Position numbers and translations under genes: made by a program
DNA from: a virus
Length of the DNA stretch: 34,783 nt
IMG/VR virus record: IMGVR_UViG_3300025151_000141
Coordinates: 1 to 34,783 of that record
Reading direction: 5' to 3' (one strand)
Notes under the pieces: generated by a model
What the model was told of the DNA's origin: nothing
Seen by the model: only the letters and a program-made list of their open reading frames with translations
Database searches by the model: none
Part shown: positions 1 to 34,783 of the stretch, in pieces
How positions within the stretch are numbered: the first letter of the stretch is position 1
How the letters are laid out: each line of letters starts with the position of its first letter

Positions 1-1878
1 TTGTCTGTGCGCCACCTCGATCTGCTTCCTCTGGATCTCTGCCTGCGCCAGCATTTCCTCAGGGGAAGGTTGCGGCTCTTCGTTCTGCTGTTGCATCACC
101 TGCTGCATCTGTTGCTGTAGCAATGCCTGCATCTGCTGTGGTGGTCGGAGGTAACTGCCTGCCTCTGCACCCAGACCTTGATCTGCAAATAATCTCTGCA
201 GGGTCTGGTAATACTGCTCTGGCCCAACGATGGGGTTCATCGGTCCGTATTCGGCAATCAGTTGTTCCTGCTTGGCAAGTAGTCCCAGCAGGGCCTGTCT
301 GCGTTCTTCTTCAGATCCTCTGCCGAGGGGCAGGGTGATCAGTACGTCATAGTCGGAAAATGTGCTGGGATCGACTGGAACAAACTCACCACGAAGCCGC
401 ATGATGGTAGGTTGGTCCATGAACTGGAGAATCAATCCCAGCATTCTTTTGTACAACGGTTTGAATCCAGACTCTGCAATATTTCTTGCGATCAATTCCA
501 GTCTGGCTTGTGCTGCCTTTTGGGTCGCAGATACGGCAACTGCCGTTGTGCTTTGCAGATGCTCTGCATCCAGTCCCTGGGAGGCACGGGAGATCCCTGT
601 CCTCTGTTCTTTGATCTCATCCAAATATTGAAGGAGAGGGAAGGCCGCAGCACCGACGAACGGCATTTCCAGCATCTGGATTGCTCCAGCCTGTCGCATG
701 GGAATCAATGCACCTACTTCATCGTTTGCCAGGTCTTCCCAGTCCACTGCAGATTCCAGATAGGAGATCCGAGGTCTGGTGGACAAGGATAGAGAGTCCA
801 GCATGTTTCTCATGACCGCACTCTTGATGCGTTGCACATCGGCAAGTTCGTCGTACAGACTCATGCCTCGCCAGGTGTGCGGGAGCGGATCTTTGCGGAT
901 CAGCACGAAAGGATGTGAGTCTGCAGGTTCGTTGAGTAGAATTTCGTGGGCATTGCCAATCGTGCAGATTCTCCGCAGTTCAGGGACTCCATCCCCGTCT
1001 GCATCTACTCGGACATAACTCTCAACGTACTGAACTAGACGATTGGCTGGATCTGCATCGGTATCGTCCTCTTCTCGCCAGTTCGGATGTCGCAGATTCC
1101 ATTCTTCGTTTGACCTAAAATCGTCCTCATATCCCTTGTATTGGATCACATCTTCGTAACGGTAGCCCAACTCGACCAGGTCCCCGACTCGCAGCAGTTG
1201 TCGGTGTGCGATGATCTTGGCATCTTCCAGACTGGTTGCCGTTCGATTAATCAGAAATTCTTCAGGTGGGAGGCATTCTAGTCTCGTTTTGCCCCGTGGA
1301 ATCCGTCTGGTCAGAGTGACGTTGTACAACCCTGGTTGCTCCTCAATCTCCTCAGACTGGGTAACTTCAAACCCCTCCTGCACAAAGAGACCGATCTGCA
1401 ACTCGTCGAGGCCCATCAACTCACGGGTTTGGATGTCGTACAAGGTCTCATGCCAGCACTTGATCACTCCCTCGCCTTTGATCAAGCAGTCTTTCATTGC
1501 GTCTGCGAACACACTGTAGGCATTCGACTGCTGCATCATCCAGTTCACTAGTTCCGTGGCCTGTGCTGCACCTGCTACATCTTCAGGTCCTCTTGGGATG
1601 AACTCGCAGGGTTTTTCATGAGAAAAGAAAACCCGCATCAACGAGGGCAGGATTGAATGCACGGCATCATGGACATCACGACTGACGACCTGGGATCTGC
1701 CATCCTCCTCAGTGGGACTGTCCCCGCTGTCGGAGAAGGGACTGCCGAGGTAATATCGGAAACTGGATGCTCGGACGGGACTGACCTCATCGTCAATATG
1801 ATCGACGGCATCTTGAACCGTTCCTGCAATCCAGGCTTTCAGATCGTCTTCGGTCATTGCTTGGGGGGATTCAGCCAT
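1..1878 (-). CDS. portal protein, C-terminus beyond the left edge
   Basis: The frame opens at an ATG at 1878 and stays open for 626 codons to the window edge, so the C-terminus is missing. The protein begins MAESPQAMTEDDLKAWIAG and contains the long alpha/beta body and the Gln-rich C-terminal region (runs of QQ and MQQ near the edge) seen in P22/SU10-type portals. The family forms the dodecameric ring at the capsid vertex through which DNA is packaged and ejected. The start overlaps the stop of the preceding small gene (TAATG), which suggests translational coupling. Family assignment comes from recognising the residue pattern and from the location downstream of the terminase genes; no alignment was run. 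Many forward-strand frames across this gene are only shadows. Confidence 0.85.
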   Translation of the reverse strand, partial: MAESPQAMTEDDLKAWIAGTVQDAVDHIDDEVSPVRASSFRYYLGSPFSDSGDSPTEEDGRSQVVSRDVHDAVHSILPSLMRVFFSHEKPCEFIPRGPEDVAGAAQATELVNWMMQQSNAYSVFADAMKDCLIKGEGVIKCWHETLYDIQTRELMGLDELQIGLFVQEGFEVTQSEEIEEQPGLYNVTLTRRIPRGKTRLECLPPEEFLINRTATSLEDAKIIAHRQLLRVGDLVELGYRYEDVIQYKGYEDDFRSNEEWNLRHPNWREEDDTDADPANRLVQYVESYVRVDADGDGVPELRRICTIGNAHEILLNEPADSHPFVLIRKDPLPHTWRGMSLYDELADVQRIKSAVMRNMLDSLSLSTRPRISYLESAVDWEDLANDEVGALIPMRQAGAIQMLEMPFVGAAAFPLLQYLDEIKEQRTGISRASQGLDAEHLQSTTAVAVSATQKAAQARLELIARNIAESGFKPLYKRMLGLILQFMDQPTIMRLRGEFVPVDPSTFSDYDVLITLPLGRGSEEERRQALLGLLAKQEQLIAEYGPMNPIVGPEQYYQTLQRLFADQGLGAEAGSYLRPPQQMQALLQQQMQQVMQQQNEEPQPSPEEMLAQAEIQRKQIEVAHRQ

Positions 1879-2135
1879 TATTTCTTCTTTGCCTTGGTTG
1901 CGACATTCGTTGGTTTGCCACCAACTCCCTGTGCCTTGGATCGTTTTCGACGGACTGCCGAGGTTTTTTCAGACTTGGTCATTGCTGCGGCCTTCGATGC
2001 TGGAACACACTTGGGGTATCCCTTGGAACTGGTGCTGGCCTTCTTGCGACCACAGGGGGGATGTTTGCCATCCTTCTTTCTGCTGATGTCCACCCAGTTC
2101 TGCTTGAACCATTTGTCCAACCCACCTTTTGCCAT
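1878..2135 (-). CDS. small lysine-rich phage protein (DUF5872-like)
   Basis: An 85-residue very basic protein starting MAKGGLDKWFKQNWVDISRKKDG, with CGRK and YPKCVPASKAA segments and a KKK tail. The pattern GLDKWFKQ-WVDI-KKDG-CGR-YPKCVP is one I recognise as a widespread small phage family, named DUF5872 to my recollection; its function is unknown. The two Cys-containing motifs (CGRK, KCVP) could bind metal, which is inference. The start ATG overlaps the stop of the 53-residue gene upstream (TAATG), and its own stop overlaps the portal start in the same way, so it belongs to the portal transcription unit. Confidence 0.75.
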   Translation of the reverse strand: MAKGGLDKWFKQNWVDISRKKDGKHPPCGRKKASTSSKGYPKCVPASKAAAMTKSEKTSAVRRKRSKAQGVGGKPTNVATKAKKK

Positions 2136-2296
2136 TACTTCTTCTTTGGTTTCTTCGACCAGGTTCCTCCCTGGGACTTGTACTGCTTAGCAGCCCATCC
2201 GTTGGCATATGCACTGGGATAGACCTTGAACTTCCGCTTTGCTGCTGCTTTTGCCTTGGCCCAGAGTTTGGGATTGTTCGGTCGGTTCTCGCTCAC
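2135..2296 (-). CDS. small basic phage protein with YPSAYANGWA motif, GTG start
   Basis: A 53-residue protein starting at a GTG (2296) that overlaps the previous stop as GTGA. It reads MSENRPNNPKLWAKAKAAAKRKF, then KVYPSAYANGWAAKQYK, and ends in SKKPKKK. The F-x-VYPSAYANGWA-x-x-YK motif is a recognisable small phage family of unknown function, often found beside the DUF5872-like gene. The stop codon shares its last base with the next ATG (TAATG). The extreme basic charge (Lys and Arg throughout) suggests nucleic-acid or capsid-interior association, which is inference. Confidence 0.7.
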   Translation of the reverse strand: MSENRPNNPKLWAKAKAAAKRKFKVYPSAYANGWAAKQYKSQGGTWSKKPKKK

Positions 2297-2418
2297 TTCT
2301 TCTTCTTCTTGTAGGTTGCCTTCATCTTCATCGGCATCCCTAGTTTCTTTGCAGCTTTCTTCGCCTGGGCCATTCCCTTCTTGGTGTACGAATACTTCTT
2401 ATTTCCAACTTGAGGCAT
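2293..2418 (-). CDS. very small lysine-rich phage protein
   Basis: A 41-residue protein, MPQVGNKKYSYTKKGMAQAKK followed by KLGMPMKMKATY and a terminal run of five Lys. It matches the small MPxVGxKKxxYTxxGMxxAKKAA family I recognise from tailed phages; no function is known. The ATG at 2418 lies four bases after the upstream stop (2422), and the stop overlaps the following GTG start by four bases. Position in a coupled run of four basic genes supports it as real despite its length. Confidence 0.65.
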   Translation of the reverse strand: MPQVGNKKYSYTKKGMAQAKKAAKKLGMPMKMKATYKKKKK

Positions 2419-2421
2419 GAT

Positions 2422-2697
2422 TCACCATTTTGTTTTGTGGGACCAGTATTTGGCAGAAAGTTTGGTGGTTGGTTTGCCCTGAGCGTTGTGACGGGCATAG
2501 TAGGATTTTCGACGGGCCTTCTGAGCCTTCGTCTGGGGATTGGAACCTGCACCCTGCACCCCCTGCTGTCCGAAACGGATCAGGCGCACGGTGTCCCCTT
2601 CCTTTGCTAGAACAGCATGGGATTTCTTGGCATGGGAGGGTGTGCGCTTTGGTTTGTTGTACCCAGAAAAACGTTCACCACGGTAAGTGATTGCCAT
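2422..2697 (-). CDS. small basic phage protein (MAITYRGERFSGYNKPKRTP family)
   Basis: A 91-residue basic protein beginning MAITYRGERFSGYNKPKRTP, then KKSHAVLAKEGDTVRLIRFGQQGVQGAG and a C-terminal AKYWSHKTKW. This pattern (YNKPKRTP, KSHAVLA, LIRFGQQGV, YWxxKxKW) is a recognisable conserved phage family (recalled as DUF6321) that tends to sit near portal genes. Its role is unknown. A ribosome-binding site GGAG sits five bases before the ATG at 2697. It is the first gene of the small basic cluster that leads into the portal. Confidence 0.75.
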   Translation of the reverse strand: MAITYRGERFSGYNKPKRTPSHAKKSHAVLAKEGDTVRLIRFGQQGVQGAGSNPQTKAQKARRKSYYARHNAQGKPTTKLSAKYWSHKTKW

Positions 2698-2774
2698 CCC
2701 ATCTCCGGTAATTCGGGTAATTCAAATTACTTGAAACTGGAACAAGGAAACGCAGAAGATGCAAGTCTTTTCAA

Positions 2775-3614
2775 TCAGAGTAAGGGAAATTCCAATTGTG
2801 CTGTATCCTCTAGGATTTCCTCCTCTATTCTCTCCTTTACGATATTCCCCTTTTCTATGCTCTCTTTTGCGATTTCAAAATATTTTGAATCAAGTTCAAT
2901 ACCGATGAAGTTCCGCTTGAGATGTTTGCAAGCTACGCCAGTAGTGCCACTTCCCATAAAGCAATCCAGAACAATATCACTTTCATTGCTCCAAGAAATG
3001 ATATGATCATGAGCAAGCTGATATGGGAAAGGTGCAGGATGATTCCCTCCTCTAGATTCTGGAGTGATCTTCCAAATATTAAATCGTTGTCCATATTCAG
3101 GCTGTATCCAGTCTGGATTTGACTTTGCTTTAAAAGAACCATTTTCCAGCCGAATTGTCCCTTCGCCCTTTTTTTCTCCGACTGTTTTGCATTTTCTGTC
3201 TTTTATGGGATTAAATGTTTTTAATTTATCCTTACACCAGACAAACATATACTCAAAAACTGGTGCATATCTTGTCTGCAATGCTCCAACCGCAGAAAAA
3301 TTCGGTTTCATGTAAATCATCGTGTCGTGGAGATTAAATCCACACTCTTTAGCCCATAATGCCTGCTTGAAGGATGTGCCTGTTTCACTCCCTGCAATCG
3401 TTGCATCTCCCACTACCCAGACAACGACACCACCGTCTTTCGTTACTCGATAGAGATCCTGAATAACTGCTTTCCAAACATGCTCTCCCCATTGATCATT
3501 ATTGCCATTGTACGTGCGAAGGTTGTCGTAAGGAGGACTGGTTACTGTTAAATCCACACTCCCATCAGGTATCTTCTTCATCTTCTCCAGACAATCGCCT
3601 TGTATTAGGTCCAT
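2775..3614 (-). CDS. DNA methyltransferase, N4-cytosine (beta-class) type
   Basis: This is a SAM-dependent DNA methyltransferase. The catalytic motif TSPPY lies near residue 25 and the SAM-binding motif I (VLDCFMGSGTTGVAC) near residues 215-229, so catalytic motif precedes SAM motif, the beta-class order. TSPPY is typical of N4-cytosine enzymes, while adenine enzymes more often have DPPY or NPPY. The ATG at 3614 is preferred; a GTG one codon upstream is possible. There is no restriction endonuclease nearby, so it is an orphan enzyme, probably protecting phage DNA from host restriction or marking phage DNA (inference). Its target sequence cannot be read from the window. Confidence 0.88.
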   Translation of the reverse strand: MDLIQGDCLEKMKKIPDGSVDLTVTSPPYDNLRTYNGNNDQWGEHVWKAVIQDLYRVTKDGGVVVWVVGDATIAGSETGTSFKQALWAKECGFNLHDTMIYMKPNFSAVGALQTRYAPVFEYMFVWCKDKLKTFNPIKDRKCKTVGEKKGEGTIRLENGSFKAKSNPDWIQPEYGQRFNIWKITPESRGGNHPAPFPYQLAHDHIISWSNESDIVLDCFMGSGTTGVACKHLKRNFIGIELDSKYFEIAKESIEKGNIVKERIEEEILEDTAQLEFPLL

Positions 3615-3621
3615 CACCAGC

Positions 3622-3885
3622 TTAGGTCCTCTTTTCGCAGAATCTGCAGATGGACTGGGTGGGACGGAAGAAGGGGGGTTTGTTCGGTTTGAAGGTCTGG
3701 CACTTTCCGCAGAACTTCAGGGCAGGTTCTACGATCACCTTCTGCAGATAATCCATCTCTGCTTTCAGCTCATAGGACCCCTGGTACTCATCCTCCTCCT
3801 CATGATCTTCTTCCTTTGCAGGGAGGGCAGACAATCTTTCCTGCAGTCTTGCAGACAACGGTCTGCGGTGGGGTCTACTCTTCAT
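3622..3885 (-). CDS. small zinc-ribbon-like protein
   Basis: An 87-residue protein with a basic N-terminus (MKSRPHRRPLSARLQERLSAL), an acidic stretch (EEDHEEEDEY), and a C-terminal four-cysteine cluster, CGKC about 14 residues before CRFC. This looks like a single zinc ribbon. The function is unknown; such proteins commonly bind nucleic acid or protein. The ATG overlaps the end of the preceding gene by 11 bases. It ends four bases before the GTG preceding the methyltransferase ATG, so the two are likely co-translated. Confidence 0.6.
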   Translation of the reverse strand: MKSRPHRRPLSARLQERLSALPAKEEDHEEEDEYQGSYELKAEMDYLQKVIVEPALKFCGKCQTFKPNKPPFFRPTQSICRFCEKRT

Positions 3886-4150
3886 CTTTTTTGCTCAACT
3901 CTCCACCAAGACCAGAGTATCCTGCTAAATCAATCCAACTGTCTAGGTGCGTGGGGTCCCCTGACAATCGAACCAATTTCAAGGAAACCATGCACAGCAA
4001 GACATCTGCACTTGATACCTCTTGACCTAAAACAACAGACCAAACCTTGGCAACTTCTGCAAAATGTGCGGATGCTTCCCCGTATGAATTGTGTCGATCT
4101 CCTGTGATCAAGGAAATTGCTGTCTCTAGTATTTGCTCTCTATCCATCAT
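3875..4150 (-). CDS. DUF6378-like phage protein
   Basis: A roughly 91-residue protein with MDREQILETAISLITGDRHNSYG, then DVLLCMVSLKLVRLSGDPTHLDSWIDLAGY. The GDR-x-x-YG, K-x-x-R and D-x-WIDLAGY pattern is the small all-helical phage family I know as DUF6378. It resembles MazG/dUTPase-like helical nucleotide-handling proteins in look, but no activity is established. It overlaps the PP-loop gene upstream by about 11 bases. Two adjacent ATGs (4150, 4147) are equally good starts. The neighbouring dCTP deaminase fits a nucleotide-metabolism cassette. Confidence 0.65.
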   Translation of the reverse strand: MMDREQILETAISLITGDRHNSYGEASAHFAEVAKVWSVVLGQEVSSADVLLCMVSLKLVRLSGDPTHLDSWIDLAGYSGLGGELSKKDEE

Positions 4151-4877
4151 AACATCCACAAGGCATCTCAGAATAAAATGGGAATGTCTCCTGAAGTCCT
4201 GCTGTCTTGATTAAATGGGTCCAAGACCAATCTCGGCCTAATCCCTTAATCTTGTTCAGTTCTGCATTCTCCTCCATTGCCATCGCACGATCTTGAAGGT
4301 CTGGAGGCAACTCAAGAATTTCTGCAGGTTTTGCGTTTGGACAGAAAAAACAGGCAGACTTCCCAGGCAACGGAAGATTTTCCTTTTTGATTGCTGTAAT
4401 GCAGTCGTCACGACCCCACTCCCAAAGCAATAAAGGATATTCATTTTGGTATTTTGACGATTTGCTTTTAACTGCACGGTGCAGTTCGTCTGCATCAATG
4501 CCTATGAACTTTTGAACAACCTTTCCATTGTCCCAAACTTTTTTGCATTCTGAGTTGTTGTTGCACCACTTCTCAAACGGTTCGATCTTGTACTTGAGAG
4601 AGCAAGTTTTGAATCCAAAGGCAACAGGAGGAAGTGTCTTTTTCCGTAAACACTCTTCTTCTAGTGTTTCGTTATTACCTTCTTTGCGAATTATGGTGAT
4701 CTCAGGAAACCCATTTCGTTTACACCACAGTTGCATCCGCTCAAGGTGTTCATAGGTTTCTGGTCGTTCTCCTCCTGTGTCTGCAAACAAGATGGCATCA
4801 GGAATCCAAGACCAGTCTCTCATGCCAATCAACATTGCGGTGCTGTTCGTCCCTCCTCCATATGAAACCAGTTTCAT
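4140..4877 (-). CDS. PP-loop ATPase, PAPS reductase / DndC-like
   Basis: A 245-residue protein of the PAPS-reductase/PP-loop superfamily. The N-terminal SYGGGTNSTA (residues 5-14) is the PP-loop that binds ATP or PAPS, and FADTGGERPETYEH follows as in the family. KTCSLKYK (Cys92) and ACFFCPN (Cys176, Cys179) give cysteines that could hold an Fe-S cluster, as in DndC and related sulfur-transfer enzymes. Phage homologues are usually annotated as phosphoadenosine phosphosulfate reductase, but a true CysH catalytic C-terminus (ECG-x-H) is not visible; the end reads MPCGCYDG. A role in nucleic-acid modification or sulfur assimilation cannot be separated here. It overlaps the dCTP deaminase gene by ATGA. 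Confidence 0.8.
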   Translation of the reverse strand: MKLVSYGGGTNSTAMLIGMRDWSWIPDAILFADTGGERPETYEHLERMQLWCKRNGFPEITIIRKEGNNETLEEECLRKKTLPPVAFGFKTCSLKYKIEPFEKWCNNNSECKKVWDNGKVVQKFIGIDADELHRAVKSKSSKYQNEYPLLLWEWGRDDCITAIKKENLPLPGKSACFFCPNAKPAEILELPPDLQDRAMAMEENAELNKIKGLGRDWSWTHLIKTAGLQETFPFYSEMPCGCYDG

Positions 4878-5395
4878 TCCTCATCCTCCTTAATCCTCGA
4901 TGGTGTCGGTCCTACCTGACCTTGGTACTTCCCTCGGTATGGCCTCTTCGACTGCCCGTGCAGATTGTGCATCACCAGTTGGCAAATTCTCATCATGGGT
5001 TTGAGGAGGACGGGGGCATTGGATTGGTTGACCAACTCGAGGGTGATCTGACCTGTGAATCCAGCATCGATAAATCCTGCGTTCTGCACCTGGATGCCCA
5101 ACCGTCCGACACTGGATCTCCCATGCACGACTCCGCACATATGATCCGGCACTTTGATCAGTTCGTTCGTGGTTGCCAGCAGGAACTTGCCAGGGTAGAG
5201 GATGGTGGTCTCGACTGGGGCGAGTTTGTGGGGGTAGTCTTCATTTGTTGTGATGTACGGACGATCTTCGGGAAGGTACGGAATCAGGTAGTCCTTGCCT
5301 AAAGTCAGGTCTACTGAACAGGGTCCGAGATGGACATCGGCAGGCAAGTATCCGCTTGTGATTAGTTCCAATAATTTTTCATCCGATAAGACCAT
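4874..5395 (-). CDS. dcd: dCTP deaminase
   Basis: A 173-residue trimeric-fold dCTP deaminase/dUTPase family protein. The signature HGRSSVGRLGIQVQNAGFIDAG followed by FTGQITLEL (residues 92-122) carries the phosphate-binding Arg-Ser-Ser and the conserved Glu of the deaminase (ITLEL, Glu120), which distinguishes it from a plain dUTPase. The enzyme converts dCTP to dUTP, feeding dTTP synthesis during phage replication. AGGAG lies six bases before the ATG. A 29-base gap with an AT-rich TATATATA stretch separates it from terL. It heads the modification cassette, and its stop overlaps the PP-loop start. Confidence 0.88.
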   Translation of the reverse strand: MVLSDEKLLELITSGYLPADVHLGPCSVDLTLGKDYLIPYLPEDRPYITTNEDYPHKLAPVETTILYPGKFLLATTNELIKVPDHMCGVVHGRSSVGRLGIQVQNAGFIDAGFTGQITLELVNQSNAPVLLKPMMRICQLVMHNLHGQSKRPYRGKYQGQVGPTPSRIKEDEE

Positions 5396-5424
5396 AAAAA
5401 TCTCCTATATATATATGGTATAGA

Positions 5425-6804
5425 TTAGACAACTCCTCCCACGTTCCTCCTGCGACCTCGACTCCTCCTCCGATACTGCCCTGATGCGCCTGCTGCCGAA
5501 CTTGCGAACGTCAGCACCAGACTGTCTGCAAAGTCTGTCGATCTGCCCAGACGTTTCTTCGTTTCGGCCTTGCTCTCCACGATCATCTTGCCACTGCTGT
5601 TGAAGGAGTACCGTGGTGCAGTCAGGTCTGCGATCAAACTGTCGTCATTCGGAATCTGCACCTCCTCACTAAACCAGGATTTGGTTGCATCCCAGAGTTC
5701 TGCACGGAGATTGGCATATCGGTCTGCCATTGCTGGGGATTCGGAGACATTCACTCCACGGGCACTGATGTCCAATTCCCGCAGTCGGTCCAAGACCCCT
5801 GCACCCAATCCAATAGAGTCCACTAGGATCTCATCTGGAGGTTCGTCTGCCGAGTTCAGCAAGTCCAAGACTCGGCCGCTCAGTTCCATCAAGGAGAGTT
5901 TCTTCCAAGACTGCAGTTTGAGGAGGTGACGACCTTTCCGAATACAAAGCACAGATGCATCGTCTCCGTATCGTGCGACATCTAATCCCCAGACTGTAGG
6001 GGTTCCCTCCGGTTGCTCGACTGTTCGTTTGCTGGCTTGCTCCACGGCATGGAGACTGATGAGGGTGTCGTCTTCTGCTAGAGGGAATTCTCCCAGCACC
6101 CGCACTCGGAAGGCATTCGATTCCTCTCCGTACTTGATCTTCAGTTCCTCAATGAAGTCCTCACTCACCAGATCACTGTCGTAACAACTCACCCGTCTAG
6201 TCCACCATCTGTCTCGCAACCTCGTATGGGTTTCGTAAAAGTACCCACTGTTTCTGGTCCCGTTGCCAATCAACAACACAGATGCCTTGTGGGAACTCAT
6301 CGAGGAATATGCTGAAACAAACACCTGCTCTGGGATTGCAGAGGCCTCATCGAAAATCAAAAGAACGTTCTCCGCATGAACGCCTGCCATTGCCTCTGGA
6401 GACTCTGCACGACTCGTCCTTGCACTGATGAATGCCTCTGTCGGAGAAGATGCCAACTCAATCCGGTCACTCTTGACTTCCAGCAGATTGCGGAGAGGGG
6501 AAGGAAGTTCCTTGATCCATCTTTTCACCTCTGCGAACAAGGCATCGTATAACTGGGATGCAGAAGGCGCAGTGCAGACAATCTTCACCGGATACCTCGT
6601 CAGGAGGAACCAGATCATCAACCAGGACGCAACTGAAGATTTTCCACATCCGTGTCCACTGATCACCGAGCAGAGAGATCGCTTGTCCTTGCCAATCTTC
6701 TGCAAGACCTCCCGTTGCCAGTCCTGGGGTTCGACGTTGAGGAGGTCTTCCACAAATTCTGCTGGTCTGTCTGCGTAGAGGAGGACGGATTCGGAAAGGT
6801 TCAT
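5425..6804 (-). CDS. terL: terminase large subunit
   Basis: A 459-residue packaging motor. The ATPase domain has a Walker A of SGHGCGKSS (residues 49-57) and a Walker B of VLLIFDEAS (147-155). The C-terminal RNase H-like nuclease has WGLDVARYGDDAS (Asp275), EILVDSIGLGAG and TDFADSLVL as its three acidic motifs. It translocates DNA into the procapsid and cuts the concatemer. The start ATG overlaps the rusA stop (ATGA). The order terS, noncoding block, rusA, terL, then portal further downstream is normal for packaging genes apart from the interposed modification cassette. The C-terminus is Arg-rich (YRRRSRGRRR). Confidence 0.95.
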   Translation of the reverse strand: MNLSESVLLYADRPAEFVEDLLNVEPQDWQREVLQKIGKDKRSLCSVISGHGCGKSSVASWLMIWFLLTRYPVKIVCTAPSASQLYDALFAEVKRWIKELPSPLRNLLEVKSDRIELASSPTEAFISARTSRAESPEAMAGVHAENVLLIFDEASAIPEQVFVSAYSSMSSHKASVLLIGNGTRNSGYFYETHTRLRDRWWTRRVSCYDSDLVSEDFIEELKIKYGEESNAFRVRVLGEFPLAEDDTLISLHAVEQASKRTVEQPEGTPTVWGLDVARYGDDASVLCIRKGRHLLKLQSWKKLSLMELSGRVLDLLNSADEPPDEILVDSIGLGAGVLDRLRELDISARGVNVSESPAMADRYANLRAELWDATKSWFSEEVQIPNDDSLIADLTAPRYSFNSSGKMIVESKAETKKRLGRSTDFADSLVLTFASSAAGASGQYRRRSRGRRRNVGGVV

Positions 6805-7172
6805 GCTTCATCCTGCAAATCGTCAATGATGATTGCACCCTCATTCCCCCAGATTTTTTCAATCTCCAGCTTCCAGACCGTCGAGTCCTCCTTCAGCAGT
6901 CCATCCATCAATGCCTTGCAGAGATTGTCTGCATCCGGTCTCTGCTGCATCGGTTTGCCTGCTTGCTCTAACTTCTTCTTCTTGGACCAGGACTTCGGCA
7001 TTGGGCAGACAAAGACCACTCGGAACACATCCGGTAACGTCCAACCCTCGGCCTGAGTCCGTAACTCATCACAAAACGCACGGTATCGGATTACGACCTT
7101 TCGCTTGGCCCAGACATCTCTGCGGGTCATCCTTGGTTTGGCAACTGGGGAAATTTTGAAAATTTTTAGCAT
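6801..7172 (-). CDS. rusA: RusA-like Holliday junction resolvase
   Basis: A 123-residue protein with RPDADNLCKALMDGLL (residues 78-93) and a following acidic KEDSTVW, the metal-binding Asp cluster of RusA endonucleases. The N-terminal KPRMTRRD and PMPKSWSKKKK match the basic DNA-binding part. RusA enzymes cut branched DNA, which in phages clears recombination or replication intermediates before packaging; the coupling to terL fits this. The start ATG has no clear ribosome-binding site, and the region upstream is noncoding and GC-rich. Length is normal for the family. Confidence 0.88.
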   Translation of the reverse strand: MLKIFKISPVAKPRMTRRDVWAKRKVVIRYRAFCDELRTQAEGWTLPDVFRVVFVCPMPKSWSKKKKLEQAGKPMQQRPDADNLCKALMDGLLKEDSTVWKLEIEKIWGNEGAIIIDDLQDEA

Positions 7173-7413
7173 TGGGGCACGGTTTCAGATTTCAGGGGGT
7201 ACGGGGGAGGTGGAGGGGTGCGCCCACGCACCCGCCCCTTGGTTCCGCCACCCCAGGGGGGGTCTGCGAAAATCTGCGATCTGACCCCCCAAATTGATAA
7301 AATCTATATGTTCGATAATGTCAGATATCGGACTCATACCCCAGTGTTTATGCGGCATAGAGACGATAAAATGTGTATCAAATCGGGCGCACGTAATGCT
7401 AACAAGCATCTGC
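7173..7413. other. GC-rich structured block between terS and rusA, candidate cos/pac site
   Basis: A 241-base stretch between terS and rusA with strong local structure. A 7-bp stem GGGTGCG/CGCACCC with a CCCA loop lies near 7222-7242. A second inverted repeat GGGGGGTC/GACCCCCC (about 7256-7289) encloses a direct repeat TCTGCGA-AAA-TCTGCGA. On the minus strand an open frame from an ATG at 7409 to 7185 (74 codons) fills most of it, but it resembles no family and has no good ribosome-binding site, so I treat it as doubtful. Position beside the terminase genes makes this a plausible packaging-recognition or cohesive-end site (inference). There is no clear promoter. Confidence 0.45.
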
Positions 7414-7860
7414 TTAGTCCTTGGTCTTTTGCTCAGGCTGATGTTCAATCTCCGCTTTCCTCTTGGCAATCTTCTTCATCGTGTCCAAGTGTTCCTTCCG
7501 CATTGAATGCTCAACAGACACATCCTTCTTCATTCGTTCAGCAAGGAATTCAGGATGGTACTTGGCGCAGATCCATTGCCTTGCTCGGATGGACACATCC
7601 GCAGCACGTGGATCAATCCGTCCCTGTTCACACTCTCGTGCTAAATGTTCGATGTGTTCAGCATGTCGCATAGCTCTCTGATTGAGAGCAGACATATACC
7701 GTTCTTGATGATTCCGGTTCAGCAACTGATACAAGGCATATCTCGTCATCCCATACTTCTCGGCAGTCTCTTGAATGGACATCCCATCCGCAATGTGATT
7801 GCAGAACACTTCCACCTGTTCATCGGAATACTTTCGATTGCTCTTCTTTGGCTCAGTCAT
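7414..7860 (-). CDS. terS: terminase small subunit
   Basis: A 148-residue protein starting MTEPKKSNRKYSDEQVEVFC. Residues about 13-50 form a helix-turn-helix (EQVEVFCNHIADGMSIQETAEKYGMTRYALYQLLNRN), followed by helices with RQWICAKYHPEFLAERMK, a pattern typical of phage small terminases. It would bind the packaging site and load TerL. The ATG at 7860 overlaps the upstream stop (TAATG) and is preferred over an in-frame GTG/TTG start four codons earlier. It lies two genes upstream of terL, and the probable packaging site follows directly. Confidence 0.8.
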   Translation of the reverse strand: MTEPKKSNRKYSDEQVEVFCNHIADGMSIQETAEKYGMTRYALYQLLNRNHQERYMSALNQRAMRHAEHIEHLARECEQGRIDPRAADVSIRARQWICAKYHPEFLAERMKKDVSVEHSMRKEHLDTMKKIAKRKAEIEHQPEQKTKD

Positions 7861-8315
7861 TATCTCAACCATTCTGGAATAGATTCATCAACATGGGTTT
7901 TCATCCAAGACTGGCAGATGAGTTTGTTCCCATCCAAGACCACTTTCAGGGAGTGATCACGTTTACGGACGATATTGGTCACGACTTCTGCCATTTCTTG
8001 TAAATCGTCCATTGATTCTTGATTTTCGGGGATTATCCAATGATTAGGTATATAAAATATCGATCCAAGGCGACAAAACTCGCTAAATTCAAGAATTTCG
8101 CATTCTCCGCATAGTACATTGAAATCCTTAGTGTTTTTGCAGTTTTTGGCCTCACAGACCCTTGATTTGTTCCAACTTTGTTCCAACCTTGTTCCAGCTA
8201 TTTTACCAAAGTTGGAACGCTGTAGGCCAGATTCTTTCTGGTCTCCAAGGTTTTGTTCCAACTGTTCCAACTTTTTCCCCAGATTATTTATATTATTGAG
8301 ATTATATATATTCAT
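7860..8315 (-). CDS. hypothetical protein with CxxC pairs, overlapping iterons
   Basis: A 151-residue protein I do not recognise. It starts with an Asn-rich segment (MNIYNLNNINNLGKKLEQLEQN). Residues 54-72 have CEAKNCKN and CGEC, a possible zinc site, and the C-terminal half is mixed alpha/beta with CQSWMKTHVDESIPEWLR. The N-terminal third is encoded by copies of the TGTTCCAAC iteron, producing repeated LEQ peptides (LEQLEQ, RLEQSWNK), so the sequence there may be constrained by DNA function. The AT-rich start region has only a weak ribosome-binding site. The stop overlaps terS. Confidence 0.55.
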   Translation of the reverse strand: MNIYNLNNINNLGKKLEQLEQNLGDQKESGLQRSNFGKIAGTRLEQSWNKSRVCEAKNCKNTKDFNVLCGECEILEFSEFCRLGSIFYIPNHWIIPENQESMDDLQEMAEVVTNIVRKRDHSLKVVLDGNKLICQSWMKTHVDESIPEWLR

Positions 8316-8478
8316 TATTCTTCTATATTTTCTTGTATTTCTATTTCTCTCTTCACGTAATAAATAAAAAAAAGATGGAACAGATGGAACAGTCTTCTCT
8401 TTCCCTTGCTGTTACTGGGCTAGACCTGTTCCCACTTTACTTTTAAAAGGTGGAACAAGTTGGAACAGAGTGGGAACA
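8168..8478. repeat. cluster of twelve TGGAACA/TGTTCCA iterons, candidate replication origin
   Basis: Twelve copies of a 7-9 bp word (TGTTCCAAC or its complement GTTGGAACA, some with one change) start near 8168, 8179, 8190, 8211, 8254, 8263, 8376, 8385, 8427, 8451, 8461 and 8471. Several are phased 9-11 bp apart, and both orientations occur. Between the groups (8280-8375) lies an AT-rich stretch. The cluster sits directly downstream of the primase-helicase stop and partly inside the next gene. Spaced iterons beside a replication initiator and an AT-rich segment are the usual look of an iteron origin. The P4 alpha protein, also a Toprim/SF3 protein, is known to bind short GGTGAACAG-like iterons, as I recall, but equivalence is inference. 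Confidence 0.6.
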
Positions 8479-8499
8479 TTTTCATCATGGTCTCTTGAG

Positions 8500-10758
8500 T
8501 CAGAGCATCATCACGCCAACATACTGGCGGATGAGGCTGGTTCCTTCTCTTGCTCGTTTGACTTCTACACCGAGAGCAGCAAGGTCTGCAGTGATTCGAT
8601 GAGTGGATTGCATTCGGTAGCCATTTTGTTCACACCATTCCTTGTATTTCTCAATGAAGAAGGACTTCTCAACTTTACCGATAGGATCACCTTCTTCGGT
8701 TGTTTTGATCTCGCAGCATTCTTCTAAGAATCCACGGAACGGATGAGTCTCTAGTCTGAACTTCTCATGTTCCTGTGCCATTGAGTTGGAGTGAGTGAGG
8801 TTCATGTTCTGGTTCATCATCCGAATTAATCCGAGCAGTGCCCAGTTGAAGATCCCAGGCAGTTCATCTTTAAGCTTGTAAAGCAGAGCAGGATCTCGTT
8901 CATGATCTTCAAAAAACCGTTGGAATCGGACGATGTCGAAACGTCGATAGAATCCTTCAGAGTGATCCCTGGTAGGATTGAACTTATTGGCAGAGAAAAG
9001 GATTCGGGCAAAGGGCTGGAACTCAAACGGGTCATAGTGTTTGCGTTCGGCAACGGTGTGTTCTCCTGCGACGATCTTCTTGAAACTGGTATGGATGACA
9101 GTGTTGGTGTCCACATCGCTACAGATGTTGGCTAGTTTCCCCTGCAGTCCTCCGACCTTGAAGCGATCAAACATCTCTGCGAGTTCTAGGCTGGAGACGT
9201 TGGCAGATCCAATGACTTCTCGGAGTGTTTGGAGGAAGACAGACTTCCCGTTCTTTCCATCACCGACCAGCATCAGACATCGTTGCAGAGAGACATCAGG
9301 AACAAGACAGTATCCACACCATTCCTGCAGTCGTTGGATCGTATCCTTCTCGAGTTGGACTTCTTCCAAGAATGCTTTCCATCTTGGACAATCGGCAGAC
9401 TCATCATAGTCATAGTCTCGCAGGATCGTCGTATGGTCTTCTGCACTCCACTGTCCTTTACGGAACTCTCCAGCATCGAGGTCCAAAGTGCCGTTACGGA
9501 AGACCAGCAGTTTTGGGTTGTGATCAAACTCAATCAGGTTGCCTTGTTGGAGGATCATCTTGGACTGAGACAAGGTGTCCTCAACATGGGAGGAACGCAG
9601 CATCCCTTCCTCTGCACCTTTGCCTCGACAGACCAGACGACGGATCTCTGCCTTGGCAGACTCTGGTTCCAGTCGTTCCCAGACCTTCCCATTGAACTGC
9701 CAGAGGTCTGGATGTTGATAGACTCGGTGTTCATGGGAGAGAACCCAGGACTCTGCAGCAAACTGACTCGAGAAACTGATTGCTCCCTTTTCGCTGATCT
9801 TCCACCAGGAAGCAGGGATCTCGGCTGGTTTGTCAAGGACAGACTCAATCTGATCACGGACTTGATCCTTACCAATCTGGGCAACCAGGTCATTGAAATC
9901 TGTTCCGGTGTCTGATCCGTCAGGCCATTTGGGAGCAACCCAACGCAGAGAAAATTCCTGTGCCAGTTTCTCAGCTTCCTCCATTCCTCGATTTCGATCC
10001 TTAAAACGGTCATCATCAGCACAAAGCAGAACCTGTGTCTGACTAGTGAACCGAGGCAAAACGGCCTGCAGGACAGGTTTGAGGTTCCCTAGATTAAAGG
10101 CAACGACCACAGGGTATCCAGTACACTCATGAAGACTGGCAGCAGTTGCAAAACCTTCACAGACCAGCAAGACCTCTGGGGTTACTTCATCAGGGTCTGT
10201 TCCGATCCAGAAGAACCCACCACGGGCCTTTCCATTGGGTAAAAATAATTTGTTGCCATCGTCATCAATGTACTGCAGGGTTTGAATCTGTTGTCTCTCA
10301 TTCATCAAGGGAATAACCAGACGATCCTGATTCTGGTCACGTTTGAAACGAATCCCATTCGGTCCAATCCCTTTCTTCTGCAGGTACGGATGATCTGCAG
10401 GGGCATCTACGGACTTCTCCCAGATTCTCGTTGCATACTCTGCAGATTCTTCGTACTTCTGCCGTTGCAGCTCTTCCTGCTTGGCTTTCAGTTCCTCATG
10501 AATCTTCTGAGCCTGCTTGTATTCCTTGGTTCGTTTGTCGGTGGTTTCCAGATTGGTCCAGACATATTTTCCACCCATCCGCCAATCTCCAAAGACAAGG
10601 ACCTTCAGGTCTCCGGTATCCTTTCCGGTGTACCATCCCGCCTTGTCCATTGGTTTGCCATTGGCAGAGAACCGATGAATCTCCTCGTCAAAGAAGATTT
10701 CATCGGGTGGAGTCATGCCTTTATGTCTGATCACCTCATAAGGGTCAGAATAAAACAT
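8500..10758 (-). CDS. primase-helicase, Toprim plus SF3 (D5/P4-type)
   Basis: A protein of about 752 residues. The N-terminal third leads to a Toprim domain with CEGFATAASL (near residue 200) and CADDDRFKDRN (near 245). A D5_N-type linker (CPRWKAFLEEVQ, RLQEWCGYCL) is followed by the SF3 helicase: Walker A MLVGDGKNGKS (about 496-506), acidic ICSDVD (about 545) and ILFSANKFNPTRD with the RRFDIV arginine region. It would prime and unwind DNA at the phage origin. The ATG at 10758 overlaps the SSB gene by 14 bases; a TTG seven codons upstream is less likely. Iterons lie immediately downstream. Confidence 0.9.
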   Translation of the reverse strand: MFYSDPYEVIRHKGMTPPDEIFFDEEIHRFSANGKPMDKAGWYTGKDTGDLKVLVFGDWRMGGKYVWTNLETTDKRTKEYKQAQKIHEELKAKQEELQRQKYEESAEYATRIWEKSVDAPADHPYLQKKGIGPNGIRFKRDQNQDRLVIPLMNERQQIQTLQYIDDDGNKLFLPNGKARGGFFWIGTDPDEVTPEVLLVCEGFATAASLHECTGYPVVVAFNLGNLKPVLQAVLPRFTSQTQVLLCADDDRFKDRNRGMEEAEKLAQEFSLRWVAPKWPDGSDTGTDFNDLVAQIGKDQVRDQIESVLDKPAEIPASWWKISEKGAISFSSQFAAESWVLSHEHRVYQHPDLWQFNGKVWERLEPESAKAEIRRLVCRGKGAEEGMLRSSHVEDTLSQSKMILQQGNLIEFDHNPKLLVFRNGTLDLDAGEFRKGQWSAEDHTTILRDYDYDESADCPRWKAFLEEVQLEKDTIQRLQEWCGYCLVPDVSLQRCLMLVGDGKNGKSVFLQTLREVIGSANVSSLELAEMFDRFKVGGLQGKLANICSDVDTNTVIHTSFKKIVAGEHTVAERKHYDPFEFQPFARILFSANKFNPTRDHSEGFYRRFDIVRFQRFFEDHERDPALLYKLKDELPGIFNWALLGLIRMMNQNMNLTHSNSMAQEHEKFRLETHPFRGFLEECCEIKTTEEGDPIGKVEKSFFIEKYKEWCEQNGYRMQSTHRITADLAALGVEVKRAREGTSLIRQYVGVMML

Positions 10759-11371
10759 CCTCTTCCTCTGGAGTGGCAATCTGCTTTTCTTCCTTCACTT
10801 CCTTTGGTTTCTCCAAGGGAGTAACGGACCCTTCAAAGACCTGCTCATTCTTGAACAGACGGGTGAGGTCGTACTTGCTGGACTTGATCTGATCACGGAC
10901 ATCCTTGGGCAGTTCGGCCTTTCCCACAGGGACAACACTGTACTTCGTGTTGACCCCTGACCCGTTCTTACGGATCTTGATGTCATAATCCTTTGGATCT
11001 TCCCAGTCAGGATCAGCGAAAAGTTTCAGCAGGTCGTTGCGAATGCTGGCCTGGGTGAACTCAAAGATTTGGGGTCTCATCTCTTCCCAGTTGTAAACCA
11101 GCAAGGCCCAGAAGTGTTTGACATCATCGTACTCCCTGGCTTCCAGTTCTGCTCTGGCCTCATCGCTATATTCCACTCGGTGACAGATGTTCTTCTGTGC
11201 TGTACGTTCCCAGGAACTCCACCCCATGATGGCAGTCTTGGGAAAATCAAAGTTTCCAAGGACACGGATCTTGACAGGTCGATCCATGTGATCAGATTCA
11301 GGAATCCTTGAAGGAACCAGGAAGTCCCCCCCTGCGGAGGGTGCTTTGTAGGATTTGGGCAACCAAGCCAT
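10745..11371 (-). CDS. single-stranded DNA-binding protein
   Basis: A 208-residue protein with an OB-fold-like core (KHFWALLVYNWEEMRPQIFEF, DYDIKIRKNGSGVNTKYSVVP) and a highly acidic tail ending TPEEEDVLF. An acidic tail closing in an aromatic residue is the shared mark of phage SSBs such as T7 gp2.5, which use it to contact replication proteins. The N-terminus (MAWLPKSYKAPSAGGDFLVP) is typical of the phage SSB group I recognise. The ribosome-binding site AAAGG precedes the ATG by five bases. The gene overlaps the primase-helicase start, so the two are coupled. Confidence 0.75.
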   Translation of the reverse strand: MAWLPKSYKAPSAGGDFLVPSRIPESDHMDRPVKIRVLGNFDFPKTAIMGWSSWERTAQKNICHRVEYSDEARAELEAREYDDVKHFWALLVYNWEEMRPQIFEFTQASIRNDLLKLFADPDWEDPKDYDIKIRKNGSGVNTKYSVVPVGKAELPKDVRDQIKSSKYDLTRLFKNEQVFEGSVTPLEKPKEVKEEKQIATPEEEDVLF

Positions 11372-11396
11372 CTTTACCTTTTGTTTAGTGTTTTGT

Positions 11397-11891
11397 TTAC
11401 TGATTCTCTATTGCCAAATGCTCACGCAGGCTGGGAATCTCTTTACGTTTATCACTAGCCATCATGGATAGACTTTTCAGACGCACAGCAACCTCTCGGT
11501 GACGGTGTTTCTGATGATCATCCAGTTCCTCAAATCGGGTGAAGGACACTCGACGTTGAGCCTTGTCCAGCATCTTGGAGAGGTGCTGATGCAGTTGCCT
11601 TTCAGCAAGTTCCGCCTGCTCAGAAGGAGGAACCATTCGGTATCCTTCTGTGCGGACGTTGACCAGATCGATTTTATGATCCAGTAGCAGATGGTCACGG
11701 AATCCCGTGAAGTGCTGCAGGAACTCGATCTGACGTTTCTTGTATGCCTCGACGGAGATCCCTTCCTGATTCGGATGGCATTCAAAGAGGTCATAAAAGA
11801 ACTGGTGAGGGATCAGCTCACCAATCTCATAGAGTTCCAGAATCTCCTCGACTCTGGCTTTCCAAGCAGGGTAGACGGTGAGCTTTTCCAT
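11397..11891 (-). CDS. hypothetical helical protein in the replication block
   Basis: A 164-residue protein I do not recognise. It is predicted mostly helical, with charged C-terminal repeats (RRVSFTRFEELDDHQKHRHREVAVRLKSLSMMASDKRKEI). There are no cysteine clusters, signal peptide or membrane segment. Its start overlaps the stop of the RAMP-like gene (TAATG) and it is 25 bases ahead of the SSB gene, so it is co-translated with replication or recombination proteins and probably acts with them. No function is claimed. Confidence 0.6.
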   Translation of the reverse strand: MEKLTVYPAWKARVEEILELYEIGELIPHQFFYDLFECHPNQEGISVEAYKKRQIEFLQHFTGFRDHLLLDHKIDLVNVRTEGYRMVPPSEQAELAERQLHQHLSKMLDKAQRRVSFTRFEELDDHQKHRHREVAVRLKSLSMMASDKRKEIPSLREHLAIENQ

Positions 11892-12460
11892 TAGGCGGCT
11901 ACCTCTAAATTGAATTTGCCGTAAGTAGGACGGTAGTCACAGAGACCAACCAGACGACCTCCAATCTCGAGGAACTGCTTCACCTCAATTGCATCAAGTT
12001 GGGATGGATCAATGGCAACCTGAAACTCTGCGGCCCATTCATCAAAGAAGGGTCTGGTACGGATCACAGTGGATCTGTTCACGGTGACAGGTCTGCGGTC
12101 CCTGAATCCCTTTCTGTATAAGGATGGGATGTCGGAGGGTCCGTCAAAGATCAGTTTGATCTTGTCCTCTACGGTTTGCAGGGCACGGGTCACGGTCTTG
12201 CCTTTCTTAGAGAACTTTGCAGCTTCTCGCAGCAGAGCATCCATGCAACGGCCTGGGATGTAGGGACCAATCTTTGGGTCATGGTAGATACCTGCCTGGT
12301 ATTCAATGAAGGCCAATTCCTCATGGTGTTCATCGGTCTTGTTTCGAACAGACGAAATCTTCTTCATCTGTTTGGCTAATGGATGCAACGGGTCACAAGC
12401 GACATTGTTGTGCATCATCAATGGGGTTTCCCCCTTAATTTGGAAACGTAGAATTTCCAT
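11891..12460 (-). CDS. conserved phage protein with RAMP/Cas7-like motifs
   Basis: A 189-residue protein of a phage family I recognise by its opening (ILRFQIKGETPLMMHN) and DEHHEELAFIEYQAGIY segment. GPYIPGRCMDALLREAAK (residues 65-82) resembles the IPGSSLKGALR motif of RAMP proteins, and the end, GLCDYRPTYGKFNLEV, resembles the C-terminal Gly-rich part of Cas7-like subunits. A RAMP/RRM-like fold that coats a nucleic-acid strand is therefore plausible, but it is inferred from motifs only. No other cas gene or CRISPR array is present. The ribosome-binding site AAAAGG lies eight bases before the ATG. The gene is the first after the pentanucleotide array and heads the replication operon. Confidence 0.65.
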   Translation of the reverse strand: MEILRFQIKGETPLMMHNNVACDPLHPLAKQMKKISSVRNKTDEHHEELAFIEYQAGIYHDPKIGPYIPGRCMDALLREAAKFSKKGKTVTRALQTVEDKIKLIFDGPSDIPSLYRKGFRDRRPVTVNRSTVIRTRPFFDEWAAEFQVAIDPSQLDAIEVKQFLEIGGRLVGLCDYRPTYGKFNLEVAA

Positions 12461-12683
12461 AGTGTTTACCTTTTCTTGAGTGAGAGAGTGAGAGTAGAGA
12501 GGCAGTCACGCCTCGCCACTCCAAGTGTGTAAAATTCTAGATCCTGTCTTGCCTGGACACACCTAAACTGAACAGAGCAGACCCGAACATTCCCGATCTC
12601 AACTCAGCAGACCTAAACGGACCCGATCTCAGCAGAACGCACCTCAACTTGACTAACCCTGACATGACACACCTTGTTCCCAT

Positions 12684-12730
12684 CTAACGATAGGAGAGAA
12701 GGACCTTTAGTCCCTCTATTCTGTCGTTAG
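12684..12730. repeat. array hairpin, copy 1
   Basis: A 47-nt inverted repeat with outer arms CTAACGA and TCGTTAG (7 bp), an imperfect middle stem (TAGGAGAGAAGGAC against GTCCCTCTATTCTG, with two G-U pairs and two mismatches) and a CTTTA loop. It separates pentanucleotide blocks A and B. It is preceded by cccat and followed by CC, as in copy 2. There is no U-run after the stem on either strand, so it is not a standard terminator. Confidence 0.85.
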
Positions 12731-12797
12731 CCTAACCAAACCAAATCCGGCAACAACTCACCCCAACCAACCTCAACCAAACTAACCCTGATCCCAT

Positions 12798-12845
12798 CTA
12801 ACGATAGGAGAGAGACCCCCCATAGAGTCTCTATTCTGTCGTTAG
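12798..12845. repeat. array hairpin, copy 2
   Basis: A 48-nt version with the same outer arms (CTAACGA/TCGTTAG) and the same lower middle stem. The upper stem has changed to GAGAC pairing with GTCTC, with a longer C-rich loop (CCCCCATAGA). Sequence change on both sides of the stem with pairing kept argues that the fold, not the sequence, is under selection. It separates blocks B and C. Confidence 0.85.
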
Positions 12846-12967
12846 CCACGCCTTACGATACCGTAGCCAATCTAACCAGATCCCAACCCATCGAAACTCA
12901 CCTGATCACAGCTCATCCAAACAAAGCGGACCAATCCAAATCTCACCTTTCCATACCTCGTTCTGAT

Positions 12968-13014
12968 CCAACGATAGAATAGAAGGGCTTTTAGTCCCTC
13001 TGTTCTGTCGTTAG
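12968..13014. repeat. array hairpin, copy 3
   Basis: A 47-nt copy with arms CCAACGA/TCGTTAG (one mismatch near the base), middle stem TAGAATAGAAGGGC against GTCCCTCTGTTCTG, and a TTTTA loop. Relative to copy 1, several substitutions keep pairing through G-U wobbles or repair a mismatch. It separates blocks C and D. Start-to-start distances between the copies are 114 and 170 bases, so the repeats are not evenly spaced. Confidence 0.85.
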
Positions 13015-13081
13015 CCGCACCCCAACGCATCACATCCCAGCAAACCTCAACTGACCTGATCCGACACAGTCTCAACACACC

Positions 13082-13425
13082 TCGCAATCAATGTAGTCTT
13101 GAAATAGGAGACCAGCACCTTCTCGCCAGATCCCAAGTGGCGTTATCGGTTTGGACTAAAAACCTCGTCAACGTTACCGTGTCAGCAGAACGTCGAGCGC
13201 ATTGACAGCTTTATGCTGAGAGGACCCAATAGCGTAATTACATCCTCTGATTCTTTGTCCGTGACTGGTCTCTACCAGGCCCACAGGATGGACCTGATGC
13301 AGATCAGTCGGTGGTGCTGAGATCGTAGGGGAGAGAAAACGTACAAAAACTCCCTTATTGATTAGGTGGCACATGACATAGGAGAACTTTTTTAGGGAGG
13401 ATTCTCCGACCACTTTGCCCAGCAC
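13082..13425. other. gene-poor segment between the array and the zinc-module gene
   Basis: About 340 bases with no convincing gene. A minus-strand open frame from a GTG at 13425 to 13174 (83 codons) begins just after the stop of the zinc-module gene, but it resembles nothing known and lacks a clear ribosome-binding site, so I would not call it. A small hairpin CTGGT-CTCT-ACCAG lies near 13264-13277. A possible leftward promoter is listed separately at 13142-13171. Nothing else stands out. Confidence 0.4.
13142..13171 (-). promoter_or_regulatory. possible leftward sigma70-type promoter before the array
   Basis: On the minus strand TTGACG (plus 13166-13171) and GATAAC (13142-13147) are spaced by 18 bases. 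Matches are five of six at -35 and four of six at -10. A start here would transcribe the pentanucleotide array as the leader of the replication operon in the GNUNN orientation. The match is moderate, and transcription could equally come from upstream. Confidence 0.3.
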
Positions 13426-14538
13426 CTATAGTTCAAATAGTTCTGTTTCGTCCTCATCAATCACTGACCCTGCTGCCCAGACGGGGTGAACGTACCGAGT
13501 GATCGTCTTGCCCTTCTTCAGATAAGCCCAAATCTCCTTGGCAAACCCAGTCTCAACTGGACAGTCCTTGACCTGGATGGAACTGTCGTCCCACTTGCGT
13601 TGCAGCTCAACCTGATTGGCCTGTTCCTTCTCCAACTCATCAATCTTTTCCTGACGTTTGGCGGCTTGGTATCCACCTCGACATTTGTGGGAACAGAACT
13701 TTGCCATCGATTTTCTAGTTCGTGACGTGAACTTCTCCTTGCAGTGCAGACAAGTTTTCGGTCTGATGGGCGAGTTGTCTGTCGCTTTACGTCCTCTCTC
13801 TCGTTGGGCATCACAATTACAACTGGCGGAACAGTAGACATGGCGTGAGTGCTTCTGCTCAAAGTGGTAGTTGCAGGATTTACATTTGACGATCTTCTTT
13901 TTGGGTTCTCCCCTCACTTTCCAATTGTTCCACTGTGCCCGCTCCTTTCTGGCAGTCTCAAAACAGTCGATGGTGCAATACTTCTGATGAGATTTCGTCT
14001 TGGTATAGTCCTTCCCACAGTGCAGACAGGCCACGATCTCTGCAGGTTTGCGAGGATTGGATTCCCAACATTTGCGTCCACAGAATCGGTGTGCCAACGT
14101 CTTGGGCTTGAACATCGTTCCGCAGGTCTCGCAGGGTTTCTCAGGCCGATCCTTTACATATAACCCCAGTCGTGCCCTCTCTTTCTTCGACTCGTAAGAA
14201 CACTCAGGAGAGCAGGTAATTGCTCTCTGATTGGCATAGAACTCAATCCCACAGACGACACAATTCTTGGGAGGATATTTCTTTGGCGCATTACGTTGAT
14301 TCCTCCGCTTAACACTGCACTCCTTGCTACAGGTAATTGATCTCCTGTCTGCCTGGAAGACGGTCTTGCAGACCACACATTTCTTGGGATTGACGGACCG
14401 ATATTTCGCCTTCTCATGCTCTAACTTATGGAGTCTGCTGCAGACCTCTCCACAGGCCAGTTGATGCGCCCGAATGGGGATGTACTTTAACTCACAGACG
14501 ACACAGATCCGTGGTTCGTTCCATCGCTTCTCACTCAA
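13426..14538 (-). CDS. protein with seven tandem four-cysteine zinc modules
   Basis: A protein of about 370 residues built from seven modules of C-x2-C-x12-15-C-x3-C. First cysteines fall near residues 12, 54, 93, 136, 171, 219 and 263. Modules 1-3 share CVVC and 2-3 share ITCSxECS, while 4-7 have CxxC and YC or FC. Linkers are Lys/Arg-rich. A C-terminal extension of about 85 residues (charged helix QEKIDELEKEQANQVELQRKW, then an acidic end) lacks cysteines. This looks like a nucleic-acid-binding repeat protein; no family name is certain. The TTG at 14538 is chosen because AGGAG lies seven bases before it and it overlaps the upstream stop. It is the gene just ahead of the pentanucleotide array. 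Confidence 0.75.
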   Translation of the reverse strand: MSEKRWNEPRICVVCELKYIPIRAHQLACGEVCSRLHKLEHEKAKYRSVNPKKCVVCKTVFQADRRSITCSKECSVKRRNQRNAPKKYPPKNCVVCGIEFYANQRAITCSPECSYESKKERARLGLYVKDRPEKPCETCGTMFKPKTLAHRFCGRKCWESNPRKPAEIVACLHCGKDYTKTKSHQKYCTIDCFETARKERAQWNNWKVRGEPKKKIVKCKSCNYHFEQKHSRHVYCSASCNCDAQRERGRKATDNSPIRPKTCLHCKEKFTSRTRKSMAKFCSHKCRGGYQAAKRQEKIDELEKEQANQVELQRKWDDSSIQVKDCPVETGFAKEIWAYLKKGKTITRYVHPVWAAGSVIDEDETELFEL

Positions 14539-14719
14539 CTTTCTTCTCCTCCATCTTCTCATCCCATTCCCAGAAAGCGCAGGAATGGAGTGGGGCCTCA
14601 TCTGCCCCAGTGACCCCGCACATTCCCCAAATATAACTGCTGGGAATGCGGAAGTTCCCTGCAGTTCGGTAGTGCCGACAATTGCGGCATTGTTTGTTGC
14701 CGCTATGGGGAAAGGTCAT
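14531..14719 (-). CDS. small cysteine-rich phage protein
   Basis: A 62-residue protein, MTFPHSGNKQCRNCRHY, then CGVTG and HSCAFWEWDEKMEEKKVE. The CRNCRHY motif with a later Cys-Gly and HSCAFWE is a common small phage metal-binding pattern with four cysteines (CxxC, one central, one C-terminal). The function is unknown. The ATG overlaps the upstream stop (ATGA) and its stop overlaps the TTG start of the seven-module gene. Confidence 0.7.
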   Translation of the reverse strand: MTFPHSGNKQCRNCRHYRTAGNFRIPSSYIWGMCGVTGADEAPLHSCAFWEWDEKMEEKKVE

Positions 14720-15048
14720 AGTTCAGCAATCTTGTGGGGGTCCACATCGTAGTCCCAGGTCCGGTCATTCATCGGGTCATCTCGTCTGTCCAACTTTTCC
14801 TGCATCGAGATGTCTGCGGGACGGAGATCCGTACATCCTTTTGAGTGGTCTGCAGGACGAAACAAACCACACTGGGGGCACTGGTAAACTGCAGTGTAGG
14901 ACTGCCGGATCTCCTTGGACCTTGCCTCTGCACGACGAACAGATGCCCAGTACGCACGACCCATCCGTTTCGTTTCTTCCTTGAATGCTTCAAATCGAGC
15001 ATTCAGTTTTTCTTCTGTTGTCTGAGTTTCCATTTCAAAGTGATCCAT
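14716..15048 (-). CDS. hypothetical protein with zinc-ribbon-like cysteines
   Basis: About 110 residues: an N-terminal charged helix (EEKLNARFEAFKEETKRMGRAYWASVRRAEARSKEIRQ), then YQCPQCGLF with a further Cys in KGCTDLRP, and an acidic C-terminus. It could form a partial zinc ribbon. I do not recognise the family. The start is unsure: ATGs at 15048 and 15033 and a TTG at 15066 are all possible, and every one overlaps the upstream gene. The stop overlaps the next start (ATGA). Confidence 0.55.
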   Translation of the reverse strand: MDHFEMETQTTEEKLNARFEAFKEETKRMGRAYWASVRRAEARSKEIRQSYTAVYQCPQCGLFRPADHSKGCTDLRPADISMQEKLDRRDDPMNDRTWDYDVDPHKIAEL

Positions 15049-15323
15049 TGAAGACGTACCCACCAATAGGCACGACGAAAGAAGAGTTGCTGACTGGGAC
15101 GTAACAGGCGGGACTTGCGGTGCTGAATCTCTAAATCAAAGAGGTATTCGACTCTAGACATTGGGAACTCCATGTATTGGGTTGGTTCATCCAATGGGAT
15201 GCAGATGACCTTCGCACGTTCCTGCGTACTAATGTCCACACCATCAATGGTGATTTGATTCTGCACCCCAGTGGGAACCCAGTTTTTGCCTGCAGGATGT
15301 GACCACGGACAGTCGGCAAGCAC
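15003..15323 (-). CDS. hypothetical protein, GTG start
   Basis: A 106-residue frame starting with GTG at 15323. It has a beta-rich middle (NQITIDGVDISTQERAKVICIPLDEPTQYMEF) and a very basic, aromatic C-terminus (FFRRAYWWVRLQWITLKWKLRQQKKN). I do not recognise it. There is no good ribosome-binding site, but the frame lies in line with its neighbours with only a 24-base gap upstream. The C-terminal end overlaps the next gene by up to 46 bases, so the end or the next start may be misplaced. Confidence 0.45.
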   Translation of the reverse strand: MLADCPWSHPAGKNWVPTGVQNQITIDGVDISTQERAKVICIPLDEPTQYMEFPMSRVEYLFDLEIQHRKSRLLRPSQQLFFRRAYWWVRLQWITLKWKLRQQKKN

Positions 15324-15347
15324 GGTACTGGGGGACCGGTGAGGGAT

Positions 15348-15527
15348 CTATCTAGCCATCTGGCTCATCTGTCGGATCTGTTCATTGATCCGCCCTTCCT
15401 CCAATCTTCGGAGGGTCCGCACAGCAGCAACCTCTTGGTCTGCTGCAACCTGTTTGGAGATGATCCGCATCATCTCCTTGATCTCACGGAGATCAGATTT
15501 CATTTCCTTGAATTCTTGGTCGGTCAT
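15348..15527 (-). CDS. short coiled-coil protein
   Basis: A 59-residue protein (MTDQEFKEMKSDLREIKEMM, then RIISKQVAADQEVAAVRTLRRLEEGRINEQIRQMSQMAR) with heptad-like hydrophobic spacing and no cysteines. It is probably a helical oligomer of unknown role. The ATG at 15527 lies inside the 3' end of the upstream regulator gene, overlapping by 35 bases. It is listed because it fills the gap between two leftward genes in the same early operon. Confidence 0.5.
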   Translation of the reverse strand: MTDQEFKEMKSDLREIKEMMRIISKQVAADQEVAAVRTLRRLEEGRINEQIRQMSQMAR

Positions 15528-15693
15528 TCAGTAGTCCTGTGATTTCGCTAATGGCTGAACGTGTCCAAAGGATTGGACCTCTGGGTGTGTATTGCCTGCT
15601 TGACTTCGTTGTCCCTGACTGGTGAAGTTTTCTCAATTTATCAATTGAGACACCTGTCTCTTGCGATAATTCTGTAGTCGTTATAAGGTTCAT
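15493..15693 (-). CDS. small helix-turn-helix regulator, MerR/excisionase-like
   Basis: A 66-residue protein starting MNLITTTELSQETGVSIDKLRKL, a MerR/Xis-like winged-helix opening (TELSQETGVSIDKLRKLHQSG), then RGPILWTRSAISEITGLLND. It is read leftward, divergent from the repressor at 15781, with the shared switch region between them. That places it as a Cro-like or excisionase-like first gene of the early leftward operon. An ATG three codons upstream (15702) is also possible. The exact role cannot be told from sequence. Confidence 0.6.
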   Translation of the reverse strand: MNLITTTELSQETGVSIDKLRKLHQSGTTKSSRQYTPRGPILWTRSAISEITGLLNDRPRIQGNEI

Positions 15694-15726
15694 GGCTTGC
15701 ATGGTTAGCAGTTAGCTATTGCTAAA

Positions 15727-15762
15727 TAATCACTAAAATAGTGATTAAAATATTTAAGTCAA
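15727..15762 (-). promoter_or_regulatory. leftward promoter with embedded palindromic operator
   Basis: A perfect 9-bp inverted repeat TAATCACTA-AAA-TAGTGATTA spans 15727-15747. On the minus strand TTGACT (15757-15762) and TATTTT (15735-15740) are spaced by 16 bases, so the -10 box lies inside the palindrome. This is the expected layout for an early leftward promoter shut by the repressor encoded just to the right. A smaller inverted repeat, TTAGCA/TGCTAA, lies at 15705-15725. Repressor binding is inferred. Confidence 0.6.
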
Positions 15763-15780
15763 GCACTAAGAAAGGGAATT

Positions 15781-16031
15781 TTGGCGAAAGCAAGTGTTCC
15801 AGCTAAAATTGGTCAAGAAATTCAATTAGCTAGGATAAAAAAAATTGGAGTCAGTCAGACTTGGCAGAGCATTTCGGTTGGGGTCCATCTGGACAGACCT
15901 TGATTTCCAGGTTGGAAAAAGGGTCAACCAAGACAGATGCCGATAAATTAAAGACTATTTTAGACTTCTTAAATATCGAGCAGGATGCTGAAGATGGTCA
16001 GGAGATTGAGGACCTTGTAAAAAATTTATAA
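15781..16031 (+). CDS. phage repressor, Xre/CI-like, frame broken at A8 tract
   Basis: Frame one from a TTG at 15781 reads MAKASVPAKIGQEIQLARIKK, then leaves the homology. The -1 frame continues NWSQSDLAEHFGWGPSGQTL, ISRLEKGSTKTDADKLKTIL and DFLNIEQDAEDGQEIEDLVKNL to TAA at 16029-16031. Joined, these form a clear Xre-type helix-turn-helix (LARIKKNWSQSDLAEHFG...ISRLEKG) of about 83 residues. The joint falls exactly on A-AAA-AAA within a run of eight A (15837-15844). Either the ribosome slips by -1 there, or one A is missing through sequencing error or mutation. AAGGG lies four bases before the TTG, which is close spacing. Confidence 0.65.
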
Positions 16032-16049
16032 AAAATTTGTTTTTTCTTG

Positions 16050-16078
16050 TTGACTATTACACGCAATGCGTGTCTAAT
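16050..16078 (+). promoter_or_regulatory. rightward promoter with palindromic operator in its spacer
   Basis: TTGACT (16050-16055) and TCTAAT (16073-16078) are 17 bases apart, five of six consensus matches in each box. The spacer holds a perfect palindrome ACACGCA-A-TGCGTGT (16059-16073), with flanking pairing of GACTATT and AATAGTC. It should drive the three small rightward genes starting at 16133 and looks tightly regulated, perhaps by the HTH protein at the end of that operon or another regulator. The operator differs from the one at 15727, so a second binding protein is implied. Confidence 0.6.
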
Positions 16079-16132
16079 AGTCTCAACAGGTTAGCAATGA
16101 CGCTGATCTAAATCAGACACAACAGAGGCAGC

Positions 16133-16366
16133 ATGATTCAAGTTTGGAATCCCAAAGACAATCCACTTCCTTGGAAATGGGGAAAAGGACAGAAAAAGTT
16201 TTCGGCACGAATCAAAATAGGTTCGTGGGTAGAAATTGATTATCGTGCAGGACTTCCTGGTTGGTTCCAAGTTGTCGAAATCAGTTCTAATCGTGACTGG
16301 ATCAAAGTAGATGGGTTAGAAGGTGAGATTGTACGACATCAAATGATAAGTTTTACCAATAAATAA
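16133..16366 (+). CDS. hypothetical rightward protein, SH3-like look
   Basis: A 77-residue protein starting MIQVWNPKDNPLPWKWGKGQ, then FSARIKIGSWVEIDYRAGLPGWFQVVEIS and GLEGEIVRHQMISFTNK. It is beta-rich with a GSWVEI-x-Y and GWFQVVEI pattern that suggests a small SH3-like barrel; no family is recognised. GAGG lies five bases before the ATG. It is the first gene after the regulated promoter at 16050-16078 in the lysogeny-side operon. Confidence 0.6.
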   Translation: MIQVWNPKDNPLPWKWGKGQKKFSARIKIGSWVEIDYRAGLPGWFQVVEISSNRDWIKVDGLEGEIVRHQMISFTNK

Positions 16367-16369
16367 AGT

Positions 16370-16600
16370 ATGACACACAAAGAAATTGCTCAATCACTAA
16401 CCAAAGCCCGTGGGATTTGCCACTTTACTGGCGAACCTCCCACATTCTCAGATTTGCTGGAAATGGTAGAAGAAGCAGACGTTGCATTGGCTGACACATT
16501 TGGACGTTATGACCATGTCACCATTCAAGCGGTTGTTCGTAAGATGCTGCAGAAAAATGATTCGGCCTCAAGAATCTGTGCAAATCCTCTTACCATATGA
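16370..16600 (+). CDS. hypothetical rightward protein
   Basis: A 76-residue protein, MTHKEIAQSLTKARGICHFTG, then EPPTFSDLLEMVEEADVALAD and HVTIQAVVRKMLQKN. It looks mostly helical; I do not recognise it. The ATG comes three bases after the previous stop, and its stop overlaps the next ATG (ATGA), so the three rightward genes form one coupled unit. Confidence 0.6.
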   Translation: MTHKEIAQSLTKARGICHFTGEPPTFSDLLEMVEEADVALADTFGRYDHVTIQAVVRKMLQKNDSASRICANPLTI

Positions 16601-16764
16601 CCAGCATTGAATTCAGACATGCTCGACAGAGGTTAGGCATGTCAATGGTCGAGGCATCCACTAAGTGCGGTGTACCCTATCGTACATGGCAGGATTGGGA
16701 AGCAGGCAAACGGAGAGTACCCCCTTGGGTCAAGTGCCTGCTTTTCTATCTGGAGAGGAGTTAA
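16597..16764 (+). CDS. small helix-turn-helix protein
   Basis: A 55-residue protein, MTSIEFRHARQRLGMSMVEA, then STKCGVPYRTWQDWEAGKRR and VPPWVKCLLFYLERS. ARQRLGMS-EAS-x-CGVPYRTWQDWEAGKR is a typical Xre-type HTH with the recognition helix at YRTWQDWE. Its ATG overlaps the previous stop. It is the last gene before the attP-like site. A role in regulating the rightward promoter or assisting integration/excision is possible, but neither is shown. Confidence 0.7.
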   Translation: MTSIEFRHARQRLGMSMVEASTKCGVPYRTWQDWEAGKRRVPPWVKCLLFYLERS

Positions 16765-16778
16765 ACGTTATGATCTTT

Positions 16779-16931
16779 GTGCTAGTAAGTGCTAGTGTTG
16801 AAATTCCTCTGGAGGCGTGCGCCCATCAGGACTTGAACCTGAAACCTACTGATTAGAAGTCAGATAAGATTAGGTCTTAACACACTGAATTTGTTTGGTA
16901 TATTTAGGTAAATGAAAAGTGATGTGCTTGT
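16779..16931. other. attP: attP-like site: tRNA-Arg(UCU) 3' half with candidate arm sites
   Basis: On the minus strand 16864-16818 reproduces the 3' half of a tRNA-Arg gene, positions 27-73. It has an anticodon arm with loop CTTCTAA (anticodon UCU), a five-base variable loop, a 5-bp T-stem TCAGG/CCTGA around TTCAAGT, then TGGGCGC and discriminator A. No matching 5' half (GCGCCCA) lies upstream, and the outermost anticodon pair is a T-T mismatch, so it is not a working tRNA. GTGCTAGT occurs twice, ten bases apart (16779-16786, 16789-16796), on one side, and GTGCTTGT (16924-16931) on the other, as arm-type integrase sites would be. Phage genes lie on both sides, so this reads as attP rather than attL/attR. 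Confidence 0.7.
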
Positions 16932-16935
16932 GTGA

Positions 16936-19005
16936 TCAGTCCAAAAGTCCACTAGAAATCCTACCACTGAGACCTCCAAAGAACATATTTCGACGGGCAT
17001 TTTCCTGTGCCATCAAGTCCCTCAGTGCCGCATAGTTTTGCAGGTCGTCCAGACTCTGACCAACGGCAGCAGATCCCTGTCCAGACAATCGAGGACCTAG
17101 TTGTTCTGACATCTGTCTCATCTCTCTGCGTCTCAGCAGATCATCCGCAAAGGTTGCCCCTCTTGCCAGGAGATCCAGTTTGTTTGCCTGCATTGCACTG
17201 CTGAACTCATTGGGAGTTAGTCCACCAAGTTCATCTTGATTTGCCAGACGTTCTGCAGTTCGACTGTTTCCTAATACATACCCTGCAGTTTCGCTCATCG
17301 TGCGTTCTGCATCCATCTCTCTCTGGAACTGTGCATACTTCTCAGGAGTTGGGAATAGGATTTCAATGCGTCTCTGCATATTCGGAGAGGACCAGTCTCT
17401 GGTTCGATCTCCTGCAATGGCAGTTTTCTCGTTCATCTGGTCCTTCAGTTTTTGTACAAACCCTGAACGCATGGCATTCATCTCTGCTTCAGTACGACCT
17501 TCTACGAAATTCTGCAATCGATCTGGGGGCATTCGGGGGATCTCTGTATATCCTTGCAAATTCAATCTCTGCATCTCTCTCGTATCAAATCCTTCTCGAC
17601 GCAACTGCTGATAGGCAGGATTATCAACATCTGCAGCATCCATCATCTGCGAGTAGTTCTTGGACAGAGATCGACGTTCTGCCCCAGAGACATAACCAGA
17701 CTCCACAGGTCTCCGGTCAATCATATCCCCTACCCCTTGCCGTGTATCTTCAATCTCTCGGACTGTGTAAGGACCTGGTCGAATGTTGCCTTGATCCGTT
17801 TTGATTGGGCCTGTTGTCGGTTCGCCAGCAAATCCGTAGTTCTGTTGTATGGATTTCTGAGCTTGTGAGAATCTGGGATCTCTCTCATAAATCTGCTGAT
17901 ATACTGGACTCCGCATCAAGTCGTTCTGGATTGCCTGATATCTTGGAGAAAGTGCATCTCTCGTCTGTTTCATCTCTTGAGCAAATAATTCTGGATCAGA
18001 TCCAACACCCATCCCTCTTTCTGCACTACCAATCAACCTTTCTCTCTGCCCTGCTTGCCGATTAAACAACATATCACTGATCTGCTCAGATGCAGGTCCT
18101 GGGGTCGATACCAGTGCATCGGTAGTCTTTCTCAGATTCCGACCTGCTAGGTCAGGCATGGCAACTTCTGCCCCTCGTTGAGCTGTCTCAAACTCACCGA
18201 GTCGTTGTCTGGCAGCATCCACAGCAGCAGCACCTCTCAGTCCTGTGTCGTCTTCAATACTGGTCAGCAGTTTGCGGAGGGCACGGTTGTTGGGATCATA
18301 ATCATTGACAGGAGAGGCAGGCCCAATCGGAGTGTTTCCACCAGATCCTGAGAGCAATCTCTGCAGTCCTGCACGACCTAGATCCACGGCTGGACTGATA
18401 GTCCCACCTGTCGCAGCACCAACTGCTGCACCAATGCCAACATTCTGATCTGCCCCTGCTGCCGTCAAAGCACCTGCCCCTGCACCAGACATTGCTCCAG
18501 TCGTTGCAGACCTGGCAACATTACGGATAGGTTGTCCGGTAGTCGGTTGCAGCATCTGAGGCAACTGCATCCCCAATCGTGCTGCGGCAGCACCTTCTGC
18601 TGCACCTCCCATGATTCCACCTCCGACATTCATCAGTGCGGTTGCCGTGGGGTCGATGTTCTGGAAGGTCTGGCGTTCCCCTTCAATCTGGTTCTTTGCC
18701 TCGTCATAGGTTTCATCTGTGACCAGAGTGCGGAAGATGGCTTCCACCTCATCACCCCATTCGTACATCAACCCCCCTGCAATCTCTCTGGCAACTGCCC
18801 CTGCAAACTGAGGACTGAACTTGTCACCGAGGGCCTTCTGGTATCCTGCCTTCTTGCCTTGTTTGTTGATCAGATAGCGGACTGCGTCCTCAAAACTGTC
18901 TCGACTGTACCCTTTTCGACGCAGGTACTCGTTGATGTTTTCTTCCGAAACATTTCTAGCCCTTGCATCAGAGACTTTGACTAGAATCTCCTGCAGTTTG
19001 GTCAT
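16936..19005 (-). CDS. ejection/internal virion protein with Gly/Ala-rich segment
   Basis: A 689-residue protein, the last gene of the structural operon. It starts MTKLQEILVKVSDARARNVS with a small helical domain (EENINEYLRRKGYSRDSFEDAVRYL). Around residues 125-205 there is a long Gly/Ala-rich stretch (NVGGGIMGGAAEGAAAARLGM, TTGAMSGAGAGALTAAG, GIGAAVGAATGGTI) like the membrane-active glycine zippers of phage ejection proteins. The rest is charged, helical and Gln/Arg-rich. Such proteins are packed in the virion and enter the host with the DNA. No enzyme motif is seen. It ends five bases from the attP-like region. Confidence 0.7.
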   Translation of the reverse strand: MTKLQEILVKVSDARARNVSEENINEYLRRKGYSRDSFEDAVRYLINKQGKKAGYQKALGDKFSPQFAGAVAREIAGGLMYEWGDEVEAIFRTLVTDETYDEAKNQIEGERQTFQNIDPTATALMNVGGGIMGGAAEGAAAARLGMQLPQMLQPTTGQPIRNVARSATTGAMSGAGAGALTAAGADQNVGIGAAVGAATGGTISPAVDLGRAGLQRLLSGSGGNTPIGPASPVNDYDPNNRALRKLLTSIEDDTGLRGAAAVDAARQRLGEFETAQRGAEVAMPDLAGRNLRKTTDALVSTPGPASEQISDMLFNRQAGQRERLIGSAERGMGVGSDPELFAQEMKQTRDALSPRYQAIQNDLMRSPVYQQIYERDPRFSQAQKSIQQNYGFAGEPTTGPIKTDQGNIRPGPYTVREIEDTRQGVGDMIDRRPVESGYVSGAERRSLSKNYSQMMDAADVDNPAYQQLRREGFDTREMQRLNLQGYTEIPRMPPDRLQNFVEGRTEAEMNAMRSGFVQKLKDQMNEKTAIAGDRTRDWSSPNMQRRIEILFPTPEKYAQFQREMDAERTMSETAGYVLGNSRTAERLANQDELGGLTPNEFSSAMQANKLDLLARGATFADDLLRRREMRQMSEQLGPRLSGQGSAAVGQSLDDLQNYAALRDLMAQENARRNMFFGGLSGRISSGLLD

Positions 19006-19012
19006 AGGTCAC

Positions 19013-20806
19013 TCACTGAAGTAGGATGTCATCAGGGTCTTCGCTTACTTGAGGGAGTGCCCCCTGGATTCGGGCTTGTTCCGCAGTTTTCAATTGTGCT
19101 TCCTGCACCTTCAATGCTCTCATCTGTCGTTTGCGTTCTTTAGCTTCCGGTCCTTCCCCTGGTGTGGGGAAGTATTGTTGACGGTATGATTCATATTCTG
19201 ATTGGGCAATGGCAGCACCAGATGCAGCTCGCAATACGTTCTCAATCCAACGATCTTGGGCATCTATTTTCATTCGATACTCATCTGACTGGAATCGTCG
19301 GAATGGCATTGCTTCATCAAAACTGAAGGTGTCCATTGGCTCATCATAATTGTTGCTGATGATCTCCTGTTCAAACCCTGCTAAGACATTCCCCCTTGCC
19401 CGTTGTTGCTGTTCCGTCAGATTCGGTTTCGCAGGGACGACACTGCTCTGATTCTTCAGTTGTTCCTGCTGTTGTGCTAATGCTGGGAACTTCTTCACAT
19501 AAAAAGATGGGATCGTTGGGTAGGTCTTGAACCGTTCCGTCTGTTGCTTCTGTGGATTCCATTGAGTCGTTTCATCCGAGGGTTCTAGGAATAATCTCTG
19601 GAATGCCATCTGAACCTTAGGATCGTTGGCTTGTTCTGCTGTGGCATTGATCAGGATGTCCTCGTCTCGTTCTGCCTGACTTCCTCTGGGTTTGGTCTCC
19701 GGTTTCTTCGGTTCTTCAAACTTACTGATGGCAGAGATCAGATCCTTGGACTCATAGGCAGCATAGGTCTCAGCAGGTTGTCCTGTGTAGGTTGCCAGTT
19801 TCTCTCGCAGATTCTGAGTCTCCTGCATCTCTGCAGTGGGGAAGAACTGATGATATTCCGACTGCAGCATTTCGGGACTCATCCCCATCAACTGCTTTCG
19901 ACGTTCCACCCGTTGGGTTTGATTGAGATCAGGTTGTTTGCCGAGGATTTGACTGACCTGGCTTTCTTTTAGTTGTCTAGCCAGTCGTCGGGCCTCTGCC
20001 TTTTCTGTCATCGTTGCACTGGTCTGCTGGGCACGACTGATGGCATCAGTGGTCAATGCCCTCAGATACATGATGTCGTACTCTTCTTTTCGGGCCTCAC
20101 GTTCATCTTCAATTCGTTGTCTCTCTGCCTCTGTCAGTCTCTTCTTCGTTGACCCATACCCCTGAACAAACCCACCGAGACCCTTGGCAAGTGCAGAACT
20201 CAGAGTCACATCATTCGGGTTCGTGCTGTACCTTGGGGCAGACATCAATCCCAGTCCTGCCTGAATCAATCCCATCCTCGTTGGGTCATCAAAGAAATCC
20301 ATATCTACATCCAGCAGACCGCCACCCTGTGCTGGAGCAGACTGAGCTTGTGCTGGTGCAGAAGTCTGTGGTCTGGCAGGAATCTGTACAGCAGTGTTTG
20401 CCTTTGCCGTTGCGGGTAACTGAGGAGGTGTAATCGGTTGGACAGGTCGAGGTCTGGTCTGTACTGAGCTGAGAGGATCATAACTAGCAGGGGGTCTCGC
20501 TCCCCGTGTCTCTGCACTCCGGTTTGTGGGGATTGCTTCCCTTTGGCGTTGATCCCGATACTGCTGGAACTGCCTCTCAATCATTGATGCTGGATCAGAT
20601 CCCAGGGTCTTTGGCAAGTTCGGCATCATGGCCTGCTGGAGTCTTGCTCGGTCCAACTGATCCAGATAATCCAAAGCATTCGGAGAGTATGCAGAGGCAG
20701 GATTGGATAGGTTTGGATTGGGGATCGTGCTTAGTCGAAAGAACTCCTCATCCAGATACTTCTGGTAGTCCTGTGCGTTGGGCAGTCCCGAATATTCTAA
20801 TGCCAT
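19013..20806 (-). CDS. internal virion/ejection protein, low complexity
   Basis: A 597-residue protein, MALEYSGLPNAQDYQKYLDEEF onward, with a Pro/Ala/Gln-rich region (residues about 100-165) followed by a short hydrophobic Gly stretch (MGLIQAGLGLMSAPRYS) and long charged helices (EAERQRIEDEREARKEEYD; EARRLARQLKESQVSQILGK). The composition and the location between two similar genes suggest an ejected virion protein. AGGAG lies six bases before the ATG. There is no recognised catalytic motif. Confidence 0.6.
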   Translation of the reverse strand: MALEYSGLPNAQDYQKYLDEEFFRLSTIPNPNLSNPASAYSPNALDYLDQLDRARLQQAMMPNLPKTLGSDPASMIERQFQQYRDQRQREAIPTNRSAETRGARPPASYDPLSSVQTRPRPVQPITPPQLPATAKANTAVQIPARPQTSAPAQAQSAPAQGGGLLDVDMDFFDDPTRMGLIQAGLGLMSAPRYSTNPNDVTLSSALAKGLGGFVQGYGSTKKRLTEAERQRIEDEREARKEEYDIMYLRALTTDAISRAQQTSATMTEKAEARRLARQLKESQVSQILGKQPDLNQTQRVERRKQLMGMSPEMLQSEYHQFFPTAEMQETQNLREKLATYTGQPAETYAAYESKDLISAISKFEEPKKPETKPRGSQAERDEDILINATAEQANDPKVQMAFQRLFLEPSDETTQWNPQKQQTERFKTYPTIPSFYVKKFPALAQQQEQLKNQSSVVPAKPNLTEQQQRARGNVLAGFEQEIISNNYDEPMDTFSFDEAMPFRRFQSDEYRMKIDAQDRWIENVLRAASGAAIAQSEYESYRQQYFPTPGEGPEAKERKRQMRALKVQEAQLKTAEQARIQGALPQVSEDPDDILLQ

Positions 20807-20815
20807 CTGTTCTCC

Positions 20816-23008
20816 TTAACTAAGCAGACTTAGAAGAGCAGCACCCCCTGCAAGGTAAGGGTTGCCTGTCATCCCATAGGCAGCAAGACCAGCACCTGCT
20901 CCTCCTAAAATTGGATTCTGTTGATACCTCGGTTGGGTTGTCGTCACAACCGATCCCGTTGCAGGACTGATTGCCGCATTTCGCAGGTCAATCTGTTGAC
21001 CAGGGAATCCAAGTTCTCTATTAAATTCACCATAAATGAAGTCAAGGTCCTGCTGGTCTCGTCCAGTCTGTGCCCCACCACCTGCCAGCATATCGGCAAT
21101 CCTCTGCCTCTCGTCTGCAGTTCCAGCCTGTGCCAGATTCCCCAGTGCTGTACCCCCTTGGAGGTTCAGTGCGCCTGCTCCACGGTTTGCAGTCTCTGAG
21201 AACTGCGCCTCATTGCTTGCGATGTTTCTGCGTTGATTTAGGTCACTGGCATCCAATCTCATCGCATCACCCAAGAGTCCTGCATTGGCTTGAAGTGCGG
21301 CACGATCCATCCCTTGGTTCAATCCAAGGGCTTGACCATACAGATTTGCATTTGCCCCAAGTGCTGCCAGTGCCCCCTGAGACTGAAGTCCCTGTGCTGC
21401 AAGACCACCCTGAGATGTAAGACCTCGGACATTCTGCAGATCTCTCGCAGTCAAATTCTGCCCCTGCAAATTTCCTTGAGATTGCAACCCACGCACGTTC
21501 TGGACATCTGATGCACTGAGACCTAACCGTTGCAGGTTCTCCTGCTGTGCGAGGTCTGCGGCCCTTTGGAAGCCTTGGGATCGTAATTGTCCGACTGCTG
21601 CGGCTGTTCGATCTGCAAAGTTCCGGTTGTTCTCTGCTTGCATCAACATGCTGCGAGATCCCCCGTATGCTCCGGCTTTTGCAGCATCCCCAGAGATTTG
21701 GTTGGCAGTCATCTGTCGGGCACGGTCCATATCTCGGATGGTCTGGTTGACCACTCGATCCGTGTACGGATCTTGGAACTGCTGCATTGAATCCCGTAGA
21801 GACCGTTCCTGCTGGTAGTTCACAGGGCCCTGCAGTCCTTGATTCGCATTACCAAACTGCCGTGTCTGGAGTCCTTGATTGACGTTCCTCATCCCAGCAT
21901 TGGGATTGGCAAAGTTGGGCAGTCCAGAGGTGTAGTTACCGGATTCGAACACATTGGGATTTGTTGCTGATCCGAGTCCCTGCTGGTAGTTTCCAGCCTG
22001 TCCCCCGATCCCTCCAGTTGTTCCTTGGAATCCAGATTGATAGTTCGCAGCAGATCCCACTGCTTGATTTGCAGCAGCAAACGGATCTGTTCCACCTTCT
22101 CCAAACCGTTGATCGTACCGACCTGACAGAATCCCTTCTCCTCGGAGAGTCCCTTCAGAGGGACCTGCAAACCGTTGTCGATCAAATGCTTGGAAGGGGG
22201 TCATCATGGAAGGATCAAAAATATCCTTTGAATCTATCGCAGGAACAGGTTTCCCTTCATTACCTGATCCTCGGACTGGAGTCTCTTCTGTTTGTGTTTC
22301 TGTTTGTGTTTCTGTCGTCTGATTGTTACCTGTCCCAGATGATTCATTCAAAATTTCTTGGTAGGTTTGCGTTTCTCCTGATGGTCCAGATGTCCCTGAA
22401 GGCCCTCCTGATGGAATTGGAGTAACATTACCTCCTCCAAGATCAATGTCTGGCAAATCAATTTGTGGAATTGAATCAGACAACGACTCAAAGAAACCCT
22501 TCTCCTCATCATTTGCCGTTCGTCCTCTTCTAAAGCTATCTGGACCCATGTTCTGCACAGGTCTTCGCAAAAGAGGACCTCCAGTCTGTAGATCTGGAGG
22601 AAGGACAGATACTAGGTTGTTGATGTCATCAGGACGATAGGGCATAGTCCCATCAAGATTTGCCCCAGGCAGAGCAGGAAGTGCCTGTCTGCGTGGATTG
22701 AGTCCAACCTGTCCGACTCCTGATGCACCCCCTCGGATTCCTGAATAATCACGATCTAGGGTGCTGGCACGATAGTCAGGGTTCTGGGTGTAGTAGTTCC
22801 CCATGCCTAATGTAGACATCGCATCAGGGATTGCCCAGGATGGCAGGTTCTGCTGTGTGGTTGTCTGCATGTCCGGTTGACCACCACCTCCCGACAGCAT
22901 GTCTGTTAAATCACTGATGATTGGGATTCTGCTGTAATTTCGTTGAACTGCGGGTGCTTGCCTGCCTGAGTTGCTGCGGCCTGTGGTTCTTTGATCTTGT
23001 CGAATCAT
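20816..23008 (-). CDS. large Gln/Asn/Gly-rich virion protein with internal repeats
   Basis: A 730-residue protein. The N-terminal half is disordered, rich in Gly, Asn, Gln, Thr and Pro (for example TETQTETQTEETP). The second half has helical repeats such as NVRGLQSQGNLQGQNLTARD, LQNVRGLTSQGGLAAQGL and QSQGALAALGANANL. The end, LGGAGAGLAAYGMTGNPYLAGGAALLSLLS, is a Gly-rich hydrophobic tail that could insert in membranes. The core DRVVNQTIRDMDRARQMTANQISGDAAKAGAYGGSR is conserved-looking and recurs in podovirus internal proteins I have seen. It is probably an ejection protein. Start ATG at 23008. Confidence 0.6.
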   Translation of the reverse strand: MIRQDQRTTGRSNSGRQAPAVQRNYSRIPIISDLTDMLSGGGGQPDMQTTTQQNLPSWAIPDAMSTLGMGNYYTQNPDYRASTLDRDYSGIRGGASGVGQVGLNPRRQALPALPGANLDGTMPYRPDDINNLVSVLPPDLQTGGPLLRRPVQNMGPDSFRRGRTANDEEKGFFESLSDSIPQIDLPDIDLGGGNVTPIPSGGPSGTSGPSGETQTYQEILNESSGTGNNQTTETQTETQTEETPVRGSGNEGKPVPAIDSKDIFDPSMMTPFQAFDRQRFAGPSEGTLRGEGILSGRYDQRFGEGGTDPFAAANQAVGSAANYQSGFQGTTGGIGGQAGNYQQGLGSATNPNVFESGNYTSGLPNFANPNAGMRNVNQGLQTRQFGNANQGLQGPVNYQQERSLRDSMQQFQDPYTDRVVNQTIRDMDRARQMTANQISGDAAKAGAYGGSRSMLMQAENNRNFADRTAAAVGQLRSQGFQRAADLAQQENLQRLGLSASDVQNVRGLQSQGNLQGQNLTARDLQNVRGLTSQGGLAAQGLQSQGALAALGANANLYGQALGLNQGMDRAALQANAGLLGDAMRLDASDLNQRRNIASNEAQFSETANRGAGALNLQGGTALGNLAQAGTADERQRIADMLAGGGAQTGRDQQDLDFIYGEFNRELGFPGQQIDLRNAAISPATGSVVTTTQPRYQQNPILGGAGAGLAAYGMTGNPYLAGGAALLSLLS

Positions 23009-23013
23009 GGGTT

Positions 23014-23226
23014 TTAACTCACGGTTGAGGTACTGAGAACCCCTGAGTTGTCCACTTCAATCTGATAGCGGGTCCCATTGGGTGAAACAATAATTAAACG
23101 TTGATCTGCGTTGAGTTCCACGTCAGATCCTTTCTGGTAACTGGTCGTCAACAACCTTGCGATCTGCTGCAGTACGGGAGCAAAGTAAGCCTGCAGGTAC
23201 TGACCTGGGGGGTTGGGCAGGATCAT
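23014..23226 (-). CDS. small structural-operon protein
   Basis: A 70-residue protein, MILPNPPGQYLQAYFAPVLQ, then QIARLLTTSYQKGSDVELNADQRLIIVSPNGTRYQIEVDNSG. An N-terminal helix is followed by a beta hairpin; such proteins occur in phage tail/ejection operons, but I cannot name it. Its ATG overlaps the stop of the tail protein upstream (ATGA), and it ends five bases before the next gene. Confidence 0.6.
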   Translation of the reverse strand: MILPNPPGQYLQAYFAPVLQQIARLLTTSYQKGSDVELNADQRLIIVSPNGTRYQIEVDNSGVLSTSTVS

Positions 23227-25034
23227 CTTCTTCCCCCAATATGCGTCTCAAATCTTGTGTTTCCCACCGTCCAGTCATTTGCCAGTTCACCTGAGACTTT
23301 GTATCGCACCTGCCGTCCCTGCAATCTGACATCGATCTCCCCATCTGCTTCCAGAGGAAAAGTGCTGGACGCTGTCTCGGTGTCGTCTGCAGATGCTGCC
23401 GTAAAAAATTGATAGTTGATGCTTCCTGCCGTGTCTTGGTCGGAGTCGGTAAATATCTTTGAGATTCGACTAAACCGTTCTCCTCCCATCATGTCGATGG
23501 ACCCTGTTTCCGCTTCGGCAGTCGTCGTCTGTGCCGGATCAGTGGACTCATGCATGTAGAATTTGTTATCAGACGGATCTGCTGCGAGGGGAGCATTCCA
23601 GACGTTCTTATCGATCCAGGCATTGCGAGTGATCCCTGAAATGTTCAGACTGTCGTACCAGACTCCATCTCGGTAGTTATAAATGACATAGTACCCATTC
23701 TGCCCTGCAGTCCCTGCCCTCGCAGGCAACCACCACCAGACCTCACCAAATTCAGAGTTTCCTCCACTATAGATCAAACCCTCTTGGGACCAGTCTACGG
23801 TTCTCATCACTCGATCCTGAATGGGGCAGTCCAGTGGTCGAGCATACCCATCGTAAATCCAGAATCCCTGTTTATTCAGCCATGTCGTGATTTCAGAACT
23901 GCTGTGGATTGCATAAGGACTGAGTGCCCCCGCATTGTCCGCAAGTTTTTGCACCCCATAGACTAGCGGAGGGCCTAAATAGTTTAGTTGGTGCAGATCC
24001 GTTTCAGTCCAGATCAAGACTCCACCTTGCACCCTCTTCCCGCAGACAATGTATCCTGTGGTCTGCAGAGTCAGATCCCCTGCAGTGTTCGTTGCACTGG
24101 CGGTCCAGACATCAATCGTTTCCTGCGATGACCATTTGATCTGTCTCAGATCCCCTGCTGCACCCAAAGCCAGAACATGCCTCTCCTGCGTCACCAGGAT
24201 GGCAACTGCAGAAGGTGCAGTTTCAGTGTATCCGTTGGCAGTCGTGATCTCCTCGGCAAGTGTGGGTGATCCTCCTGCCGTTCCAACATCTCCCTCCCAG
24301 TAGAAGATCCCCTTGTCCCCTGACTGACAACCGATCAGGTTGGCCCCAAAATTATCTAGGCTGAAATGAGCTGTCCTGCTGTATGCAGCAGATCCACTTG
24401 CGTTGTAACTGAATCCGTAATCGGTATCGACTCCGTAGTAGTGACTTCCGTAGGCAGGACGAAACTCAGCATCTCCAGTTGCCTGGTATCCGGTGGGGGT
24501 GATCTCCACTAATCTCTGCCTTGATTGCGTGGGTGTGACAGTGACCGTGATGTTGGTTGCCGTTGCCGTAGCATTTGCAGAGATTGTGATTGTGTTCGTA
24601 CTGACTGCGGTGATGGATGCACCTGAAGGGATTCCTGCACCGGAAATCAAGTCTCCAACTTCAAAGGCAGTCCCGTCATCCACAGTAATGTCTGCCGATC
24701 CATCAGTCGTGTCTGCCGTGGCATCAGTAAACGTCCCAGGGTTGGTGATCTCGACTCCAAAGAGTTTTCCATAATTTGGTGCGCCTGATCCTGCAGTCCC
24801 GAATGCCATCAATCCAACACCTAGATTGTTTCGCCACTGATGATGCCCCCGCACTGCAGAATCAAGGTTTGCACTGTGCCTCGACAGTGGGAACTCCTGC
24901 CATCCCCCGATTGGACGCAATCGACCATCTCGGAACCGAACATGATTTCCTCTGATCCACCGAGACTTGACCTGTCGTGCGGTCCCATCCACAAAACCTG
25001 GAGGGATGGCAACCTCCACCAGTTTCTTAGCCAA
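23223..25034 (-). CDS. tail accessory / P22 gp10-like stabilisation protein, TTG start
   Basis: A 603-residue protein opening MAKKLVEVAIPPGFVDGTARQVKSRW, with VRFRDGRLRPIGGWQEF, a pattern of podovirus head-tail stabilisation proteins comparable to P22 gp10. The body is beta-rich and Trp-rich (IKWSSQETIDVWTASATN, QEGLIYSGGNSEFGEVWWWLPAR), consistent with a beta-propeller. Residues about 98-165 hold an inserted Ig-like/beta module (GDLISGAGIPSGASITAVSTNTITISANATAT). The start is TTG with AAGGAG eight bases upstream, and it overlaps the preceding small gene by eight bases. gp10-like function is inferred. Confidence 0.65.
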   Translation of the reverse strand: MAKKLVEVAIPPGFVDGTARQVKSRWIRGNHVRFRDGRLRPIGGWQEFPLSRHSANLDSAVRGHHQWRNNLGVGLMAFGTAGSGAPNYGKLFGVEITNPGTFTDATADTTDGSADITVDDGTAFEVGDLISGAGIPSGASITAVSTNTITISANATATATNITVTVTPTQSRQRLVEITPTGYQATGDAEFRPAYGSHYYGVDTDYGFSYNASGSAAYSRTAHFSLDNFGANLIGCQSGDKGIFYWEGDVGTAGGSPTLAEEITTANGYTETAPSAVAILVTQERHVLALGAAGDLRQIKWSSQETIDVWTASATNTAGDLTLQTTGYIVCGKRVQGGVLIWTETDLHQLNYLGPPLVYGVQKLADNAGALSPYAIHSSSEITTWLNKQGFWIYDGYARPLDCPIQDRVMRTVDWSQEGLIYSGGNSEFGEVWWWLPARAGTAGQNGYYVIYNYRDGVWYDSLNISGITRNAWIDKNVWNAPLAADPSDNKFYMHESTDPAQTTTAEAETGSIDMMGGERFSRISKIFTDSDQDTAGSINYQFFTAASADDTETASSTFPLEADGEIDVRLQGRQVRYKVSGELANDWTVGNTRFETHIGGRR

Positions 25035-25170
25035 AAATTTGCTCCTTCATTTTCTTTGCTTTTCGCATTCGTTTGTAGAACACAACTGCGGGAACTGCTG
25101 CCCCCATCCCTGTCGCTGCCAAGAATAATTCCAGTCCGCCTGAATCAATGATTGAATTTAATAGATCCAT
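25027..25170 (-). CDS. small single-membrane-span protein, possible holin
   Basis: A 47-residue protein: MDLLNSIIDSGGLELFLAATG, then MGAAVPAVVFYKRMRKAKKMKEQIFG. One hydrophobic segment is followed by a strongly basic tail, as in small holins or similar membrane proteins. GGAG lies seven bases before the ATG at 25170, directly after the endolysin-like stop. Adjacent to an endolysin-type gene, a lysis role is plausible but unproven. Its end overlaps the TTG start of the tail protein. Confidence 0.6.
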   Translation of the reverse strand: MDLLNSIIDSGGLELFLAATGMGAAVPAVVFYKRMRKAKKMKEQIFG

Positions 25171-25557
25171 CTAGTAACTCCAACATGCGTATTTGTCTCT
25201 TGTATCAATATGGATGAACCTTTGATTCCATTCACCTTTTTGATTCACTCCAATCCCTCGGAATCCGTGTTTGATTGCCAAGGCAATAAACGGGACCACA
25301 TCCTCACCAGCAATCAGACAGTCGAATGCCTGCCCTCCGGTGCCGTTCAAGCCGTGATGGTATCCTGGGCCATTGGGTTTGGTCCGTTCTCTTGGATGAT
25401 GAGCTGCACGGTATGCAGAAGACAGTTTGATGGGTTTGCCCCACTCGTCTCTTAATGCCTGCAGTCTGTTGAGGGCATCCTCCTCAATCTCACACTCCCC
25501 TGAGAAACTGCACTGCAGTTCCTTACGGCTGAAATTTTTTGATTCACTGACTGACAT
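25171..25557 (-). CDS. M15-family peptidase, endolysin-like
   Basis: A 128-residue protein starting MSVSESKNFSRKELQCSFSG. It has the peptidase M15 (D-Ala-D-Ala carboxypeptidase / L-Ala-D-Glu endopeptidase) zinc pattern: YHHGLNGTGGQAFDC (His and Asp ligands) and later RFIHIDTRDKYACWSY (HxD). The enzyme cuts peptidoglycan peptides, serving as endolysin or wall-opening enzyme. The ATG at 25557 overlaps the upstream stop (TGATG). The length is normal for a single-domain M15 peptidase; there is no signal peptide or binding domain, so it needs a holin or another route to reach the wall. Confidence 0.85.
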   Translation of the reverse strand: MSVSESKNFSRKELQCSFSGECEIEEDALNRLQALRDEWGKPIKLSSAYRAAHHPRERTKPNGPGYHHGLNGTGGQAFDCLIAGEDVVPFIALAIKHGFRGIGVNQKGEWNQRFIHIDTRDKYACWSY

Positions 25558-25868
25558 CACATCTCCCGAACTTGTCCAGCACAAATCTGTGTGTAGTACA
25601 TGGATTTTTCCAACCGTTCCTTCTCACTGAATCCCAGCACCTCGTTCTTTGTGTGTTTCTTTCTAAATTCATCAATCACACATCCGCACCCTTGGCTTGC
25701 CATGCTGAGAGCAAACAGGTACGGCATCCCCTGTCGTTGGAAGTCTGGGAGGATCTTCTGGACACAGTTCCCTGACCATGTAAAAAGGAAGTGTGTCTTG
25801 TACTCCAACTCATCGTGCGCCTGGACGGTTGTTGTGAAAAACAGTAGGAGGAACAGTAGATGTCTCAC
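25557..25868 (-). CDS. secreted cysteine-containing protein, lysis cassette
   Basis: A 103-residue protein starting at GTG with a clear signal peptide (MRHLLFLLLFFTTTVQA, cleavage likely after AHD or VQA), followed by a mature part with Cys residues (GNCVQKI, GCGCVIDEFRKKHTK, ICAGQVREM). The five cysteines suggest disulfides in the periplasm. I do not recognise the family. It overlaps the coiled-coil membrane protein upstream (GTGA) and the M15 peptidase downstream, so it is in the lysis unit. There is no lipobox, so it is not a classic o-spanin. Confidence 0.6.
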   Translation of the reverse strand: MRHLLFLLLFFTTTVQAHDELEYKTHFLFTWSGNCVQKILPDFQRQGMPYLFALSMASQGCGCVIDEFRKKHTKNEVLGFSEKERLEKSMYYTQICAGQVREM

Positions 25869-26194
25869 TTCTTTGCGTCCCCAATCATAACCTTCAGCTC
25901 ATTTATACTACTATGTAAATCCTGCAGGACTTTCGCAGTATCCTGCATCACTCCCATCAAAGACTGGTAACTCGATTGTTGCAACTCAATCATTCTGAGG
26001 TCTGCTTCAGAATCTTTCTCAACCCATCGGGTTCTTTCGTCCAGTGCCTCCTTCCTCAGTTGATCTCGCTCTTCACGGTATCCATCCCGTTCTGTCTGAA
26101 ATGATTTCTGAAGATGCCAGATATAGATAAATGCTGCTAAGAGACTTCCTAATGTGCCCCCTAAATCAGAGAGGACTTGAACCATGTCGGGCAT
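25865..26194 (-). CDS. membrane-anchored coiled-coil protein, i-spanin or holin-like
   Basis: A 109-residue protein with an N-terminal membrane segment (VLSDLGGTLGSLLAAFIYIWHL, about residues 7-28), then a long charged coiled coil (FQTERDGYREERDQLRKEALDERTRW) and a second amphipathic helix (SLMGVMQDTAKVLQDLHSSINELKVMIGDAKK). This topology resembles i-spanins or hemolysin-XhlA-like lysis proteins. It heads the lysis cassette, with a 42-base gap after the fibre gene and a GTGA overlap with the next gene. Exact role uncertain. Confidence 0.6.
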   Translation of the reverse strand: MPDMVQVLSDLGGTLGSLLAAFIYIWHLQKSFQTERDGYREERDQLRKEALDERTRWVEKDSEADLRMIELQQSSYQSLMGVMQDTAKVLQDLHSSINELKVMIGDAKK

Positions 26195-26236
26195 ATGCTC
26201 GGCCTATTTACTCGTTAATGGATACTAGTGATTTTG

Positions 26237-27073
26237 CTAGCGGAAGATGGCACAGCAGACTAACTCGGCATCTTGGATGCCGTTTGGTGCTGATTGTCGA
26301 GTACTCAGGCGGAACCCTGTAGTTGCATATTGAGTATTTGTTGCTCCAAGTGTCACAACCATATTCCCGTCATTAAAAGTGTTGTTTTTGCGGATACCCG
26401 TTGAAACACAATAATTTGCATCAGGCATATCAGTCTCAAAGTTGACGGTGTAGTCACCTGTTCCGTTGTCAGTAATGCTAGCTACATTAAAACTAGCCCG
26501 TATTGCCACCGTCCCTGTCCCATCAAAATTTACCCAAGCACGGCATAACTGACTACCTACCAGTCCAGGACTCAGCACCTTGTCTGCTTTGTAAAAACCA
26601 ACTGGATCTGATGAGAGTGTCGCACCAGCATTTGCCGATAGGGTCAGTGACGTTGTACCACCTCCTGCGGAAACCGTAGTGCCTGGAGTGATGCCTTCCC
26701 CAACTACATAATCACCTGTTGAGATTCCTGTTGCAGAGGCAACCGTCAGTGCCGTTGTGCCAGACGTTATGCTGCCTGTGGTATGTGTGCCTTGAACTTC
26801 TGAAGTAGTTGCGAATCCAGCCGAACCGTCTGTTGTTTGCGTTCTAGCAACCATCGTCAAGACATCACCAGCCGCAGCACCAGATGCCAGAGTAGCCGTT
26901 GTCCCATCCGTAGCAGTTACGTCTGCAGTTTCTAAACGAACCCCATTGAGATAAAAATCTGCAAACCCTACAACATACGTTCCGACACTGAAGGATGTCT
27001 GCCCACTGGTCGCTGTGATCTCAACTCTGCGTTCTGTACTTTGAGGGACAGGTACTTGTCCAATGTACGCCAT
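26237..27073 (-). CDS. tail fibre / receptor-binding protein
   Basis: A 278-residue protein starting MAYIGQVPVPQSTERRVEITATSG, with QTSFSVG and a small beta module (GDYVVGEGITPGTTVSAGGGTTSLTLSANA). The C-terminal part (AWVNFDGTGTVAIRASFNVAS, then GTGDYTVNFETDMPDANYCV) is a fibre tip domain common in phage host-recognition proteins. The tip is paralogous to the protein at 27914-27525. The ATG overlaps the upstream stop (TAATG). It probably binds the host surface; ligand unknown. Confidence 0.75.
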   Translation of the reverse strand: MAYIGQVPVPQSTERRVEITATSGQTSFSVGTYVVGFADFYLNGVRLETADVTATDGTTATLASGAAAGDVLTMVARTQTTDGSAGFATTSEVQGTHTTGSITSGTTALTVASATGISTGDYVVGEGITPGTTVSAGGGTTSLTLSANAGATLSSDPVGFYKADKVLSPGLVGSQLCRAWVNFDGTGTVAIRASFNVASITDNGTGDYTVNFETDMPDANYCVSTGIRKNNTFNDGNMVVTLGATNTQYATTGFRLSTRQSAPNGIQDAELVCCAIFR

Positions 27074-27303
27074 TAGTCAGACTCTATCGAAATGGCTTTA
27101 AGGTCTTCGACACTCGTTGCCGTATCTACCAACATCGTGATGTCTCGTAATCTCTGCTTTTCAGCTACGATGGCAGTTGTGTCGCTACCACTCTCTTGAG
27201 CTCTCATATAGAGTACATCCTGCGCTTCTAAGAGTGGCTTGCGTTCCTGTCGTAGAGATTCCTTTTTGATTTCTTTGGCTTTGTCTAGGTTGATTGTAAT
27301 CAC
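27073..27303 (-). CDS. small helical fibre-cluster protein, GTG start
   Basis: A 76-residue protein, MITINLDKAKEIKKESLRQERK, then PLLEAQDVLYMRAQESGSDTT and TATSVEDLKAI. It is a recognisable small helical family (KAKEIHK-IR-RKPLLEALDV) frequent between phage fibre genes, probably related to fibre assembly; function not established. The GTG start overlaps the previous stop (GTGA), and its stop overlaps the next fibre gene ATG (TAATG). Confidence 0.7.
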   Translation of the reverse strand: MITINLDKAKEIKKESLRQERKPLLEAQDVLYMRAQESGSDTTAIVAEKQRLRDITMLVDTATSVEDLKAISIESD

Positions 27304-27515
27304 GCTCCCACCCCATCATAGCTAGTGGTAAAATCGTAGTCCCACGCATTTCGGAATTCTCTGTCTGCTGGCAAATCGCTACTGTCGATGATCTTGAATT
27401 TGACTCCGGTCGGACAATCCTTGAGACAAATATCCATTAAACTCAGTCCACAGTTTGGGGCTGGTACTAGGACACTGATTGTGCCTTCGGTATTTGGAAA
27501 AATTGCTAGTTTCAT
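27300..27515 (-). CDS. small conserved fibre-cluster protein
   Basis: A 71-residue protein, MKLAIFPNTEGTISVLVPAP, then DICLKDCPTGVKFKIIDSSDLPADREFRNAWDYDF. The PxG-x-FKIIDxSDLPxDRxFRNAW pattern is a well-known small phage family next to fibre genes, of unverified function. The start lies nine bases after the previous stop, and its stop overlaps the next GTG. Confidence 0.75.
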   Translation of the reverse strand: MKLAIFPNTEGTISVLVPAPNCGLSLMDICLKDCPTGVKFKIIDSSDLPADREFRNAWDYDFTTSYDGVGA

Positions 27516-27524
27516 TGGGTTCCT

Positions 27525-27914
27525 TTATTGAATTACCGCAATTTGAATTGGGTCTTGTGGTGCTACCACACCGGACACGTGGACGCACGCAAACTTAAAC
27601 TTCCCAACTTCACATGCAGCATTATCAGAAACGATAACAGAAAAGAGGTTAGTTTCTAAAGACCCTACTACACTCCCGACTACAACATATCGTAGGTTGG
27701 GCATGTCTTGGTCAAAATTAACAGTATATTCACTATTTGCATGTTCAATAATACTCGCTATATTTTCTGATTTGTAAATTGGTGGATTCGATGTCACCGC
27801 AGTTGAAGTATCTGGGAAACTAAATGTCCCGTCAAAAACAACATATGCTCTACAAGCATAAACGGGAGCGTCATCTCCATTCGGCAAGTCCGCTATATTT
27901 CTTGCTAAACTCAT
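27525..27914 (-). CDS. short fibre-tip-like protein
   Basis: A 129-residue protein starting MSLARNIADLPNGDDAPVYACRAYVVFDGT. AYVVFDGTF, ENIASIIEH and SEYTVNFDQDMPNLRYVVVGS match the tip domain of the fibre gene at 27073-26237 (AWVNFDGT, FNVASITD, GDYTVNFETDMPDANYCV). It therefore looks like a freestanding paralogue of a receptor-binding domain without a stalk. The ATG at 27914 overlaps the stop of a 17-codon frame and is preferred to an upstream start in the same frame. Confidence 0.65.
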   Translation of the reverse strand: MSLARNIADLPNGDDAPVYACRAYVVFDGTFSFPDTSTAVTSNPPIYKSENIASIIEHANSEYTVNFDQDMPNLRYVVVGSVVGSLETNLFSVIVSDNAACEVGKFKFACVHVSGVVAPQDPIQIAVIQ

Positions 27915-27964
27915 ACGGCATCCGGTGCTTGAGGCCAATCAACAATTAATTGTGTACATTTCAT
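27911..27964 (-). CDS. 17-codon linking ORF, doubtful
   Basis: MKCTQLIVDWPQAPDAV, with its ATG overlapping the stop of the 52-residue gene (ATGA) and its TGA overlapping the ATG of the next gene (ATGA). Four-base overlaps at both ends suggest translation passes through it to couple its neighbours. It may have no product of importance. Confidence 0.3.
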   Translation of the reverse strand: MKCTQLIVDWPQAPDAV

Positions 27965-28119
27965 TCAGTTGTCTCCGGTTCATCTGCTGGAAGCGGTTCG
28001 TTGCCTTCTGCTAGCCATTGAAGATATGCTTGGTAGTCGGTGTTTGCAGGGTCGAATGGGATGAACGTGTAATCTGCAATGCGTAATACTATCTGATCGT
28101 TTTCTTGTAATTTGTACAT
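27961..28119 (-). CDS. small fibre-associated protein
   Basis: A 52-residue protein, MYKLQENDQIVLRIADYTFI followed by PFDPANTDYQAYLQWLAEGNEPLPADEPETTE. The IPxDPANxDYQxYLxWLAEGNxPxPAD motif is very common in short phage proteins and fibre-assembly proteins beside fibre genes. No structure or role can be given beyond that. The ATG lies three bases after the stop of the fibre gene at 28938-28123. Confidence 0.7.
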   Translation of the reverse strand: MYKLQENDQIVLRIADYTFIPFDPANTDYQAYLQWLAEGNEPLPADEPETTE

Positions 28120-28122
28120 TTT

Positions 28123-28938
28123 TTATAACTCTATAGCTGCAGTAAAACTGCCTTGGGCAGAATAGTCATCACCGTCTGTATTACTGTTTGTAGTTCGTAG
28201 TGTTACAGATGTTGTGTAAACTTCTGAGTCAGTTGGAACGCTACACCGGACTGTTGCACTTGATGAAATAGTAACTGATGGGGTAGCCCTTTTATCGACT
28301 GCAAATCTGTACGGAAATCTCGTCCCTCTACTACCAACACTTCCAGCTACTGCACCAATCGAATACCCAATCTTTTCAAAATACCGTTGGCATAAACTTA
28401 GTTCTACCGATATAGGTCGATGCTCGAATGGTGTTGCGACTGTGCCTAGTTCCACTTGGACTTTATCTAAGTTACTCAGTGTCCCACTGAATTGAACCCA
28501 GAGATGTTTGCTAAATTCGGTTGTTTCATTAACTGTAATCGTTCCACCATTACTAACTGATGTAAAACCGGTTGTAGCGTCAGGGCCATTGTTTGCCGTA
28601 CTGTCTGTCGAAACCTTCCAAGCAGCACTGATCCCACTTCCTTCCCAACTAATCACATACGTTCCATTCTGTACGTTTGCGTCTTCAATTCCTTGATAAA
28701 GATAAGTGCTGCCATCGTAGTACCATCTGTCAAATGTATATCCAGTAGCACCAGTAATCGATGACGCACCACGTTGGTTAATAACCTTGCTAGATTTTAG
28801 ATGTCCGTTAATAATTTTATTGCGAAACGAAAACGGGCTTGTTGGGACAATTACACTGTCTGTGATCGTTGCGTTCTGAATCGTGCCACCATCGATGCTT
28901 GCGATGATTCCCTGCGAATTAGCACCTATGTAACTCAT
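28123..28938 (-). CDS. tail fibre protein
   Basis: A 271-residue protein starting MSYIGANSQGIIASIDGGTI, then FRNKIINGHLKSSKVINQRG and GYTFDRWYYDGST. The RNKIINGxxxxxxxNQRG-x-YTxDRW sequence and VQVELGTVATPFEHRPISVELSLCQRYFEK are hallmarks of a widespread phage fibre/side-tail C-terminal region that leads to a lectin-like tip. The end (SAQGSFTAAIEL) is short. It is likely a host-binding fibre. Its ATG overlaps the upstream gene (ATGA). Confidence 0.8.
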   Translation of the reverse strand: MSYIGANSQGIIASIDGGTIQNATITDSVIVPTSPFSFRNKIINGHLKSSKVINQRGASSITGATGYTFDRWYYDGSTYLYQGIEDANVQNGTYVISWEGSGISAAWKVSTDSTANNGPDATTGFTSVSNGGTITVNETTEFSKHLWVQFSGTLSNLDKVQVELGTVATPFEHRPISVELSLCQRYFEKIGYSIGAVAGSVGSRGTRFPYRFAVDKRATPSVTISSSATVRCSVPTDSEVYTTSVTLRTTNSNTDGDDYSAQGSFTAAIEL

Positions 28939-29294
28939 TCGCTAATCTCCTCATAGGAACAGATCCCCTCTAGGTCAGATGCAGCACTAGCTGTCAACCG
29001 TAAGGCATCCCCTTCTTCTAAGTAAATCGATCCGGTAGACAAGACATCCAGAGCAGATCCAACGGGTACTGGTGCAGTCTTGATGATGTGGTATGCAGTG
29101 CTAGAACGGTAGAGATCGACCGTCACATCTGCGGATGCTGATCCGTCTACGTTGGATATCAAAAGTGTGTTGACCTTGAACACTTTGCCAGAGGCTGCTG
29201 AGTTGGTAACGATTGCCGTTGCAGAAGTCCCGACTGCCTGGACTGCGGTTTTTGCGGTGATCGTTACGACGCTGACTACGTTGGGTGCTGCCAT
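28935..29294 (-). CDS. beta-sandwich structural protein
   Basis: A 119-residue protein, MAAPNVVSVVTITAKTAVQA, then VTNSAASGKVFKVNTLLISNVDGSASADVTVDLYRSST and IYLEEGDALRLTASAASDLE. The LLISNVDGSASADVTVDLY...YLEEGDALRL pattern is a beta-sandwich type frequent in phage fibre and neck clusters. It is probably a virion component, with no specific assignment. Its stop overlaps the next fibre gene. Confidence 0.65.
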   Translation of the reverse strand: MAAPNVVSVVTITAKTAVQAVGTSATAIVTNSAASGKVFKVNTLLISNVDGSASADVTVDLYRSSTAYHIIKTAPVPVGSALDVLSTGSIYLEEGDALRLTASAASDLEGICSYEEISE

Positions 29295-29298
29295 TTGG

Positions 29299-31161
29299 TT
29301 ATCCGAATATCATTGCTAAAGCGATTGCCTTGCCTGCTGTGATTCCGCCACTAGACGGGGTTTGGTATTCTAAAGCGGTTGCTCCTGAGTTGACTGTCAG
29401 CACCTGTCCTGCCGTGCCGATACTCGTCAGTCCTGTTCCACCATTTGCGGTCCCAAGTGTTCCAGTAACCGTACTCCCCAGGTCGTTAGTCTCTGCAGTC
29501 AAATAAGTCCCAAAGTCTGAGATTTGGGACTCGGTGATGCTGAGTGCAGCTTGGTGTTGAGTGACTGAACTCTGGGTAATATTGGCATCTGGAACATTTG
29601 CCCAGGTCACTGAGGCCGTCAGATCATTCACCTCAGTCAGAGACAGGGTCTGAAACTCCAAAGCAGTTGCACCACTGTTTACTGCGAGGACTTGGTTGGC
29701 AGTTCCGATTGCAGTCAGTCCTGTTCCACCATTTGCGGTCCCAAGGGTTCCAGAAACTGTACTGAGGTTGTTGGTCTCAGCAGTCAGGTATCCACTGTCA
29801 TTAGTGAACATTGAGATGTTGCCACTCTTATTCGTCAGAGTGTCGGTTGAGCTTGCCGTGATGTAGGACTGCAGATCCGAAATCTGGGATTCAGTAATTG
29901 TGTCTTGTGTCGCTAAGTTCCCTAATCCTAAATGTGCTGACGTATTCGTTGCGTCTAACGTGAGGGAGACAGAATAGGATTTGGCCCCATTGCTATCTGT
30001 AGTGACTATCGTGGATACACCGATTTCATCTGCAGCCGTAACACTCAAAGAAACTACTGAGCCTGAGTTCTTATCGATCCAACTGAGGTTCCCAGAGCCA
30101 TCTGTTTTTAAAACATAACCTGAGAGACCATCTACCGTGGGAAACGATAACCCATTCAGTACGATTTCCCCTGCTCCGTGCGGAGTTATATTAATATTCC
30201 CACTGCTTGTGCTTACGATACTGTTACCGTTGACATCTAAATTCCCACCCAGTTGAGGTGTACTGTCATCAATTAAATTTTGCAAAGCACTGTCTGCCGT
30301 AGCGCCCTGGGCGCTAGTAGCGTAGTCGGTGGATGCTGTGGTCGCTGCTGTGCCTAACCCCAAACTTGATCTTGCCGTACTCGGCCCTTCATTCTTCCAT
30401 TTTGAATCAGAGGAATCGTAAACTAGGAAGGAATCGTCTGCAGTCGTGGTGATTGTTGTGTCACTCAAACTGGAAACGGAGATGTCTGCGGATTCTAGTT
30501 TTGCATCGAGTGTCGTCTGCAGGTTGGTCACATCTGCGATTGTCAACGGACGTGAAACCCAGTTCCCAGACGTGGCGTTGTAGACCAGCACATCTTGGTT
30601 TGCGATCCCACTGACATCCGTATCACTCAATGCCGAGACTGTCCCACCAGGCAGATCCTCAAATTGCCAGTTTGCACTGGTTGAATCATATCGAACAATC
30701 TGGTTATCGGTTGGGGTTCCCGTGGTCTGTAGGATTAGTGCAACCTGTCCTTGCAAACTGCTGTCGAGTTTGGCATTCGTGATCGTGCCATCGGGAATGG
30801 TTGCTGCACCAGGGGTCTGATTCTCCCATCGGGAATTGGATGTGCTGTATGCCAGCACCTGTCCATCTGCAGGAGATGTGACCGTGACGTTTGTCAAATC
30901 TTGGATGTTATCTGGAATCGAGACCGTTGCAGCTTTCCAATTTGCTGTGTCGTACTGGAGGAGTTGCCCTGTTGTTGCTGTTGTGTCCAACACGTTGTTC
31001 AGAGATTCTAAACTGCGAGACGTGCTGGCATTCTGGAGATTGCCAACTGCTGTATCAAGATCGTCTAGTGATGAATTGAGATACTCACCCCATTTGTCCG
31101 AACTGCCACCAATCGCAGGTTTTTTGAGGTTTAGATTCGTAGTTAACGTGAAGTCACTCAT
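29299..31161 (-). CDS. long tail fibre protein with internal repeats
   Basis: A 620-residue Ser/Thr/Asn-rich fibre. It starts with an attachment-like motif (LTTNLNLKKPAIGGSSDKWGEYLNSSLDDLD), then repeated segments such as LSDTDVSGIANQDVLVYNATSGNW, and two copies of TGTLGTANGGTGLTxIGTAxQVL, VNSGATALExQT near the C-terminus. Repeats of NGGTGL/VNSGA type are usual in trimeric phage fibres. The C-terminus is short (GGITAGKAIALAMIFG), so the tip may be supplied by the neighbouring proteins. The start overlaps the upstream stop (ATGA). Confidence 0.8.
   Translation of the reverse strand: MSDFTLTTNLNLKKPAIGGSSDKWGEYLNSSLDDLDTAVGNLQNASTSRSLESLNNVLDTTATTGQLLQYDTANWKAATVSIPDNIQDLTNVTVTSPADGQVLAYSTSNSRWENQTPGAATIPDGTITNAKLDSSLQGQVALILQTTGTPTDNQIVRYDSTSANWQFEDLPGGTVSALSDTDVSGIANQDVLVYNATSGNWVSRPLTIADVTNLQTTLDAKLESADISVSSLSDTTITTTADDSFLVYDSSDSKWKNEGPSTARSSLGLGTAATTASTDYATSAQGATADSALQNLIDDSTPQLGGNLDVNGNSIVSTSSGNINITPHGAGEIVLNGLSFPTVDGLSGYVLKTDGSGNLSWIDKNSGSVVSLSVTAADEIGVSTIVTTDSNGAKSYSVSLTLDATNTSAHLGLGNLATQDTITESQISDLQSYITASSTDTLTNKSGNISMFTNDSGYLTAETNNLSTVSGTLGTANGGTGLTAIGTANQVLAVNSGATALEFQTLSLTEVNDLTASVTWANVPDANITQSSVTQHQAALSITESQISDFGTYLTAETNDLGSTVTGTLGTANGGTGLTSIGTAGQVLTVNSGATALEYQTPSSGGITAGKAIALAMIFG
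29426..29745. repeat. 32-bp exact direct repeat inside the fibre gene
   Basis: A 32-base sequence occurs at 29426-29457 and again at 29714-29745, 288 bases apart, both inside the long fibre gene, coding for the TANGGTGL repeat. Identity continues with few changes beyond. Exact repeats of this size can support recombination that shortens or lengthens the fibre. Confidence 0.75.
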
Positions 31162-32159
31162 ATAAAGTAAGGCGGGCTAGGGGTTTCGCATTCAGACAGG
31201 TCTGGCGTTGGGTATGTCGTCACCTGGGCTACATCATATGTCAAAAAATACAGATCTGAACTTACTGCTATGTTATTCGACATCAGCGTACTGGTGTGAC
31301 TAATCGTTACTGAGTTTGTACTCGTACTGATGGCATAACTCATCGGATCACCGTTTCGTAATGCTGTTGTGAAGTTACTAGCCGCAATCGTATTAATCGT
31401 TAAAATTTCATCTCCTACTGAGGCCGTAGAAAGAACGCTTGCGAGGGTTCCCCCAAACGCTGGACCAATATAAAGATTGGAACCAGACGCAGGGATTCCC
31501 GCATTCAACATCGCCTGTGCTCCACCCGATTGAGTAAACGTGAATGTGCGGGAAGTCGTACCAATGGAAGTCCAAGAGCCTGCTGATGCAGAACTACCTG
31601 AAGGATAGGCACTCCCCGATTGCACTACGGCTTGTTTTGTTGTGACTCCATCATTTTGAAAGGTGTCGATGTATTTCTTGGCTCTGCAGGTGTCTTTTTG
31701 AGCTGCCAAAATATCCGCTTCGGCCTGTGTTACCGTTGCATCTATCCGGTTCAGTTCGGTAGTCAATGCCGAGGCAAATCCTTGATAGTCAAAACTCTCA
31801 ACTTCCGACTGTGTGGTTGGTGGTGAATAGGAGGACAACTCTGAAGTGAATGCAGGCCAGGTGGTGGTTTTTGTATACGTTCCACTATACGGATCAGGCA
31901 ACAGGGTTGTGCCAGTGCCAGGTAGTAGGGCAGATGATCCGATAGATCCAGCCAAAGAAGAATTTAAATTATCTACTGCATTCACCCCTCGATTGATGTT
32001 CCCCAACTGTGCTTGAGCATTCGTCACTCGATCACTGACGGTCTTCAGTTTGGTCAGAAGTCCATCAAGATAGGTGTTGATGATTGTGCCATAGGTGCTG
32101 GCATCTTCATTGACCGTTGGATACTCCAGATCGCTATAGTAACTTGATGTTGTAGGCAT
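31158..32159 (-). CDS. fibre or tail structural protein
   Basis: A 333-residue protein starting MPTTSSYYSDLEYPTVNEDAS, then TYGTIINTYLDGLLTKLKTVS. It resembles the N-terminal attachment motif of the fibres on either side. The middle is Ser/Thr-rich with a coiled-coil-like TEADILAAQKDTCRAKKYI stretch, followed by a beta-rich Gly/Ser segment. I do not know the family; its context places it in the fibre complex. The stop overlaps the next ATG. Confidence 0.55.
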   Translation of the reverse strand: MPTTSSYYSDLEYPTVNEDASTYGTIINTYLDGLLTKLKTVSDRVTNAQAQLGNINRGVNAVDNLNSSLAGSIGSSALLPGTGTTLLPDPYSGTYTKTTTWPAFTSELSSYSPPTTQSEVESFDYQGFASALTTELNRIDATVTQAEADILAAQKDTCRAKKYIDTFQNDGVTTKQAVVQSGSAYPSGSSASAGSWTSIGTTSRTFTFTQSGGAQAMLNAGIPASGSNLYIGPAFGGTLASVLSTASVGDEILTINTIAASNFTTALRNGDPMSYAISTSTNSVTISHTSTLMSNNIAVSSDLYFLTYDVAQVTTYPTPDLSECETPSPPYFI

Positions 32160-32575
32160 CAGATTAAACTTTCTGCTGTTGTCTTGGCGCTTGCTGCATC
32201 AAGTTTGGCTTGATTGGCATTGAAAGCAACCGTCCCACTGGTTGAGGTATCTCCAACCTCGGTGTCCAAGGTGTTTACGGCAGAAACAACTGCAGCTAGG
32301 TATTGATTCACCATCTGAACAGCTACATCGACTGCCGTTGCAGCATCCGTCTCGGCATTTGCTGCGTCCGTAACTGCACCCGTCAATTGGTACGCAAGAC
32401 TAGGGGTGCTGCTGTCGGTTGGATCTCCTTGTACGTCATCAACGGTCTTGACCTCGGAGGCAGTGCTTTCCAGAGCAGCATTGAGTATGTTCCCCCAGTT
32501 GTTCCTGTCGCTACCCACTTCGGGCAAAGTGATGTTGTAGTTCGTCGTGGTGGGAGGTGAATCAGTTAGTGCCAT
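32159..32575 (-). CDS. short fibre-attachment-like protein
   Basis: A 138-residue protein, MALTDSPPTTTNYNITLPEV followed by GSDRNNWGNILNAALESTASEVKTVDD. The LPxVGSDxNNWGxxLNxALE motif is the common N-terminal module of phage fibres. The remainder is an Ala/Thr-rich predicted coiled coil (TDAANAETDAATAVDVAVQMV). It may be an adaptor or a fibre shaft fragment. It overlaps the 64-residue gene by 14 bases, and its stop overlaps the next start (TGATG). Confidence 0.6.
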   Translation of the reverse strand: MALTDSPPTTTNYNITLPEVGSDRNNWGNILNAALESTASEVKTVDDVQGDPTDSSTPSLAYQLTGAVTDAANAETDAATAVDVAVQMVNQYLAAVVSAVNTLDTEVGDTSTSGTVAFNANQAKLDAASAKTTAESLI

Positions 32576-32756
32576 CGTTTACCGAGATCCAAGTTTCTTG
32601 AGTGGTGTCTGGACGTTTCGTCCAGAGGTCTGCAGTTGTGTTTGTCCGTTCGGTCCAGTCTGATGTCGGATCTGTTTCTGTTTGAAACAAAAATTGTTTT
32701 ACATAGGGACCAATGTCGTACCGCCCAAGTCCATACGGTAGAACTCGGTAACTCAT
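32562..32756 (-). CDS. small hypothetical structural-operon protein
   Basis: A 64-residue protein, MSYRVLPYGLGRYDIGPYVK, then FLFQTETDPTSDWTERTNTTADLW. It is Trp/Thr-rich and unrecognised. It sits between the adaptor gene and the fibre genes, with a four-base overlap upstream (ATGA) and a 14-base overlap downstream. It is probably a minor virion component. Confidence 0.5.
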   Translation of the reverse strand: MSYRVLPYGLGRYDIGPYVKQFLFQTETDPTSDWTERTNTTADLWTKRPDTTQETWISVNDGTN

Positions 32757-33373
32757 GACATGGCCTCAAAATTCAGACTGTGCCGTGACCCCTTCGTCCG
32801 CCTTCTGTCATCCGAGGCCTGGATCTCTGCAACGGCCCGTTCTGCCTGCTGTGCCCAGACTCCGATCCGTTCATCTTCCCCAAGATACGGTGCGGCCTGG
32901 AGCAAGGAATAATACAAGTATGCGTCTGGGTGACTCGTTGAGACCCAGTTGCTGGCGTTCGTTGCGGACAATGCTGGAACCTTTGCGTAATAAAACATTT
33001 CGTATGTGATCGACTCACTCGGTGCGGGGATGATCCTGAGAGCATTTCCGTAAACGTAGTATCTCGGATAAGTATCAGAAAGTGATGCTATGAAGTTCGT
33101 ATCGGTGTACTCATTGATCGCATGAGCTGCAATCTCCACAAGATCCCTCTCCTTGGGGGAGGTAATCCTGATGTGCCTCATCTCTAGGAAATCTGAGGGC
33201 ATGGACAGGTACTGATCAGACGTACTGATGTCTGCCCTGGTGTACTGGTTGGTCGTCCTCAGTTGTCGGTTTAACCGTGCCTCGGCAAGTGTGATGAACG
33301 TGGGAATGACCGAGGTCAGGTCCGTTCTGTTGAGCCAGTCTGCAATATTTGATTTCAGTTCATCGAAAGTCAT
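32753..33373 (-). CDS. head-tail adaptor protein, P22 gp4/SU10-like
   Basis: A 206-residue protein starting MTFDELKSNIADWLNRTDLT, then TLAEARLNRQLRTTNQYTRADI and DFLEMRHIRITSP. TLAEARLNRxLR near the start, Trp-rich WLNR, and a helical C-terminus (DAYLYYSLLQAAPYLGEDERIGVWAQQAERAVAEIQ) fit the head-tail adaptor (gp4-like tail accessory factor) family. It fills the gap between portal and tail. The ATG at 33373 overlaps the upstream stop (ATGA) and is preferred to the longer frame from 33388. Confidence 0.75.
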   Translation of the reverse strand: MTFDELKSNIADWLNRTDLTSVIPTFITLAEARLNRQLRTTNQYTRADISTSDQYLSMPSDFLEMRHIRITSPKERDLVEIAAHAINEYTDTNFIASLSDTYPRYYVYGNALRIIPAPSESITYEMFYYAKVPALSATNASNWVSTSHPDAYLYYSLLQAAPYLGEDERIGVWAQQAERAVAEIQASDDRRRTKGSRHSLNFEAMS

Positions 33374-33696
33374 AGACGACCTTCCCAAACACGGAACGGT
33401 TTATTGTGGTAATCATTCAACCACTGCTTGAATTTCTTCTTGTCTTTCGTAATCCCTTGACGGTGTAGTTCGTCGTAGAGAACACGGGGGATCTCCGCAA
33501 CCCGTTTCCACCCGCTTTGCTTGTTGGCAAATGGATCGAGATGTTGGTTGTCACGCAAGGTCTTGGTTAACTTCAATGTCGGTTCCAGGTCTTGCGTGAC
33601 TTTGTGATGTATCTGCAGGTTCCGAGGATCAATCTCATCGACGTAAAACTCCGACCAGATGTTCCCCTGATGATCAAATAGTTGCTTTGTCAACAT
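33370..33696 (-). CDS. conserved phage structural-operon protein
   Basis: A 108-residue protein, MLTKQLFDHQGNIWSEFYVD, then EIDPRNLQIHHKVTQDLEPTLKLTKTLR and RVAEIPRVLYDELHRQGITKDKKKFKQWLNDYHNKPFRVWEGRL. The end motif W-x-x-x-x-x-PFRVWEGRL is one I recognise just after capsid genes in podoviruses. Function unknown, probably assembly or connector related. It is 27 bases downstream of the capsid gene. Confidence 0.65.
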   Translation of the reverse strand: MLTKQLFDHQGNIWSEFYVDEIDPRNLQIHHKVTQDLEPTLKLTKTLRDNQHLDPFANKQSGWKRVAEIPRVLYDELHRQGITKDKKKFKQWLNDYHNKPFRVWEGRL

Positions 33697-33723
33697 TTTA
33701 AAAACCTGCAGATCAATTAGAAA

Positions 33724-34689
33724 TTAGGAAGTTTCGAGGTCGAAAATCCCACCACTTGCCGCTTCTTGGGTGCTTTCCAATCCCATTTCGACTACCAAGT
33801 GCTTGGTCTGAGCATCAGCAGTTTTTCCAAGTTCTGAAACTTGGAAGTTCCGCAGATAGGCCACTTTCCAATACTCTGGATCGATCAGGAAGGCATCACG
33901 CTCCCGCTGGAATCTATCTGTAACGACGGATAAATTTCCAAAATCGCTAGCAAAAACAGTGACGTTCGCACCGGCTGTATTGCTGTCAATCATTTCCCGT
34001 GCGATAGATCGTCCGGTCAATGTTGAAACAACGGTTTTGTTATATGGACCCACCATCAACAAGTTTGGTTCACCCCCTTCTGTGAAAGCACTCTGCATGA
34101 CTCCGTTAATAATTGCGGCAGTCAATGCTCGTTGTGTCCCTGAATCCGTTCGGGCTGTTGAGCCAGATGTCACCGGATCTGCTCCACCACCACCAGATTC
34201 AAAATCGGTGTTCGTGTCCAACCAGCATCCGATCATTCCTGATGCACGGGCAGTTGCGGCTGCTCCATTGTTTCGGGCCTGGTTTGATAACAAGGCCGCT
34301 TCCACACTACGCTTGAGTTCCTTGGTGCGTCTTGCCATCTGGTGAGCCATCTGCGAGGTCTTGCCATACAACTTAATCGCAGACTGGGTTCCTGTCACAG
34401 CAACTGCCCGACTCATGATCTGGCAGACGTTGCTGTTGCGAGTGGTCAGGCTTGCCGCAGCAGCACTGATGGCATCCCCTTCCAGATCAGTCGTTGTTGA
34501 GGTTGCACTTAGTTCTTCGGTGATCCACTCAAAGACGGTATTTGTAACATTTCGTGTACCCACGGAATTTACAAACGGGGTCTCGGTTGGAGAGATATTG
34601 TAAACAATCTCCTTAATATCGATTACATCTTCCTCAGTACCTGACGTCTTGATGTCGTATGAGGTACTGGCATTCGTTAGAAGTGCCAT
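33724..34689 (-). CDS. major capsid protein, DUF5309/SU10-like
   Basis: A 321-residue protein starting MALLTNASTSYDIKTSGTEED, then VIDIKEIVYNISPTETPFVN and FEWITEELSA. The opening ISPTETPFxN...FEWxTEEL, RTKELKRSVEAALLSNQARNN and DFGNLSVVTDRFQRERDAFLIDPEYW match the DUF5309/SU10 major capsid family (HK97 fold). It forms the icosahedral shell. GGAG precedes the ATG by about ten bases. It follows a partial gene that is probably the scaffold. Confidence 0.9.
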   Translation of the reverse strand: MALLTNASTSYDIKTSGTEEDVIDIKEIVYNISPTETPFVNSVGTRNVTNTVFEWITEELSATSTTTDLEGDAISAAAASLTTRNSNVCQIMSRAVAVTGTQSAIKLYGKTSQMAHQMARRTKELKRSVEAALLSNQARNNGAAATARASGMIGCWLDTNTDFESGGGGADPVTSGSTARTDSGTQRALTAAIINGVMQSAFTEGGEPNLLMVGPYNKTVVSTLTGRSIAREMIDSNTAGANVTVFASDFGNLSVVTDRFQRERDAFLIDPEYWKVAYLRNFQVSELGKTADAQTKHLVVEMGLESTQEAASGGIFDLETS

Positions 34690-34744
34690 TTTGACTTACT
34701 CCAATAATCTAGATTACCCATATTGGGCAAAAAATTTTGCAGTC

Positions 34745-34783
34745 TCAACGCAAAAGGGCATCAAAGACTGCCACTGCATCTTG
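34745..34783 (-). CDS. C-terminal end of upstream gene, probably scaffold (partial)
   Basis: Twelve codons (QDAVAVFDALLR) and TGA enter from the right edge on the minus strand, just before the capsid gene. In the portal-scaffold-capsid order this would be the scaffold C-terminus, which is inference; the frame cannot be confirmed without more sequence. A 55-base gap separates it from the capsid ATG. Confidence 0.4.
   Translation of the reverse strand, partial: QDAVAVFDALLR

Follow-up and report, generated by a model that had tools for sequence, protein, structure and literature searches.

What would a phage do with a stretch of DNA in which the same base returns at every fifth position? Such a stretch is found in the 34.8-kb virus record analysed here, the whole of which is called the window. 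An earlier examination (the sequence-only reading) had proposed that a protein touches one set of bases every five nucleotides of this array, and had stated that it knew of no described phage element of this form. The latter statement was overtaken by a preprint of April 2026, the first description of VIPR, a phage-borne RNA-guided DNA-binding system (PMC13142463). VIPR consists of a small RAMP protein, Vipr, and of guide RNAs (vrRNAs) built of GGY/NN pentamers and ending in a structured, nearly invariable 3′ tail for which a pseudoknot was reported. The published vrRNAs have 9 to 16 repeats and bind double-stranded DNA via the NN pairs, leaving out one target base between pairs, and the system was proposed to predate CRISPR (PMC13142463). 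This preprint was the only paper found in our literature search on the Vipr of Escherichia phage SUSP1.

A non-coding array with a period of five

On the plus strand, C occupies every fifth base 27 consecutive times at positions 12543-12673, 20 times at 12862-12957 and 10 times at 13016-13061, the next-longest run of this type in the window being 9. The region 12501-13100 was compared with 2,000 dinucleotide-preserving shuffles of itself. Its longest period-5 run (27) contrasts with 5.6 on average and at most 12 in the shuffles, and the other periods from 2 to 12 gave runs of 4 to 5 with the exception of 14 at period 10, a multiple of 5. The excess over shuffled sequence, which the sequence-only reading had proposed as a check of its period, is present. 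The array stretch is non-coding and is flanked by a zinc-module/HNH gene (13426-14601, minus strand) and by an operon comprising the phrog_4652, phrog_5926, SSB and primase-helicase genes; it is located directly upstream of the RAMP-like phrog_4652 gene (11891-12460, minus strand) and shares its orientation. The claim that the period is not codon-driven is upheld.

Read on the minus strand, the unit is GNYNN. Segmentation independent of the earlier blocks yielded 76 pentamers in four tracts of 14, 23, 12 and 27 units, which reproduces exactly the previous count and blocks (27, 12, 23 and 14), and the array extends to 12539, beyond the limit of 12543 set before. Over the 76 units, position 1 is G in 73 cases and position 3 is a pyrimidine in 73 (T61, C12, A3), the latter corresponding to the purine that had been noticed two bases before the plus-strand C. 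Position 2 (G33, T21, A15, C7) and positions 4 and 5 are free, as had been claimed of three positions of the unit.

No near match to positions 8000-20000 of the window was found among named phages. Elsewhere in the window, two neighbouring open frames (26237-27073 and 27525-27938) both match the tail-fibre family phrog_11355, which is suggestive of a duplication, and genes for a DNA methyltransferase, a PAPS-reductase-like and a dCTP-deaminase-like protein lie close together (2775-3617, 4140-4877 and 4874-5395, respectively).

The arrays accompany the gene of a RAMP-fold protein

A DNA-only scan, in which 2.9 million viral contigs were searched for 20 C spaced five bases apart and no protein information was used, returned at least 120 loci. 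Roughly half were pentapeptide-repeat genes (coding period 15), which were set apart and used as a control, and about 50 were mostly non-coding arrays. A phrog_4652 gene recurs beside these non-coding arrays: when the full records were searched with a profile, the family was detected on 42 of 50 array contigs and on none of 50 pentapeptide-gene controls. The SSB, primase and zinc-module proteins of the window matched only near-identical relatives among the array loci. The RAMP-like gene, which the sequence-only reading had listed among its candidate binders, recurs beside such arrays in unrelated phages; the analogies of that reading with primase, SSB and TRAP were wrong.

The reverse search gave a concordant picture. 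Among loci fetched by the protein alone, a sense-strand period-5 G run of at least 11 was present in 70 of 75 viral and 66 of 80 cellular loci (136/155), compared with 0 to 2 loci at periods 4, 7 and 8, and 4 to 13 at the coding periods 3 and 6. Since the pairing holds in both directions, array and protein form one module. The arrays also accompany vipr in unrelated phages as well as in bacterial chromosomes. These data bear on the alternative that the array would be a replication, priming or SSB-loading site for the neighbouring replication genes: its position beside the replication operon is the only point in favour of this, Vipr and not the SSB, primase or zinc-module protein recurs with the arrays, and we regard it as extremely improbable.

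Two departures were seen among the collected loci. In one vipr clade (L083, L037, L088 and L099), the period-5 arrays have C instead of G on the sense strand of vipr, so that either the guides are on the other strand or the consensus is different. A distant Vipr homologue (29% identity) was found among the structural genes of the marine phage phiHSIC (ORF22, L128), with short period-5 G runs of 8 upstream and 11 downstream.

The window vipr gene encodes 189 amino acids, and its product matches PDB entry 36pp_D, "SUSP1 Vipr protein", over its full length (residues 1-187, E 2e-28). The model of the protein (pLDDT 95.3) predicts a Csm3/Cas7-like RAMP fold. With this model, the best solved relatives among the 50 Foldseek matches listed were Csm/Cmr RAMP subunits (best E 2.3e-06); the structure library ran to 8 April 2026, and 36pp was absent among these 50 matches. 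In a tree, the window Vipr groups with those of SUSP1, Pseudomonas phage Medea1 and Gordonia phage MakoManhole (support 100/100), which suggests that the window system is type II-like. The gene that follows vipr (11397-11891, minus strand, 164 amino acids) belongs to phrog_5926, the family of the genes located after vipr in SUSP1 and Medea1. This assignment comes from a profile search, which was convincing for the SUSP1 gene whereas BLASTP alone was not; from its position, the SUSP1 gene would be the vipr-accessory gene vap1, and the window gene is accordingly called vap1-like.

Cas7-type RAMP proteins of Class 1 CRISPR systems form a filament on a guide RNA in which bases are periodically unpaired. 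The predicted fold of the window Vipr is that of these subunits (Csm3 and its kin). However, the period is six bases in Class 1 systems and five in the window, where the guide information would be split into dinucleotides. Moreover, the window has no repeat-spacer array: its imperfect hairpins are 115 and 169 nucleotides apart with period-5 tracts between them, and no further cas-like family was detected among the PHROG-scanned window genes.

Candidate guide tracts and their 3′ tails

All the elements of the array are on the minus strand. First in transcription order is tract A (14 units, 13012-13081), defined by segmentation and position counts and having homologous tracts in L122, L124 and L125. 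It is followed by tract B (23 units, 12843-12957), tract C (12 units, 12728-12787) and tract D (27 units, 12539-12673). The lengths of tracts B and D exceed the published 9 to 16 repeats, and fusion or overlap of guides may account for this, tract D perhaps consisting of two.

A hairpin of 54-55 nucleotides, which had escaped the sequence-only reading, occurs in three copies between the tracts. These 3′ tails are located at 12962-13016 (tract A, overlapping its last unit), 12793-12847 (tract B) and 12679-12732 (tract C). All three were identified by alignment and covariation. Nine sequences, three from the window and six from relatives, agree with a single covarying hairpin in two parts: 97.5% of the cells are paired, and the covariation is 0.255 vs 0.159, with none of 500 shuffles as high as the former. 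Tract D is devoid of this tail type and ends just before vipr in a different hairpin (12490-12522), predicted from single-sequence folds in four relatives, which may be its tail. In three relatives, an A+T-rich piece (ACAATATCAGAATTTAATCCTTTT) replaces the hairpin after the first tract (L122 1497-1523, L124 3486-3512 and L126 3287-3313); the window has neither this piece nor the tract that precedes it in these relatives.

No sigma-70 promoter was recognised in 12300-13500. In the VIPR arrays interspersed with hammerheads, ribozymes are found between the guides; in contrast, a search of 12300-13300 detected no hammerhead or other ribozyme family; its only matches were two weak ones to MIR8008, with scores far under the gathering threshold.

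Comparison with the published VIPR loci

The window locus resembles the type II VIPR of SUSP1 (PMC13142463, PDB 36pp) in its full-length Vipr homologue, in the following gene of the same PHROG, in the period-5 G/Y guide tracts with free NN and in the structured 3′ tail. Four differences were noted. The middle G is present in 96% of the SUSP1 units compared with 33 of 76 in the window. SUSP1 has one tract upstream and three downstream of vipr, whereas all four are upstream in the window. Tracts of 23 and 27 units contrast with the published 9 to 16, and the tail is a simple two-part hairpin in place of the pseudoknot of the preprint. Given the relaxed middle G, the window consensus is related to GGY but is not strictly GGY.

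Vipr proteins about 40% identical to that of the window are encoded by Pseudomonas prophages (the P. fulva clade of the preprint; e.g. L163, L218 and L209). The tracts of these loci are G-N-Y with the middle G partly relaxed (about 0.5-0.66) and, unlike the window, they are temperate elements with known hosts. In L232 (Lachnospiraceae MAG) and L236 (Clostridia MAG), the middle G is nearly absent (1/51 and 1/40), and the consensus is G-nonG-Y.

The target code in relatives

We scanned 542 guide tracts against 2.3 Mb of collected loci, from which the loci fetched by target seeds were excluded. With one target base skipped, 31 guides had a match scoring at least 18, compared with 0 and 3 for shuffled guides; many of the 542 guides are interrelated, so that the 31 should not be taken as that many independent events. 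In the same scan, skips of 0 and 2 bases gave 0 and 1 matched guides. In 24 of the 31 best pairs, the skipped base was at the wobble position of the longest open frame. These results, which include targets for the Pseudomonas guides, agree with the one-base-skip code of PMC13142463 and reproduce it in relatives.

Among the targets found for the guides of relatives are vipr genes carried by other elements, and a long gene, possibly that of a tape measure, in Pseudomonas prophages. With a one-base skip, guides of L170 and L207 match vipr itself (TKAHKELT.KR) in numerous other elements, near 3582-3617 in L145, L157, L162, L171, L183 and others, and are in this sense anti-VIPR guides. Guides of several Pseudomonas elements (L163, L164, L165, L218 and others) converge on one conserved segment (TVLLQQGGQLKDMFGGI); the targets, at L170 5666, L182 5733, L197 5761 and L205 6951, are within a 2.4-kb open frame, possibly a tape-measure gene.

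VIPR might also operate in the window with a changed code, in which the free middle base would be read too and pair with the skipped target base, the unit becoming a contiguous triplet. Position 2 varies as much as the NN positions do, and tract A and its relatives, read as contiguous triplets, form an open frame in which the middle-base changes are at four-fold degenerate positions, although the sample is small. However, tract D read in the same manner contains stop codons. In relatives with targets, a non-G middle base matched the skipped base in 16 of 98 cases compared with 26.5 expected by shuffling (58 of 283 in another count), and the relaxed middle G also occurs in Pseudomonas loci whose guides obey the plain skip rule. 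The contiguous-triplet code suggested by tract A was rejected in the relatives, and we judge a changed code in the window to be very unlikely. It is similarly very unlikely that the code of this subclade is unlike the one-base skip in a broader sense, either because the free middle base conveys information on the target or because each of the 23- and 27-unit tracts is a single very long guide.

The window's own guides had no target in the 542-guide scan. Exact skip patterns of tract D units 1-10 and of tract A with its variants gave 0 matches, a seed taken in the L124 tract had a single match, with nothing beyond the seed, and seeds in tracts B and D hit 5 and 33 loci with flanks at chance level. 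Peptide-level target searches of named phages yielded nothing useful.

Guide turnover among close relatives

In 66 homologous guide units from relatives, the G at position 1 never changed. Position 3 changed three times, always between C and T, and positions 2, 4 and 5 changed 5, 8 and 4 times, respectively. The window and L122 have Vipr proteins 99% identical, and 8001-12732 aligns at 95%; nonetheless, L122 has no tract similar to tract B, and tract D is common to both only in its first 10 units. Judged from these alignments, the change of guides alongside a near-identical Vipr is the turnover that would be expected of guides.

This observation also bears on the possibility that the array yields an RNA whose sole role is to bind Vipr, as a decoy or regulator with no target in DNA, for instance to control vipr expression or to titrate the Vipr of another phage. 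The location of the array directly upstream of vipr and the failure to find a target for the window guides would both suit such a role. The lack of a target in public collections is, however, weak evidence, and both the guide turnover with Vipr almost unchanged and the one-base-skip targets of the relatives' guides fit targeting better. We give such an RNA a very low probability.

Discussion

We consider it very likely that the array encodes a set of VIPR guide RNAs next to vipr and that the window phage is a new carrier of this recently described system. The identification relies in the window on the periodicity with its conserved G and Y and its free positions, on the full-length homology of Vipr with its predicted RAMP fold and its place in the SUSP1 clade, on the adjacent gene of the vap1 family and on the covarying tails. 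In relatives, it relies on the pairing of array and vipr and on the one-base-skip matches. Counting against it are the lack of a target for the phage's own guides, the middle G in 33 of 76 units, the over-long tracts B and D, the different tail of tract D and the lack of a recognised promoter. The protein contact every five nucleotides that the sequence-only reading had anticipated would fit this identification.

By analogy with a single preprint (PMC13142463), transcription, protein loading and silencing in the window phage may be pictured as follows. The vrRNAs would be transcribed from the minus strand toward vipr, each tract being a run of G-N-Y/N-N pentamers that ends in a structured 3′ tail. 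Copies of Vipr would line up along the tract, one per five bases, each holding the conserved G and Y and leaving the two variable bases exposed. The NN pairs would then be matched to double-stranded DNA, each separated from the next by one skipped target base (NNxNNx...), usually the wobble base of a codon. The gene bound in this way, most likely that of a competing phage, satellite or prophage, would be silenced, probably with the assistance of the vap1-like neighbour.

The period, visible by eye in the raw sequence, is the signature of an RNA-guided system, and this signature alone finds such systems. The sequences gathered here independently provide a check of two claims of PMC13142463, namely that arrays accompany Vipr and that guides match their targets with a one-base skip. 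Finally, the subclade whose middle base is free offers a natural experiment to tell which of the three bases of GGY are needed by Vipr.

Follow-up and report, generated by a model that had tools for sequence, protein, structure and literature searches.

The 34,783-bp viral DNA analysed here (the window, which is the whole of the linear IMG/VR record IMGVR_UViG_3300025151_000141) carries the 3ʹ half of a tRNA-Arg(UCU) gene. Judging from comparison with related sequences, this half gene is very probably a true attP, from a family of temperate phages whose integration target is tRNA-Arg(UCU), and the integrase gene has probably been deleted in the window lineage. The attP would then be an orphan site, and the phage very probably unable to integrate by means of its own enzyme. 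Loss of the integrase gene was not among the options weighed in the initial annotation of this DNA; it is supported by a remnant of the 3ʹ end of an integrase gene at 15993–16031.

The attP core lies at 16813–16866 on the minus strand. It consists of the anticodon loop (CTTCTAA), the variable region, the T arm and the 3ʹ strand of the acceptor stem, followed by CACGCCT. The initial description of this stretch as a nearly canonical 3ʹ half of tRNA-Arg(UCU) is borne out by an Rfam match, by matches to tRNA-Arg DNA, and by identity to the core of another contig, L051. The Rfam tRNA family (RF00005) matches 16818–16883 on the minus strand with 26.8 bits (gathering score, 29; E = 0.14 for the window), and the best DNA match of the core stretch among phage tRNA-Arg genes has an E-value of 1e-7 and 87.8% identity. 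ARAGORN called no complete tRNA. The lack of such a call and the sub-threshold Rfam score are both expected, because only half of the gene is present. The core is identical to that of L051 at 54 of 54 nt; the flanks of the two contigs are 56% identical over the 80 nt to the left and 50% identical over the 60 nt to the right, with a shuffled baseline of 50%. Phage genes lie on both sides of the tRNA half, and a scan of IMG/VR with a DNA pattern found the same core in seven contigs. The core varies among the relatives compared: its alleles are tRNA-like, and some encode the CCA and others do not. The island of identity at the core is, to all appearances, the trace of repeated exchange with the host tRNA gene.

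Is the tRNA-like stretch an attP at all? The alternative is that it resembles a tRNA by chance, or that it is a tRNA fragment serving some other function; either would fit an Rfam score below the gathering score and arm repeats that are weak. We consider this extremely improbable, since the 54-nt identity is set in flanks that cannot be aligned, and the stretch occupies the same place, beside the same structural gene, as in relatives that encode an integrase. For the tRNA half itself, we rejected a chance origin on the strength of the identity to the L051 core.

The structural-side gene that borders the attP (16936–19005, minus strand; PHROG 5880) has homologues with 70–85% identity in four contigs. 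Each of the four has the same tRNA half after the stop codon of this gene, and a tyrosine integrase gene adjoins the tRNA half on the opposite strand. The R, HxxR, H and Y positions characteristic of tyrosine integrases can be seen in an alignment of these proteins; we take them to be the catalytic residues. An integrase gene adjoins the core in six of the seven contigs found with the core pattern. The remaining contig stops 110 nt from the beginning of the core pattern, by which point it has entered the integrase tail. Taken over every contig that runs past the core, a tyrosine integrase gene is found near it in 13 of 13, at distances from ~25 bp to 1.5 kb. This count combines the core-pattern scan with integrase-based and structural-gene searches; the integrase-based part is biased by construction and the core-pattern part is not. 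It includes G771, in which a truncated integrase gene reaches 25.4 bits, short of the cut-off, and it leaves out L057, L058, L059 and L061, which have more distant integrases and no match to the core. The identity of the site as the attP of a tyrosine integrase, proposed in the initial annotation, is thus supported by relatives that have the same core and carry an integrase gene beside it.

Two types of integrase are encoded at this one target: a 353-aa type in seven contigs (one of them cut at the 5ʹ end) and a 344-aa type in six (one of them cut), with about 36% identity between the types. We observed the 344-aa type beside the same tRNA-Arg(UCU) core in L018, L019, L052–L056 and L060. The core of L018 and L019 points the other way with respect to the structural gene that borders it.

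The window encodes an SU10-type portal and capsid, a terminase, a D5-type helicase-primase, RusA, a dCTP deaminase-like protein, a DNA methylase and structural proteins, and almost all of its genes are on the minus strand. A 391-aa protein encoded at 13426–14601 has many repeated CxxC zinc-ribbon-like units, an HNH-endonuclease PHROG match and a weak NinG match, and similar DNA is present in five of the five relatives compared (G1–G5). The window does not encode an integrase of its own. As reported initially for the 34.8 kb, no integrase was found: there is no match to the tyrosine recombinase profile PF00589 at E ≤ 10, and no match to the serine recombinase profile PF00239. PF00589 does detect the integrase in those relatives that reach the integrase gene. 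On the cassette side, the neighbouring ORFs of the attP encode 77, 76 and 55 aa, in agreement with the earlier statement that the adjacent genes are too small. Tyrosine and serine recombinases are larger than this. We rejected the idea of a recombinase hidden among the three small cassette genes, whose products are too small at 55–77 aa and include an HTH regulator.

The evidence for loss of the integrase gene comes from the closest relative of the attP region, contig 3300034375_009083 (L041). Its gene order is integrase (257–1318), an ORF with a YccJ match (1420–1653), a further ORF (1704–2174), a three-gene cassette and the core. Window positions 16125–16866, which cover the cassette and core, are 92% identical to L041 at the DNA level (689 of 748 columns). 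A second match, between window positions 15993–16135 and L041 1280–1422, has 85% identity (122 of 144). It begins with the final 39 nt of that integrase gene, including the stop codon (15993–16031, plus strand), and continues through the 3ʹ flank of the lost gene into the cassette (16032–16135, plus strand). Nothing else of the integrase gene is recognizable in the window. This scar points to an integrase gene that has most likely been deleted. Two features speak against that reading: the part inside the gene is as short as 39 nt, and at the protein level it gives no significant match (tblastn E = 0.41). The suggestion that a host or unrecognised recombinase acts at the site is not supported, with no recombinase-like gene in view; no exotic recombinase is needed to account for an attP without an integrase gene. 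Our inferences are three: a deletion caused the loss, the phage is now virulent in its behaviour, and the core once worked in the window lineage.

The initial annotation had also offered, as one option for an almost complete genome, an integrase gene in the small missing part. The window is not closed: base 1 cuts the portal gene, and the capsid gene is found at the opposite end. Measured against its 38,378-bp relative G2, the window is ~90% complete, and the interval between its ends corresponds to ~3.7 kb of G2. Hence, an integrase gene might exist in the interval that the record lacks, or might have been dropped by misassembly at the scar. We regard this as very unlikely. In G2, the interval holds head genes (the portal C-terminus, an ORF of ~700 aa, a small ORF and a 329-aa scaffold-like ORF) and no integrase gene, and the sole PF00589 match of G2 is elsewhere, beside the core. 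G1 also covers the missing interval and has no PF00589 match, but it looks like a near duplicate of G2. Moreover, the integrase gene is beside the core in all 13 relatives described above, and the scar is a clean join from a repressor-like ORF to the integrase tail.

This repressor-like ORF (15781–16031, plus strand) encodes an HTH protein of the XRE/HTH_3 type (HTH_3, 27.7 bits; cut-off, 23) and is fused in frame to the integrase tail. It occupies the place where relatives have their repressor, and it is broken once, by a frame shift of −1 at a run of eight A residues (15837–15844). For this frame change, mutation, a homopolymer sequencing error and programmed slippage cannot be told apart. 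No match was found when named phages were searched with the second part of the ORF. Divergent from the repressor-like ORF, at the xis/cro position, is a small MerR-type HTH gene (15493–15702, minus strand) that matches the excisionase/regulator family PHROG 66 (E = 0.0011) and has homologues at the same place in L005, L006 and L007. In the three relatives that we read closely, a repressor-like gene precedes the integrase gene in an operon; it is S24/CI-like in L006 and L019, and less clearly repressor-like in L005. Beyond it, L006 and L005 have a divergent small MerR/excisionase-like gene homologous to that at 15493–15702.

These arrangements suggest the following history. The family would integrate by means of a tyrosine integrase into the host tRNA-Arg(UCU) gene, with the core rebuilding the 3ʹ half of the tRNA. 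In the window lineage, the integrase gene would have been deleted, either directly or through recombination with a relative that lacks it. The simplest course would be a deletion extending from the end of the repressor-like gene into the end of the integrase gene, which would fuse the upstream repressor-like gene to the last integrase codons and leave an orphan attP. The intact island of identity at the core suggests that the loss was too recent for the core to have decayed, or that selection of some kind still acts on it. Weighing against this history, no other family member without an integrase gene was found among the relatives searched.

We also considered the arm-type repeats of the site. 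Three candidate repeats are on the plus strand: two copies of GTGCTAGT, with starts 10 bp apart, on the Pʹ side (16779–16786 and 16789–16796), and one copy of GTGCTTGT on the P side (16924–16931). The GTGCTWGT motif occurs three times in the entire window, and all three copies, at 16779, 16789 and 16924, fall inside a 153-bp stretch around the core. To this extent, the initial report of GTGCTWGT repeats on both sides is correct; their standing as arms is statistically only suggestive. Three copies are an ordinary number for the window (2.05 expected; at least three in 35 of 100 shuffles). Shuffling the flanks produced an 8-mer of such quality, with three copies and on both sides of the core, in 8 of 400 trials, and 22 of 400 segments drawn at random from the window contained one; a laxer statistic gave no excess (130 of 400 shuffles). 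The GTGCTWGT repeats are plausible arms, weakly above chance. In relatives with the 353-aa integrase, a ATTTTCRATYTKKCRA-like sequence is found on both sides of the core, less clearly so on the left in L049, and L018 and L019, with the 344-aa integrase, have ATATCCCGGCAA-like repeats at the core. The ATTTTCRATYTKKCRA-like repeats rest on conservation between contigs, and a shuffle test with the lax statistic gave no excess for them. There are thus three types of arm region in the family: ATTTTCRATYTKKCRA-like, ATATCCCGGCAA-like and, in the window, GTGCTWGT. One tRNA-Arg target with two integrase types, opposite core orientations and three arm types makes the co-evolution of integrases and their arm sites testable.

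Neither L041 nor the other relatives with the L041 integrase share the arm region of the window. For this reason, the integrase lost from the window lineage may not have been of the L041 type, or the cassette and scar may have arrived together by recombination. If the cassette with its scar did enter by recombination at or near the core, the lineage would still be without an integrase gene now.

The arms also bear on whether the attP is used in trans, with a co-infecting or resident relative providing the integrase, such that the window phage would be a conditional lysogen. The intact core matches that of a phage with an integrase gene at every position, and the xis-like gene has been retained, as would be expected for a site still in use. 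However, the arms differ from the ATTTTCRATYTKKCRA-like arms of relatives with the 353-aa integrase, so the integrase of those relatives may not load, and the repressor-like ORF is broken. Use in trans is therefore unlikely. Similarly, it is doubtful that selection maintains the orphan attP, whether as a site for an integrase acting in trans or as a recombination hot spot at which integrase-cassette modules and arm types are traded around a fixed core. In the first of these cases, a full-size phage would borrow its integrase from co-resident relatives. For an orphan attP left by deletion, which is the reading that we prefer, the window would record how a member of an uncultured phage family passed from temperate to integrase-less, and its scar can still be read. 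A search of IMG/VR for the tandem GTGCTWGT arms together with the core gave no matches, and hence no intact phage with the arms of the window.

The initial annotation had called for a search of bacterial genomes for the core at tRNA-Arg(UCU) genes, and for related prophages. The exact core pattern had no match in genome_contigs. A looser pattern matched nine stretches, each of which differs from the core; they lie in Chromohalobacter, Pantoea symbionts, Ecksteinia, Nitrospirota/Manganitrophaceae and one MAG. ARAGORN was run on seven of these nine and placed six inside tRNA-Arg(tct) genes. Among 390 genomes of one order around Chromohalobacter, a small sample, there was no core with one mismatch or fewer, and among 369 genomes of the class, also a small sample, there was no match to the integrase profile at E ≤ 1e-40. 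Neither a prophage nor a host with the exact core was found in genome_contigs or in these two samples. In a Nitrospirae MAG (L032), positions 3117–3158 resemble the 3ʹ half of a tRNA-Arg gene and received no tRNA call from ARAGORN; this stretch may be an att duplicate of another element.

Loss of the integrase is an ordinary route from a temperate to a purely lytic phage. In the virulent Lactobacillus phage LL-H, the integration elements are reportedly defective. This phage and others that became virulent from a temperate origin are said to resemble the window in that they keep an attP-like site and an integrase remnant and have lost lysogeny functions. LL-H differs in host and phage family, and in the window the remnant is reduced to the last 39 nt, fused to a repressor-like ORF. 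We searched the literature on virulent phages with an attP but without an integrase gene, and found no paper on such a case. Our analysis serves as a warning that an attP without an integrase gene need not imply an unknown recombinase.

Integration at tRNA genes has been described for other environmental phages. The T7-like cyanophages S-TIP37 and P-SSP7 have an integrase system at tRNA-Leu, with an attP core identical to the tRNA region, and integration of this type requires both the integrase gene and the attP (PMC8776855). The window family shares a tRNA-gene integrase system with these phages, which carry the integrase gene that the window lacks. The CRP-810-type roseophages are an environmental group, known mostly from UViGs, that integrates at a tRNA gene and in which 217 of 251 members have an integrase and some do not (PMC11288001). 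They are like the window family in being environmental, in having an integrase in most members and in targeting a tRNA gene; their target is tRNA-Thr, with a 13-bp identity, rather than tRNA-Arg(UCU).

Between the integrase scar and the attP is a cassette of three genes on the plus strand (16133–16764). The first (16133–16366) encodes a 77-aa protein with a 94% identical counterpart in L041. The second (16370–16600) encodes a 76-aa protein that is 99% identical in L041 and 84% identical in L042. The third (16597–16764) encodes a 55-aa HTH regulator that resembles Aca2/YdiL in profile searches and in phmmer matches to PDB. For the 77-aa and 76-aa proteins, there was no PHROGs or PADLOC match, no Pfam match over the cut-off and no match in a search of named phages; their AlphaFold models are poor (mean pLDDT of 60.1 and 56.7, respectively). 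The 55-aa protein scores 23.4 bits with Aca2_YdiL, just under the cut-off of 23.8, and its L041 homologue scores 24.4. With phmmer, its PDB matches include a 65-aa regulator at 9.9e-6 and four Aca2 sequences at 2.9e-4 to 0.047. The genes for the 76-aa and HTH proteins travel together in L042 (84% and 55% identity), an otherwise different phage that carries an integrase gene elsewhere in its contig. Known acr-aca operons with Aca2 (PMC8434428) comprise small genes and, after them, a short HTH regulator. The window cassette has this layout, and we propose it, by association, as a candidate acr-aca operon. It differs from such operons in having no known Acr homologue, so an anti-CRISPR role here is putative. 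The cassette at the attP is nonetheless a concrete anti-CRISPR candidate.

Upstream of the cassette is a 15-bp palindrome, ACACGCAATGCGTGT (16059–16073), with 7-bp arms; the L041 copy has two changes. The palindrome is a possible operator of the HTH regulator. By eye, its context is promoter-like, with TTGACT before it and TCTAAT after it. The stretch between the integrase gene and the attP looks like an insertion spot. It is nearly empty in several relatives, and it holds several small genes in L041 (1318–2850) and one 258-aa gene in L046 (1130–1990).
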